NCBI GenBank assembly: GCA_016207825.1 | Contig: JACQZI010000025.1 | Coordinates: 1-51,047, forward strand | Length of the DNA: 51,047 bases | Source: Planctomycetota bacterium | Lineage (GTDB): Bacteria; Planctomycetota; MHYJ01; JACQXL01; JACQZI01 | Direction: 5' to 3' | In this document: one piece after another, positions 1 through 51,047 of the stretch | Numbering within the stretch: the first letter of the stretch is position 1 | Layout: every line of letters begins with the position of its first letter | The notes under the pieces: model-generated | The model's database searches: none | Told to the model about the DNA's origin: nothing | Seen by the model: the letters and a program-made list of their open reading frames with translations, nothing else | Position numbers and translations under genes: made by a program

Positions 1-1866
1 ATTTTCCATCCAGATTTGGACTTCTATTTTGTTATCCGGGCAGGGGGTCGCAACGCCTGTAACGCCCTTATCTATCCGGAACTTCTTCCAGCGTGCTGTG
101 CCGGAAATGGTATTTGCGTTAAACTTGACATAAGCGATAGACTGTCCCATTCTTACCGGCGTATTGCCGTTGGTCAACATCGTCCAGGCTGTAGTAGTAA
201 CATTAGTAAATCCCGGAATATCGTTTACGGTAATGGTGATTGTCTTGGAATTAAATAATGTTTTAGCCGTGGCGGTAAAGGTGACCGTGTAATTCCCGGA
301 TTGTGTATAAGAAGGCGTCCATGAAAATACGCCGCTGGTTGAGTTTAAAGTCGAGCCGGTTGGAGTTGCGGTCATGGTATACGTTATTGGGTCGCCGTCA
401 GGGTCTGTGGCAGAAAGCGTAAAGGTTAACAACTGGTTTTCATTTATGCTCTTGTTTCCCGGCGAAGTAAGAACCGGGGATCTGTCATACGCTATATACC
501 AATCGGATAGGGTCGGGGACTGGGAGTTATCCGTTGTCGAAAAATTAGCCCTGAGTTTTATGCCGATAATATTGGTAAATGCGGCTGGGTAGGTGGCTTT
601 AAGGTCTGTGCCATAAGGTAAATTCGCCGCTAATACAGTATCATTTGATGAAGAAAGGACGTCTACGGTTAAAATCGTATTTGCCGGTGTCGTTTTGGTA
701 TAAGTCACGATTCCCCAGTAACCCACCCCAGCCGGGGCAATGGCGGCTGAGGTGTAACTGCCTGGCGATGCGAAACCAATAACTTTACAGCGATAGTAAT
801 CGGTAGTAGTGCCGCCTCTAAATCCATAGATAAAATCTCCTGAGCCGGTATAAACTAATGAGCCTCCGTCAGAGATGGTTCCCGGTGCTGCGGTCATTGT
901 TACCCACGAATTACTTGAAATGGAATAACGATAGAAAGTGGTATTAAGCTCCCCTCTAAACGCATAGATATAATTTCCGCCAGCCGAGACTAATGCGCTA
1001 CCATCATTAGCGATGGTTCCCGGCACCGCAGTCATTGTTGCCCATGAATTACCTGAGATGGAATAGCGATAGAAAGCGGTAGAAAGTTCACCTTTAAACG
1101 CGTAGATAAAATCTCCTGAACCGGGATAGGCTAATGCACCTCCATAACCAATGGTTCCCGGCGCCCCGGTCATTGTTGACCATGAATTGCCTGAAATGGA
1201 ATAACGATAGAATATATCAGTTTGGTCACCTCTGAACCCATAGATAAAATTTCCGCCGGTCGAAACCAATGAACCACCCTCATTAATACCACCAGGTGCC
1301 GAGGCCTTTGTAGTCCATGAATTGCCCGAGATGGAATAACAATAAAAATTAACTTGACCACCACCTCTAAGCGCGTAGATAAAATCTCCTGAGCCGGGAT
1401 AGGCTAATGCGCCTCCATAACCAATGGCTCCCGGAGGCTGTGCCATTGTTGACCATGAATTACCTGAAATAGAATAACGATAGAATTCACCAGTGACGCC
1501 ACCTCTGAACCCATAGATAAAATCGCCGCCGGTAGATACCAATGCGCCGCCTTGGGAGATGTTTGCCGGCGCCGCGGCCATTGTTGACCAAGTAACAGAA
1601 TCAAGCGCAGTTTTGCTTAAAATAACCTCAGCCGAGCCGGTGGTGGTCGTGGTATTGGAGAATGTGCCGGTGATAAAAGTGGTTTCGGACCAGGAATCCG
1701 CCCCGACTTGTCGGGGCGCAAATACTCCCGAAAGGAGAAGCCCAAGTAGGATTAACATCGGGATCCCGATGCGTTGCCACGTTAGATTCTTCATTCGGGA
1801 CAATGACCAAATCCCAACGACCAAACAAATTACCAATGTTGCGCCGTACTGTTTTCGTGTTATCAT
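1..1866 (-). CDS. Kelch-like repeat surface protein with Ig-like domain (partial, 3' end off window)
   Basis: An open frame of 622 codons runs from ATG at 1866 to the left edge without a stop. The start is set by an AGGAGG-type ribosome site about seven bases upstream. Residues 1-55 hold a basic, hydrophobic stretch that looks like a signal peptide or anchor. Then come about six repeats of roughly 46 residues with the pattern GGALVS..GGDFIYGFRG..FYRYSISGNSW, a kelch-like beta-propeller signature. After that lies a cadherin/Ig-like domain (SATDPDGDPITYT, then SGVFSWTP) resembling one in the M6 protease at 31375. The repeats alternate between two types, so DNA segments about 271 bp apart (near 1108 and 1379) are almost identical. 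An in-frame 20-bp palindrome (1699-1718) lies just after the hydrophobic segment. A sigma-54 promoter lies upstream at 1918-1934. Probable role is a secreted or surface beta-propeller; the ligand is unknown. Confidence 0.85.
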   Translation of the reverse strand, partial: MITRKQYGATLVICLVVGIWSLSRMKNLTWQRIGIPMLILLGLLLSGVFAPRQVGADSWSETTFITGTFSNTTTTTGSAEVILSKTALDSVTWSTMAAAPANISQGGALVSTGGDFIYGFRGGVTGEFYRYSISGNSWSTMAQPPGAIGYGGALAYPGSGDFIYALRGGGQVNFYCYSISGNSWTTKASAPGGINEGGSLVSTGGNFIYGFRGDQTDIFYRYSISGNSWSTMTGAPGTIGYGGALAYPGSGDFIYAFKGELSTAFYRYSISGNSWATMTAVPGTIANDGSALVSAGGNYIYAFRGELNTTFYRYSISSNSWVTMTAAPGTISDGGSLVYTGSGDFIYGFRGGTTTDYYRCKVIGFASPGSYTSAAIAPAGVGYWGIVTYTKTTPANTILTVDVLSSSNDTVLAANLPYGTDLKATYPAAFTNIIGIKLRANFSTTDNSQSPTLSDWYIAYDRSPVLTSPGNKSINENQLLTFTLSATDPDGDPITYTMTATPTGSTLNSTSGVFSWTPSYTQSGNYTVTFTATAKTLFNSKTITITVNDIPGFTNVTTTAWTMLTNGNTPVRMGQSIAYVKFNANTISGTARWKKFRIDKGVTGVATPCPDNKIEVQIWMEN

Positions 1867-1917
1867 GTTTTTCCTCCTCCTTTGCGCCTTAGCGGTTAAT
1901 ATCTGTATTTAATGTAT

Positions 1918-1934
1918 AGCAAATATCGTGCCAA
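1918..1934 (-). promoter_or_regulatory. Sigma-54 promoter for the left-edge surface gene
   Basis: Read on the minus strand this is TTGGCACGATATTTGCT. GG lies at 1932-1931 and GC at 1920-1919, exactly ten bases apart, as sigma-54 requires. The core matches the four plus-strand sigma-54 promoters in this window. The inferred start of transcription is about 1907, giving a leader of about 40 nt. No TGTYTCATT/AATGAGACA palindrome lies at the 117-bp position seen at the other four. Confidence 0.85.
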
Positions 1935-2037
1935 GATTTCGTGGGAATTGACGGAAAATGATAGGCTATCCAATATGTTTAACTAAAGGAGTTAGAACAA
2001 GACGACTTGTAAAAGCAAAATCAATATTTAGGCGATG

Positions 2038-2074
2038 GTGTGGACAAAATCCACACTGGTTACTTTTTGGTAAC
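2038..2074. repeat. Two adjacent short palindromes between surface gene and activator gene
   Basis: GTGTGGA/TCCACAC with a 5-base loop covers 2038-2056, and GTTAC/GTAAC with a 6-base loop covers 2059-2074, overlapping the activator stop codon. They could end transcription of the activator or act as protein sites for the 1918-1934 promoter. No T-run follows the first hairpin on the minus strand, so a terminator role is uncertain. Confidence 0.4.
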
Positions 2075-4042
2075 AATCTTTAAGCTAATGTTAAAGCGTT
2101 TTATCTTACGGTGTAAACCGGCACGGTCGCATCCTAATTGTTGGGCCGTTTGGGTTATATTACCATTACAACTTTTAATCGTTTCTATAATGGCGTTTCG
2201 TTCCATTTCTTTAAGGGTTAATACATCCTTAACTGTAGGGGCAGAGGCAGGCAGGCAGGTGCGGATTTGATCAGATAACATCGATTCTTCAATAAGTTTC
2301 ACATCGGGATATAAAACGTATATTCGTTTTATTTCGTTTTCAAGCTCGCGGATATTGCCGGGCCAGGGGTAGGCGGAGAAGAGGGAAAGGGCGGAAGGAG
2401 AGACGAGAGATGAGGGACGACCATATTTTTGTAGAAAATGCTGGGCGAGGAGATGGATATCATCCTTTCGGTCGCGGAGGGGAGGAAGATTTATCACTAT
2501 CGTATTGATACGGTAAAACAGGTATTCCCTGAAGAGTTTTCGCTTAACCATTTGTTCAATATCCTGATTGCTGGCAAAAATAAAGCGGGTGTCAACCGGA
2601 ATAGGTTTTTGTCCACCCACCCTCCAGAGAAGTTTTTCTTCCAAAATACGCAAGAGCTTTTGCTGCATTGATGGGGACATATTGGCGATTTCATCTATAA
2701 ACAATGTTCCGCCAGAAGTAAGCTCTATATAACCTTTTTTCTCTTCAATAGCGCCGGTAAAAGCCCCTTTGGTATGGCCGAAAAGGGTGCTTTCGATAAG
2801 TGTGTCAGGCATTGCTCCGCAATTAAAAGGAAGGTAGATTTTGTTTACACGACGGCTATTATTATGTATGGCGTTGGCAATAAGTTCTTTTCCGGTTCCT
2901 GTTTCTCCCTGGATTAAAACCGGCATATCCGTAGGAGAAATCTTTTCCATAAGATGATAAATTTCTTGCATTGCGGGAGAATTGCCAACAATGGTATATT
3001 TAGTAGCCGACTTTTCATAACGGGAAAGAAGGGTTTCAGTAAGAATGCGCGGGATACGGGATTCGCGATGCTGGGAGTTTGGCAATTGGCGGAAGAGTTG
3101 TTCAAATTCCTTGTTTTTTTCATAAAGCCAGGCTGCATCAAGTTTAGTTAAAAGTGGTTTTATCATCTTTTCCATAACCGAAGATTTTTCCGGAAGGTTA
3201 TTCATCATATAGCATCTGCTTAACAGTAACGCCGATTCGCAGATAAACTCGTTCTTCTTCAAACGCCGGGCGTTTTTCAAGATATCCTGCAATATATAGA
3301 TGGCGTTTTTTAAACGCCCTTCTGATAAATCAATTACTGCCAGATGCATATTAGCGGCAAGCATCCCATGAGGATAATTAACTTCATTGCTAATTCTGAT
3401 GCATTCACGGAAAGATTGTTTTGCCTCGCTGTATTTTTCTATGGCTATTTGATATTCTCCTTTGAGATGATGATAATCTATTGAAAACAGCTGGTCGGCG
3501 GAAGTAGATGAAGATAATACCAGATAAGAAGCCATTTTTTCTTCCAGAATCTGGCGTGTTTTCTCCAGCTCGTTTTTTTCCAGATAACAATAGCCCAAGC
3601 TGATGAGAGTTTTTCGGTAGATCATCGGGGATATCCGACCGCCATGTTTTTGGAAGTATTGTTCTATTTTCTGGAGATGAATTAATGCTTGATTGGTGTT
3701 TTTAATGATACGGAGGATATCGCCTATTAACAGCAAGGGATAGGTTGTTTCAACCGGGGGCAACGAATGCCTTAAGGCAATTGAATATGCTTTGTAATAG
3801 CTATTCAATGCATTGGAGTATTCTGACAATCTATAATAAATAGAGCCTAATTTGCTATACAGAAAATATTCTTCGTTTGGTGAGCATGAGAGGGAAGAAA
3901 GTTTCTTTAGAGCAATTTCCCCGTATCGTTTGGCTTTAACCAAATCTTTTTTATCTAAGGCTGATTTGATGTTTTCCAGATAATTGGACAGATTCCCCCG
4001 TTTTGTCGGGGTCACTACAAGTAATGACTTTCGTTTCGGCAT
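2060..4042 (-). CDS. Sigma-54-dependent transcriptional activator with N-terminal TPR repeats
   Basis: 660 aa. Residues about 10-330 are helical and fit several TPR-type repeats (YFLYSKLGSIYYRLSEYSNA and similar). There is no receiver, GAF or PAS domain. The AAA+ domain follows: Walker A GETGTGKE near residue 379, the sigma-54-contacting GAFTGA loop near 426, Walker B TLFIDEI, and the arginine-rich PPLRDRKDDI segment. The C-terminus is a Fis-type helix-turn-helix (GNITQTAQQLGCDRAGLHRK). These features place it among NtrC-class enhancer-binding proteins. TPRs usually bind proteins or peptides, so input may come from a partner rather than phosphorylation. The ATG at 4042 is preferred over an upstream in-frame TTG at 4078 because that TTG is part of a -35 box. 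It is the only sigma-54 activator here and the natural candidate to read the nearby palindromes (inference). Confidence 0.92.
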   Translation of the reverse strand: MPKRKSLLVVTPTKRGNLSNYLENIKSALDKKDLVKAKRYGEIALKKLSSLSCSPNEEYFLYSKLGSIYYRLSEYSNALNSYYKAYSIALRHSLPPVETTYPLLLIGDILRIIKNTNQALIHLQKIEQYFQKHGGRISPMIYRKTLISLGYCYLEKNELEKTRQILEEKMASYLVLSSSTSADQLFSIDYHHLKGEYQIAIEKYSEAKQSFRECIRISNEVNYPHGMLAANMHLAVIDLSEGRLKNAIYILQDILKNARRLKKNEFICESALLLSRCYMMNNLPEKSSVMEKMIKPLLTKLDAAWLYEKNKEFEQLFRQLPNSQHRESRIPRILTETLLSRYEKSATKYTIVGNSPAMQEIYHLMEKISPTDMPVLIQGETGTGKELIANAIHNNSRRVNKIYLPFNCGAMPDTLIESTLFGHTKGAFTGAIEEKKGYIELTSGGTLFIDEIANMSPSMQQKLLRILEEKLLWRVGGQKPIPVDTRFIFASNQDIEQMVKRKLFREYLFYRINTIVINLPPLRDRKDDIHLLAQHFLQKYGRPSSLVSPSALSLFSAYPWPGNIRELENEIKRIYVLYPDVKLIEESMLSDQIRTCLPASAPTVKDVLTLKEMERNAIIETIKSCNGNITQTAQQLGCDRAGLHRKIKRFNISLKIVTKK

Positions 4043-4049
4043 CGCGGGA

Positions 4050-4078
4050 ATTATACAGAAAAAAGGAGTGGTTGTCAA
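4050..4078 (-). promoter_or_regulatory. Sigma-70 promoter of the activator, predicted leaderless mRNA
   Basis: On the minus strand TTGACA (4078-4073), a 17-base spacer and TATAAT (4055-4050) form a perfect consensus promoter. Seven bases separate TATAAT from the ATG at 4042, so transcription should begin at or one base before the start codon. No ribosome site lies between. Confidence 0.8.
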
Positions 4079-4079
4079 G

Positions 4080-4162
4080 CCCCATTAGAAATTATTTTCT
4101 ACATCCTTGTAGAGTTCATTGTAAAGTTTTTAACTTAATTATAGCCTAAATTTCTAACGGGG
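4080..4162. mobile_element. Possible MITE-like element, 83 bp with 14-bp terminal inverted repeats
   Basis: The left arm (4080-4093) begins CCCCATTAGAAATT. The right arm (4149-4162) is its inverse with one mismatch. The interior is AT-rich and non-coding. The left end sits one base beyond the -35 box of the activator promoter. No target-site duplication is obvious, so this could instead be a structured RNA or a protein site. Confidence 0.4.
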
Positions 4163-4324
4163 TAAAATTCAAATTTAATTACGCGTTTTTAATTTTAGTC
4201 ATATTCCTTGTTAAGTTAACTCCAAATCTCCGTTGAGTAATCAGTTCCATCCTTTTAAAAAATAGGTGTTGTGGAGGCGGGAAGAGAATCTCGTCAAGGT
4301 GCAAGTTTCTTTGAAATAATTATT

Positions 4325-5959
4325 TCAGGCGACTTGGACGCGGTCACGGCCGGATTCCTTTGCCTTATAAAGCGCCGCATCCGCTGCCTTAAGGACCGCC
4401 TCGGCCGTAGTGCCGTGCTCCGGGTAAACAGACACCCCCAATGAAATCGTGATGCCATCAGATGATTTGTCGCCTTTCTGGGGATATAATTTTTTGAATT
4501 CTTCCCGCAGGTATTCGGCGCGCTGGCGGGTTGCCTCCAAAGTGGCATCAGGTATAATGAGCGTAAATTCCTCGCCCCCGTAACGACAGGCAATATCGCT
4601 TTCCCTGATATTTTCCCTGAGGAATTTGCCCATGTTTTGCATTAGATTATCTCCATAGGCGTGTCCAAACCGGTCGTTAAAATCCTTGAAGTGGTCTATA
4701 TCCATCATAATAATACCGACCGGAGTGCCCTTGCGGCTGGCCCGGAGCAATTCGCGTTCCAGGGATTCTTCCATATAACGGCGGTTAAAAAGGCCGGTCA
4801 GATGGTCGCGGATGGAGAGGGCTTGCAGGCTTTCCCTCAATTTTAAGTTGCCCAGCGAGGGTCCTATCTGGGCAGCGATATTCGTTGCCATGTGCTTTTT
4901 TTGTTCCAGCCGGATAGCTTTATCTTTTGCCAGGTCGGAACGGGCGAATACGATGCTGAGTATGCCGGAGACCTCGCTCTGTAATATCAGCGGCACGCAG
5001 AAAAATATCCCGGATACATTTTTCCCGTGGCGGCATCCCGGAGTGCTTTCCGACACGTTCGTACTCAGATAGGGCCTTCCCATCCGGACTGCCCAGCACT
5101 CTTCCGGCGTAAACAGTTCATGGCCGGGCGCATTAGCGCCCCAGGTTATTACGGGTTCTGCCAGGTTGCGAGGTGTATCGAAAATATATAAAGCACCCGA
5201 GTTTTCCGGATACAACCGCTTGAGGAATTCGCCGATTACCTTGTAAGCTTCAGCGGTGGTCAGCGAGACCTGCAGTTTGGTATTCATCTCCGCCAGCAGG
5301 TTTATTTCGAAATTGTGCTGTTCCAGAATTTTAACCGAGTAATTGAGCTTTTCGTTTGTTTCATTAAGCGCCTTTTCCATTTCACGGCGCTGGGTGATAT
5401 CACGCCCAAAGACAAAAAAACGCCCCCCGTCCTTAAGATAGTTGATAGAAAGTTCGAGTGTAAGAATTTTACCGGACTTGGAGCGGTGATGGACTTCAAA
5501 CCTGCCCGAGCCGCGTTCCATTACTTCGTGGATGCTGCGGGTAATTTCATCCGGTGACTGGTAAACCTCCAAATTGCCGATAGACATCTTAAGCAGCTCA
5601 TCGCGGGTGTATCCGATGAGTGAGCAATAACTTTCGTTTGCATCCAGGAACCGCCCTTCTCTATCGGTTACCCAAAACCCATCCAGCGCCGTCTGGAGGA
5701 TAGTCCGGTATTCCATTGCCGCCTGCCGGCGCTGGCTGATGATGATGTTCAACGGGCGGAATATCAAAAAGTAAAGCATCGGGATAAGGACGATAACCAG
5801 CCAGACATGCCATGTCGTCAACTGAATCCAATCAGCCAGCGGTGTATACTTAATTGCGCCAAGCGCGACAAACTCGGCAATAAGTATGATTACGGCTGCG
5901 CGGACGATTGCCTTAACAGGTGGCTTAGTTTGGACGGCGTGATTTTCTTGTTCGTTCAT
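4325..5959 (-). CDS. Membrane-anchored PAS-GAF-GGDEF diguanylate cyclase
   Basis: 544 aa. Two hydrophobic helices lie at about residues 18-40 and 50-70, followed by a PAS domain (TALDGFWVTDREGRFLDAN, about 85-195), a short coiled linker, a GAF-like domain (about 215-370) and a GGDEF domain (about 380-544). The active site is GGEEF near residues 461-465. RESD lies five residues before it, the RxxD product-inhibition site, so the enzyme should make cyclic di-GMP and be feedback-controlled. The GAF segment contains a CRHGKN stretch that may matter for ligand or redox sensing. It lies downstream of the sigma-54 activator on the same strand but has its own promoter at 6011-6038. The start has no clear ribosome site. 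Family assignment is firm; the signal is unknown. Confidence 0.93.
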   Translation of the reverse strand: MNEQENHAVQTKPPVKAIVRAAVIILIAEFVALGAIKYTPLADWIQLTTWHVWLVIVLIPMLYFLIFRPLNIIISQRRQAAMEYRTILQTALDGFWVTDREGRFLDANESYCSLIGYTRDELLKMSIGNLEVYQSPDEITRSIHEVMERGSGRFEVHHRSKSGKILTLELSINYLKDGGRFFVFGRDITQRREMEKALNETNEKLNYSVKILEQHNFEINLLAEMNTKLQVSLTTAEAYKVIGEFLKRLYPENSGALYIFDTPRNLAEPVITWGANAPGHELFTPEECWAVRMGRPYLSTNVSESTPGCRHGKNVSGIFFCVPLILQSEVSGILSIVFARSDLAKDKAIRLEQKKHMATNIAAQIGPSLGNLKLRESLQALSIRDHLTGLFNRRYMEESLERELLRASRKGTPVGIIMMDIDHFKDFNDRFGHAYGDNLMQNMGKFLRENIRESDIACRYGGEEFTLIIPDATLEATRQRAEYLREEFKKLYPQKGDKSSDGITISLGVSVYPEHGTTAEAVLKAADAALYKAKESGRDRVQVA

Positions 5960-6010
5960 ATATAAAATGGATTTTATTATACAAACCCGGCTAAATTATT
6001 TTCGGATGCC

Positions 6011-6038
6011 ATTATAAGCTAAAAAAGTATTTAGTCAA
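6011..6038 (-). promoter_or_regulatory. Sigma-70 promoter for the PAS-GAF-GGDEF gene
   Basis: Minus strand TTGACT (6038-6033), 16-base spacer, TATAAT (6016-6011). The predicted leader to the ATG at 5959 is about 45 nt. Confidence 0.55.
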
Positions 6039-6218
6039 TAAAAATATTCAGGGGTTTAGTCCGATAGAAAAAATAGTTGCTCAATTTTATCCGTTACCCA
6101 ACGGCGTTTTGTATGCGCCCATCGGTTAATGGAGCGGATTTTGCTAAAGCCGGAAACTCCCTTATTATTAAATTAAGCAATTAGCCGCTTGTCAAATACC
6201 CTGCCAATTATTTCAAAA

Positions 6219-6274
6219 CTGTCTCATTAACAACCATATTTAACAAGATGTTTAATTTATATTAATGAGACAGT
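6219..6274. promoter_or_regulatory. Upstream activator-site cluster of the YHS operon promoter
   Basis: A half-site TGTCTCATTAA at 6220-6230 is followed by a degenerate palindrome TGTTTAATT...AATGAGACA at 6249-6272. The outer arms also form a 12-bp inverted repeat. The palindrome starts 223 bp before the -24 GG of the sigma-54 promoter. The rest of the 5960-6655 gap is AT-rich and contains no gene I can support. Confidence 0.75.
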
Positions 6275-6354
6275 AATAAAAACGGCTAAATATGGTTTTT
6301 ATGCTTGTTTTATGCGCTAAACCCATATAAAACGCTATTTGGCCGTTTATAAAG

Positions 6355-6384
6355 TGTTTCATTAGGTGTTTTTTTATAGAAACA
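6355..6384. promoter_or_regulatory. Promoter-proximal activator site, YHS operon
   Basis: TGTTTC...GAAACA with an 18-base centre. The site starts 117 bp before the -24 GG at 6472, the same offset found at three other promoters in the window. The left half is well matched (TGTTTCATTA); the right half is weaker. Confidence 0.7.
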
Positions 6385-6469
6385 TCCCGAAATGCTTAAC
6401 CAGATGGCGTTTATTTCTAACGACTTTATTTTCAAGCAGTTAAAGATGTAAATAAGGTTTTATCATAAG

Positions 6470-6486
6470 TTGGCACGGTATTTGCT
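6470..6486 (+). promoter_or_regulatory. Sigma-54 promoter of the YHS/porin/ferritin operon
   Basis: TTGGCACGGTATTTGCT with GG at 6472-6473, GC at 6484-6485 and exactly ten bases between. Transcription should start near 6497. The leader of about 160 nt contains a GAGGCC/GGCCTC hairpin (6617-6636) just before the ribosome site at 6644. Confidence 0.88.
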
Positions 6487-6655
6487 TATATACATAATAA
6501 ATAGGTAACCATTCGCTAATGTGATAGGCGTATGGAAGGCCTGATTAGTTTTATAGTGAAGGAAAGGAGGGGATAATAGCAGTTAACGGGATAACCAAAG
6601 TAAACAAAGTTAAATAGAGGCCTTTATCTTGGCCTCAAAATATGGAGGAATGAAT

Positions 6656-7561
6656 ATGAGGAAAGGGATAGTAATGCTGGTAATTGCCCTGGTAACTTTC
6701 GCAATGGGATGCTCCCAGACAATGTATGAATCAAAGCCGGATAAAACCAAAACGGAAAAGCCCGTCATGAAACCTGATATGATGCAAAAAAAGGCCGCGG
6801 ATAAGGTCACACCCCATACTATCAAGGCTAATGAAATCGGCAAGGAAGTAATCTGCACGGTCATGAAGGTCCCCTGCACGGTTGACGAAAATACTCCGGC
6901 GCTGGAATACAAGGGCAAGGTCTATTATTTCTGCTGCAACAATTGTCCGAAGATGTTCATGGAAGATCCGGATAAATATGCGGTAAAAACAGAAGTTACC
7001 CCCCACGCAATCACGGCTGATGAAATCGGCAAGGAAGTAACCTGCCCGGTCATGAAGGTCCCCTGCACGGTTGATAAGAATACATCTGCCCTTGAATACA
7101 AAGGCAAGGTTTATTATTTCTGCTGCAACAATTGCCCGAAAAGGTTCATGGAAGACCCGGATAAATATGCGGCACAATCTGAAATCAAAGCGCATTTCAT
7201 CAGTGATGAAGAAGTGGGCAAAGAAGTGAGGTGCACGGTTATGGGCGGGACGTTCAAGGTGGAGAAAGATACCCCGGCACTGGAATACAAAGGCAAGGTC
7301 TATTATTTCTGTTGTTACAATTGCCCGGAGAAGTTTAAGGAAAATCCGGATAAATACGCAATCGAATCACAGGTTAAGGCGCATTTCATCAGCGATGAAG
7401 AAATCGGCAAAGAAGTAATCTGCCCGGTTATGAAAGGGACTTTCACAGTGGATAAGGAAACCCCGGCCCTTGAATACAAAGGCAAGGTTTATTATTTCTG
7501 CTGCTACAACTGCCCGAAAAAGTTCATCGCAGACCCGGATAAATATGCGTCAAAAGATTAA
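6656..7561 (+). CDS. Lipoprotein with four tandem YHS (TRASH-like) metal-binding domains
   Basis: 301 aa. Start chosen at 6656, seven bases after GGAGG (6644-6648); the ATG at 6650 is too close to it. A signal peptide ends in the lipobox FAMGC, so Cys19 should be lipidated. Four YHS-type units follow with an exact 189-bp (63-aa) period. Each has the order GKEV.C.VM, then YKGKVYYFCC..CP, then F...PDKYA. Units 1-2 carry an extra cysteine (VPCTV); units 3-4 replace it with GTF. YHS domains occur in heavy-metal handling proteins and as metal-binding tags, so the protein probably binds copper or iron in the periplasm. The units are also alike at DNA level, showing recent internal duplication. It is the first gene of a sigma-54 operon with a porin and a ferritin-like lipoprotein. 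Confidence 0.9.
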   Translation: MRKGIVMLVIALVTFAMGCSQTMYESKPDKTKTEKPVMKPDMMQKKAADKVTPHTIKANEIGKEVICTVMKVPCTVDENTPALEYKGKVYYFCCNNCPKMFMEDPDKYAVKTEVTPHAITADEIGKEVTCPVMKVPCTVDKNTSALEYKGKVYYFCCNNCPKRFMEDPDKYAAQSEIKAHFISDEEVGKEVRCTVMGGTFKVEKDTPALEYKGKVYYFCCYNCPEKFKENPDKYAIESQVKAHFISDEEIGKEVICPVMKGTFTVDKETPALEYKGKVYYFCCYNCPKKFIADPDKYASKD

Positions 7562-7626
7562 TGAACAAAATGAAAGTGATTGATTTAACTTAATCTCGTT
7601 TGATAATAATGAAAGGAAATGAAAGA

Positions 7627-8856
7627 ATGGCAGTGAAAACAACATGCTTACTATTGCTTTTAGGAACGATTTGCCTGTTTAGTTATTCGGCATTTGCCGA
7701 GGATGATTTCAAGCCGTCGATGAAATTCACGAACTCACGCTTCTCCGCCGGATATATAGATTCCGAGAGGAACGGCAGTTATTCGGCCGGCTCCTATTAC
7801 ATGCCCGATGCAAGATTGGAATTCAATTGGCTAATGAGCCCTGATGCAACCGTTCATGTCAGGATGAACCTGAACAACGCCAAGTTTACCGGAATGTGCT
7901 GTTTTTACGTAGAGTTGCGTAACCTGGCGGCTAATATTTCGCCGTCGTTGAAAGACAGCGCGTTTAACCCGTCCATTTGTCTCGGACAGTTTAAAATGGA
8001 TTTCGGGGAGGAAAATTTCTCCAATGACCCGACCAACGGAGTGCTCATTTCCAATTCAGCGGCAAATATTGCCGGCATGGACGAAGGTTTGAATATAAAC
8101 CAGGTGCTGCCTAAAGAAACGCTCGGGTTTCCCGCCAGATGGTCTTTGAGCTTTCATAACGGCAATACCACAGCCGCCGGCGGCGATAATACCCAGTCCA
8201 AGGCGGTTATTTTGAAACTATCCGCCCTTCCCTTGACGGCATTGTACGTTTCCGGCAGTTACTATAATTCCGGCGACTTAGGTGTGCAGGATGCGGCTTT
8301 AGGGTGTGGCGGTTTGGTCACCCGCCCGACGAACGCCACGGAATGGACGCGCAATATCTGGGAAGTTGATTTGCGCTATGATATCGAGCCGGGCAGTCAG
8401 TCTGACCATAAGCAAAGCAGGAGCAGCTGTTGTGCGGAGATAAATAGCAGCGGGATTTTACCCGGCCCGCCGGCTTTTTCGGATAGCAAGGCCTTTGTCA
8501 GGCTGGCTTACGGCAAATTTACCGACGACGGCAAAGACAGGCTTGCGCCGGTTCTCAAAGTAACCGAGCGGGAAGGTTCTTATTATTACCTGGAAGGATG
8601 TTATAACGCCACCAAGAAGGTATACCTGGGTGCCCGTTATAGTTTCATCGGGTTTGATAAGTCGGATATGTTTGCTTCGCTTAACGGTGTTAATGCCAAT
8701 GACTATACCAGGATCTCGGCTGGTCCGGGCTATCGGTTATCCAAAAATACCCACATTAAGGCAGAGTATTCCGTTGATTCTGAAAAGATGCCGACCGGAG
8801 TGTCTGAACCCAAGAATAATCAGATTGCGATTTTATTTACAACCTTGTTTGATTAG
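7627..8856 (+). CDS. Outer-membrane porin-like beta-barrel protein
   Basis: About 409 aa. A clear signal peptide (CLLLLLGTICLF...SAFA, then EDDF) precedes a sequence of alternating polar and aromatic strands ending in IAILFTTLFD, an aromatic beta-barrel C-terminus. Internal glycine/tyrosine strands (KVYLGARYSFIGF, GPGYRLSKNTHIKAEYSV) fit a 14-18 strand porin. I cannot assign a named porin family with certainty; carbohydrate- or phosphate-selective porins are the nearest look. The start at 7627 follows AAGGA by nine bases; 7609 is an alternative. Cysteines are unusually frequent for a porin (GMCCFY, SSCCAE). Its place between two metal-related lipoproteins suggests passage of metal or a metal complex (inference). 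Confidence 0.75.
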   Translation: MAVKTTCLLLLLGTICLFSYSAFAEDDFKPSMKFTNSRFSAGYIDSERNGSYSAGSYYMPDARLEFNWLMSPDATVHVRMNLNNAKFTGMCCFYVELRNLAANISPSLKDSAFNPSICLGQFKMDFGEENFSNDPTNGVLISNSAANIAGMDEGLNINQVLPKETLGFPARWSLSFHNGNTTAAGGDNTQSKAVILKLSALPLTALYVSGSYYNSGDLGVQDAALGCGGLVTRPTNATEWTRNIWEVDLRYDIEPGSQSDHKQSRSSCCAEINSSGILPGPPAFSDSKAFVRLAYGKFTDDGKDRLAPVLKVTEREGSYYYLEGCYNATKKVYLGARYSFIGFDKSDMFASLNGVNANDYTRISAGPGYRLSKNTHIKAEYSVDSEKMPTGVSEPKNNQIAILFTTLFD

Positions 8857-8871
8857 GAAAGGATACCCCGT

Positions 8872-9432
8872 ATGAAGAGAATGAAATGGGGCTGCATTGA
8901 TATGATGCGCCTGGCCATGGCGGTTATTATGGTGTTGAGCATCATCGTCACTGGATGCTCCGCCGCTTCGGCAAATAAAGAAGTTGTTGACCAAGGCGCG
9001 GGAAACCAAACCCCGTCCGAAGAATTAAAGGATTTGCTTAATCGGGGCATTGCCCGGGAGCTGAGGGTTTCCATCCAGTATATGTGGCAGCATATCATCT
9101 GCAACGATGCGGAAAGCCAGGAGTTCCAGAACGAACTAAGGTCGATTGCCGTCAACGAAATGGGCCATGCAAAAGCCATTGCCGAACGGTTGTATGCTTT
9201 GGGCGGCGTTCCGACGACCAAGTCCGAAGATGTTACTGTCGGAAGCAGCCTTAAAGAGATGTTTGAAAACGACAAAAGGGAAGAAGCCGGTGCGCTTAAA
9301 TTATACACGAGAACAATCGAACTTGCCGGCAAACTGGGCGATGAAATAACCGTTCGATTATTCAGGAAAATCCTGCAGGATGAACAGGAGCATTACGACA
9401 CCTTCAGCGCCTTTTTGGAAAAGGTAAAGTAA
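8872..9432 (+). CDS. Ferritin-like (bacterioferritin-type) lipoprotein
   Basis: 186 aa. A hydrophobic segment ends in the lipobox IVTGC (Cys29), so this is an exported lipid-anchored protein. The rest is a four-helix ferritin-like domain with di-iron ligand motifs: E in RELRVSIQY, then EMGHAK, then E in KREEAGALK and DEQEHYD. Cytoplasmic bacterioferritins and rubrerythrins share this E, ExxH, E, ExxH pattern; a membrane-tethered periplasmic version is uncommon. It may oxidise or store iron or remove peroxide at the envelope. It is the third gene after the YHS lipoprotein and porin and is followed by a perfect GC-rich palindrome. Confidence 0.88.
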   Translation: MKRMKWGCIDMMRLAMAVIMVLSIIVTGCSAASANKEVVDQGAGNQTPSEELKDLLNRGIARELRVSIQYMWQHIICNDAESQEFQNELRSIAVNEMGHAKAIAERLYALGGVPTTKSEDVTVGSSLKEMFENDKREEAGALKLYTRTIELAGKLGDEITVRLFRKILQDEQEHYDTFSAFLEKVK

Positions 9433-9436
9433 AACT

Positions 9437-9468
9437 CCATCCCCCCGGCATTAATGCCGGGGGGATGG
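9437..9468. terminator. Perfect 32-bp palindrome, probable bidirectional terminator
   Basis: A 16-bp arm rich in C and G (CCATCCCCCCGGCATT) pairs perfectly with the following 16 bases, five bases after the ferritin-like stop. There is no T-run, so it may stop RNA polymerase with a factor or protect 3' ends. Confidence 0.6.
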
Positions 9469-9550
9469 TGCTCCCTTAAAATATCGGATAAAACAGCCAT
9501 CCGTTTACTTCTTATAATACCAATTTCTGCGCGTACATTTCGTATTTAAC

Positions 9551-9592
9551 TGTCTCACTTAATACTAAGTTTCATTTATATTAAAAGAGACA
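9551..9592. promoter_or_regulatory. Upstream activator-site cluster of the winged-helix operon
   Basis: Half-site TGTCTCACTTAA at 9551-9562, then 17 bp later a palindrome AGTTTCATTT...AAAAGAGACA (9568-9592). The palindrome starts 232 bp before the -24 GG. The 9433-9882 gap otherwise holds only the terminator, the second site and the promoter. Confidence 0.72.
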
Positions 9593-9682
9593 GTTTGGGC
9601 TTCATGATTTAATGCGCTTTCACCCTAATATCCTGTAATTGTTGATGTTATACCATCCCTTTCTATATGGATTAGATTAAGC

Positions 9683-9710
9683 AGTTTCATTAAGAATTAT
9701 TAGATGATAC
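9683..9710. promoter_or_regulatory. Promoter-proximal activator site, winged-helix operon
   Basis: AGTTTCATTAA...TTAGATGATA, a degenerate version of the palindrome, starting 117 bp before the -24 GG at 9800. Confidence 0.65.
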
Positions 9711-9797
9711 GGAGTGATAACTTCTGCTTAAGCAGTATCCTTATGCAATCTCTTTATTCTTAAGGTGTTAGGCATACCGGAAATATTTATGTTTTGG

Positions 9798-9814
9798 TTG
9801 GCACGATATTTGCT
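9798..9814 (+). promoter_or_regulatory. Sigma-54 promoter of the 9.9-22.6 kb gene run
   Basis: TTGGCACGATATTTGCT, GG at 9800-9801 and GC at 9812-9813 with ten bases between. Predicted start of transcription near 9824. Confidence 0.88.
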
Positions 9815-9882
9815 TATAAAGATAAATGTTATTACGGCGTAATGCCGGTGTGGTAGATTTTAATGAAAGGGGGTGAAAAGAG

Positions 9883-10146
9883 ATGGGAAAATGTTCTGCT
9901 AAATCATTTCCAAAGGGGCAGATGATGAATGTCCGTGCCGATGTTGGTAGCGCCGCAGGGAAGCTCTGGCAATATCTTTCCAAAAACGGCGTATCCAGCC
10001 TTGAGGACTTAAGCTGCCAGGCTGATATTGACTGCGATTTAGCCAAGCTGGCGGTTGGTTGGTTAGCCAGGGAAGATAAGGTTTGCCTTAGCCGGGATAA
10101 GAACGATACGTATATCCGGTTATCCGATTCCGAAGTAAGGGTATAA
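9883..10146 (+). CDS. Small winged helix-turn-helix protein (DUF2582-like)
   Basis: 87 aa, preceded by a strong purine-rich ribosome site (AAAGGGGGTG). The core AAGKLWQYLSKNG..SLEDL and LAVGWLAREDKVCL matches the short winged-helix family typified by GKIWY..L...G.....L and LALGWLAREDK. A close relative in this window lies at 39510. Members are thought to be DNA- or protein-binding winged helices of unknown target. This copy has a Cys-containing N-terminal extension (MGKCSAK) and two more cysteines in the helix region (SCQADIDC), so redox or metal control is possible. First gene after a sigma-54 promoter. Confidence 0.82.
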   Translation: MGKCSAKSFPKGQMMNVRADVGSAAGKLWQYLSKNGVSSLEDLSCQADIDCDLAKLAVGWLAREDKVCLSRDKNDTYIRLSDSEVRV

Positions 10147-10230
10147 ATTTAAATCATTATTACGGGAAATGGGGGAGTAAGATATACCCGGCGGTATGAA
10201 GGATGGTATTGAAGGAGAATTGCCCAAAAT

Positions 10231-10338
10231 ATGGATAAAAATGGCAAAAGGATACAAACACCGCAATATCATCTGATCATTCCCTTAGGGGACCCGGGAT
10301 ATCTTTTCCCCTTTCCCGAAAATGAATCCTTATTTTAA
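10231..10338 (+). CDS. Possible 35-aa ORF
   Basis: A short frame with ATG at 10231 and TAA at 10336-10338 follows GAAGGAGAA, though the spacing of about 13 bases is long. The product would be polar, then hydrophobic with several prolines. I recognise nothing in it. The surrounding 10147-10390 gap holds no better candidate. Confidence 0.25.
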   Translation: MDKNGKRIQTPQYHLIIPLGDPGYLFPFPENESLF

Positions 10339-10390
10339 CCGGAATCGTAAGAGCCAAGAGATTAATAATATTTTATAAGGAGGATTAAAT

Positions 10391-10570
10391 ATGTGCCAGA
10401 TATGCGGTTGTACTCCATGTAAGAAATGCGGAAAGCCTATTGAAAACGGAGTTTGCAGCGGGTGCGGCAAGAAATCTGATGATTGTAACTGCAAAACCCA
10501 AACCGTTTCAGGTTTTTTGGAACAGGTCCGAAAACACCTGAATAAATGGAGGAATTTTCCGGTGCCGTGA
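10391..10570 (+). CDS. Cys-rich zinc-ribbon-like mini-protein
   Basis: 59 aa, strongly supported by AAGGAGG eight bases before the ATG. Eleven cysteines cluster in the first 36 residues: MCQICGCTPCKKCGKPI, VCSGCGKK and DDCNC. The CxxC pairs suggest binding of one or two zinc or iron ions. The last 22 residues are a basic amphipathic helix (FLEQVRKHLNKW). It may be a metal-binding or redox accessory to its neighbours; function unknown. Another Cys-rich mini-protein follows the second winged-helix gene at 39789, so the pairing of winged helix plus Cys-rich peptide recurs. Confidence 0.8.
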   Translation: MCQICGCTPCKKCGKPIENGVCSGCGKKSDDCNCKTQTVSGFLEQVRKHLNKWRNFPVP

Positions 10571-10736
10571 ACCCTTTTTAGCCGGGAAAGATGGCGGATA
10601 ATTGTTTATTAAGCCGGATTTTTCATTTGGATGAAAGTGGCTGCGAAGGCGACAGGATTAATAAAGAAAAGGAGAATTGTTGCCGAAACTTGGTAGAAAA
10701 GCCAAGATTAAAAACAGACTATAGCCGGGTGAATAA

Positions 10737-11648
10737 ATGAAACCTTGTAGCTTCTGCAGAAACATTTTGGATAACATCGCCAACGGCGTATATGTCGTAG
10801 ATAATAATCTACACATCAGGTATTGGAACAGGATTATGGAGAAGATTACCGGCATAAAATCGCACGAAATAACCGGATATCCCTGTGAGCATAGGAAATT
10901 CTTTTATTATGACCGGAGCGGGGGACATCCCTGTACTCCTGAAAAATGTATTTTAGTGAATGCCATAAAATATGGTATCGCCGAGGAAAAGGATTTTTAT
11001 CTCCACCATAAAGACGGATTCCAGGTGCCCGTTTCCCTGCGGGCTACGCCCCTTAGAAACGCGCACAACCAAGTCGTAGGAGCCGTCGGGATGTCCTGCG
11101 TTAATCTATATAAGATGGCTGGCATTCGGTATGCCACCGAGCAGGAACTAATGGCTTATATTGACCCGGTTACCCGCATAGGCAATCGCCGCTATGTTGA
11201 AATGAATGTCCAACGGAGATTGGAAGAATTATGCCGTTATTCTTGGAGTTTTGGCATACTGTTTATTGACCTGGACCATTTCAAGAAAATCAATGATTTA
11301 TACGGCCATGATACCGGCGACGAAGTGCTTAAGAGTATGTCCAGTGTGCTTCAGCGTAATTTAAGGTCTTATGATGGGGTGGGACGCTGGGGCGGAGAAG
11401 AATTTATTGCCACCGTTCAGGGGGTTAAGGCGAATATGCTTTCTATCGTGGCGAACCGATTGCGTCAAACCATTGAAAGAAATAAGGTTATTGTAGGCGT
11501 GCATAATATCAAATGCACCATTTCTCTCGGCGCAACTCTGGGCAAAACCACCGATACAGTGGATGGTCTCCTGACAAGAGCAGATGGATTAATGTACCAT
11601 AGCAAGAAATCAGGTCGTAATTGCGTGTCTACGGAAAAATTATGTTAA
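10737..11648 (+). CDS. PAS-GGDEF diguanylate cyclase with a cysteine-bearing PAS domain
   Basis: 303 aa, soluble. PAS domain at about residues 1-115 (NGVYVVDNNLHIRYWNR), with three cysteines spaced YPCEH, HPCTPEKC. GGDEF domain at about 135-300 with active site GGEEF near 219-223 and the inhibitory RSYD five residues ahead. It should synthesise cyclic di-GMP. The same PAS cysteine arrangement is in the paralogue at 42510 and could hold a metal, an iron-sulfur cluster or a disulfide (inference). The gene lies in the first long sigma-54 gene run. Confidence 0.93.
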   Translation: MKPCSFCRNILDNIANGVYVVDNNLHIRYWNRIMEKITGIKSHEITGYPCEHRKFFYYDRSGGHPCTPEKCILVNAIKYGIAEEKDFYLHHKDGFQVPVSLRATPLRNAHNQVVGAVGMSCVNLYKMAGIRYATEQELMAYIDPVTRIGNRRYVEMNVQRRLEELCRYSWSFGILFIDLDHFKKINDLYGHDTGDEVLKSMSSVLQRNLRSYDGVGRWGGEEFIATVQGVKANMLSIVANRLRQTIERNKVIVGVHNIKCTISLGATLGKTTDTVDGLLTRADGLMYHSKKSGRNCVSTEKLC

Positions 11649-11761
11649 GCGGATGCGATAGATGATTAACAGGATAAGAAAAGTGCTAAAAAACGGCTCT
11701 AAAAAGAGTCCCTGCCAGAGGGGATTCCTTGAATTCGCCGGGTTGTCCGGAACGAAAAATT

Positions 11762-12130
11762 ATGATTGAGCAACCTGTGGAGCAGGGAATAGATATTACT
11801 ACACAACGGCAGGATGGAATCGTTGAAGTTATAATGAAGGGATACATAGACGCTTATACATATACAGATGTTGAAAAAACCTTTAATCGCCTCGTTGAAG
11901 AAAAGGTTTCTAAAGTGATTTTGGATATGTCTAAGGTGAAATTTTTAGGGGCGGTTGGGGCGGGGCTTCTTATAACTTTATTAACCGGGATAGAAGAAAA
12001 TAAAGGAAAAGTAGTAATATTAAAACCCTCCTCCGAAGTAAAAGAAGTATTGGACTTAGTCGGGTTGAGCGCTGTTTTTCCCATAGCTAATGACAATGTA
12101 ACGGCGTGGAAATCTGTTTTGTCCGCATGA
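11762..12130 (+). CDS. STAS-domain protein (anti-sigma-factor-antagonist type) without phosphoserine site
   Basis: 122 aa from ATG 11762; the ribosome site is weak. A single STAS domain covers about residues 18-115: GIVEVIMKGYIDA, then VSKVILDMSKVKFLGAVGAG. In SpoIIAA-type antagonists the loop after the strand reads D-S-S-G and its serine is phosphorylated. Here the matching residues are G-A-V-G, so regulation by phosphorylation at that site is not possible. No anti-sigma kinase gene is next to it. It may be a constitutive partner-binding protein. Confidence 0.85.
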   Translation: MIEQPVEQGIDITTQRQDGIVEVIMKGYIDAYTYTDVEKTFNRLVEEKVSKVILDMSKVKFLGAVGAGLLITLLTGIEENKGKVVILKPSSEVKEVLDLVGLSAVFPIANDNVTAWKSVLSA

Positions 12131-12181
12131 TGTTATTGTGATTGTTAGGATAATTGTCTGGTTATACGAAAGGTTTAATGA

Positions 12182-12271
12182 ATGAATATTCTGCTTATCG
12201 CAGCTAATCGCCATAAACAGCCGGTTCCGGTGATGCCGTTCGGGCATTGCATTCCGGAGCAAATTTATTAG
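12182..12271 (+). pseudogene. Possible remnant of a B12-binding radical SAM protein N-terminus
   Basis: A 29-codon frame begins MNILLIAANRHKQPVPVMP and then stops. This opening strongly resembles the first strand of B12-binding radical SAM proteins (MKILLI.PN....P..P.GL), which normally continue for over 400 residues. Nothing further is present, so I read it as a decayed fragment. It could also be a leader peptide for the hydrolase that follows. Confidence 0.35.
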
Positions 12272-12353
12272 GAGTAAAATTATGAAACAAATTTGTACAG
12301 CCCCGATTCAAGGGATTAATAATGTTTCCGGCGAAAAAGGAGGAGGAAAATCA

Positions 12354-13172
12354 ATGAAATATATCCTGCTGGCAATAATTGTAGTTTTATTGTTGTTTAT
12401 CCTGTCCTATAAGGGCGACGATAAAACACCCGCCAGGATAATCTCAGAAAACGTAGAATATAAAAGCAATGGCGTGGTAATGGAAGGCTTCATTGCTTAT
12501 GACGGGGCGGTTTCCGGTAAGCGGCCGGCAGTCATCATCGTCCATGAATGGGATGGGCTGGGTAATTACGTCAAAAGCCGGGCGGAACAGATTGCCCGAT
12601 TGGGTTATGTGGCTTTCTGCGCGGATATTTACGGAAAAGGCGTAAGGGCAAGCTCGAGCGAAGAATCCGCAAAGTTAGCCGGCACTTACCGCGCCAACCC
12701 CAAACTTATGCGGGAAAGGATAACCGCCGCATTAGAAGAACTGAAAAATAATGAACTGGTGGATAAGGATAATATCGCAGCCATGGGGTATTGCTTCGGC
12801 GGAGGGACTGTTTTGGAGCTGGCAAGGACCGGGGCGGATATTAAGGGCGTTATCAGTTTCCACGGCAACCTCAATAACCTTGATCCGGCAACGACAAAAC
12901 CAATCCAGGCGAAAATATTGGTTCTGCACGGCGCGGATGACAAATCAGTAACGCCGGAGGCGATGACGGCATTTGAAGATGAAATGCGCCATGCCAAAAC
13001 CGACTGGCAAATTGTCATTTACGGCAACGCTGTGCACGGGTTTACCAATCCGGCACATGGCAATGACCCGGGAAAAGGCGCGGCTTATGAGGAGAAGGCC
13101 GACAAACGTTCATGGGAAGCCATGAAGAGCTTCCTTAAAGAAATATTTTCTCCGAATGATTTAAAGCACTGA
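12354..13172 (+). CDS. Membrane-anchored dienelactone hydrolase family protein
   Basis: 272 aa from ATG 12354, placed by AGGAGGAGG upstream; an earlier in-frame ATG at 12282 lacks such support. An N-terminal hydrophobic helix (ILLAIIVVLLLFILS) anchors or exports it. The alpha/beta-hydrolase fold carries the dienelactone hydrolase triad: nucleophile Cys in GYCFGGG, Asp in HGADDKSV, His in AVHGFT. The family hydrolyses lactones or esters; substrate unknown. Close homologues are found among periplasmic DLH proteins. Confidence 0.88.
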   Translation: MKYILLAIIVVLLLFILSYKGDDKTPARIISENVEYKSNGVVMEGFIAYDGAVSGKRPAVIIVHEWDGLGNYVKSRAEQIARLGYVAFCADIYGKGVRASSSEESAKLAGTYRANPKLMRERITAALEELKNNELVDKDNIAAMGYCFGGGTVLELARTGADIKGVISFHGNLNNLDPATTKPIQAKILVLHGADDKSVTPEAMTAFEDEMRHAKTDWQIVIYGNAVHGFTNPAHGNDPGKGAAYEEKADKRSWEAMKSFLKEIFSPNDLKH

Positions 13173-13190
13173 TTAAAAAACAACCATGTT

Positions 13191-14096
13191 ATGGTAAAAA
13201 CAACGCTGGTGAAAAAGACTGTCCCGAATGCTTTTACCGGAAATGGCAAGGCGCTGGTGAGCAAGGTAAATATCACCGGAAATCTCAGGCGGGATATCAG
13301 GAAAGCTGTCTCTTTAATCGGCGATCTGGCCCGTATAATCAAGCCTAACGATACGGTCCTTTTGAAGCCCAACTACGTATTTGATGCGCCGTATCCGGCT
13401 ACCACATCCCCTGATTTCCTGCGCGCGGTTGTGGAAATAGTTAAGGAATACCATCCGTCAAGAATCCTGATAGGTGAGTCCTCGGCTTACTGGCAAAACA
13501 CGCGCCGGAATATGGAGCGCCACGGCGCCTTTGATGTTGCCCGTGAAACCGGCGCGGAAATTTATATCTTTGATGATTACGACTGGGTTAGGATAGCGAT
13601 TCCTAATGGAAAATACCAGAAATCCACCAAAATCCCCAGAATATTGGATGAGGTGAACTGCCTGATTTTCCTGCCGTGTTTGAAAACCCACCGGCTTGCC
13701 AGATACACCTGTTCCCTGAAACTTGCCTTTGGTTGCACCAAGAAATCCGAGCGGGTAGCACATTTTATTAACCTGGAACCCAAGGTTGCCGAGGTGGCAT
13801 CGGTAATCTGGCCGGACCTGTGCATCGTGGACGCCCGGAAAATCTTCATTACCCATGGCCCGGGTGAAGGGGATGCCGCCGAGCCCGGATTGTTTCTTGC
13901 TTCCGGCGACCGGATTGCGATTGATGTCGAAGGAGTAAAAATAATCCAGTCTTATCCTGCCAAAAACAGGCTGGATATGGATGCCTGGGAGCTCCCGACC
14001 ATAAGGCGTGCGATAGAACTTGGGCTGGGCGCCGAATCAGAAAAAGATTATATATTAAAATCTTCTGAGAAATTGGATTTCGTTGCCCAGCCCTAA
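13191..14096 (+). CDS. DUF362 family protein
   Basis: 301 aa. The fold-defining segments of DUF362 proteins are visible: NDTVLLKPNYV near residue 55, TTSPDFLRAVVEIVKE, RILIGESSAYWQ, LIFLPCLKTH and LKLAFGCTKK, then DLCIVDA and SGDRIAIDVEG. Many relatives carry a C-terminal pair of 4Fe-4S motifs; this one ends without them. The function of the family is not established. It sits between the hydrolase and thiol peroxidase in one direction. No ribosome site of note precedes ATG 13191. Confidence 0.85.
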   Translation: MVKTTLVKKTVPNAFTGNGKALVSKVNITGNLRRDIRKAVSLIGDLARIIKPNDTVLLKPNYVFDAPYPATTSPDFLRAVVEIVKEYHPSRILIGESSAYWQNTRRNMERHGAFDVARETGAEIYIFDDYDWVRIAIPNGKYQKSTKIPRILDEVNCLIFLPCLKTHRLARYTCSLKLAFGCTKKSERVAHFINLEPKVAEVASVIWPDLCIVDARKIFITHGPGEGDAAEPGLFLASGDRIAIDVEGVKIIQSYPAKNRLDMDAWELPTIRRAIELGLGAESEKDYILKSSEKLDFVAQP

Positions 14097-14114
14097 AATA
14101 TAAAAGGAGATATA

Positions 14115-14648
14115 ATGGAAAGAACCGTAAAGTTTAAAGGACAGTCCGTAACCTTGGAGGGGACGGAATTGAAAATCGGCAGGCAGGCACCCGATTTTAC
14201 CGTGGTTAACCAGGATATGAAAGAAGTCAGCCTGGCTGATTATAACGGTAAGATTAAGGTCATCACCACTTTCCCTTCCCTGGATACGCCGGTCTGCGAT
14301 TTGCAGGTAAAGGAATTCAATAAAAGGGCGGCTAAGCTCTCCGATGACGTCATCGTCCTGGGCATAAGCATGGACCTGCCTTTTGCCCAGGCCAGGTTCT
14401 GCCAGGAAAATGAGATTAAGAATGCCGTGGTCGTATCCGATTACCGGTACGCCTCCTTCGGCAAGAATTACGGATTGCTTATCAAGGAACTCCGGCTCCT
14501 GGCGCGCTCCGTGATTATCCTGGATAAGGATAATGTAGCCCGGTATATCCAGATAGTGGATGATTTGGGCAAGCCGCCTGATTATGATGCGGCATTAACC
14601 AAGCTCTCTGAAATAAAACAGCCAGAAACACAGCCCAGCGTAACTTAA
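14115..14648 (+). CDS. tpx: Thiol peroxidase
   Basis: 177 aa. An atypical 2-Cys peroxiredoxin of the Tpx class: PSLDTPVCDLQ carries the peroxidatic Cys61 and RFCQEN the resolving Cys96, the same spacing as known Tpx enzymes. It reduces hydrogen peroxide and alkyl peroxides with electrons from thioredoxin; a thioredoxin and reductase are encoded at 44111-45350. AAAGGAGAT precedes the start. The C-terminal ten residues (PETQPSVT end) are an extra polar tail. Confidence 0.95.
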   Translation: MERTVKFKGQSVTLEGTELKIGRQAPDFTVVNQDMKEVSLADYNGKIKVITTFPSLDTPVCDLQVKEFNKRAAKLSDDVIVLGISMDLPFAQARFCQENEIKNAVVVSDYRYASFGKNYGLLIKELRLLARSVIILDKDNVARYIQIVDDLGKPPDYDAALTKLSEIKQPETQPSVT

Positions 14649-14712
14649 TCGGTTCGCCGGGTAGTTTACAGGCTATTGGCCTGTCTTTGACAGGAGAAAG
14701 GATTAGGGTTTT

Positions 14713-15291
14713 ATGTTACCAATTGGATTACTGATGAAAGAACACCGCTTGATCGAACAAATGTTCGGGGTCATTGAGAAAGAAACCGGCATATTCCGGC
14801 AGGAAAACAAGGCTAACCCCGTCTTTATTTCGCGGGCAATTGATTTTATCCGCAACTATGCCGACCTATGCCATCACGGCAAGGAAGAAGGCATCCTGTT
14901 CCGCGACCTGTCCCGGAAAAAACTGTCTCCCAAGCATACGCGCATCATGGACGAATTAATTGATGAGCATCGCCAGGCGCGGGCTAAGGTCCATGAATTA
15001 GTCCGGGCTAACGAGAAATACAGCACCGGCGCACCCGAAGCGTTGCCCCAAATCCTGAAGTGCATTGATTTCCTGGTTGATTTTTATCCTAAGCATATCG
15101 AAAAAGAGGACAAGCAGTTTTTCCCTCCCTGCATGGATTATTTCAGCCCAGCGGAAAAAAAGGCAATGCTGGCGGAAGAGCGGGAATTTGACCGCAGCAT
15201 GGTGCACCGGATATACCAGGATAAAGCCGAGCAGCCGGCTGAACCGGATGTCGGGACATGGTATTTCAAAACTTGCCACCAGAAAGTATGA
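14713..15291 (+). CDS. Hemerythrin HHE domain protein
   Basis: 192 aa. The hemerythrin-like di-iron ligand pattern is visible: MKEHRLIEQMF, CHHGKEEGILF, DEHRQAR and HIEKEDKQFFP. Such proteins bind O2 or NO or help iron repair. It lies after thiol peroxidase and its stop overlaps the next start by ATGA, so translation is probably coupled. A GGAGAAAGGA region precedes ATG 14713. Confidence 0.93.
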   Translation: MLPIGLLMKEHRLIEQMFGVIEKETGIFRQENKANPVFISRAIDFIRNYADLCHHGKEEGILFRDLSRKKLSPKHTRIMDELIDEHRQARAKVHELVRANEKYSTGAPEALPQILKCIDFLVDFYPKHIEKEDKQFFPPCMDYFSPAEKKAMLAEEREFDRSMVHRIYQDKAEQPAEPDVGTWYFKTCHQKV

Positions 15292-15971
15292 TAAATGACC
15301 GGCGCGTTATGATTAAGTTTAACAACCGCTATGAAGCCGGCCGGATGTTGTTCAATAAAATCGCCGGACTAGACCTGACACTAAAGAAGCCGCTTATCCT
15401 GGGCATCCCGCGCGGCGGCGTGGCAATAGGCGCGGCATTGGCGCAGGGCTTGCAGGCGCCGTTGGACACCATCACCTTAAGAAAACTGCCCTTCCCGGAT
15501 AATCCTGAAGCCGGATTTGGCGCGGTCACTCTTGACAAGGTCGTTATTCTCAACGAGAAATTAATAAATTATTACCGGCTGGATGAGCACACGATAAACC
15601 GGATTGTGGATGAGGTCTATAAAGAAGTGCTCAGGCGTAACCGCATATACCGGCAGAATAAGCCCTTTCCAAAATTAAACGGCCGCACAGTCATCATCAC
15701 GGATGACGGGCTGGCCAGCGGTTTTACGATGTTAGCCGCCATCAGGTTTGCCCGCCAGCGGGATGCCGGTGAAATAATCGTCGCGGTTCCCGTGGCCCAT
15801 CGCCAGGCATATGATATGATAAAGAAAGAAAGCGATAATCTCGCGGCTTTGCATGTCAGCGACCAACCCTATTTTGCCGTGGCTGGATTCTATGATGATT
15901 TTCCCGATATGACGGATAATGAGGTCATCTCTTATTTAACCGGTGAAAAACAAGGTAGTTTTGCTAAATAG
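15288..15971 (+). CDS. Phosphoribosyltransferase family protein (copy 1)
   Basis: 227 aa from the ATG that overlaps the hemerythrin stop (ATGA); an internal ATG at 15309 is possible. The PRPP-binding loop reads VIITDDGLASGFT, and the entry motif is LGIPRGGVAIG. These type I phosphoribosyltransferase-like proteins are common in stress operons next to hydrolases, but their base substrate is unknown. A second copy is at 19415. Confidence 0.88.
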   Translation: MINDRRVMIKFNNRYEAGRMLFNKIAGLDLTLKKPLILGIPRGGVAIGAALAQGLQAPLDTITLRKLPFPDNPEAGFGAVTLDKVVILNEKLINYYRLDEHTINRIVDEVYKEVLRRNRIYRQNKPFPKLNGRTVIITDDGLASGFTMLAAIRFARQRDAGEIIVAVPVAHRQAYDMIKKESDNLAALHVSDQPYFAVAGFYDDFPDMTDNEVISYLTGEKQGSFAK

Positions 15972-15998
15972 TTGAGAATGCTGAAAGGAGGAAATGGT

Positions 15999-16394
15999 AT
16001 GAAGATGAACCCGGTAGTCCATTTTGAGATGCCGGCCCAAGACCGGAAGCGGGCAGCGGATTTTTACACGAATGTCTTCGGCTGGGAGATGCGGCAATTA
16101 AGCCCGGATATGGGGCATTATATCCTGGCGATGACTACGGAATCCGATGAAAAAGGCCCAAAAGAGCCCGGCAGAATCAACGGTGGCTTTTTCCAGAAAA
16201 CAAGCGATAACCCCGCACAGCATCCATCTATCGTCATCGCGGTGGATGATATCAAGCTTGCCATGGAAAAAGTGGTGGCGGAAGGCGGGAAGGTCTTGCG
16301 CGAGCCGATGGAAATACCCGGAGTCGGGAAGTACGCGCCGATTTTGGATACGGAAGGCAACCTGGCAAGCATGCTCCAGCCGTTGCAAATGTAA
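15999..16394 (+). CDS. VOC superfamily (glyoxalase/bleomycin-resistance-like) protein
   Basis: 131 aa. The start at 15999 is fixed by AAAGGAGG; the frame also opens at an upstream TTG. The fold pattern VVHFEMPAQDRKRAADFYTNVFGWEM and IVIAVDDI....E...GG...PM is typical of VOC proteins with two beta-alpha-beta-beta-beta units. A metal-dependent lyase, isomerase or binding role is possible; substrate unknown. Confidence 0.85.
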   Translation: MKMNPVVHFEMPAQDRKRAADFYTNVFGWEMRQLSPDMGHYILAMTTESDEKGPKEPGRINGGFFQKTSDNPAQHPSIVIAVDDIKLAMEKVVAEGGKVLREPMEIPGVGKYAPILDTEGNLASMLQPLQM

Positions 16395-16415
16395 CGGCAG
16401 GAAGGAATAAGTATT

Positions 16416-16922
16416 ATGCGAAAAATCACCCCGTGTTTGTGGTTTGACAGCCAGGCCGAAGAGGCGGCGGATTTTTACACCTCTGTTTTCTCCGCTCTCG
16501 GCAGGAAGAAATCCAAGGTCTTAAACGTCATGCGCTACGGAGAGGCGGATGCGAAGGTTTCCGGAAAACCAAAGGGTTCGGTGATGACCGTTACATTCGC
16601 GCTCGATGGGCAGGAATTCATGGCGTTAAACGGCGGGCCGATATTCAAATTTACAGAAGCGATTTCGTTTATTATAAACTGCAAGACTCAGGATGAAATA
16701 GACGTGTTGTGGGAAAAGCTTTCCGAAGGCGGGGACGAAAAGGCGCAGCAATGCGGATGGCTTAAAGATAAATACGGCGTCTCGTGGCAGATTGTCCCGG
16801 CTATAATGGACAAGCTTATGCGGGACAAAAATCCCGCAAAAACGGAAAAAGTCATGGAAGCAATGCTTCCGATGAAGAAGCTCGATATTGAGAAATTAAA
16901 ACAGGCATATAGGGAGGGATAA
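16416..16922 (+). CDS. PhnB-like VOC protein
   Basis: 168 aa. ITPCLWFDSQAEEAADFYTS, FALDGQEFMALNGG and GWLKDKYGVSWQIVP match the PhnB-like (3-demethylubiquinone methyltransferase-annotated) branch of the VOC family, which has no proven enzyme function. A GGAAGGAAT precedes the start. It is followed seven bases later by the next gene, so it is in the same transcript. Confidence 0.88.
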   Translation: MRKITPCLWFDSQAEEAADFYTSVFSALGRKKSKVLNVMRYGEADAKVSGKPKGSVMTVTFALDGQEFMALNGGPIFKFTEAISFIINCKTQDEIDVLWEKLSEGGDEKAQQCGWLKDKYGVSWQIVPAIMDKLMRDKNPAKTEKVMEAMLPMKKLDIEKLKQAYREG

Positions 16923-16928
16923 AATAAT

Positions 16929-17546
16929 ATGAGAAAACTTATCATCCTCACTTTCATAACACTTGACGGGGTCATGCAAGCCCCCGGCGGACCCGAGGAA
17001 GATACCTCCGGCGGTTTCAAATACGGCGGCTGGGTTGTTCCATATAGCGATGAATTCTTCGGCAAGGTCATGGAAGAGCAGATGAAGCAGCCTTTCAATT
17101 TGCTCCTGGGCAGAAGAACCTTCGAAATATTCGCATCTTACTGGCCGCAACATGCGAATGAATGGCCCGGCATAAACGAATCCGCCAAGTATGTGGTTTC
17201 AAATACTCTTACCAGGCATGATTGGAAAAATTCCATCTTTATAAAAGGCGACATTGTGAAGGAAATCAAAAAGCTTAAAATGCAGAACGGGCCCGACCTG
17301 CAAGTCTACGGCAGCGGCAAACTCGCCCAAACGCTCTTGCAGCATGATTTGGTTGACGAATTGTGGCTCAAGACATTTCCCATTACGCTGGGTTCAGGCA
17401 AGCGCCTTTTTACCGAGGGCACGGGTCCGGCTGCTTTCAAACTGACCGATAGCAAGGTTTCGCCAAAGGGTGTTATTGTCGCCAAATACGAGCGCGCAGG
17501 AAAAGCTAACCGAGGCCGAGCTTACCCGCCGCTAACGGCTTTCTAA
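16929..17546 (+). CDS. Dihydrofolate reductase / RibD C-terminal family protein
   Basis: 205 aa. LIILTFITLDGVMQAPGG, LLLGRRTFEIFASYWP, VYGSGKLAQTLLQHDLVDEL and ITLGSGKRLF are hallmarks of RibD C-terminal-domain reductases. It should bind NADPH; the substrate of stand-alone members is unknown. The last about 20 residues (GKANRGRAYPPLTAF) extend beyond the family core. Confidence 0.9.
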   Translation: MRKLIILTFITLDGVMQAPGGPEEDTSGGFKYGGWVVPYSDEFFGKVMEEQMKQPFNLLLGRRTFEIFASYWPQHANEWPGINESAKYVVSNTLTRHDWKNSIFIKGDIVKEIKKLKMQNGPDLQVYGSGKLAQTLLQHDLVDELWLKTFPITLGSGKRLFTEGTGPAAFKLTDSKVSPKGVIVAKYERAGKANRGRAYPPLTAF

Positions 17547-17564
17547 AGGAATGAGGGAGGTTTT

Positions 17565-18014
17565 ATGATGCTTGAAGCCAGGCATATCAGCGTGCCGATT
17601 AACCGGCCGGCTGAAGAGATCTATGAATTCGCATCGAATCCGATGAATCTGCCGAAATGGGCAACCGGGCTGGGAGATTCCATTAAGAACGAGTCCGGCG
17701 ACTGGATAGCCGATTCATCCATGGGCAGAATCAAGATTAAATTTGCCGGGAAAAACAAGCTGGGCGTCTTGGACCACGTGGTGACCCTCCCCTCCGGTAA
17801 AGAGACCTATAATCCCATGCGCGTATTTTCCAATAACGGCGGGAGCGAGTTGACTTTTACGCTTTACCGCCAGCCGGATATGACGGATGAAATGTTTGAT
17901 GATGACGCAAAGACGGTCAAAAGCGACATGGAAAGGCTGAAGGCATTGCTTGAAAATAGCCGGTTTCCCGTACGAACAGCGGGATATCCTGATGATATAC
18001 GACCGGCGGAATAA
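17565..18014 (+). CDS. SRPBCC (START/Bet v1-like) family protein
   Basis: 149 aa. The opening HISVPINRPAEEIYEFASNP and the strand/helix order fit the polyketide-cyclase/START-like SRPBCC fold, which binds hydrophobic ligands. GGGAGG precedes ATG 17565. A final segment (PVRTAGYPDDIRPAE) follows the long C-terminal helix. Ligand unknown. Confidence 0.8.
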   Translation: MMLEARHISVPINRPAEEIYEFASNPMNLPKWATGLGDSIKNESGDWIADSSMGRIKIKFAGKNKLGVLDHVVTLPSGKETYNPMRVFSNNGGSELTFTLYRQPDMTDEMFDDDAKTVKSDMERLKALLENSRFPVRTAGYPDDIRPAE

Positions 18015-18056
18015 AGAAATCTGCGCAAGATACTTGCGCAATGAAAGGAGAATTGT

Positions 18057-18497
18057 ATAAAACTGTTAAGGGCCTTGTTATGGCTTGGCGGGGTATTGTG
18101 CCTTTTGGCATTCCCCATGATAGTGACCCCTTGGAATACAGTGGCAAAGATGCTGGCATGGTTTGGATTCCATAATATAGTCGTAGGCGGGTTGACCGTT
18201 TACGTCTACCGAATCATGTGTGCCGGCATCGGGCTTTTCGGGATATTCCTCATCATGCTTGCGTTAAATCTCACCCGCTATAAGCCCATGGTTAAACTTG
18301 CCGGGCTGGGATTTATCTTTGTCGGACTGATTGCCATTGCCACGGGTTTTTGGGTAAAGATGGCTCCGCCCTGGTATATTGCGGACGGCGGGTTTTCCGT
18401 ATTATTCGGCCTGCTGATAACGGTTTTAGGCGGGCAATTGAAGCCGGAAGCTTCTCAGGCGTGCCTGCCCGTAAAGGGAGAAAAGCTTAGCCGATAA
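18057..18497 (+). CDS. Four-helix membrane protein with apparent ATA start
   Basis: About 146 aa. Four hydrophobic helices (LLWLGGVLCLLAFPMI; IMCAGIGLFGIFLIMLAL; LAGLGFIFVGLIAIAT; GGFSVLFGLLITVLGG). The ribosome site AAAGGAG ends at 18050, and the codon in phase six bases later is ATA (18057), giving an N-terminus KLLRALLWLGG. The next canonical start, TTG at 18075, would cut into the first helix and is too far from the ribosome site. A sequencing error or a real AUA start are both possible. The tail contains a CCTGCCC element (ACLPVKG). Function unknown. Confidence 0.65.
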   Translation: MKLLRALLWLGGVLCLLAFPMIVTPWNTVAKMLAWFGFHNIVVGGLTVYVYRIMCAGIGLFGIFLIMLALNLTRYKPMVKLAGLGFIFVGLIAIATGFWVKMAPPWYIADGGFSVLFGLLITVLGGQLKPEASQACLPVKGEKLSR

Positions 18498-18583
18498 TGT
18501 ATCGCCACGGCGCAACTCTCCATAGGCATACAGGTATCGGGGTGGCCTACTGTAAGATATAATAAAAAAGAGGAGGAATAAAA

Positions 18584-18949
18584 ATGAAGGGGAATTACGT
18601 TGACGGGTTCGTGCTATGCGTACCCAAAAAGAATCTCCGGGCTTATCGCGCCATGGCTTTGGAGGGGGCGAAAATCTGGCGCAAATACGGGGCGTTAGAT
18701 TACAAGGAATGTGTCGGCGACGACTTATATCCGAAATGGGGGCTTCCCTTCCCCAAAATGGCTAAGACAAAACCCGGTGAGACGGTGGTTTTTTCCTATA
18801 TTGTTTATAAATCACGCGCGCACCGCGATAGTGTCAACGCCAAGGTGATGAAAGAAATGGAGAACGAATACAAACATAAAGATATGACTATGCCATTTGA
18901 TGTAAAGCGCATGGCTTACGGCGGTTTTAAGGTTATTGCAAGCTCTTAA
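18584..18949 (+). CDS. DUF1428 family protein
   Basis: 121 aa. NYVDGFVLCVPKKNLRAYRAM and FSYIVYKSRAHRDSVNAKVM match the small DUF1428 family, a ferredoxin-like (dimeric alpha-beta) fold of unknown function. AGAGGAGG lies eight bases ahead of the ATG. Confidence 0.9.
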   Translation: MKGNYVDGFVLCVPKKNLRAYRAMALEGAKIWRKYGALDYKECVGDDLYPKWGLPFPKMAKTKPGETVVFSYIVYKSRAHRDSVNAKVMKEMENEYKHKDMTMPFDVKRMAYGGFKVIASS

Positions 18950-18974
18950 GCGCCTGTGCGGATAAGAAGTTGAC

Positions 18975-19385
18975 ATGAAAAAGATATTTGCCGAGGGTTG
19001 CGGACATATAGGGCTTTTTACGGGCAATCCCGCCGGAGCGCTGAATTTCTATACGCGTAAGCTGGGATTCAGGGAAGAAAAGGAGGAGATGGTTGCCGCG
19101 GAAGTTATCCGGCGCGTTTTCGGGGTTGATTCGGCCTGCAAACTGGTTAAACTGTCATGGGAAAGCTTGTCCCTGGAAATATTTTACCCGATATCGAAAA
19201 GAATAGCAAAGAGGCGCGATTTGTCCGCCGGATACAACCACTGGGGTCTCCGGGTGTTTGACCGGGAGAAATTTTGCAATCGCCTCAAGCGTAAGAAGGT
19301 GCCCCTCATCAAAATCAGGAGGAATAACCACTCGATATATTTTATCAAAGACCCGGATGGCAACCGGATAGAAATCAAGGAATAA
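18975..19385 (+). CDS. VOC/glyoxalase-like protein
   Basis: 136 aa. CGHIGLFTGNPAGALNFYTRKLGF opens a VOC unit, and FIKDPDGNRIEIKE is the standard closing strand with the family's C-terminal metal-ligand glutamate. It is divergent in the middle (ISKRIAKRRD basic stretch). Substrate unknown; third VOC protein in this run. Confidence 0.82.
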   Translation: MKKIFAEGCGHIGLFTGNPAGALNFYTRKLGFREEKEEMVAAEVIRRVFGVDSACKLVKLSWESLSLEIFYPISKRIAKRRDLSAGYNHWGLRVFDREKFCNRLKRKKVPLIKIRRNNHSIYFIKDPDGNRIEIKE

Positions 19386-19414
19386 TAATCAGGTGAATTG
19401 AAAGGAGCAGCGTG

Positions 19415-20098
19415 ATGGGTAGATTGCGTATAATATCAAATTCTGATGAGCCTTTTGCGGACAGGGCTGACGCCGGCAGGGCGCTGGCAGAAGAACTGAA
19501 GAAATACAAAGGCAAAAATACCGTGGTGCTCGGTATTCCGCGCGGCGGGTTAATCATCGCCCGCGAAATGGCGCACGCGCTCGAGGCTGAGTTGGACATG
19601 GTGTTTTCCAGGAAAATAGGGTTGCAGGATAACCCGGAACTGGCAATCGGTTCTATCAGCGAAGACGGGAAATTATTCCTGAACAAAAATCTCATTGATG
19701 AAACGGATACGGAAAGTTCTTATATTAAATGGGAAAAAGAGCGCCAGTCGGCGGAAATAGCCCGGCGGGTGGCGCTGTATCGCAAAATCCTGCCGAAAGT
19801 GCCGTTGAAAGGGAAAACGGTAATCGTAACGGATGACGGCATCGCGACCGGCGCGACCATGCAGGCGTCTCTTTGGAGCGCCCGCCAGGAGCATCCCCAG
19901 AAACTGATTGCCGCTATCCCGGTCGGGCCGGAAGATACTTTAATCCGCTTGGCTGATGACGCGGATGAAATGATATGCCTGCGCGCCCCGTATCCTTTTA
20001 TGGCGGTAGGGCGCTTTTATTTAAGTTTCGACCAGATTGATGACGCGGAGCTTATGGAAATCCTGAAAGAGGAATCGGAAAGGAAGGTGGTTAAATGA
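19415..20098 (+). CDS. Phosphoribosyltransferase family protein (copy 2)
   Basis: 227 aa from ATG 19415, seven bases after AAGGAG; GTG at 19412 is a less good start. LGIPRGGLIIAREMA and the PRPP loop VIVTDDGIATGATM are clear. Its stop overlaps the start of the hydrolase at 20095 (ATGA). In several other bacteria such a domain is fused to a dienelactone hydrolase-type domain, so this pair probably works together. Confidence 0.9.
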   Translation: MGRLRIISNSDEPFADRADAGRALAEELKKYKGKNTVVLGIPRGGLIIAREMAHALEAELDMVFSRKIGLQDNPELAIGSISEDGKLFLNKNLIDETDTESSYIKWEKERQSAEIARRVALYRKILPKVPLKGKTVIVTDDGIATGATMQASLWSARQEHPQKLIAAIPVGPEDTLIRLADDADEMICLRAPYPFMAVGRFYLSFDQIDDAELMEILKEESERKVVK

Positions 20099-20775
20099 AT
20101 CCCAAGACAATGGAAAAAAGCCAATTAGTGCGCATCCCGTCACAAGGGGCGGTTCTTGAAGGCGATTTGGATATCCCCTCCGGGGCCGGGCAGGTTATCT
20201 TATTTGCCCATGGAAGCGGGAGCAGCCGGTTCAGCCCCAGGAACCGGTTTGTCGCGCAGGAACTCCGCAAAGCGGGATTTGCCACACTGCTGGCCGACCT
20301 CTTAAGCCCGGAAGAAGAGCAAATAGATAGCCGGACCGCGCACCTGAGGTTTGATATCGGGTTTCTTGCCCGGCGCCTCATCAGCGTGACCGATTGGCTC
20401 AGGGAAAACGAAACGACCAGTAATTTTAAGATAGGCTATTTCGGCGCCAGCACCGGCGCGGCGGCTGCCCTGGTATCCGCCGTAAAACGCCGGGAAGCGG
20501 TCGGCGCGATTGTCTCTCGCGGGGGACGGCCTGACCTGGCCGAAGAAGCCCTTCCTCTGGTCAGGGCGCCGACCCTCCTTATCGTCGGCGGAAACGATTT
20601 TGAGGTAATAGAGATGAACCGGGCGGCATTAGATTTGCTGGAATCAAAAAAAGAACTCGTGATTGTCCCGGGCGCGACCCACCTTTTCGAAGAACCCGGC
20701 GCCCTGGAAGAAGTTGCCCGGCTCGCTTCCGGCTGGTTCACCCGTTATCTATCCAAAAAAAGGATAAATGAATGA
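20095..20775 (+). CDS. Alpha/beta hydrolase (dienelactone hydrolase-like)
   Basis: 226 aa. Oxyanion segment LFAHGSGSSRFSPRN, nucleophile GASTGAAAAL (Ser), acid in VGGNDFEV, and His in PGATHLFEE. This is the stand-alone form of the hydrolase domain that follows phosphoribosyltransferase domains in fused proteins elsewhere. Both its start and its stop overlap neighbours by ATGA, showing tight translational coupling. Substrate unknown. Confidence 0.9.
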   Translation: MNPKTMEKSQLVRIPSQGAVLEGDLDIPSGAGQVILFAHGSGSSRFSPRNRFVAQELRKAGFATLLADLLSPEEEQIDSRTAHLRFDIGFLARRLISVTDWLRENETTSNFKIGYFGASTGAAAALVSAVKRREAVGAIVSRGGRPDLAEEALPLVRAPTLLIVGGNDFEVIEMNRAALDLLESKKELVIVPGATHLFEEPGALEEVARLASGWFTRYLSKKRINE

Positions 20776-21488
20776 TTGTGATACGCACACCTCAAAGCAT
20801 CTTTAAGGCCGGAGGCGCTATTGACAACGGCGCCTTTTCCGGCCGCTGGCATTTTTCCTTTGATGAATATTACGACCCTAAATATGTCCGTTTCGGCAAT
20901 CTGCGCGTATTCAACGACGATACCCTTTCTCCGGGCGCGACCTGGCCACTCCATCATCACGCGGAAATAGAAGTCGTTACCTATTGCGCCGAAGGCGAAT
21001 TCCTCCATGTGGATGAGCGCGGCAAGGGCGGCGTTCTGCAAAAGGGCTGGGTCCAGCATACCACGGTCGGGCAAGGCATGTCGCATTCAGAGGTTAATAA
21101 CCGGCCGGATATTCCTCTGCGTTTTATCCAGATGTGGTTCATGCCGAAAGCCCGGAGATTGAAACCATCTGTCGAACAGAAAAAGGTTACTCAAGAAGAG
21201 CGGACAAATAAATTCCTGCCCCTCGTCTCCAATACTCATCCCGAAGCCCTGAAGATAGCCTCGGACGCTTCGGTTTATTCCGCCTTCCTCAAGGCAGGCA
21301 GATCCATAAAACATCCCATCAGTAAAAACAAAGGCGGTTATCTTTATCTCCTTGAAGGTGGAGCGATTAAGATTGCGAATCATAAGGTTAATCCGCTGGG
21401 CGCCGCGATGATTACCGGCGAAACAGGCATAAATATCAGCGCTGAATCTGATAGTGAACTTCTTTTGGTGGAGGTGACTCTTGATTAA
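20772..21488 (+). CDS. Pirin family protein
   Basis: 238 aa. The pirin bicupin is shown by FGNLRVFNDDTLSPG, the metal-binding WPLHHHAEIEVVTY, GEFLHVDE and GQGMSHSEVN. The N-terminal cupin holds the His/Glu iron ligands; the second cupin is degenerate. Some bacterial pirins act as quercetin dioxygenases, others bind proteins. Start overlaps the hydrolase stop. Confidence 0.92.
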   Translation: MIVIRTPQSIFKAGGAIDNGAFSGRWHFSFDEYYDPKYVRFGNLRVFNDDTLSPGATWPLHHHAEIEVVTYCAEGEFLHVDERGKGGVLQKGWVQHTTVGQGMSHSEVNNRPDIPLRFIQMWFMPKARRLKPSVEQKKVTQEERTNKFLPLVSNTHPEALKIASDASVYSAFLKAGRSIKHPISKNKGGYLYLLEGGAIKIANHKVNPLGAAMITGETGINISAESDSELLLVEVTLD

Positions 21489-22566
21489 ATTTATCAGGAC
21501 AGACGGCACGATGGCAAGCAGGCAATTTATCGGTTCCTGGTCAGTGGCAGTCCCGCCATTTGCCCTTAACCAATCCGAAGGCGAAAGGTTTTTGAGAGAG
21601 CATTATGGTGACAAGATAGGTGCGAGGTCGTTAAATGTTATAGGCAAGGTTTTTAACCACCCCAGCGTGCAACAGCGTTATTTCGCCTTTAGCGATCCTT
21701 CCTGTCTAATCAATGAAAATCCGGATGAGCGCATAGAGCGCTTTACCACGGAAGCGGTGAAACTTTCCTCGAAAGCCGCAATCGAAGCCATGGATAAGGT
21801 AGGAGTGGAAAAAGATGAAATAACCGGCGTGGTGGTAAATACCTGCACCGGCTATATTTGCCCCGGGTTATCCACTTACCTGGTAGAGGGATTAAAACTA
21901 AAGCGCACGGCACGCGTCTATGATTTAGTGGGAAGCGGCTGCGGCGGCGCCATTCCGAATTTACAGCTTTCCCAGGCGTTGTTAAAAGAAGGCAATGGGG
22001 ATAAAATCCTGAGCGTCTCGGTAGAAATTTGCAGTGCCACTTTCCAGATGGCGGATAATCTGAGCCTGATTATTTCCAATGCCATTTTCGGGGACGGCGC
22101 CGCGGCGGCGGTCGTCTGGAACCAGCCGCGCGGGCTGGCGCTCTTGTCCTCGGTCTCACACCACGCGCCGGAATACCGTGACGACATCCGCTTTGTTTAC
22201 CGGAATGGCAGGCTCCATAACCAGCTTTCTCTGCGCCTGCCCAAACTGGTTGGCAAAGCCGTGGGGCGGTTGGTTGCGGATTTGCTCCAACAAAACCGCC
22301 TGCAACGTGAAGATATCGCGCATTGGGTAATACATCCGGGAGGCGAAAATATTATTGCCGCTATCAAGAGCGAGTTGAACCTTTCCGAGGAACACCTCCA
22401 ACCCACCAGGGATGTCCTGGCAAACTACGGCAATATGTCTTCGGCAACGGTCTGGTTCATACTTGACCGGGTGAAAGATAAGATTATGCCCGGTGAATAT
22501 CTGGTAGTAATCGCCTTTGGCGCCGGATTTTCCTCTCATGCGTATCTTTTGCAATCTGGTTCTTAG
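21481..22566 (+). CDS. Type III polyketide synthase (chalcone-synthase-like)
   Basis: 361 aa. The thiolase fold carries the Cys-His-Asn triad of type III polyketide synthases: Cys154 in VGSGCGG, His285 in VIHPGG and Asn318 in NYGNMSS. Such enzymes extend a CoA-linked starter with malonyl-CoA to pyrones, resorcinols or similar; the gene gives no clear hint of starter. A TTG start at 21481 is supported by GGAGG six bases ahead, and overlaps the pirin stop. An internal ATG at 21511 would cut conserved residues less well placed for initiation. It is the last gene before a 619-bp gap. A partner methyltransferase is not present. Confidence 0.92.
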   Translation: MIKFIRTDGTMASRQFIGSWSVAVPPFALNQSEGERFLREHYGDKIGARSLNVIGKVFNHPSVQQRYFAFSDPSCLINENPDERIERFTTEAVKLSSKAAIEAMDKVGVEKDEITGVVVNTCTGYICPGLSTYLVEGLKLKRTARVYDLVGSGCGGAIPNLQLSQALLKEGNGDKILSVSVEICSATFQMADNLSLIISNAIFGDGAAAAVVWNQPRGLALLSSVSHHAPEYRDDIRFVYRNGRLHNQLSLRLPKLVGKAVGRLVADLLQQNRLQREDIAHWVIHPGGENIIAAIKSELNLSEEHLQPTRDVLANYGNMSSATVWFILDRVKDKIMPGEYLVVIAFGAGFSSHAYLLQSGS

Positions 22567-22768
22567 GTGGTTCCTGACAAATGGAATGGGATCGTACAGT
22601 CTATCCTTAATCTAAACAACCGCTCGCCAGGTCTAATTATAAGACTAATAAAATACAGTACAAAATAATAATAATATAGAGGCCTACATACTCGACTTTC
22701 ATATACTACGGACTCTATCCCCATAGTGTACAATTTAGACTTAGTGAAGTGTTTCTGATAAGCAAGGA
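22567..22768. other. AT-rich intergenic stretch without a supported gene
   Basis: Between the polyketide synthase stop and the activator sites I see no gene, strong hairpin or promoter, only AT-rich sequence with stops in every frame. Confidence 0.6.
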
Positions 22769-22769
22769 C

Positions 22770-22810
22770 TGTTTCATTTCATTGCTTGTCTCATTTAGAT
22801 TAGTGAGACA
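22770..22810. promoter_or_regulatory. Upstream activator-site cluster of the multicopper oxidase operon
   Basis: Half-site TGTTTCATTT at 22770-22779 and, 17 bp on, the best palindrome in the window, TGTCTCA...TGAGACA (22787-22810, perfect 7-bp arms). It starts 214 bp before the -24 GG. Confidence 0.78.
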
Positions 22811-22882
22811 GGGGTAAATCCATTATTCGCCGGTTTAGCCCTTTAATAAGTATTTAAAATGGAGTTTTGGTATTTGTGAGTG

Positions 22883-22911
22883 CGTATCATTAAGATTACT
22901 TAAATGAGACA
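22883..22911. promoter_or_regulatory. Promoter-proximal activator site, multicopper oxidase operon
   Basis: CGTATCATTAA...TTAAATGAGAC, starting 118 bp before the -24 GG at 23001. Confidence 0.75.
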
Positions 22912-22998
22912 ATATGGATTTTGACTAAAAAGTAGATTTCCATATTTAACGACCTGATTTCCAAAGGGTTAAGTAAGTTAATAAAATTTTACCATTGG

Positions 22999-23015
22999 TT
23001 GGCACACTTTTTGCT
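22999..23015 (+). promoter_or_regulatory. Sigma-54 promoter of the multicopper oxidase operon
   Basis: TTGGCACACTTTTTGCT, GG 23001-23002 and GC 23013-23014, ten bases apart. The block between site and promoter resembles that before the 34341 promoter (AA.GGGTTA..TTAGTTAA-like). Confidence 0.86.
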
Positions 23016-23098
23016 TAATAGATAACTAACTATGTTATTACGAGATAAATTAATGAATGACGTATCGTTTATTATAATAAAGATAGGAGGAGAAGGAA

Positions 23099-23125
23099 AT
23101 GATAATAAAAACCGATTCGGGGTAA
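23099..23125 (+). CDS. Possible 8-codon leader peptide before the oxidase gene
   Basis: ATG at 23099 follows a strong AGGAGGAGAAGG by two to eight bases and reads MIIKTDSG then stops, 60 bases before the oxidase start. Strong translation of such a short frame could couple or tune downstream translation. It may be chance. Confidence 0.3.
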   Translation: MIIKTDSG

Positions 23126-23185
23126 ATCCGGGAATGTTCCAACGGTATACAAATCAAAACCAAAAACATCTTTTAAGGAGATAAT

Positions 23186-26100
23186 ATGAAAAAAGAGGAA
23201 ATCTCACCAAACCAGGTAACAAAGTTAATGCTTACACTTATTATGGTCATTGCCTTAACGGGCATGGGTATCTATATGCTTTACGGGCAAGACCAGGATC
23301 CGGATACAACGGCCGGTTCAAGCACCGAGGGGCAGGAGGAAGTTACGATTACGGCGGATGAACCGCTTTCTACAACAAACCCTGCGCTTATGACGCTTGA
23401 CCAGTTGAAAGAACGGGCAATAAAGCGCTTTGAGGCAAAGCGCGCCCTGCCTGAGTTACGCAGGAAAGCCGCCGAAAGGCTTGCTCAAAATGGCACAAGC
23501 GGCGCAATGGGCATGCCCCAGCAGGGAATGCCGCCGATGCCCGGCGGGACGCCGAATTATTTCGGTCCAGAGCCCAACTGGGCATATAGCCCGCAACTTA
23601 CTAAATTCGTAGATTCGCTTCCCGGCCTGGGATATGCCAACAGGAATAATCTCGGGCAATATATACCCGTAGCTGTCCCGGACAAGACGGCTTACGCGGG
23701 CTGTGATTATTACGAAATCGGTGTAACCGACCATTCTGAACAGATGCATTCTGAGTTAGGGATGACCAAGACCAGGGGATATTACCAGATAAACTCTGCC
23801 GACCCAAACGTTACGGCAAAGCATTATCTTGGGCCCTTAATTATAGCCAACCGCAATACTCCTATCCGCCTGAAATTCGTCAATAACGTGGCAACCGGCA
23901 CCAATGGCGCCTTGTTTTTACCGGTTGATACCACGGTCATGGGCGCCGGTATGGGACCTCTGGGCGGAATGGAAATGTATCCGGAAAACCGTGCCGAGCT
24001 TCATCTCCATGGCATCTTTGCCCCGTGGATTAGCGATGGGACGCCTCATCAGTGGATTACCCCGGCGGGCGAACCTACTTCTTATCCAAAGGGCGTAAGT
24101 ATGTTCAATGTTCCGGATATGCCTGACCCGGGCGCAGGCGCTTCAACATATTATTATCCTAACCAGCAGAGCGCCCGTTTTATGTTCTACCATGACCACT
24201 CATTCGGGATTACACGCCTTAATGTCTATGGCGGGGAAGCCGCGGGTTATATTTTGAGAGACCCGGTATTAGACGACCCCGATGCACCGGGAAGCATGCT
24301 TTCAAGGGGCGTTATTCCGGCAGACGAGCTTCCTTTAATCATCCAAGATAAGACCTTTGTGGATGCAACGACCATTACGGCTACAGACCCGACCTGGAAC
24401 TGGGGTTCGACCCCAGGCATGCCTATGACCGGAGACCTCTGGTTCCCGCATGTATATATGCCTAACCAGAATCCTAATTCAGAAGACGGGATGAATGCAA
24501 TGGGCAGATGGGATTATGGCCCTTGGTTTTGGCCGCCAACAACTGTGCAGTATACTACCCTGCCGCATCCATCCATGGCAATGGAAGCCTTTATGGATAC
24601 GCCGGTGATTAATGGAACGGCATATCCTTATGTGGAACTCCAGCCCAAGGCATATCGTTTAAGGATATTAAATGCGTGCAATGACCGCTATGTAAATTTA
24701 CAGTTATATTATGCGGATACAGGTGATGGCATAAGCGCGACCGCTACGGCAGCATTAGCCGGCACCCAAGTTAGCGCTATTAACGTAACTGACGGCGGTT
24801 CAGGCTATACTTCAGCCCCTACCGTATACATCTACGGCGGCGGCGGCTCTGGCGCGACAGCTACGGCAACCATAGCAGGCGGCGCGGTGACCGGCATTAC
24901 GGTAAACACTCCCGGCACCGGCTATGCCTCTGCACCGACTATCCTGGTAGGAAGCGCCAAGGAAGTAAAAATGGTTCGTGCCGACGGGCTTGCTTATGAT
25001 ACGCCTTATGGCCCTTATACGGTTGAATATGACGGCCGATTTGGCGGCGTTCCCGACCCGAGACGAGCCGGTCCAAAGATGGTCCAGATAGGAAATGAAG
25101 GAGGGATTCTTCCTAACCCGGTAACACTCAATGCCCCGCCTGTTCCAATCGGCTATGACTTTGGATATAAAACAATGACACTTGGTAATGTCGAGTCGTA
25201 TAATCTTTACATGGGACCGGCAGAACGTGCCGATGTTATCGTAGATTTTTCCGCGGTAACGCCCGGCGCTACTTTGATTCTCTATAATGATGCACCGGCT
25301 CCATTGCCTGCAGGCGACCCGCGGTTTGATTTCTACACAAACAATGAGGATACGACTGCCAACGGCGGCACGGCTCCGACACTGCCGGGTTTTGGCCCAA
25401 ATATCCGGACTATGATGCAGATACGCATTACAGGGACCGCCTCGGCGCCATTTAACTTTACCGCGCTGGATACGGAAATTCCAACGGCTTATCTTGCGAC
25501 ACAGCCGGCGCCTTTGGTCCCGCAAGTGGATTATCCCGGCGCTTACAGCGCGACAGCAAATACGTATGCCCATATCCATGACGGTTCGATGACCTTTACC
25601 CCAACCGGGACAAGTTCACCCATTACAGTTGCATTCCAATCAAAGGCAATAGTTGAGGAATTTGAGCTCACCTATGGCCGTATGAATTCACAATTGGGAA
25701 CGGAATGGTGGATTATCAATAACCAAGGACAGCAAACCAATGGTTTTGCCTATGTGGATCCGGTAACAGAAGTATTGCCAGAAGGTGAAATCCAGATATG
25801 GAAGATAGTCCATAACGGTGTGGATACCCATGCCATACACTGGCACCTTATTAACGTGCAGGTGCTTAACAGGACCGACTGGGCAGGCGTGATAAAACCG
25901 CCGGACCCGAACGAATTAGGCTGGAAAGAAACTGTTAAAATAAATCCTTTAGAAGATACTTTTGTTGCCGTGAAATCAGCCCGGCCTTCGGTTCCATTTG
26001 CAGTTCCGGATAGCGTCCGGCCTTTGGACCCGACAATGCCGATAGGGACGGTGATAGGGACAAATCCATGGGCGTATACAGATGCCCCGACCATAAACGA

Positions 26101-27469
26101 AGTAGTTAATTTTGGCTGGGAATACGTCTGGCACTGCCACCTTCTGGGACATGAAGAAATGGATATGATGAGACCGCTCTCCATGAAAGTTGCGGGTGGC
26201 GGACCGTTTGAGCCCGATGCCCCTATATCACTTACTGCCGTAGCCAACGGCCCCAATGAGGTGAGGCTTAATTGGGTGGATAACGCAACTAATGAGCTCA
26301 TGTTTATCGTCCAGCGGAGCAACAACGGGATTCTTGCTTTTACCAATATAGGGAATGTCTTCGGGAATATAACCAGCTATACTGATTTAACAGCTGGACC
26401 GGGAACTACATACGCATATCGTGTTTACGCTTACAACAATGCAGGGCTTTCCCAGCCGTCAAATACGGTAGAGGTAACAACCCCCGGAGTGGTAACACCC
26501 GGAGCGCCGACCAGTGTAATCGCCATAGCCGGCAATTCCCAGGCAATTGTGGGTTTTGTTGCACCTGCACAAACCGGTGGATCTCCCATTACGTTATACA
26601 CGGTAACCTCAAACCCGGGCGGCATAACAGCTACAGGAAATGCAAGCTCGATCATCGTAACCGGTTTGACCAACGGGACACCCTATAATTTTACGGTTAC
26701 TGCAAGGAATGTCGCCGGGACAGGTCCGGCTTCAACGCCTTCCAATACCGTAATACCTGCCACAGTCCCCGGAGCGCCGACCAATGTAACTGCTATAGCC
26801 GGTGTCGGAAGGGCAACGGTTGTCTTTACACCGCCTGTGTCAGACGGTGGTGACCCGATTGTTTCCTATACGGTGACCTCGGTTCCCGGCAATATCGTAG
26901 CAACCGGGACAGCGAATCCTATAACCGTAAACGGGCTTAACGCAGGCACGGCTTACCAGTTCAACGTGAAAGCAACTAATACGGTTGGAACAGGTCCGGC
27001 GTCTACGCTTTCCAATAGTGTAACACCGACACAACCGACCGTTCCCGGAAGGCCTACCAATGTACGGGCAAGGGCAGGTAACGGCAGGGCAACCGTAACG
27101 TTTAATTGGCCTCAGAACGATGGCGGACGCAATATCACAGGGTTTAGGGCAACCGGTAGGCGCCGTAATGCCCAAGGCGGTTTAATCTTTGCAGGGGCGG
27201 TTACAACCGACGTAACAGCCACGGGACCGGACAGCCCCATAGAAGTAACGGGATTAGTTAACGGTTTTTACTATGATTTTGTCGTAGAGGCAATAAACGA
27301 AGTAGGGACAAGCGCGGCATCCGACCCTTCCCCGGTCGTCAGGCCTTTGGCATCCACAGCGCCGGATAAATCCAACAATAAAAAATGCGGTCTGCTTGGA
27401 CCCGAGCCGTTTGTCTTGCTCGGACTGCTCATGCTTTTAAAGAAGAAAAGGAAAAACATAAGAAGTTAA
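23186..27469 (+). CDS. Giant extracellular multicopper oxidase with four FnIII domains and C-terminal tail (copy 1)
   Basis: 1427 aa. A signal/anchor helix (LTLIMVIALTGMGIYMLY) is followed by an acidic linker and a charged helix. The oxidase core has all four copper motifs: HLHG (His273), HDHSFG (about 336), HAIHWH (about 882) and HCHLLGHEEMDMM (about 983), so T1, T2 and T3 copper sites look intact. Residues about 513-590 interrupt the second cupredoxin domain with two GGSGYTSAP-type units. Four fibronectin III domains occupy about 1010-1395. The end reads KKCGLLGPEPF, a hydrophobic run and a lysine/arginine tail, like a cell-envelope sorting signal. The likely role is extracellular oxidation of a metal (Mn, Fe or Cu) or organic substrate using O2; substrate unknown. 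Next to a close tandem paralogue. Confidence 0.93.
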   Translation: MKKEEISPNQVTKLMLTLIMVIALTGMGIYMLYGQDQDPDTTAGSSTEGQEEVTITADEPLSTTNPALMTLDQLKERAIKRFEAKRALPELRRKAAERLAQNGTSGAMGMPQQGMPPMPGGTPNYFGPEPNWAYSPQLTKFVDSLPGLGYANRNNLGQYIPVAVPDKTAYAGCDYYEIGVTDHSEQMHSELGMTKTRGYYQINSADPNVTAKHYLGPLIIANRNTPIRLKFVNNVATGTNGALFLPVDTTVMGAGMGPLGGMEMYPENRAELHLHGIFAPWISDGTPHQWITPAGEPTSYPKGVSMFNVPDMPDPGAGASTYYYPNQQSARFMFYHDHSFGITRLNVYGGEAAGYILRDPVLDDPDAPGSMLSRGVIPADELPLIIQDKTFVDATTITATDPTWNWGSTPGMPMTGDLWFPHVYMPNQNPNSEDGMNAMGRWDYGPWFWPPTTVQYTTLPHPSMAMEAFMDTPVINGTAYPYVELQPKAYRLRILNACNDRYVNLQLYYADTGDGISATATAALAGTQVSAINVTDGGSGYTSAPTVYIYGGGGSGATATATIAGGAVTGITVNTPGTGYASAPTILVGSAKEVKMVRADGLAYDTPYGPYTVEYDGRFGGVPDPRRAGPKMVQIGNEGGILPNPVTLNAPPVPIGYDFGYKTMTLGNVESYNLYMGPAERADVIVDFSAVTPGATLILYNDAPAPLPAGDPRFDFYTNNEDTTANGGTAPTLPGFGPNIRTMMQIRITGTASAPFNFTALDTEIPTAYLATQPAPLVPQVDYPGAYSATANTYAHIHDGSMTFTPTGTSSPITVAFQSKAIVEEFELTYGRMNSQLGTEWWIINNQGQQTNGFAYVDPVTEVLPEGEIQIWKIVHNGVDTHAIHWHLINVQVLNRTDWAGVIKPPDPNELGWKETVKINPLEDTFVAVKSARPSVPFAVPDSVRPLDPTMPIGTVIGTNPWAYTDAPTINEVVNFGWEYVWHCHLLGHEEMDMMRPLSMKVAGGGPFEPDAPISLTAVANGPNEVRLNWVDNATNELMFIVQRSNNGILAFTNIGNVFGNITSYTDLTAGPGTTYAYRVYAYNNAGLSQPSNTVEVTTPGVVTPGAPTSVIAIAGNSQAIVGFVAPAQTGGSPITLYTVTSNPGGITATGNASSIIVTGLTNGTPYNFTVTARNVAGTGPASTPSNTVIPATVPGAPTNVTAIAGVGRATVVFTPPVSDGGDPIVSYTVTSVPGNIVATGTANPITVNGLNAGTAYQFNVKATNTVGTGPASTLSNSVTPTQPTVPGRPTNVRARAGNGRATVTFNWPQNDGGRNITGFRATGRRRNAQGGLIFAGAVTTDVTATGPDSPIEVTGLVNGFYYDFVVEAINEVGTSAASDPSPVVRPLASTAPDKSNNKKCGLLGPEPFVLLGLLMLLKKKRKNIRS

Positions 27470-27490
27470 CATTTTGTTCTTAGACACTTT

Positions 27491-27515
27491 GCCCCCCGAC
27501 GTTACGTCGGGGGGC
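27491..27515. terminator. GC-rich hairpin after oxidase copy 1
   Basis: GCCCCCCGACG, three-base loop, CGTCGGGGGGC: an 11-bp perfect stem followed by a short CTTTCC. It lies 22 bases after the stop and may act as a terminator or as an RNA 3'-end protector between the two oxidase genes. The remaining gap to 27654 has a 13-codon frame but nothing I can name. Confidence 0.6.
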
Positions 27516-27654
27516 CTTTCCAAAAGGGTTATCAGCAACCATAAAAATACATGAGGAAAAGGAATTATATGGGGAAAAGAATCTTAGCAATGACATGCGC
27601 ATCAAGATAATTGTGCTATAACCGGAATATGATTAGTATTAAAGAGGAGATAGT

Positions 27655-30600
27655 ATGAAAAAACTTGAGTTACTATTAAACACGATAACTAGATTTATGC
27701 TTGTATTTATCCTGGTTATTGCCGTAACCAGTTTGGGTATCTATCTGGTTTACGCGCAGGATGATGACCCGGATACAATATCCGGTTCAAGTTTCCAGGC
27801 GGATATAACACTTGACCAATTTAAAGAACGGGCATTAAAACGCTTTGAGGCAAAGCGCGCCCTGCCTGAAGCACGCAGGAAAGCCGCCGAAAGGCGCGCC
27901 CAAAATGGCACAAGCGGCGCAATGGGCATGCCCCAGCAAGGGATATCTCCGATGCCCGGCGGGACGCCGAATTATTTCGGTCCAGAGCCCAACTGGGCAT
28001 ATAGCCCGCAACTCACTAAATTCGTAGATTCACTGCCCGGCCTGGGATATGCCAACAGGAATAATCTCGGGCAATATATTCCGGTAGCTGTTCCTGACCA
28101 GACAACTTATTCGGGCGCTGATTATTACGAAATCGGAATAACCGACCATTCTGAACAGATGCACTCCGGTTTGTCACCGACTAAAACCAGGGGATATTAC
28201 CAGATAAATTCTGCCGACCCGAACGTTACGGCAAAGCATTATCTTGGCCCTTTAATCATAGCCAAGCGCGATGTTCCTGTCCGCCTTAAATTCGTCAATA
28301 ACGTGGCAACCAGCACCGCGGGCAGTTTATTTCTGCCGGTAGATACCACGGTCATGGGTGCCGGAATGGGGCCGATGGGCGGAATGGAAATGTATACGCA
28401 GAACCGCGCCGAACTCCATCTCCACGGAATCTTTGCCCCATGGATAAGCGACGGCACGCCGCACCAGTGGATTACACCGGCCGGTGAAGTTACCTCATAT
28501 CCCAGAGGCGTAAGTATGTTCAATGTCCCGGATATGCCTGACCCGGGCAATGGCGCCCAGACATATTATTATCCTAACCAGCAGAGCGGACGTTTAATGT
28601 TTTATCACGACCACTCATTCGGCATTACACGGCTTAATGTCTATGCCGGAGAAGCATCCGGTTATATTATAAGAGACCCGGTATTGGACGATACTGATGC
28701 ACCGGGAAGCATGGTTTCAAGAGGCGTTATTCCGGCTGACGAGATTCCGTTAATCATTCAGGATAAGACTTTCGTGGACGCGACCACGATTACCGCAACC
28801 GACCCGACCTGGAATTGGGGCGCGACACCTGGTAGTCCGATAACCGGCGATCTCTGGTTCCCGCACGTTTATATGCCGAACCAGGACCAGAATTCACCGA
28901 CAGGAATGAATGACTTGGGCAGATGGGATTACGGGCCCTTGGTTTGGCCGCCCACGCCGGTACAGGATCCTGTTTTGCCTGATACATCCATGGTCATGGA
29001 AGCCTTTATGGATACGCCTGTAGTTAATGGCACTGCGTATCCTTATGTTACCCTTCAGCCCAAGGCATACCGCTTTAGGGTATTGAATGCCTGCAATGAC
29101 CGTTTCCTGAATTTACAGTTATATTATTCTGATACTGGTAACGGCATAAGCGCTACAGCCACGGCAACAGTGGCAAGCGGCGCTGTGACCGGCATTAACG
29201 TTACTAACGGCGGTTCAGGTTATACCTCTGCTCCTACTATTTATATATACGGCGGCGGCGGAACAGGTGCAACCGCCAGTGCGACAATAGCCGGAGGCGC
29301 TGTAACGGGCATCACGGTAAACACTCCCGGCACAGGTTATGCCACTGCGCCGACTATTTTGGTGGGAAGCACCAAAGAAGTTAAAATGGTGCCGGCGGAC
29401 GGCGCTACCTATAACGGGCCTTATGGTGCTTACACAGTCAAGAATGACGGAAGAGACGGAGGCGTGCCTGACCCGACCAGAGCCGGTCCTAAAATGGTCG
29501 TTATTGGGAATGAAGGAGGCATTCTGCCCAAACCGGTAACGCTCAATGCCCCGCCGAATCCCATAAGTTACGACCACGCTCCCAAGACAATGACGCTTGG
29601 TAATGTTGACGGGTACACGCTTTATTTAGGGCCCGCGGAACGTGCCGATGTTATCGTGGATTTTTCCGCGGTTCCGGCCGGTGCGGCTTTAATACTTTAT
29701 AATGACGCGCCCGCGCCTCTTCCGGCGGGCGACCCTCGTTACGATTATTATACGGGCAATGGTGATGAAACCGCGACCGGCGGCTCAACACCGACAGTGC
29801 CTGAATTAGGCCCCAATACGCGGACAATCATGCAAATCCGTATAACCGGAACTGCCTCGGCGCCGTTTAATTTTACCGCGCTTGATACGGAGCTTCCAGC
29901 GGCATACCTGGTAACCCAGCCGGCTCCGCACGTTCCGCAACCGGATTATCCCGGAGTTTATAGCGCTACGGCAGAAACGTATGCTCACATAATGGATACT
30001 TCATTAACATTTATCCCAACCGGCGCCAGCGCGCCGATAACGGTTTCGCTCCAGTCCAAGGCAATTGGCGAAGATTTTGAAGAAGAGTACGGCCGCATGA
30101 ATGCCCGTCTCGGAACCGATTGGTGGATTATTGTCGCCGACGGCGGGCAGGGGTTTGGGTTCGCTTACTTGGACCCGCCTACCGAAGTCTTGCCTGAAAA
30201 TGAAGTGCAGATATGGAGGATTGCTCATTACGGAGTGGATACCCACGTTATCCATTGGCATTTGGTAAATGTGCAGGTAATAAACCGGGTTGACTGGGCA
30301 GGCGTGATAAAAGCGCCTGACCCTACGGAACTCGGCTGGAAGGAAACGGTTAAGGTTAATCCGCTCGAAGTGATTATTGTCGCCGTGAAATCTTCCAAAC
30401 CCACTTTGCCTTTTGCCATTCCGGACAGCGTCCGGCCTCTGGACCCGACATCGCCTATTGGCGCGATAATCGGCACAAATCCCTGGCCATACACGGGAGT
30501 TCCAATAATAAATCAGATAGTTAACTTCGGCTGGGAATATGTTTGGCATTGCCATATTCTGGGGCATGAGGAAATGGATATGATGAGGCCTCTGGTCATG

Positions 30601-31308
30601 AAAGTTCCGGGCGGCGGACCGTTTGAGCCGAGCGCGCCGGTAATGCTTAATGCCGTTGCCAACGGTCCTAATGAGGTAGCGCTTAATTGGACGTATAATT
30701 CAAATAACGACCCTATGTGTATTTCTATTATTCAGCGGACCAATACCGGTCCGATGGCCTATACTACCGTTGGCAGGATTGCGGGAAGTGTAACCAGTTT
30801 TACAGATAATACGGTTGGTCCGGATACGACATACACATATTGCGTTTATGCTTACAATAACGGCGGGCTTTCCCTGCCTTCGAATACGGCAAGCGCGACA
30901 ACAGGAGCTGTAACCACCCCAAGTGCGCCGACCGGCGTAATTGCTGCAAGCGGTAGCGGACAGGCCACCGTAAGTTTTGCCGCGCCCGCTCAAACAGGCG
31001 GCACTCCGATTTTGTTATACACGGTGACTTCAAATCCAAGCGGTATAACTGCAACCGGAATTTCAAGCCCCATTATCGTGACCGGTTTGACCAATGGTGC
31101 CTCGTATAATTTTACGGTTAAAGCAACGAACCTGCTTGGGACAGGTCAGGTTTCAGGTGTGTCCAATACCGTAACTATAGGAGCGGTTGCAACGGTTGCC
31201 GCCGATAGAAAAAGCAACAGCAAATGCGGCCTGCTTGGACCAGAGCCGTTTATTCTGCTCGGGTTGCTTATGCTTTTAAAGAGGAAAAAGAAAAATATAA
31301 GAGGTTAA
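27655..31308 (+). CDS. Giant extracellular multicopper oxidase with two FnIII domains and C-terminal tail (copy 2)
   Basis: 1217 aa, clearly a tandem paralogue of the gene at 23186. The copper motifs HLHG, HDHSFG, HVIHWH and HCHILGHEEMDMM are all present, as is the inserted GGSGYTSAP module. The 210-residue shorter length is explained by two FnIII domains instead of four. The end is KCGLLGPEPFILLGLLML then basic residues, nearly the same as copy 1. A stretch near the 5' end (27840-28077) is almost identical in DNA to 23400-23660 while later parts differ at many silent sites, suggesting gene conversion. AAAGAGGAG precedes ATG 27655. Substrate as for copy 1, possibly diverged. Confidence 0.93.
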   Translation: MKKLELLLNTITRFMLVFILVIAVTSLGIYLVYAQDDDPDTISGSSFQADITLDQFKERALKRFEAKRALPEARRKAAERRAQNGTSGAMGMPQQGISPMPGGTPNYFGPEPNWAYSPQLTKFVDSLPGLGYANRNNLGQYIPVAVPDQTTYSGADYYEIGITDHSEQMHSGLSPTKTRGYYQINSADPNVTAKHYLGPLIIAKRDVPVRLKFVNNVATSTAGSLFLPVDTTVMGAGMGPMGGMEMYTQNRAELHLHGIFAPWISDGTPHQWITPAGEVTSYPRGVSMFNVPDMPDPGNGAQTYYYPNQQSGRLMFYHDHSFGITRLNVYAGEASGYIIRDPVLDDTDAPGSMVSRGVIPADEIPLIIQDKTFVDATTITATDPTWNWGATPGSPITGDLWFPHVYMPNQDQNSPTGMNDLGRWDYGPLVWPPTPVQDPVLPDTSMVMEAFMDTPVVNGTAYPYVTLQPKAYRFRVLNACNDRFLNLQLYYSDTGNGISATATATVASGAVTGINVTNGGSGYTSAPTIYIYGGGGTGATASATIAGGAVTGITVNTPGTGYATAPTILVGSTKEVKMVPADGATYNGPYGAYTVKNDGRDGGVPDPTRAGPKMVVIGNEGGILPKPVTLNAPPNPISYDHAPKTMTLGNVDGYTLYLGPAERADVIVDFSAVPAGAALILYNDAPAPLPAGDPRYDYYTGNGDETATGGSTPTVPELGPNTRTIMQIRITGTASAPFNFTALDTELPAAYLVTQPAPHVPQPDYPGVYSATAETYAHIMDTSLTFIPTGASAPITVSLQSKAIGEDFEEEYGRMNARLGTDWWIIVADGGQGFGFAYLDPPTEVLPENEVQIWRIAHYGVDTHVIHWHLVNVQVINRVDWAGVIKAPDPTELGWKETVKVNPLEVIIVAVKSSKPTLPFAIPDSVRPLDPTSPIGAIIGTNPWPYTGVPIINQIVNFGWEYVWHCHILGHEEMDMMRPLVMKVPGGGPFEPSAPVMLNAVANGPNEVALNWTYNSNNDPMCISIIQRTNTGPMAYTTVGRIAGSVTSFTDNTVGPDTTYTYCVYAYNNGGLSLPSNTASATTGAVTTPSAPTGVIAASGSGQATVSFAAPAQTGGTPILLYTVTSNPSGITATGISSPIIVTGLTNGASYNFTVKATNLLGTGQVSGVSNTVTIGAVATVAADRKSNSKCGLLGPEPFILLGLLMLLKRKKKNIRG

Positions 31309-31322
31309 CCTTTCGTTCTCGG

Positions 31323-31351
31323 ACCCGCCCCGGCATTATGCCGGGGCGGGT
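31323..31351. terminator. Perfect GC-rich palindrome after oxidase copy 2
   Basis: Two 14-bp arms (ACCCGCCCCGGCAT) around one central base, 14 bases after the stop. It ends only ten bases before the next ribosome site, so it may also limit read-through into the protease gene. Confidence 0.6.
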
Positions 31352-31374
31352 ATATATCCAAAAGCGGGGGGAGT

Positions 31375-33696
31375 ATGCTGCGGGTTATAATTATAACAGT
31401 CGTTATTATTCTTCTTGCAGGGGCATATCTATATGCTTTGCCGGCATGCCCGGAAGTATTTATTGCCAAGCAACCGGATGGAACAGAGTTTCAGGCGCGC
31501 GCCAAAGGCGATGAATACGCCAACTGGATAGAAACAAAGGAAGGCTATCCGGTAATCATTAACAAGCAAACCGGTTTCTGGGAATATGCCCAAGTAAAAC
31601 CTTTGGTGGGATTATCTCCGGCCGGCAAGGTCGTCGGCAGGCATGCGCCGGATGGAATCAAGAAAATATCCGCGTCCGAAATCCTCCAAAGTCGCCTCTT
31701 TATGATGAGCGAGCGTTCCGGTTTATTGGGAGGATTTACCACGAGCGGTTCATCTGCCGAACCTTCTCCCGCGCCGGAAGCCCCACAGCCTGCGCCGCTT
31801 AATATCTTAGGCACGCGTAAACTCGCGGTAATCCTGGTTAGTTTTGCGAACAGGCCTTTAGTGACTACCGAATCAAACTGGGAAAGCCGCCTTTTTGGCG
31901 CAACCAACAGCGTAAAAGAATACTTCAACGAGGTTTCTTACGGGCAACTGCTTATTGCACCGGCTGAGGAGACCGGCGGCATCGTTAATGATGGGGTAAT
32001 TTCGGTCACCTTAACCACCAACCATCCGAATACGGGCGGTGTTTTCGGGGCGGCTAACCAGCAGCTTGCAAAAGATGCAATTATCGCCGCTGACCCTTAT
32101 GTCGATTTTGCTTTGTTTGACAGCGACACCAATGGGATAATTACCAGCAATGAACTGCATATCGTGGTTATTGCTGCTGGTTTTGAATATTCATACATCG
32201 TGCATGGCGTGCCGGCACTTTGGGCACATAAGTGGGCTATTGACGGCAACACCTCGCCTCCGGTTTCCGCTCCGATAGTTGATGGCAAAACCGTGGGCGG
32301 GCTTCCGGGTGGTTATATCCAATTAGGTGAATTGCATAACGACCACCAGGCAACTGTCGGCGTTCTAATCCATGAACTCAGCCATGATTTGGGCAATGCT
32401 ACTGTTTCATACGGATTGGTAGACCTTTACGATACGGATGGAACTTCGAATGGTGCCGGGAATTGGGATACTATGTCTTATGGCGCCTGGAATAAGACAA
32501 ATTACAACGGTGATACACCGGCTCATTTCAGCGCCTGGTGCAAATGGTATCTCGGCTGGATTGTCCCGACACAGGTTTCGGCTCCGACCGGAGCAGTCGC
32601 TTTCCCGCGGGTAGAAACCGCCATAGGAGCGGACAGGGGCGTCAAACAACTCTTCACGAATCCGGATGGCCCGGAAATAGGCGGAACAGGGGAATATTTC
32701 CTACTGGAAAACAGGCAGAAAACCGGTTATGATTCGGCGCTTCCGGGTGAAGGGCTTCTTATCTGGCATATTGATGAGACACAGGTTGATAATGACAATG
32801 CAGCGCGCAAGCTGGTGGATTTGGAAGAGGCAGACGGCTTGAATAATCTGGATAATAAAATTAATAAAGGCGACGCAGGCGACCCCTACCCGGGTTCGTC
32901 AGTTAAGCGGATATTAGATAACGCCTCCAACCCGAACAGCAAGTTTTACAGCGGATTGCAAAGCGCTTTAGCCGTTGCCAATATCAGCGATTCCGGCGCG
33001 GAGATGAGCGCGGATATCATAAGCACCTCTGACCTTCCGCCGGTTCTAAGCGCGCCGGGAGATTGGGGGATAGATGTGGTCCAGCCATTATCTTTTACGC
33101 TTTCTGCCTCTGACCCGGAAGGCGACCCGATAGCATATTCAATTGTTTCAACTCCGGCAGGCGCGACACTGGATGCGGTTACCGGCGTTTTTAACTGGGT
33201 TCCGGGCTATAGCCAGGAAGGTGTTTATGATATTACTTTTACGGCAACGGCAAATGTTTTGTCCGACTCCAAAACCGTGAGGATTACTGTATCACAGGTT
33301 GTTCCGCCCGCACCGGCAGGGCTTTCTGCGCACATAGTTTCCAGTATTAGTTCAAACCTTGCTTGGACGGACAATGCATCCAACGAAACCGGGTTTAAGA
33401 TTGAACGCAGTTACGATAATATTACCTTTACCCAGATTGCGACTGTCGGTGTTGACGCAAGTTCTTACCTCGATAACGAAGTTTCTTCGCAAGGTGCCTG
33501 CTATTACCGTATCCGCGCCTATAATGCCGTTGGTGATTCTGCTTATTCCAATACCGCGTTACTCCAGGCAACGCCGGTTTCATACATATCAAAAAGCGAC
33601 AACAAAAATAATTCCAAATGCGGATGTCTGGGGCCTGAGGCGCTGATTCTTTTCTTGTTGGTCAGGCTAATCAGGAAAAGGAAAAGCAAGGTATGA
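31375..33696 (+). CDS. Secreted M6-type metalloprotease with Ig-like, FnIII and C-terminal tail
   Basis: 773 aa. Signal peptide VVIILLAGAYLYALPACP, then a propeptide-like region (about 30-145), then the M6 protease. The zinc site is HELSHDLG at about 333-340, HExxHxxG, with the WDTMSYG Met-turn-like segment near 370. After it come a cadherin/Ig-like domain (ASDPEGDPIAYSI; about 560-640), an FnIII domain (about 642-735) and the tail SKCGCLGPEALILF followed by a basic end. The family contains immune inhibitor A-like secreted proteases. It may process surface proteins, possibly including the oxidases with the same tail. The start has GGGGGGAG in front. Confidence 0.9.
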   Translation: MLRVIIITVVIILLAGAYLYALPACPEVFIAKQPDGTEFQARAKGDEYANWIETKEGYPVIINKQTGFWEYAQVKPLVGLSPAGKVVGRHAPDGIKKISASEILQSRLFMMSERSGLLGGFTTSGSSAEPSPAPEAPQPAPLNILGTRKLAVILVSFANRPLVTTESNWESRLFGATNSVKEYFNEVSYGQLLIAPAEETGGIVNDGVISVTLTTNHPNTGGVFGAANQQLAKDAIIAADPYVDFALFDSDTNGIITSNELHIVVIAAGFEYSYIVHGVPALWAHKWAIDGNTSPPVSAPIVDGKTVGGLPGGYIQLGELHNDHQATVGVLIHELSHDLGNATVSYGLVDLYDTDGTSNGAGNWDTMSYGAWNKTNYNGDTPAHFSAWCKWYLGWIVPTQVSAPTGAVAFPRVETAIGADRGVKQLFTNPDGPEIGGTGEYFLLENRQKTGYDSALPGEGLLIWHIDETQVDNDNAARKLVDLEEADGLNNLDNKINKGDAGDPYPGSSVKRILDNASNPNSKFYSGLQSALAVANISDSGAEMSADIISTSDLPPVLSAPGDWGIDVVQPLSFTLSASDPEGDPIAYSIVSTPAGATLDAVTGVFNWVPGYSQEGVYDITFTATANVLSDSKTVRITVSQVVPPAPAGLSAHIVSSISSNLAWTDNASNETGFKIERSYDNITFTQIATVGVDASSYLDNEVSSQGACYYRIRAYNAVGDSAYSNTALLQATPVSYISKSDNKNNSKCGCLGPEALILFLLVRLIRKRKSKV

Positions 33697-33806
33697 TTAA
33701 CTCAGACGATTGTTGGGCAACAACAACGAATCAACTAATATCGTATTGTCAACAGAGAAGGTTTAGTGTACAACAAGGTGGAGTGAGGGCCGTAGGGGTG
33801 GATTAT

Positions 33807-34030
33807 GGGATGCAGGGGTAATAGGTATGGGATACACGGGTTAGCGGTATGGGATACACGGGTCAGTGGCATGGGATACACGGGTGAGTGGTATGGCATC
33901 CGGGGGTGAGTGGTATGTAATATACGGGTAAGTAGCATGATATCCGGGGGTAGGCAGTATGGGATCCACGGGGGTGAGGGGGTATATCCACGGGGCAGGA
34001 GGGGGGAATCCACGGGGGTGGGGGGTGGCA
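33807..34030. repeat. 22-bp tandem repeat array (minisatellite)
   Basis: Seven consecutive 22-bp units (33807-33960) of the form GGGATACACGGGTGAGTGGTAT with variation, then a 25-bp unit and degenerate G-rich units to about 34030. Units begin at 33807, 33829, 33851, 33873, 33895, 33917 and 33939. Twenty-two bases are about two helical turns. The G-rich strand is the plus strand. The array lies between the protease and the activator sites of the next operon. Confidence 0.85.
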
Positions 34031-34114
34031 GGCAGATATATATAGGAGGGGATTCTCTTCCCTCTTTTTGTACAGTTAATCTTCTTTAGATCCCGTCCTT
34101 GGTTTTGTATAAAC

Positions 34115-34155
34115 TGTTTCATTTGGGTGGTTGTATCATTTTTATTAATGAGACA
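34115..34155. promoter_or_regulatory. Upstream activator-site cluster of the redox-stress operon
   Basis: Half-site TGTTTCATTT at 34115-34124 and, 17 bp on, palindrome TGTATCATT...AATGAGACA at 34132-34155, starting 211 bp before the -24 GG. Confidence 0.78.
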
Positions 34156-34225
34156 GACATAAATACGTTTTTGTTAATTCTATATCTCATAATACGTTAT
34201 AAATAGCTATCTTGATGTTTATAGG

Positions 34226-34253
34226 TGTTTCATTAATCGCCTTAAATGAGACA
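34226..34253. promoter_or_regulatory. Promoter-proximal activator site, redox-stress operon
   Basis: TGTTTCATTAA, five bases, then TTAAATGAGACA. One of the best copies, starting 117 bp before the -24 GG at 34343. Confidence 0.8.
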
Positions 34254-34340
34254 ATATAGAGGTTTTAAACGATAGCGAATTGTTTGCTTAAACACATGAT
34301 TTTAAATGGGTTAGATTAGTTAACAGTATTTTAACAACCG

Positions 34341-34357
34341 TTGGCACGATATTTGCT
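34341..34357 (+). promoter_or_regulatory. Sigma-54 promoter of the 34.4 kb redox-stress gene run
   Basis: TTGGCACGATATTTGCT, GG at 34343-34344, GC at 34355-34356. Predicted start near 34367, about 38 bases before the ATG at 34405. Confidence 0.9.
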
Positions 34358-34404
34358 TATATAAATAGTAACAGTTGTCGTATGTAAAAATAGGAGAAGA
34401 GCAA

Positions 34405-34884
34405 ATGGGGAAAAAAGCCAGAGAGATTGTAGGGATTGACTTGAATGATTTGGTCAAGGATTTAAACCGGGCTTATTGTGATGAGTGGTTGGCATATTAT
34501 GCCTGGTGGTATATGGCGCAGTCGGTTGAGGGTAAAGGGTATGAGGATATGGCTGAATTCCTGAATAAAATTGCCAAAGACGAGTTGGAGCATGCCCAAG
34601 AATTAGCGGAAAGGATTATTGAACTCGGCGGACTCCCGACCAATAAATTAAGCGCCATCGAATCCAACGCAAATAATCCATATCCCGGCGTTATGGAAAA
34701 CCTGGGTGATTATGATGAGATAATAAAATTAGTTACGGATGCCGAAGCAGGCGCGATTGAAGTTTATAATAAAATAGCCGGCAAAACCTTTGGCAAAGAT
34801 CACGATACCTATCAATTAGTAACCCATATTATGGGAGAAGAGATAGGGCATGAAGAGATGTTTGAAAACTTAAAAGAACGATAA
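34405..34884 (+). CDS. Ferritin-like di-iron protein (Dps-like/bacterioferritin-related)
   Basis: 159 aa from ATG 34405, after TAGGAGAAGAG. The four-helix di-iron pattern is DEWLAYYAWWYMAQ, then KDELEHAQELAERI, then DAEAGAIEVY and GEEIGHEEMF. This resembles the Dps-like ferritin-fold proteins of anaerobes and archaea, which use peroxide to oxidise and store iron. No rubredoxin-like C-terminus is present, so it is not a complete rubrerythrin. It is the first gene under a sigma-54 promoter, ahead of superoxide reductase and flavodiiron genes. Confidence 0.9.
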   Translation: MGKKAREIVGIDLNDLVKDLNRAYCDEWLAYYAWWYMAQSVEGKGYEDMAEFLNKIAKDELEHAQELAERIIELGGLPTNKLSAIESNANNPYPGVMENLGDYDEIIKLVTDAEAGAIEVYNKIAGKTFGKDHDTYQLVTHIMGEEIGHEEMFENLKER

Positions 34885-35138
34885 TGATGACAACCGTGAT
34901 TAATCAAAATATAAAAGAAGCCTTGAGGCTTGCCCGGGAACTGGTTATCCTGGCAGATAAAGGCGAAGCCGCGAGCAAGGATGATGGATGCAGGGTGCTT
35001 TACAGTATTATCCGCGACTGCGCTTATAGTATCCGTGTCCACGTAGAACGCGAACGTGAGGAGCATAGGAAAAAGGGCCTCTGGCTGATTTCAGACGGTC
35101 CGGATAATAACGGGGAAGATAATTCCAATAAGAATTAA
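34884..35138 (+). CDS. Small helical protein of unknown function
   Basis: 84 aa. The ATG shares a base with the ferritin-like stop (TAATG), so translation is probably coupled; ATG 34887 is equally possible. The sequence is an amphipathic helix (IKEALRLARELVILADKGE), a helix with RVHVEREREEHRK, and an Asp/Asn-rich tail. No family recognised. It may partner the ferritin-like protein. Confidence 0.6.
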   Translation: MMTTVINQNIKEALRLARELVILADKGEAASKDDGCRVLYSIIRDCAYSIRVHVEREREEHRKKGLWLISDGPDNNGEDNSNKN

Positions 35139-35159
35139 AAATGATAAAGGAGAGGGGAA

Positions 35160-35471
35160 ATGTTAAACGCCGCTTGTTCAGCAGAGCCTGAAACGGAAAC
35201 CGGTGACCAACCGATATCATGGGAGGACATGGTCCGTTATACCCTGAATGACCAGGGCGGTGAACTTCGTTTCGTTGATTTCGAGGTCCTTCCCCCGCTT
35301 AAACAAACTCAATTCGGAAGCTTTCTTCTAAAATATTTTCCCGGCCGCGCTCTTAAAGAAGTGCGCCGGGAAGATATTCCTTCCGGTTATAATACAGATA
35401 GGAACAGCCGGTATGGCTCGTTCGGGGTTTTTGATGCCATTATAAATCTTAAAAAACTATTATGTTGTTAA
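35160..35471 (+). CDS. Hypothetical protein, 103 aa
   Basis: Ribosome site AAAGGAGAGGGG supports ATG 35160. The product is soluble, with a tryptophan/methionine motif (SWEDMVRYTLNDQGGEL) and a C-terminal CC. No known family recognised. The arrangement of a short strand-rich region (ELRFVDFEVLPPLK) and a helix-rich end is all I can see. It is between ferritin-like and Hsp20 genes. Confidence 0.6.
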   Translation: MLNAACSAEPETETGDQPISWEDMVRYTLNDQGGELRFVDFEVLPPLKQTQFGSFLLKYFPGRALKEVRREDIPSGYNTDRNSRYGSFGVFDAIINLKKLLCC

Positions 35472-35506
35472 ATCTGCCAGAAGCAGAGCAAAGGAGGTGG
35501 AGTAAA

Positions 35507-35647
35507 ATGGAACTGGATATCTTGCAGTTGACGCCGGATACTGTGGTTTATGTTGATGAAAAACGGTCGAAGCTCATCATTGAAATCGATATGCCGAAAA
35601 CGAGGGATGAACTGCCTGAAAAATTGGAAAATATAAACTTCAAATAG
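35507..35647 (+). CDS. Hypothetical small protein, 46 aa
   Basis: AAAGGAGGTGGAG gives ATG 35507 strong support. The peptide MELDILQLTPDTVVYVDE then KLIIEIDMPKTRDELPEKL is strand-rich and acidic. It recalls the start of an Hsp20 alpha-crystallin domain but is too short for a domain. It lies 52 bases before the real Hsp20 gene. Confidence 0.55.
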   Translation: MELDILQLTPDTVVYVDEKRSKLIIEIDMPKTRDELPEKLENINFK

Positions 35648-35699
35648 GAAAGAGGGGAAAAGGGGGTATGTTTAATTGAAGGAAAAAGGAGGGGAAAAT

Positions 35700-36149
35700 A
35701 TGGAGTTGATACCAGTAAGAAACACCAGCCTAACTCCAATCGTAAGGGATATGGACAGGCTTTGGCAGAATTTCTTCAACAGCAGCTGGAATATGGTGCC
35801 GATGGAACCGACCAACGGTGGGTGGCTGCCGGTAATGGACGTTGAAGAATTGGATAATGAGATAAAGGTTACCACCGAACTGCCCGGCGTGGATTCAAAA
35901 AACGTCCAGGTAACGGTTTCCGGCGATCTGATTACCATCAAGGGCGAAAAGAAAGAGGAAACCGAGCAGAAAAAGAAGAACTATTACCGTTCAGAAAGAT
36001 GCTACGGCTCTTTCCAGCGGACGGTCCGGGCACCGGCTGATATTGACGCCAATAAATGCTCAGCCGAATTCAAAAACGGCGTGATGACCGTGACGTGCCC
36101 CAAGGCTGAAAAAAGCAAAACCAAACAGGTTGAGGTTAAGGTGAAATGA
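35700..36149 (+). CDS. Hsp20 / small heat-shock protein (copy 1)
   Basis: 149 aa from ATG 35700, eight bases after AGGAGGGG. The alpha-crystallin domain is complete: PVMDVEELDNEIKVTTELPG, LITIKGEKKEE, YYRSERCYGSFQRTV, and the family signature A.FKNGVMTVTCPK. The C-terminal IxI-like anchor is VEVKVK. It prevents aggregation of unfolding proteins. A second Hsp20 lies at 38939. Confidence 0.95.
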   Translation: MELIPVRNTSLTPIVRDMDRLWQNFFNSSWNMVPMEPTNGGWLPVMDVEELDNEIKVTTELPGVDSKNVQVTVSGDLITIKGEKKEETEQKKKNYYRSERCYGSFQRTVRAPADIDANKCSAEFKNGVMTVTCPKAEKSKTKQVEVKVK

Positions 36150-36199
36150 AAGCAAATAACCCCCTTTCCTCTTTTCTTTTTAACTAAGGGAAGGAAATT

Positions 36200-36424
36200 A
36201 TGATTACACAACTAAAAATGCTCTTTGAACAAGAAGCGACCCTGGTAACCCTGCGGGATGAACTTTACGGAGGCAGCTGGGCGAGGATGATAAAGGATTT
36301 GCGGAACCGCATGGAAGAAAAGCCTTATATTTTCAAGCTGGTTAACCGCATCCAAGCGGATTTAAGGCTTATAGAAAAGATGCGCCAGGATGAATGCAAG
36401 CGTAAAATGCCAAAGGCATCATAG
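36200..36424 (+). CDS. LRDxxYGGSW family small protein A
   Basis: 74 aa, ribosome site GGAAGG. It shares with the next gene the pattern L.TLRD..YGGSW..MI.DL..R...KP...KLV.R.Q.DL.LIE..R. Mostly helical with a YGGSW turn. I do not recognise the family; a conserved protein-binding or toxin/antitoxin-like helical pair is conceivable but not shown. Confidence 0.7.
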   Translation: MITQLKMLFEQEATLVTLRDELYGGSWARMIKDLRNRMEEKPYIFKLVNRIQADLRLIEKMRQDECKRKMPKAS

Positions 36425-36465
36425 GGCATGCAAAGCGGGGTTAAGGCAGAGAGGAGCGATGGAAC

Positions 36466-36705
36466 ATGACGGAAAGATACCTTTTAAGGAAAGAACAGCT
36501 TTTGTTAACATTGCGCGATAATATTTACGGCGGCAGTTGGGAAAACATGATAATGGATTTGACGTGCCGGATAGGCGAAGGCCCGGATAATGATAAACTG
36601 GTCGAGCGCATGCAGTCTGATTTGCAACTTATAGAAGAACTCCGCCAAATGGAACGTGAAAATAGAATATTAAAAACATCATCGAAAAGTGGACTAGCAG
36701 GTTAG
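36466..36705 (+). CDS. LRDxxYGGSW family small protein B
   Basis: 79 aa, ribosome site GAGGAG. Tandem paralogue of the gene at 36200, keeping TLRDNIYGGSWENMIMDL, EGP.NDKLVERMQSDLQLIEELRQ. The two are alike only in these blocks, so the duplication is old. Lies directly before superoxide reductase. Confidence 0.7.
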   Translation: MTERYLLRKEQLLLTLRDNIYGGSWENMIMDLTCRIGEGPDNDKLVERMQSDLQLIEELRQMERENRILKTSSKSGLAG

Positions 36706-36719
36706 AAAGGAAGGAATGT

Positions 36720-37112
36720 ATGAAGCTAAGCGAACGGATCCAATCGGCAGACTGGAAAACCGAGAAACACGTGCCGGCAATCGAATGCCCGGATGAGGTA
36801 AAGGCAGGCGAGCTGTTTGAGGTGAAAGCCGGCCTTGGCAAGGAGATTCCGCATCCGAATACTACGGAACACCATATCAGGTGGATTGAGCTGTTTTTCC
36901 ATCCGGATGGTGAAAAATTTACCTACCAGGTAGGCCGTTATGAATTCAGCGCGCATGGCGAATCTGTTGACGGCGCAAATAAGGGACCGGTTTATACACA
37001 CCATATGGTTACAAGCTCTCTAAAGATTAGTAAACCTGGCACCCTTTATGCCCTGGCACTGTGCAATATCCATGGGTTGTGGCAATCCGAAAAGGAAATC
37101 AAAACCGCTTAA
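36720..37112 (+). CDS. Superoxide reductase (1Fe type, neelaredoxin-like)
   Basis: 130 aa. The mononuclear iron site is complete: His17 in EKHVP with the Lys16 that aids catalysis, His45 in GKEIPHP, His51 in TEHHIRW, Cys115 and His118 in CNIHG. No N-terminal desulforedoxin domain, so it is the class II form. It reduces superoxide to hydrogen peroxide, using rubredoxin; a rubredoxin gene lies at 49339. GGAAGGA precedes the start. Next to the flavodiiron gene. Confidence 0.95.
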   Translation: MKLSERIQSADWKTEKHVPAIECPDEVKAGELFEVKAGLGKEIPHPNTTEHHIRWIELFFHPDGEKFTYQVGRYEFSAHGESVDGANKGPVYTHHMVTSSLKISKPGTLYALALCNIHGLWQSEKEIKTA

Positions 37113-37130
37113 ATGAAAGGGAAATGAATT

Positions 37131-38447
37131 ATGATGCCACGCGAAATAAAGCCGAATGTCACGGCTGTCGGTGTCCAGCATTGGGATAGGCGCCTGTTTG
37201 ACGAACTTATTCCACTGCCCGAAGGCACCAGCTACAATGCCTATCTTATTAAAGGCTCAGGAAAAACCGCTTTGATTGATACGGTCGAAACATCCAAAGG
37301 AAATCTCCTGATAGAAAACCTTTCTAAACTAGGGGTTAAACAGCTTGATTACGTCATTACCAACCATGCCGAGCAGGACCATTCAGGTTCTATTCCGCTT
37401 GTTCTCAAGCACTACCCGATGGCAAAGGTCGTTACCAACCAGAAATGCAAGGAAATGCTCATGGATTCCTTGATGGTTCCTGATGAGAAGTTCATAGTAG
37501 TAAAAGACCGTGAGACATTATCACTCGGCAACAAAACCCTGGAATTTATCTTTGCGCCGTGGGTGCACTGGCCTGAAACCATGCTGACATATTTGAAAGA
37601 AGATAATATACTGTTTCCCTGCGACTTATTTGGTTCGCACCTGGCAACGAGCGATTTATATGTGACCGATGAGCCGCTGGTTTACCGCGCCGCCAAACGT
37701 TATTATGCGGAAATCATGATGCCTTTCAGGAACCATATTAAAAAGCATCTGGAAGCGCTCAAGGAGTATAAAATAGATATCATCGCCGCCAGCCACGGCC
37801 CGGTTTACAATAAGCCCGAATTCATCCTTTCGGCCTATCGCGATTGGGTAGCGGATGATGTCAAAAACCAGGTCGTTATTCCTTATGTTTCCATGTATGG
37901 TGATACGAAAAAGATGGTTGACCATCTCATTGATTGCCTGGTCAAGCGTGGGATTAACGCGAAGCCTTTTGATATTCCCAGGACCGATATCGGGGAGTTG
38001 GCTATGGAATTGGTTGATGCCGCGACAATTGTCATCGGTTCACCCACCGTCCTGGCAGGCGCCCATCCGGCTATTGTTACCGCGGTTTATCTTGCCAACG
38101 CCCTAAGGCCGAAAGCGCGGTTTGCTACAGTCATCGGTTCTTTCGGTTGGGGAGGCCGGATGATAGACCAGATTAAATCAATGGTGCCAAATCTCAAAGT
38201 CGAACTGCTTGAACCGGTCATGGCTAAGGGTCATCCCCGTGATAATGATTTCAAGTCCATAGAAAAACTTGCGGATACCATCGCCCAAAAACATAAAGAA
38301 CTAAAATTGGCTCAACTGGAAAATGTCTCTTTTAACCCCATGTATTGTACGTATGAAGGCGTTCCGGGTTGTGGCAGCCCAAAAAAGAGTTTAAACACGC
38401 TTTGCCCCGAGATGGCGCCCGGATTGAGTGAATTAGGAGGCGGATAA
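37131..38447 (+). CDS. Flavodiiron protein (oxygen reductase type)
   Basis: 438 aa. The beta-lactamase-like di-iron domain has HAEQDHSGS (HxExDH), VHWPETM, CDLFGSH and SHGPV. The flavodoxin domain begins near residue 250 with VSMYGDTKKMV (FMN phosphate loop). It reduces O2 (or NO) to water (or N2O) using electrons from rubredoxin. The C-terminal extension from about 390 (PMYCTYEGVPGCG and CPEM) adds cysteines beyond the core. Directly after superoxide reductase. Confidence 0.95.
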   Translation: MMPREIKPNVTAVGVQHWDRRLFDELIPLPEGTSYNAYLIKGSGKTALIDTVETSKGNLLIENLSKLGVKQLDYVITNHAEQDHSGSIPLVLKHYPMAKVVTNQKCKEMLMDSLMVPDEKFIVVKDRETLSLGNKTLEFIFAPWVHWPETMLTYLKEDNILFPCDLFGSHLATSDLYVTDEPLVYRAAKRYYAEIMMPFRNHIKKHLEALKEYKIDIIAASHGPVYNKPEFILSAYRDWVADDVKNQVVIPYVSMYGDTKKMVDHLIDCLVKRGINAKPFDIPRTDIGELAMELVDAATIVIGSPTVLAGAHPAIVTAVYLANALRPKARFATVIGSFGWGGRMIDQIKSMVPNLKVELLEPVMAKGHPRDNDFKSIEKLADTIAQKHKELKLAQLENVSFNPMYCTYEGVPGCGSPKKSLNTLCPEMAPGLSELGGG

Positions 38448-38461
38448 ATAAGGAGATTATT

Positions 38462-38908
38462 ATGATTAGAATAAAAAATATCCTTGTCCCAACCGATTTT
38501 TCCAGCCTGTCGGATAAGGCGCTTTCGCATGCAATTGATATTGCCCAAAAATACGGCGCCAGGGTATACGTGATACACGTGGTGGACGTTATACAACAGT
38601 GCTCGGTCGATTATTGCATAGATGTTGATATCATGCAACGGTTGGAAAGAGAGGCCATTTCGCATGCAAAGGAGTCGATACAAAAGCAATTAAACAAGCT
38701 TTCTATGCCAAAGGGGTTGGAGATTGAGCCCGATGTGAAGCAGGGCACGGCATATCTGACAATCTTGAAGGAGCAGGACGAGATGAAGATTGACCTTATT
38801 GTGGTTGGGGCGCATAAGAAAAAACGCTTTATTAATTATTTCCTGGGTAGTGTTGCGGATAAGATAATAAGAGGCGCTTCCTGCCCGGTTTTGGTTGTTA
38901 AGAGTTGA
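38462..38908 (+). CDS. Universal stress protein (UspA family)
   Basis: 148 aa. Opens ILVPTDFSSLSDKALSHAID and ends FLGSVADKIIRGASCPVLVV, the normal Usp frame. The ATP-binding loop is VGAHKKKRF...FLGS; the usual second glycine of G-2x-G is replaced by lysine, so ATP binding may be weak. AAGGAG precedes the start. Confidence 0.92.
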   Translation: MIRIKNILVPTDFSSLSDKALSHAIDIAQKYGARVYVIHVVDVIQQCSVDYCIDVDIMQRLEREAISHAKESIQKQLNKLSMPKGLEIEPDVKQGTAYLTILKEQDEMKIDLIVVGAHKKKRFINYFLGSVADKIIRGASCPVLVVKS

Positions 38909-38938
38909 TATCAGGATTATTAAAAAAGGAGGTGAAAT

Positions 38939-39448
38939 ATGACATATGTTGATAAAGCAAACCGTGGTCATAACCGGAGAGTAAGCCTGGGAGCGGATAT
39001 TGATAAAAGGTTTAGCGGTTTTTTCAGCCGCATTTGGTCCGAGCCGGCCGCCGTTTCAAGCGCCAGGATGTTCGGGCCGGTTATCCCAATTTACGTTACT
39101 GAAGACAAAAAAACAGTGGTTGTCAAAGCGGGATTATCCGGGCTGGAGAAAAAAGATATTAAAGTAAACCTGCAAAATGATTTTCTGAATATAAAGGTGG
39201 AAAAGAAAGAAGAGATAGAGAAAAAAAACGGCGGTGTGTGCAGTTTCGAACGGCGTTATGACGTTTTTTCCCGTTCCATGCTCATGCCTTCAGGGATTAA
39301 TTCCAGTAAAACCAGGGCGGTTTACAAGAATGGTATCCTTACCGTGGCTCTTGCTAAAACCCGTCCCGAACGGCAAGCCTGCCTGGATAGCAGACAAGCC
39401 GGGAAGGTGAATACAAAACCCAAGCCGGTGAATATTAAAGTGAAATAA
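38939..39448 (+). CDS. Hsp20 / small heat-shock protein (copy 2) with palindromic insert
   Basis: 169 aa. Alpha-crystallin core: PIYVTEDKKTVVVKAGLSG, FLNIKVEKKEE, CSFERRYDVFSRSM, YKNGILTVALAK, ending VNIKVK. Between the core and the end lies RQACLDSRQAGK, encoded by a GC-rich palindrome-like stretch (39374-39405) that looks like an in-frame insertion. AAGGAGG precedes the start. The N-terminus is basic. Confidence 0.93.
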   Translation: MTYVDKANRGHNRRVSLGADIDKRFSGFFSRIWSEPAAVSSARMFGPVIPIYVTEDKKTVVVKAGLSGLEKKDIKVNLQNDFLNIKVEKKEEIEKKNGGVCSFERRYDVFSRSMLMPSGINSSKTRAVYKNGILTVALAKTRPERQACLDSRQAGKVNTKPKPVNIKVK

Positions 39449-39509
39449 TAGATGTTAAAAACGGATAATCGCTTGAACGGGAAAAACCATTAAGAAAGGA
39501 TGTGATAAT

Positions 39510-39752
39510 ATGATAAGCACACAACAAGTAGGGGAAAATGCCGGGAAAATCTGGTATAATCTTGGTAAAAACGGAGAGGTGAGCACTAAGGAACTTGCCA
39601 GGGAAGTTAACATGAATCCTGATGAAATAAACCTGGCGCTCGGCTGGCTGGCGCGGGAAAACAAGCTGAAGCTTTCCGAAAAGAACCGGAATATCTATGT
39701 CGGCTTGACGGATGCGGAAAAAAGGGCCTATCTCCAGGCGAGCCATAAATAA
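39510..39752 (+). CDS. Small winged helix-turn-helix protein (DUF2582-like), copy 2
   Basis: 80 aa. QQVGENAGKIWYNLGKNGEVST and INLALGWLARENKL match the family better than the copy at 9883 and have no cysteines. Recognition-helix residues differ between the two, so targets probably differ. AGAAAGGATG precedes the start. The same order, winged helix then Cys-rich mini-protein, is seen at 9883-10570. Confidence 0.85.
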   Translation: MISTQQVGENAGKIWYNLGKNGEVSTKELAREVNMNPDEINLALGWLARENKLKLSEKNRNIYVGLTDAEKRAYLQASHK

Positions 39753-39788
39753 TTAAAAACAAGCAAATAAGGAAAGGGGGTGAAAAGA

Positions 39789-39932
39789 ATGTGTTGCGAT
39801 ACTTGCGAAACCCACAGGAAAAAAGATGTATACGAGTGCGCTAAAGGCAAGAATAAATGCTCAACAAAGGAAGTCGAAAAAGGGAAATCAGCCCCTATGT
39901 GTTGCGGCGAGCCAATGAAAAAGAAAAGGTAA
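39789..39932 (+). CDS. Cys-rich rubredoxin/desulforedoxin-like mini-protein
   Basis: 47 aa with ribosome site GAAAGGGGGTG. Cysteines lie at MCCDTC, ECAKG, KCST and MCCGEPM. The end CCGEPM recalls the second half of desulforedoxin-type iron sites (CCG.PM), with CxxC at the other end, so it may bind one iron or zinc. Function unknown; overlooked in simple ORF lists. Confidence 0.75.
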   Translation: MCCDTCETHRKKDVYECAKGKNKCSTKEVEKGKSAPMCCGEPMKKKR

Positions 39933-39976
39933 ATATAAATTGAAAAGCAAGATTAATTAAAGGAGGAAAAAATAAG

Positions 39977-40258
39977 ATGCTTAACCAACAGCAAATGATA
40001 GAGCCGCTTATCGGCTTGGGTAAAACCCAATGGGATATGTCCATGGGAATGTGGAATAGTTTCCAGAAAAACTGGGGGCAGATGATGAATACCATGATTG
40101 AGCAGGGGTTCGCTTTGCAAAATGAAAGCATGAAAACGATGACCGATTGGATGAAAAAGGCGAATGAAGCAAGCGAAAAGCTCATGGGGCAGATGGGTGA
40201 AAACTGGACGAGAGTCGTGTGCCAGGCAACTAATTTGGGCGGCCAGAAAAATAAGTAG
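39977..40258 (+). CDS. Phasin-like small helical protein
   Basis: 93 aa, AAAGGAGG upstream. The sequence is amphipathic helix rich in Gln, Met and Trp (GMWNSFQKNWGQMMNTMIEQG), resembling phasins or related granule-associated proteins. No polyhydroxyalkanoate synthase is in the window, so this is tentative. Confidence 0.5.
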   Translation: MLNQQQMIEPLIGLGKTQWDMSMGMWNSFQKNWGQMMNTMIEQGFALQNESMKTMTDWMKKANEASEKLMGQMGENWTRVVCQATNLGGQKNK

Positions 40259-40271
40259 GCAAAAGAAAAAC

Positions 40272-40328
40272 TAAACCTTGAATAGGTTTATTTAGGAATA
40301 GCGGGGTAGATAAAACCCTGCGATTCCT
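40272..40328. terminator. Two tandem hairpins before wrbA
   Basis: TAAACCT/AGGTTTA at 40272-40290, then AGGAATAGCGGGGT paired imperfectly with ACCCTGCGATTCCT (40294-40328). No T-run follows. They may attenuate or process the transcript ahead of the WrbA gene. Confidence 0.45.
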
Positions 40329-40344
40329 CCTGGAAAGGAAAGTT

Positions 40345-40959
40345 ATGAGGTTATTAGTGGTTTATTATTCGCTTTACGGCCATATCCGTAAAATGGCTGA
40401 AGCAATTGCCGAAGGTGCAAAGGAAGTTCCGGGTGCTGAAGTGGAAATATGCCGCGTGCCTGAAACGCTTCCCAAGGAGGTAATTGAAAGGATGGGCGCA
40501 ACTGAAGCCCAGAAGGCTATGGCAAAAGACCCGGTATGTTCCGTGGATGAACTTCCCAAGGCCGATGCGATTATTTTCGGAACGCCTACGCGCTTCGGAA
40601 ATATGTGCGGACAGATGAGGCAGTTCCTGGATGCAACCGGCGGTTTATGGGCGAAAGGTTCCCTCATCGGCAAAGTCGGGAGCGTTTTTACCAGCTCGGC
40701 AACCCAGCACGGCGGGCAGGAATCCACAATACTTAGTTTCCATACCACGCTGCTTCACCAGGGGATGGTCGTGGTTGGCCTGCCGTATTCTTTCCAGGGG
40801 CAGATGCGAATAGACGAAATTACCGGCTCTTCCCCTTACGGCGCGTCCACTATTGCCGGAGGCGACGGCAGCCGCATGCCCAGCGAGAATGAATTAGCCG
40901 CCGCGCGTTTCCAGGGAAAACACGTGACAACGATTGCTTCTAAATTGGCTGGCAAATAA
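40345..40959 (+). CDS. wrbA: NAD(P)H:quinone oxidoreductase, WrbA type
   Basis: 204 aa, the normal WrbA length. Flavodoxin-like FMN sites: [35 protein letters not shown] and [12 protein letters not shown]. Two-electron quinone reduction avoids semiquinone radicals. GGAAAGGAA precedes the start. Fits an oxidative-stress operon. Confidence 0.95.
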
Positions 40960-40986
40960 ATGCCAGGTTAAGGAAAGGGACTGTTT

Positions 40987-41511
40987 ATGAAACTGAAAGT
41001 ATTGGCGATAGGGTTGTTGATTTTGGGATTGAGTTTTGGGTTTTATTTTTATGCTAATGGCCAGGATCACAACGGTCCTGGTGAACACCCAGGGGTCAAA
41101 ACAGAACATCCCGGAATGAAAGAGCACCCCGGCGAAAAAGTCACTCCGGAAGACGTCCGTAAAGGCATCAACGACTATATTAAAAAAGATTCGGAACTTA
41201 AAGGCGGCTATTTCCTGGTTTATGATGCCAAAGAAATGAAAACATGGACGCTTCAATTGAGCAAAGTCCACGATTGGATAAGCCTCATTAAAAAAGAGGA
41301 TGCTTATTTTACCTGCTGTGATTTTACGGAAATTTGCGGGGAGTGCCTTATAGGAAAAAAGCATGATATTGAAAAACATCATAAAATGGATATTGATTTC
41401 TGGATGAAAAAAGACGGCAAGAAATTCGAGGTATTTAGGATAGTCATCCATAAGCTTGATGGCGCCGAACGGCATACTTATCAGGATGATGAAATTGCAC
41501 CGGTAAAATGA
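40987..41511 (+). CDS. Exported protein with His-Pro-Gly repeats
   Basis: 174 aa. Signal peptide KVLAIGLLILGLSFGFYFYANG, then a linker of HPG repeats (EHPGVKTEHPGMKEHPGEK) able to bind metal, then an alpha/beta domain with four cysteines (TCCDFTEICGEC). No family recognised with certainty. It overlaps the transglutaminase start (ATGA), so the two are made together. Confidence 0.7.
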   Translation: MKLKVLAIGLLILGLSFGFYFYANGQDHNGPGEHPGVKTEHPGMKEHPGEKVTPEDVRKGINDYIKKDSELKGGYFLVYDAKEMKTWTLQLSKVHDWISLIKKEDAYFTCCDFTEICGECLIGKKHDIEKHHKMDIDFWMKKDGKKFEVFRIVIHKLDGAERHTYQDDEIAPVK

Positions 41512-42494
41512 AATATGCGTTCATGAAACATTATGCAGTTGTTTTATTCGCGGTAATGCTGCTCTTGGCAGGAGCATGCAGGCATGATGGGTCTGTGACG
41601 GGGGCTAGGCTGGTCCGGATAAACTGCCAGATGACCCTCAAAAACCAGCCTGATGAGTCTTCGGAAGTGAAAATTTGGATGCCGGTTCCCCGGCAGACGC
41701 CTTTTCAAAAAGTCAGCGAGCTTAAGGTGAATAACGGCCGATTGTATAGCGAGCCGGAATACGGCAACCAATTGATTTATCTTGATGAAAAAGGCGCCGC
41801 GCCGGAACCCGGTGGGATCGGTTTTAGCTGCCTGGTGGAACGGCTGGAGCAAAATGCTTATGAAGTCGATACGGAAAATCCGGCCGTTCTGGATAAATTC
41901 CTCCTCCCGAACCGCCTTGTAACGATGAGCCCGCGGGTAAAAGAGCTTGCCGGGCAAATCAGTTCTTCACAAACTGATTATTTGGCGAAAGCCCGCGCCA
42001 TTTATGATTATGTCCTCCAAAAGATGAAATACGACAAATCCCAGCCGTTTTGTGCGATAGGCGACACTGAATTTGCCCTGGATGCCGGCATAGGTAATTG
42101 CACTAATTTCCATTCCCTTTTTATTTCCCTGGCGCGCGCTTCAGGGATTCCTGCCAAATTCGTGATCGGTTATCCCTTGCCGGGCGAAAAACATGGAACG
42201 CTTACAGGATACCACTGCTGGGTGGAGTTTTACGTGCCCTATAGTGCGTCGCATCGGGGGCGCTGGGTGCCGGTTGATGCATCCGAAGCCTGGAAAAATC
42301 CGGATAAACGGGAGTATTTCTTCGGCGCGGTGGATGAAAACCGGATTCTTTTTACCGAAGGCCGTGATATCACCCTTGCCCCGCCCCAAAAATCAGCCCC
42401 GCTTAATTATTTTGTTTATCCGTATGTCGAAATAAACGGTCGGCCTTCAGAGGAATACGAGTTGAAAATAACATACGATGACAGTAAAAGATAA
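41508..42494 (+). CDS. Transglutaminase-like lipoprotein
   Basis: 328 aa. Lipobox LLLAGAC after a signal peptide. The transglutaminase core has Cys in GIGNCTNFHSLF, His in GYHCWVEFY and Asp in VPVDASEAW, a complete cysteine-protease-like triad. The preceding domain (about 35-140) is a beta-rich N-terminal region seen in bacterial transglutaminase-like proteins. It may act as a peptidase or amidase at the envelope. Start overlaps the previous gene. Confidence 0.9.
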   Translation: MKYAFMKHYAVVLFAVMLLLAGACRHDGSVTGARLVRINCQMTLKNQPDESSEVKIWMPVPRQTPFQKVSELKVNNGRLYSEPEYGNQLIYLDEKGAAPEPGGIGFSCLVERLEQNAYEVDTENPAVLDKFLLPNRLVTMSPRVKELAGQISSSQTDYLAKARAIYDYVLQKMKYDKSQPFCAIGDTEFALDAGIGNCTNFHSLFISLARASGIPAKFVIGYPLPGEKHGTLTGYHCWVEFYVPYSASHRGRWVPVDASEAWKNPDKREYFFGAVDENRILFTEGRDITLAPPQKSAPLNYFVYPYVEINGRPSEEYELKITYDDSKR

Positions 42495-42509
42495 CCCTGT
42501 GCTTTTTGG

Positions 42510-43439
42510 ATGAAAGAAAAACATATGGAATTGAACGAGAGCTTTTACCAGATGCTTGTGGATAATATGTATGAGGGGGTGTATTTTGTGGATTGCGACA
42601 GGGTCATCAGGTATTGGAACAAAGGCGCGGAAAGAATTACCGGATATAAAAACTATGAAGTTATCGGTAAGCCGTGTTCCGAAAATATCCTGATGCATGT
42701 TGATGACGCCGGTTCATTCCTGTGCACGGGAGCTTGCCCCTTGTTTGAAAGCAACCATGAAGGGAAAACGCTTGAAGTGGAAACGTATTTGCATCATAAG
42801 GATGGGCATCGTGTTCCCGTCAAAGTCTGGGTCACCCCCATCAGGGATTTAAATAATGAGATTGCCGGTTCGGTCGAGTTGTTTGCTGATAACTCGGAAA
42901 AACTTGCTTCGCAGGAAATCATTAAAAACCTCCAGGAAAAGGTTTATCTTGATATTCTTACAGACGTGAGCAACCGGCGGTTTGCGGAAATACAGATAAA
43001 CAACAGGCTGGAAAGCTTGCGGCGTTACAACTGGCCGTTCGGCTTTCTTTTTATGGATGTGAATAACCTCAAAGCGGTTAATGATTTATACGGCCACGAC
43101 GCCGGCGATTTGGTCTTGAAAATGGTGGCAAATACGCTCATCAAGAATTCAAGGGCCTTTGATGTGATAGGGCGCTGGGGCGGGGATGAATTCGTTGCCA
43201 TAATACCGAATGTCAATGAGTTTCATCTGCAGCTCGTAGCCAGTAAATATAAAAATCTGGTGGCGCAATCAAGCCTTTCACGAAACCTGAATGTCATCAG
43301 GGTCGGTCTTTCCATCGGCGCCACCCTTGCCCAGCTTGATGACACGGTGGATTCGCTGGTGCGGCGTGCGGATAAACTCATGTATGAATCACAGGCGGGT
43401 GAAAAGCAAAACCGAAGGTATCTTAAAGGCGTTTATTAG
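42510..43439 (+). CDS. PAS-GGDEF diguanylate cyclase, copy with GGDEF site
   Basis: 309 aa. PAS domain at about 10-130 with the cysteine triplet KPCSENIL, FLCTGACPLF also seen in the paralogue at 10737, and a GGDEF domain at about 145-305. The active site GGDEF lies near 224-228 with RAFD, the inhibitory site, five residues ahead. It should make cyclic di-GMP. An ATG at 42525 is an alternative. The same cyclase type therefore occurs in both long sigma-54 gene runs. Confidence 0.93.
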   Translation: MKEKHMELNESFYQMLVDNMYEGVYFVDCDRVIRYWNKGAERITGYKNYEVIGKPCSENILMHVDDAGSFLCTGACPLFESNHEGKTLEVETYLHHKDGHRVPVKVWVTPIRDLNNEIAGSVELFADNSEKLASQEIIKNLQEKVYLDILTDVSNRRFAEIQINNRLESLRRYNWPFGFLFMDVNNLKAVNDLYGHDAGDLVLKMVANTLIKNSRAFDVIGRWGGDEFVAIIPNVNEFHLQLVASKYKNLVAQSSLSRNLNVIRVGLSIGATLAQLDDTVDSLVRRADKLMYESQAGEKQNRRYLKGVY

Positions 43440-43565
43440 CACGGCACTCGATTAATAAATTGCCGTTAAGAGCATATGATAAATTTATTTGATGCAAAGG
43501 AATGGAATTATCGGCTTCTTTAATATTGCTTCCGAGGCCGTTAAATAACAAGAAGGAGTTTTTAT

Positions 43566-44093
43566 ATGCCGGAAGGAAAATCTGATTTGGAAGTTGCTAA
43601 GTGGCTTCGGATGGCCATCAATTCTGAAAAGCAGGCAATTCATGACTATCTCAAATACGCCCGGATGACCGAAAACAAAGAGGGCAAAAATATGTTTATA
43701 AAGATTGCTCTTGATGAATACGGTCACATGTCCGCCCTGGAAAAAGAGCTTGATAATGTCCAGGCAGGAAAGAAATGGGAGGAAATAAAACTTTCCGAAT
43801 CACCCGTGGAAAAAACCTTGCCCGCTTTGGATACGGATTCTTTATCCGATGAAGAAAAAGCCGGCAAGAACGAAACCCAGGCACTGGCTATGGCTATGAA
43901 AGCGGAGAAAAAGGCGAAAGGATTTTACCTCGGCAAATCCTGCGTGGTAAAGGATCCCTTTGCCAAGTCGCTTTTAGTGCGGCTTTCCGAAATGGAAGAT
44001 GCGCATTACCGGATTCTGGAGGCGGAACTTGATTCTATAAACCAGAGCGGTTTCTGGCTGGGGATCAGGGAGATTTCTTTTGAAATGTCGTGA
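43566..44093 (+). CDS. Rubrerythrin-like ferritin-fold protein
   Basis: 175 aa. Four-helix di-iron motifs: NSEKQAIHDYLKYA, DEYGHMSALEKEL, AMKAEKKAKGFY and SEMEDAHYRILEAEL. It lacks the rubredoxin-like domain of true rubrerythrin. A role in peroxide removal or iron oxidation is likely. AGAAGGAG precedes the start. Confidence 0.88.
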   Translation: MPEGKSDLEVAKWLRMAINSEKQAIHDYLKYARMTENKEGKNMFIKIALDEYGHMSALEKELDNVQAGKKWEEIKLSESPVEKTLPALDTDSLSDEEKAGKNETQALAMAMKAEKKAKGFYLGKSCVVKDPFAKSLLVRLSEMEDAHYRILEAELDSINQSGFWLGIREISFEMS

Positions 44094-44110
44094 ATGAAAA
44101 AGAAGCAAAA

Positions 44111-45019
44111 ATGATATACGATACCGTCATAATCGGCGGAGGCCCGGCGGCGATTACCTCCGCAATTTACACCGCCCGCAAAGGCGTTTCTTTCTTCATG
44201 ATTGCCAAAGATATCGGCGGACAGACGAACTGGACGATGAATATAGAAAATTACCCCGGTTTTAACCTCATCACTGGCGCGGAATTGTCTGATAAATTCA
44301 GGGAGCATTTGGAACAGTTTAAAATAGATTTAAAAGAGGATGAAGACGTTAAATCGGTCCAGAAACAGGGAGAAATAATAAAAATCGCCACGGACAAAAA
44401 CAGTTATGAGGCGCGCAGCGTGATTATCGCGTCCGGCCGAGAGCCGAGGAAACTGGGCGTTAAGGGCGAAGAGGAATTATTGAATAAAGGCGTGGCTTAT
44501 TGCTCCACCTGCGATGCGCCGCTCTTCTTTGGAAAGGATGTGGCGGTAATCGGCGGCGGCAATTCCGCCCTGGAAGCCGTTTTGGAATTGATGAGGATTG
44601 CCGGGAAGATATATCTTATCCATAGGTCGGCGCCATTGAAAGCGGATTCGGTCATGGTGGAAAAGGCTAAGCAAAGCGGCAAGGTTACCATCTTTACGGA
44701 TGCCAAGACACTCGAGATTTCCGGGAATAAATCGGTTGAGAGCGTAAAGATTGAACACGAAGGCGCCCAAAAGTCTTTAGCTGTCCAGGGCGTATTTATT
44801 GAAGTCGGCTCGGTGCCGCTGTCGGGAATAGTTGAAGGCGTAGCTAAAAATAAAGAAGGCGAGATAATGGTTAATTGCAAATGCGAAACCAGTGTCCCGG
44901 GCATTTTCGCCGCAGGCGACGTTACCAATGTCTCGGCCAAGCAAATCGTTATCGCCTGCGGGGAAGGCGCCAAGGCGGCAATCGCCGCTTTTGAGTATGT
45001 CAGCCGCCTTAGCATGTGA
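44111..45019 (+). CDS. trxB: Thioredoxin reductase
   Basis: 302 aa from ATG 44111, the usual start (MIYDTVIIGGGPAA). FAD-binding GGGPAA, the redox pair CSTC in AYCSTCDAP, NAD(P) loop GGGNSALEAVLEL and FAD closing motif GIFAAGDVT are all present. A GTG at 44090 overlapping the previous stop is an alternative start. It reduces thioredoxin, encoded next. Confidence 0.95.
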   Translation: MIYDTVIIGGGPAAITSAIYTARKGVSFFMIAKDIGGQTNWTMNIENYPGFNLITGAELSDKFREHLEQFKIDLKEDEDVKSVQKQGEIIKIATDKNSYEARSVIIASGREPRKLGVKGEEELLNKGVAYCSTCDAPLFFGKDVAVIGGGNSALEAVLELMRIAGKIYLIHRSAPLKADSVMVEKAKQSGKVTIFTDAKTLEISGNKSVESVKIEHEGAQKSLAVQGVFIEVGSVPLSGIVEGVAKNKEGEIMVNCKCETSVPGIFAAGDVTNVSAKQIVIACGEGAKAAIAAFEYVSRLSM

Positions 45020-45035
45020 TACAGGGAGGTAATAT

Positions 45036-45350
45036 ATGTTGACGGAAATTATGAGCAATGAACTGGCTGAAAAGGTTTTCCACACCAATACGCCCGCGGC
45101 GATTCTCTTTTCATCAACTTACTGCGGAACCTGCAAGAAGGTCACCGCCCGGATTGAAACCATTGCCGGCGGTTACGGGAAAATAAATTTCTTTAAGCTG
45201 GATGTCACCAAAAACCCACAGGATTTAGCGCAATATCAAATCCTGCACATCCCGACCCTGGTGTTCTTTAAAGGGCATGATGAGCTGGACCGCATGAACG
45301 GCGATATCACTGAAGATAAAATCAAAGAGGGCTTGAATAAGTTAATCTAA
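45036..45350 (+). CDS. Thioredoxin-like protein
   Basis: 104 aa. Active site STYCGTCKK (CGTC, not the usual CGPC) and the cis-proline HIPTLVFF. The changed proline would make it a more oxidising or different redox partner. GGGAGG precedes the start. It overlaps the CcdA start by one base. Confidence 0.93.
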   Translation: MLTEIMSNELAEKVFHTNTPAAILFSSTYCGTCKKVTARIETIAGGYGKINFFKLDVTKNPQDLAQYQILHIPTLVFFKGHDELDRMNGDITEDKIKEGLNKLI

Positions 45351-46057
45351 TGGATAACTTGCTGCAAACGTTGGAAGGATACATACAAGGACCTTTTATC
45401 CTGGCGTATCTGGCCGTCTACGCGGCCGGAATACTGGTCAGCTTTACCCCGTGTGTTTATCCGGTAATCCCTATGACCGTGGCGTTTATCGGCGGCCAAA
45501 GCCAGGGCTCCAGGCTGAAAGGCTTGGGCCTTTCCGTGTTTTATGTTTTGGGCATGGCGATAACTTATACAGTTCTTGGAAGCATCGCTGCTCTTACCGG
45601 GATGCTCTTCGGCCGCATCCAGACCAATCCCTGGACTTATTTTATCGTTGCCAATATATGCATCCTTTTGGGATTATCCATGCTGGAGGTTTTCGAACTG
45701 CCTTTGCCGTCGTTCCTTAATAAATTACAGCCGAAAGGCGCCAAGCGCGGCTTTATCGGCAGTTTCCTGGTTGGCGCCGCATCGGGCCTGGTTTTGGGCC
45801 CTTGCACGGCGCCTGTCCTGGCGGTTTTGTTGGCGATAATCGCCTCCCAGCAAAACGTGGCTTTCGGCATAAGCCTTTTATTCATATTTGCGTTAGGCAT
45901 GGGAACCTTATTGATAATTATCGGAGCCTTTACAGGTTTATTGTCAAATATGCCCCATGCGGATGCCTGGATGGTTAAGATTAAGAAATTATTCGGATGG
46001 ATTCTTATCGCTACCGGAGAATATTTCCTGATTATGTCCGGTAAAATGTTCGTTTGA
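45350..46057 (+). CDS. CcdA/DsbD-type membrane thiol transporter
   Basis: 235 aa with six hydrophobic helices. The two redox cysteines are in FTPCVYPVIP and GPCTAPVL, the standard CcdA positions. It passes reducing power across the inner membrane from thioredoxin to periplasmic proteins. Between a thioredoxin and a TlpA-like protein. Confidence 0.95.
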   Translation: MDNLLQTLEGYIQGPFILAYLAVYAAGILVSFTPCVYPVIPMTVAFIGGQSQGSRLKGLGLSVFYVLGMAITYTVLGSIAALTGMLFGRIQTNPWTYFIVANICILLGLSMLEVFELPLPSFLNKLQPKGAKRGFIGSFLVGAASGLVLGPCTAPVLAVLLAIIASQQNVAFGISLLFIFALGMGTLLIIIGAFTGLLSNMPHADAWMVKIKKLFGWILIATGEYFLIMSGKMFV

Positions 46058-46071
46058 AGGGAGAAGATGAT

Positions 46072-46596
46072 ATGAGAAAAAAGGATTTCTTGATAAGCAT
46101 ATTGTTGATAGCCGCTTTATTTGGCTGCCCGCGCCGGGATGATTCATCCAAGGCCAAGGAGCCAACCCCTTATGATATTGCCAAAATAACCATGGAAGAA
46201 AAAGCGCCCGATTTTACCCTCAAGGATTTAAACGGCAGGGAAATTAAACTAAGCGACTATAAAGGTAAAACAGTGATGCTGGTCTTCAGCACTACCTGGT
46301 GCCCGCATTGCCGTGAGGAAATACCCCACCTCAAAGAAGTATATTCCAAATACCCGCCCAAGGATTTTACCCTGCTTAATATAGATGTCCAGGAAAGCCA
46401 TGAAAAGGTTTCTTCATTCGTTAAAGCGAACGAAATCCCTTATCCGGTGCTCTTGGATGAAAAAGGGGCTGTTGCCGCCGCATACAATGTCGCGGGCGTC
46501 CCGAATATTATGGTGGTTGATAAAAATGGCGTTATTGTTTGCAAATCATGCCGCGGTGTTGATACTATCCTTAATAGCTTATTAAGCGGCCGCTAA
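46072..46596 (+). CDS. TlpA-like periplasmic thioredoxin (lipoprotein)
   Basis: 174 aa from ATG 46072, after AAGGGAGAAG. Signal ends in the lipobox-like ALFGC. TlpA fold: APDFTLKDLNG, active site TTWCPHCREEIPH, PNIMVVDKNG. Receives electrons from CcdA to reduce a periplasmic client, for instance in cytochrome c maturation. Confidence 0.93.
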   Translation: MRKKDFLISILLIAALFGCPRRDDSSKAKEPTPYDIAKITMEEKAPDFTLKDLNGREIKLSDYKGKTVMLVFSTTWCPHCREEIPHLKEVYSKYPPKDFTLLNIDVQESHEKVSSFVKANEIPYPVLLDEKGAVAAAYNVAGVPNIMVVDKNGVIVCKSCRGVDTILNSLLSGR

Positions 46597-46608
46597 AATA
46601 TAATTATT

Positions 46609-48321
46609 ATGAAAGATTTCTCGGTCCTTATCGGAGGCAAGGCCGGCGACGGCATAAACCAGGCCGGCATGATAATCGCCCGCATCCTTACCCGCCTGGG
46701 TCATTATATTTACATATATTATGATTACCCCTCGCTCATCAGAGGCGGGCATAATTTTTCCATCATCCGTATGTCGGAAAATAAAATCGCCGCGCATACG
46801 GATAAAATAGACTGTCTCGTGGCCTTAAACCAGGAGACTTTCGACCTCCATAAAAACCGGCTGAACGGAAACGGGATTATCATTTACGATTCCGATACGG
46901 TTTCCATAGCCAAGTGCCCGGGGGATTGCACGGCGCTTCCTTTGACCGCGATAAGCAAGGAGGAAAAAGCAACGCCCGTAATGCGCAATTCTATTGCCAT
47001 CGGCGCCCTTTGCAAAGCGCTCGGCATAGAAGAAAAAATATTTACTGAGGTCTTTAATAAACACGCGGGCAAAGGCTTGGAACTTAACCTAAAGCTTGCC
47101 TCCCGCGGTTATGAAATGTCCAAAAAGGTTATCGAGATTAAAGCATCTTCCGGCAAACCCTTGCCAATCCTGACCGGTAACGAAGCGGTCAGCCTGGGCC
47201 TGCTCAAAGGCGGACTGGATGCTTATATCGCCTATCCGATGACGCCGGTTTCCAGCATTCTCCATTACCTGGCAGGATTGCAAAAGGATTTTGATATCAA
47301 CGTCATCCATCCGGAAAATGAAATCAGCGTCATTCTCATGGCGGCCGGATTCGCCTATGCCGGGAAAAAGGCTGCCGTTGGGTCCTCAGGCGGCGGTTTT
47401 TGCCTGATGACGGAAGGCGTCAGTTTAGCCGGAATGGCTGAATTGCCTATTGCCATTGTCATGGGACAGCGCCCCGGGCCTTCGACCGGCATGCCCACTT
47501 ATTCATCACAGACCGAACTCCACTTTATCCTTAATGCCGGCCAGGGCGAATTCATGCGCTTTGTAGTCGCCCCCGGCGATGCCGAAGATGCCTATGCATG
47601 GTCTTCTTTCGCCCTTAATGCCGCCTGGAAATACCAGACGCCCTCTTTTATACTCATAGACAAAACTCTGGGCGAAGGCACGTTCTCATTCGATATCGAA
47701 TCCATAGATAAACTGAAAGGCCTTGAACCGGTTTTGTCCCGCCTGCCCGCTTCGACGAGACTAGGCGAGCCGGCGAGGCAGGAGGATAAACAAGAGCCTT
47801 ATAAAAGATACCTGAATACAAGGGATGGAATTTCGCCGTTAATGTTTCCTCCAAATAAAGAGGCGATTATAAAAGTAAATAGCTACGAACACGACGAATC
47901 CGGCATTACCACCGAGGAATCCGCGCCCGTCAGCGTCATGCAGGAAAAAAGGATGCGTAAAGGCGAATATCTTGCCAAAGAGCTGGATAATTACGAGACG
48001 GTAAAGAATTACGGGGACAAAAACTCAACGACCGCTATTTTATGCTGGGGCTCGAATAAAGGAGTCTGCGTGGAAATCGCCGAAAAACTCGGGTTAAAAG
48101 TGATTCAGCCGGTTGTCCTTTCTCCTTTCCCGGTCAGCCAATTCAAGAAGGCGCTTGAAGGCGTGAAAAATATCATCGCGGTGGAAAACAATATCACCGG
48201 ACAACTTGTCAGGCTTATTAATATGTATGGATTCCAGGTGACTAATAGCATCAATAAGTATGATGGAAGACCATTCAGTATAGATGAACTTGAGGGGATG
48301 ATAAGGAAGTTATTAAAATGA
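46609..48321 (+). CDS. korA: 2-oxoacid:ferredoxin oxidoreductase, alpha subunit with fused gamma domain
   Basis: 570 aa. The N-terminal gamma domain (LIGGKAGDGINQAGMIIAR, about 1-175) is fused to the alpha domain (AYPMTPVSSILHYLA; AVGSSGGGFCLMTEG; about 190-570). With KorB it forms a two-subunit 2-oxoglutarate- or 2-oxoacid-ferredoxin oxidoreductase, moving electrons to ferredoxin. A variable linker at about 380-400 (RLPASTRLGEPARQ) is encoded by a CCTGCC-rich palindrome (47742-47783). No clear ribosome site precedes the ATG. Exact acid specificity unknown. Confidence 0.92.
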   Translation: MKDFSVLIGGKAGDGINQAGMIIARILTRLGHYIYIYYDYPSLIRGGHNFSIIRMSENKIAAHTDKIDCLVALNQETFDLHKNRLNGNGIIIYDSDTVSIAKCPGDCTALPLTAISKEEKATPVMRNSIAIGALCKALGIEEKIFTEVFNKHAGKGLELNLKLASRGYEMSKKVIEIKASSGKPLPILTGNEAVSLGLLKGGLDAYIAYPMTPVSSILHYLAGLQKDFDINVIHPENEISVILMAAGFAYAGKKAAVGSSGGGFCLMTEGVSLAGMAELPIAIVMGQRPGPSTGMPTYSSQTELHFILNAGQGEFMRFVVAPGDAEDAYAWSSFALNAAWKYQTPSFILIDKTLGEGTFSFDIESIDKLKGLEPVLSRLPASTRLGEPARQEDKQEPYKRYLNTRDGISPLMFPPNKEAIIKVNSYEHDESGITTEESAPVSVMQEKRMRKGEYLAKELDNYETVKNYGDKNSTTAILCWGSNKGVCVEIAEKLGLKVIQPVVLSPFPVSQFKKALEGVKNIIAVENNITGQLVRLINMYGFQVTNSINKYDGRPFSIDELEGMIRKLLK

Positions 48322-49169
48322 GCATCAAAGAATTAGGCACTTATGCGAAAAACACCTGGTGCCCGGGTTGCGGGAACTTTGCCATCCTGAATACCATAAA
48401 GATGGTCCTGGATGAGCTAAAGGCGGAAACCGGCTCCTTGCAAAACGTGGTTATGATTTCAGGAATCGGATGCCATGCCAAGATTGTTGATTACGTTAAT
48501 GTGAATAGCTTCTATTCCATTCACGGAAGGGTGGTCCCGGTAGCAGAAGGGATTAAGCTCGCCAATCCCGGCCTAAAAGTAATCGGCTTTGCGGGCGATG
48601 GCGATGCCTACGGAGAAGGGCTGGAGCATCTCCTCTTCGCCGCCAAGCGCAATATTGATATCACCATGATAATCCATAATAACCGGGTTTACGGGCTGAC
48701 CACCGGGCAATACACCCCGACCTCTCCTTTGGGCTTTAAAGGGCGCTCCACCCCGTTCGGCACCATGGAAAAGCCGATTAATCCTTTGGAGATAATGCTC
48801 TCAAGCGGCGCCACCTTCATCGCGCGCGGCTATTCCAATAAAATGGACCTGCTCAAAGACACCATGAAGCAGGCGATAATGCATAAAGGATTTTCTGTCG
48901 TAGACGTCCTGCAGGTCTGCGCCACCTTTTATAATATGTATGATTATTATAATAGCAAGACTTACGAACTGTTTAATCATAAACCTGATGATTATGCATC
49001 TGCGCTTGCCAAGATAAGGGAATGGGATTACAATTCGGATTCACCGATTGGCTTGGGCGTATTTTATAAGAAAGAAGAGCCGGTGTTTGATGATAAATTC
49101 CGGATGGTTTCTCCGGAAAAGCCGGATCGGCAAACCCGTATAAATGAATTGTTAAAGGAGTCTATATAA
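48318..49169 (+). CDS. korB: 2-oxoacid:ferredoxin oxidoreductase, beta subunit
   Basis: 283 aa, overlapping KorA by ATGA. Iron-sulfur and thiamine diphosphate motifs: WCPGCGNF, SGIGCHAK, GFAGDGDAYGEGLEHLL and IIHNNRVYGLTTGQ with the TSPLG loop. With KorA it completes the two-subunit enzyme. No ferredoxin gene is next to it. Confidence 0.95.
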   Translation: MSIKELGTYAKNTWCPGCGNFAILNTIKMVLDELKAETGSLQNVVMISGIGCHAKIVDYVNVNSFYSIHGRVVPVAEGIKLANPGLKVIGFAGDGDAYGEGLEHLLFAAKRNIDITMIIHNNRVYGLTTGQYTPTSPLGFKGRSTPFGTMEKPINPLEIMLSSGATFIARGYSNKMDLLKDTMKQAIMHKGFSVVDVLQVCATFYNMYDYYNSKTYELFNHKPDDYASALAKIREWDYNSDSPIGLGVFYKKEEPVFDDKFRMVSPEKPDRQTRINELLKESI

Positions 49170-49182
49170 TTTACAAGAGAAT

Positions 49183-49318
49183 GAACACGAATATAGCGAA
49201 TAAGAACAAATAGCACGAATAGCATTAAACGCAATGGAAAAACAATTATTAGTGCGATTTCCGCCATAGGCGGACCTGCCTCCGGCATGGCGGCTTTATT
49301 CGTGTCGTTCGTGTTAAC
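49183..49318. mobile_element. Inverted-repeat element between korB and rubredoxin
   Basis: The left end (49183-49204) reads GAACACGAATATAGCGAATA. The right end (49294-49318) inverts it imperfectly. The interior holds a palindrome CCGCCAT...ATGGCGG (49261-49293) with CCTGCC. This has the layout of a non-autonomous repeat of the ACACGAAT class rather than a gene. Confidence 0.5.
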
Positions 49319-49338
49319 TGATTTGATTGGAGTTTGTT

Positions 49339-49500
49339 ATGGAAAAATATAAGTGCACCGTATGCGGGTATCTTTACGACCCGGAAAAAGGAGACCCGGG
49401 AGCAGGCGTTGAGCCCGGCACCCCTTTTGACAAATTGCCCGAGGAATGGACCTGCCCGGTATGCGGAGCGGATAAATCTTATTTCGAAAAAGACGGTTAG
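49339..49500 (+). CDS. Rubredoxin
   Basis: 53 aa from ATG 49339, seven bases after GGAG. Two CxxC knuckles hold one iron: [12 protein letters not shown] and [11 protein letters not shown], with normal 53-residue length. It is the expected electron carrier for superoxide reductase and the flavodiiron protein upstream. It lies after a repeat element, so it may have its own transcript. Confidence 0.96.
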
Positions 49501-49592
49501 AATTCTATTGCCGAGCCGATATATAAGACCAGCGCGATGGCAATGATGTGAAGTATCGCCCAGTCGATTGTCCCTATTCTAAATTTAGCCAT
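49497..49592 (-). CDS. Small single-helix membrane protein, 31 aa
   Basis: ATG at 49592, stop at 49499-49497, overlapping the rubredoxin stop tail to tail. The peptide [20 protein letters not shown] continues into a second half ending GSAIEF; about 20 residues form one membrane helix. No good ribosome site. It follows the 165-aa membrane protein gene on the same strand. Confidence 0.4.
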
Positions 49593-49603
49593 AATCTTTT
49601 AAA

Positions 49604-49645
49604 CCACAGATTACACAGATAATATTTTTCTGTGTGTTTTGGTGG
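49604..49645. terminator. Inverted repeat downstream of the minus-strand membrane gene
   Basis: CCACAGATTACACAG pairs imperfectly with CTGTGTGTTTTGGTGG, a loop of about 11 bases between. It sits just after the 49646 stop on the minus strand. It also resembles dispersed CACAGATT-type repeats. Confidence 0.4.
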
Positions 49646-50143
49646 CTATAAGAATTTTACTCCGATTGCATAAACAGCCGCGATTGCCGCAAGATGTATT
49701 ATCCACCAGCCCAAATTTGGATACCGCGGGAAACTGAAACGCAAGGGCTGGTCTTTTTCCAAATCCGTATATTCCAAATCAAAGAGCGCCTTGCCCAGCG
49801 AGAACTTGGCGATTAATATCAGGATATCGGCCAGGGTGGTTTCAAAAACCAAAGAGTAAAAAGAAAGTCCTTTAGGCGGATGGTCAAATGAATAATGCGA
49901 CATGAAGATAATGCCAAAGATGACGGTAAAACCGTTTAAAAGGTAACCTGCGGTGAGTGTTTTCCTGTTAAGGAAAAGCCAGGGGACGATGACGAAATTG
50001 AATATGCCGATAAAAAACGGGATATAATCAGCCGTGTCTTCCGGTGATGGGGTATGGACGCGGTAATGGAGTAGCCACCCGCCCAGCGAAACGAAGAACA
50101 GCCCGAAAGCCAGCATGAGTTTGATATTCTGTTTCTTGGTCAT
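49646..50143 (-). CDS. Membrane protein of unknown function, 165 aa
   Basis: Five hydrophobic stretches (LMLAFGLFFVSLGGWLL; IPFFIGIFNFVIVPWLFL; LLNGFTVIFGIIFM; TLADILILIAKFSLG; IIHLAAIAAVYAIGVKFL). A short charged loop (DLEYTDLEKDQPL) lies before the last helix. No family recognised. The ATG follows the -10 box by six bases, so the message should be leaderless. Confidence 0.75.
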   Translation of the reverse strand: MTKKQNIKLMLAFGLFFVSLGGWLLHYRVHTPSPEDTADYIPFFIGIFNFVIVPWLFLNRKTLTAGYLLNGFTVIFGIIFMSHYSFDHPPKGLSFYSLVFETTLADILILIAKFSLGKALFDLEYTDLEKDQPLRFSFPRYPNLGWWIIHLAAIAAVYAIGVKFL

Positions 50144-50149
50144 TAAAGA

Positions 50150-50178
50150 ATAGTAACATTTACGCTTATTATTGTCAA
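50150..50178 (-). promoter_or_regulatory. Sigma-70 promoter, second predicted leaderless transcript
   Basis: Minus strand TTGACA (50178-50173), 17-base spacer, TACTAT (50155-50150), then six bases to the ATG at 50143. Transcription should start on or next to the start codon. Confidence 0.7.
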
Positions 50179-50241
50179 TAATCTCTCGCGAAAAAGATTG
50201 AATGAAGACGAAGAAAAATGGGCAGATAATAAAGATTATAC

Positions 50242-50270
50242 TTGACAGTAATATACCAAGTTTCTATAAT
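50242..50270 (+). promoter_or_regulatory. Sigma-70 promoter of the right-edge surface gene
   Basis: TTGACA (50242-50247), 17-base spacer, TATAAT (50265-50270): full consensus. The leader to the ATG at 50317 is about 40 nt and holds AAGGAGG at 50304-50310. Confidence 0.8.
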
Positions 50271-50316
50271 CCTATTCTAACGAATAATTCATCTACATAC
50301 TATAAGGAGGCTTTAT

Positions 50317-51047
50317 ATGCGCAGAGCTAAAAGGACAACCATCGGCATTGCCCTATTAATATGTATAGCCACCGTAAACCTTGCCTTTGCCGACCCAACC
50401 ATTTCCACTGATTCTTTGCCTGATGCCCTGCTCAATACTTCATACAACACTACAGTAAATGCGAATGGAGGAACTCAATTTAGCGCCACGGTGGTTGACG
50501 GAGAATACGGCGATTGGGGCGCGGGTTCGGGCTATCAATGGACACTCTCCGCCGGTGCTTTGCCTGCCGGGATGAATCTCCAAACCACCAACCCGAACGG
50601 CACAGGTGATTTTGAATGGTATGACCAGGGCTATAATTATTATACCGCGCGTTTGCCCGGCCAGATAAAAATAGTCGGCTCGCCCACCCAGACCGGAGTT
50701 GTCACTTTCACCTTGACCGCCCACTGTTTCGGCGGGGCAAATGTAAGCAAACAGTTTACCATTACCGTCGGCACCAACCAGTTGAATATTACCACCGCCT
50801 CTTTACCGCCCAACGATATAAATTATGCCTATAGCGCAACAGTAAACGCAACCGGCGGCACCACTCCTTACATCTGGTCAATCACAAACGGGAGCCTGCC
50901 TGCCGGATTATCCTTGAATTCTTCTGCCGGAGTAATCGCCGGAACTCCAACGGCTTCCGGCACATCGAACTTTACCGTCCAGGTAACTTCTAACGACAGC
51001 CAAACCGCAACCAAGGCTTTATCCATTTATATCGCGCCGACCATTTC
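50317..51047 (+). CDS. Ig-repeat (putative Ig/He_PIG-like) surface protein, partial
   Basis: 243 codons to the right edge, no stop. AAGGAGG six bases before ATG. Signal peptide ends LAFADPT. Then repeated putative-Ig domains: LPDALLNTSYNTTVNANGGT, ALPAGMNLQ, GSPTQTGVVTF, and again LPPNDINYAYSATVNATGGT, SLPAGLSLNSSAGVIAGTPT. Such repeats form secreted adhesive rods. Domain style resembles the left-edge protein and the protease. Full length and any C-terminal tail lie beyond the window. Confidence 0.85.
   Translation, partial: MRRAKRTTIGIALLICIATVNLAFADPTISTDSLPDALLNTSYNTTVNANGGTQFSATVVDGEYGDWGAGSGYQWTLSAGALPAGMNLQTTNPNGTGDFEWYDQGYNYYTARLPGQIKIVGSPTQTGVVTFTLTAHCFGGANVSKQFTITVGTNQLNITTASLPPNDINYAYSATVNATGGTTPYIWSITNGSLPAGLSLNSSAGVIAGTPTASGTSNFTVQVTSNDSQTATKALSIYIAPTI

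Follow-up and report, generated by a model that had tools for sequence, protein, structure and literature searches.

A Sigma-54 Operon Encoding a Four-YHS Lipoprotein, a Porin and a Predicted Lipid-Anchored, Mini-Bacterioferritin-Like Ferritin in a Planctomycete

Introduction

Ferritins are generally held to function in the bacterial cytoplasm. The window (the whole stretch of 51,047 nucleotides that was analyzed) is contig C25 of a planctomycete genome of 2.9 Mb, 97.6% complete, and carries a ferritin gene that encodes a signal peptide and a lipobox, behind the genes of a lipoprotein with YHS domains and of a porin. What would a ferritin do outside the cytoplasm, in this company? An earlier note on this DNA proposed a periplasmic metal buffer system. 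The reading preferred here, held with about even confidence, is that the trio forms a sigma-54 operon in a small metal/oxygen-stress regulon of an anaerobic planctomycete, and that it would supply an exported ferroxidase and a soft-metal binder. It takes from the sequence the operon layout, the promoter, the shared enhancer, the full sets of ferroxidase and copper ligands and the lipoboxes; the anaerobic lifestyle, the membrane attachment, the chemistry, the metals, the porin solute, the inducing signal and the assembly are inferred.

Organization of the Operon

The genes of the YHS lipoprotein, the porin and the ferritin are co-directional on the plus strand (Table 1), with intergenic gaps of 65 and 15 nt. 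All three starts show good Shine-Dalgarno spacing; that of the YHS lipoprotein was refined to its present position, with a GGAGG 7 nt upstream. The trio is bounded by a sigma-54 promoter on the 5' side and by a strong hairpin on the 3' side. No plus-strand terminator was found inside the unit, and an Rfam search of the leader gave no match to an RNA element. The promoter search used the pattern TGGCAC-N5-TTGC with GG/GC spacing, and the reversed pattern as a control: at no more than one mismatch, 31 sites were found genome-wide, versus one for the control. Judged by its sequence, the unit is a single sigma-54 operon, as the earlier note had it: the open reading frames, the perfect promoter site, the short gaps and the end hairpin all agree.

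Table 1. Coordinates of the operon and of the other enhancer-bearing units in the window.
Feature	Position	Strand	Remarks
Distal enhancer (UAS)	6219..6273		perfect inverted repeat CTGTCTCATTAA...TTAATGAGACAG; 251 and 208 nt 5' of promoter
Weak proximal half-site	6354..6365	+	GTGTTTCATTAG; 116 nt 5' of promoter
Sigma-54 (-24/-12) promoter	6470..6487	+	TTGGCACGGTATTTGCTT; perfect site
Lipoprotein with four tandem YHS domains	6656..7561	+	301 aa, 19 Cys
16-strand beta-barrel porin (predicted)	7627..8856	+	409 aa
Lipid-anchored mini-bacterioferritin-like ferroxidase (predicted)	8872..9432	+	signal peptide, lipobox Cys29, 18-residue linker, four-helix bundle 48-185
GC-rich hairpin ending the operon	9437..9468		14 bp, z = -5.3
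Enhancer, second sigma-54 unit	9550..9593		motif site
Sigma-54 promoter of winged-helix gene	9798..9815	+	pattern match
DUF2582 winged-helix protein	9883..10146	+	homologues in ferritin/oxygen-defense clusters of G006 and G003
Enhancer half-sites, third sigma-54 unit	22769..22912		motif sites
Sigma-54 promoter of multicopper oxidase genes	22999..23016	+	one mismatch
Large multicopper oxidase with fn3 domains	23186..27469	+	copper-ligand motifs HLHG, HDH, HWHL, HCHLLGHEEMDMM
Second large multicopper oxidase	27655..31308	+	motif HCHILGHEEMDMM
Enhancer half-sites, fourth sigma-54 unit	34114..34254		motif sites
Sigma-54 promoter of DpsL gene	34341..34358	+	pattern match
DpsL-like ferritin	34405..34884	+	without the haem Met
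84-aa protein	34884..35138	+	52% homologue within the enhancer-linked G006 cluster

The Ferritin

The mini-bacterioferritin (mBfr) was defined in 2026 as a 12-mer built of the four-helix bundle only, with Met52 as the haem ligand; the proposed signature comprises His29, Gly34, Met52 and no terminal extensions, and the primary function is listed as unknown (PMC13168243). The window ferritin (186 aa) matches PF00210 of Pfam with 99.6 bits (cut-off 24.5), while its score with the bacterioferritin family TIGR00754 of NCBIfam, 54.7 bits, is below the cut-off of 125.55. By sequence, its best relatives in the PDB are a Desulfovibrio bacterioferritin and then the Methanoperedens mini-bacterioferritin. 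Like the latter, from 'Ca. Methanoperedens carboxydivorans' (PDB 9qq4/9qq5), it has a bundle without the E-helix, and in the alignment it keeps the six ferroxidase ligands (E18, E51, H54, E93, E126 and H129), the haem-binding Met52 and the signature His29. It differs in the added signal peptide, lipobox and linker, by which it is predicted to be exported, and in three replacements: Gly34 by Asp, Glu56 by Lys and Glu127 by Gln. Among the 80 closest relatives, retrieved from a collection of 84,980 species genomes, both glutamates are invariant, and Gly34 is present in 79, the remaining one having a gap.

In the predicted model of the monomer, a signal helix leads into a disordered segment (25-44), which is followed by a confidently modeled bundle, the last helix of which (158-185) leaves no C-terminal extension; the N-terminal extension, signal peptide plus linker, measures 47 residues. 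With Foldseek, the model matches mBfr 9qq5 with a TM-score of 0.94 and 1.3 Å, at 36% identity. In the tree, the window ferritin is nested in a 44-row clade of mBfr type (support 99/98), near the base of which the mBfr type protein itself is not resolved; its branch is long (1.09 against a median of 0.2). Asp34 and Gln127 are shared with the bacterioferritin of Desulfovibrio desulfuricans (1nf4), which falls in a separate clade. According to the literature, that protein is a 24-mer with an E-helix, and no export signal is known for it. Because the window ferritin departs from the mBfr signature in two of the features tested (Gly34 and the absence of an N-terminal extension), it is called mBfr-like here, and not a canonical mBfr.

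By inspection, the signal peptide is followed by the lipobox VLSIIVTGC-S, and such a signal peptide with a lipobox ending in Cys predicts a bacterial lipoprotein. Neither feature is found on any of the 80 closest ferritins in other genomes, and about 25 further ferritin loci of the phylum have no signal at their starts. Apparent lipoboxes in three loci (L171, L208 and L212) were an artefact of reading 5' of the start codon. The idea that a membrane-fixed ferritin is rare thus holds for the mBfr lineage, to which it is confined here, and is not extended to ferritin-like folds generally. MbfA is a membrane ferritin-like protein with a transmembrane exporter domain and its di-iron domain on the cytoplasmic side; both proteins have a ferritin-like di-iron domain at a membrane (by prediction in the window ferritin), MbfA being held by its transmembrane part and the window ferritin, a bundle predicted to be exported, by a lipid. 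In NCBIfam, the DpsL-like protein gave a weak match to MbfA; the window ferritin did not. Signal peptides, lipoproteins and the periplasm go unmentioned in the main text of the mBfr paper (PMC13168243), and a literature search for periplasmic or lipidated bacterioferritins and for YHS lipoproteins found nothing relevant.

A second mBfr, cytoplasmic and with the full signature, is encoded on contig C10 of the same genome; hence, the window ferritin is an additional and divergent copy, predicted to be exported. An mBfr gene also occurs in G009, a genome of the same genus. Since Gly34, Glu56 and Glu127 are changed, it is uncertain whether it would assemble into a 12-mer cage and, hence, store iron. 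Moreover, a cage with 12 anchors on 18-residue linkers cannot seat every anchor in one flat membrane. A tethered dimer instead of a cage is possible, as the changed interface residues and the anchor geometry allow it.

The YHS Lipoprotein and the Porin

The first protein of the operon has a lipobox, MRKGIVMLVIALVTFAMGC-S, ending VTFAMGC (by inspection), and four YHS stretches recognized by PF04945 (125.1 bits; cut-off 30.3). The repeat is ~63 residues long, and each copy bears C-x2-M and CC-x2-C. The closest pairs are repeats 1-2 (79%) and 3-4 (74%); hence, the protein expanded through duplication. The nearest relatives are single-YHS lipoproteins encoded within CusA/CusB-type RND operons for heavy-metal efflux in the same genome (contig C27) and in three others of its order (G009, G004 and G003); a further such operon occurs in a more distant genome of the phylum (G290). 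These relatives also have a lipobox and the same two motifs, but one YHS domain instead of four, and they are linked to an efflux pump and not to a porin and a ferritin. Their association with CusA/CusB-type pumps favors a soft metal, and Cu(I) is the most likely one to be bound by the predicted C-x2-M and CC-x2-C sites. Four YHS copies by themselves are not new: tandem exported forms with three to five copies exist in other Planctomycetota (e.g., G383 and G378), in other domain contexts and, in the stretches read, with neither a porin nor a ferritin adjoining.

The porin is less easily classified. Its Pfam matches are sub-threshold (BBP2, PF07642, with 21.6 bits against a cut-off of 26.2; Porin_4 is also below), and its matches in 392 genomes of the phylum lie almost all within its own order. 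In a model of low confidence (pLDDT 57), 16 strands are visible, and the phosphate porins OprP/OprO occupy ranks 1, 4 and 6 of the structure search; these are likewise 16-strand barrels, but with ~12% identity the likeness is weak. Two of the porin's relatives adjoin TupA-type tungstate genes and one, a paralogue, adjoins a PHO4 phosphate transporter, while others lie near molybdenum enzymes. Such transporter neighbors argue against metal import, and the proposal that iron or copper is taken in lacks support; the porin is more probably a channel for oxyanions than an importer of metals. The mature porin contains seven Cys, including two CC pairs, one of which lies within a 15-residue insertion; each of ten homologues has none to two.

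A Shared Enhancer

Half-sites of the enhancer recur at -116 and -98; the -116 position is shared by the trio promoter and two others in the window. The core, TGTCTCAYTWA, has 10 sites in the whole genome: eight are at four sigma-54 promoters of the window, one is at a sigma-54 promoter on contig C5 and one is elsewhere. Nine of the 10 are located within about 300 nt 5' of a sigma-54 promoter, and the enhancer is carried by five of the 31 sigma-54 promoters. The regulon searches were pattern-based, with a motif derived from the window sites, which makes the clustering in the window partly circular; for this reason, it is the C5 promoter and a cluster in another genome, G006, that provide independent support. 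The trio operon is one of the four window units sharing the enhancer, a point that the earlier note had missed. Both multicopper oxidases of the third unit have complete copper motifs and are predicted to be exported, and the same unit also encodes a peptidase.

Elsewhere, the window carries genes for a thiol peroxidase, a hemerythrin, a desulfoferrodoxin, a flavodiiron-type protein and a rubrerythrin, as well as thioredoxin-reductase and thioredoxin-like genes; it is the oxygen-defense gene set that points to an anaerobic lifestyle. A neighboring sigma-54 activator of the TPR type (2060-4078) was considered as the regulator of the trio and rejected: it has its own sigma-54 promoter (at 1934, minus strand), and such a role is unsupported, since it is one of many TPR-type paralogues in this genome, most of which directly adjoin a sigma-54 promoter of their own, from which a surface protein is expressed.

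Gene Order in Other Genomes

The exact order of the trio was not found in any other genome examined. In the same taxonomic order, the porin neighborhoods contain neither the YHS lipoprotein gene nor the ferritin gene, and the searches with ferritin and YHS gave no second trio. In G006, which belongs to another family of the order, an enhancer site lies 264 nt 5' of a sigma-54 promoter, followed by a co-directional cluster: phasin-like protein, DUF2582 protein, homologue of the 84-aa protein, YHS lipoprotein, rubrerythrin, WrbA-like flavodoxin, rubredoxin and a cytoplasmic mBfr. Enhancer sites in the other relatives are distant from sigma-54 promoters and were treated as background. By these sequence comparisons, the linkage of a YHS lipoprotein and an mBfr with the same putative enhancer spans two families, while the linkage to a porin and the export of the ferritin are particular to the source genome, among those examined. 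Conservation of the three-gene order, the check suggested with the earlier note, was therefore not borne out: elsewhere the exact trio is absent, the porin is unlinked and the linked ferritin is cytoplasmic. The regulation of the locus is more interesting than on first reading, and its gene order is less conserved than hoped.

Discussion

According to the mechanism proposed here, oxygen, peroxide or metal stress would act through a putative activator on the CTGTCTCATTAA repeats, and the four units of the window would be switched on together. An mBfr-like ferritin would have been relocated outside the cytoplasm, tied to a membrane by its lipid and the linker, and would most likely oxidize and hold Fe(II) of the envelope while consuming peroxide or oxygen, so that Fenton damage is averted; a haem or coprohaem seated at the interface of the dimer may serve as the electron outlet. 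The YHS lipoprotein would hold a soft metal, Cu(I) being the most probable one, and the porin would pass a small solute, for which its family associations suggest phosphate or another oxyanion. The multicopper oxidases may act on Cu(I) or Fe(II) outside, and DpsL inside. Of the periplasmic buffer proposed earlier, the metal-binding folds predicted outside the cytoplasm and the unusual, putatively lipid-anchored ferritin stand; a stand-alone buffer does not, given the broader oxygen/metal-stress regulon.

A lipid-anchored member in which every catalytic residue is retained would place iron oxidation and peroxide removal at the envelope. The lost interface residues offer a direct test of cage assembly versus function. 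The shared enhancer defines a testable regulon, in which a single signal connects multicopper oxidases and YHS lipoproteins with mBfr and DpsL, within a group that has received little study (Planctomycetota, Brocadiia). A more ambitious reading, put forward tentatively and rather doubtful, is that of a new extracytoplasmic branch of ferritins: a lipid-tethered, haem-binding mBfr, perhaps a membrane-bound dimer and not a closed cage, would belong to one sigma-54 regulon with a multi-YHS sponge for copper, a porin bearing Cys and multicopper oxidases of the surface; on exposure of the anaerobe to oxygen, this regulon would oxidize iron and copper and park them in the envelope.

An unlikely alternative puts the defense against copper, or soft metals, first: the YHS protein would be a periplasmic Cu(I) sponge and the oxidases would oxidize Cu(I), while DpsL and the mBfr-like ferritin would do no more than curb the ensuing damage by iron and peroxide. 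The single-YHS lipoproteins accompanying CusA/CusB-type efflux, the presence of the shared enhancer at both multicopper oxidases, whose copper motifs are complete, and the Cys pairs that the porin gained, missing from its ten homologues, agree with such a function. However, no Cus/CopA efflux gene was seen with the enhancer, none of its genome-wide sites being on C27 with the genome's own Cus operon; ferritins are encoded in two of the four enhancer units, and the G006 enhancer cluster is rich in oxygen-defense and not in copper genes.

It is quite improbable that the system serves an extracytoplasmic iron economy, in which the exported mBfr and the oxidases would oxidize Fe(II) or Mn(II) at the cell surface for storage, mineral formation or electron transfer and not for defense. 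The enhancer is indeed common to the multicopper oxidases and the haem-binding ferroxidase with its di-iron site, all predicted to be exported, but the unit lacks a multihaem cytochrome or an iron-oxidation partner, the surroundings are an oxygen-defense island, and the mBfr of the enhancer-linked G006 cluster is cytoplasmic.

There is likewise only a small chance that these are ordinary oxidative-stress genes, the N-terminal extension of the ferritin being recent and functionally unimportant and the porin a bystander: the trio is known from one genome, cytoplasmic relatives of the ferritin are the rule, the porin homologues are unlinked elsewhere and the ferritin branch is long, but the signal peptide, lipobox and linker are textbook-like, the confident bundle and all six ligands were retained despite that branch, the exported copy is an addition to a retained cytoplasmic mBfr, and the first gene of the operon likewise encodes a lipoprotein.

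Sigma-54 activators and their promoters

The genome carries about 15 sigma-54 activators of the TPR-AAA-Fis type, one of which lies in the window. Most of them are directly adjoined by a sigma-54 promoter driving a surface protein, and a small protein of ~80 aa ('CPPLT..DI..RGKP') frequently sits between the two. Together they make up an extensive, modular collection in which activator and promoter are privately paired. On another contig (C5), the fifth sigma-54 promoter bearing the enhancer (core TGTCTCAYTWA) drives a 575-aa Ig-like surface protein.

Ferritin neighborhoods and the porin

In G003, a genome of the same order, one cluster (L082) holds a ferritin-like gene and DUF2582, together with desulfoferrodoxin, peroxiredoxin, a response regulator and a sigma-54 activator; this co-occurrence suggests that DUF2582 is a recurrent ferritin partner in the order. 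The small 84-aa family, with no match in Pfam, is encoded directly 3' of the DpsL-like ferritin, and a member adjoins DUF2582 in the mini-bacterioferritin cluster of G006. Degenerate tandem repeats (tatgggatacacgggt) lie 5' of the DpsL promoter. A WOR-3 mini-bacterioferritin has a Cys-rich, desulforedoxin-like N-terminal extension (MKKTKKTEIKKGTKYVCKVCGLTVTVDNVCGCAEAHPIICCGTEM).

The window porin contains CC pairs at residues 91-92 and 268-269 and lone cysteines at 118, 227 and 325; its homologues have 0-2 Cys in their mature part.

Coordinates of the features discussed
Feature	Sequence	Position
Stretch with a TPR-AAA-Fis activator	window	1-4078
Porin	window	7627-8856
Tandem repeats	window	33750-34050
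84-aa protein gene	window	34884-35138
Ig-like surface protein locus (L093)	G000:C5	12300-15500
WOR-3 mini-bacterioferritin	L155	6869-7492
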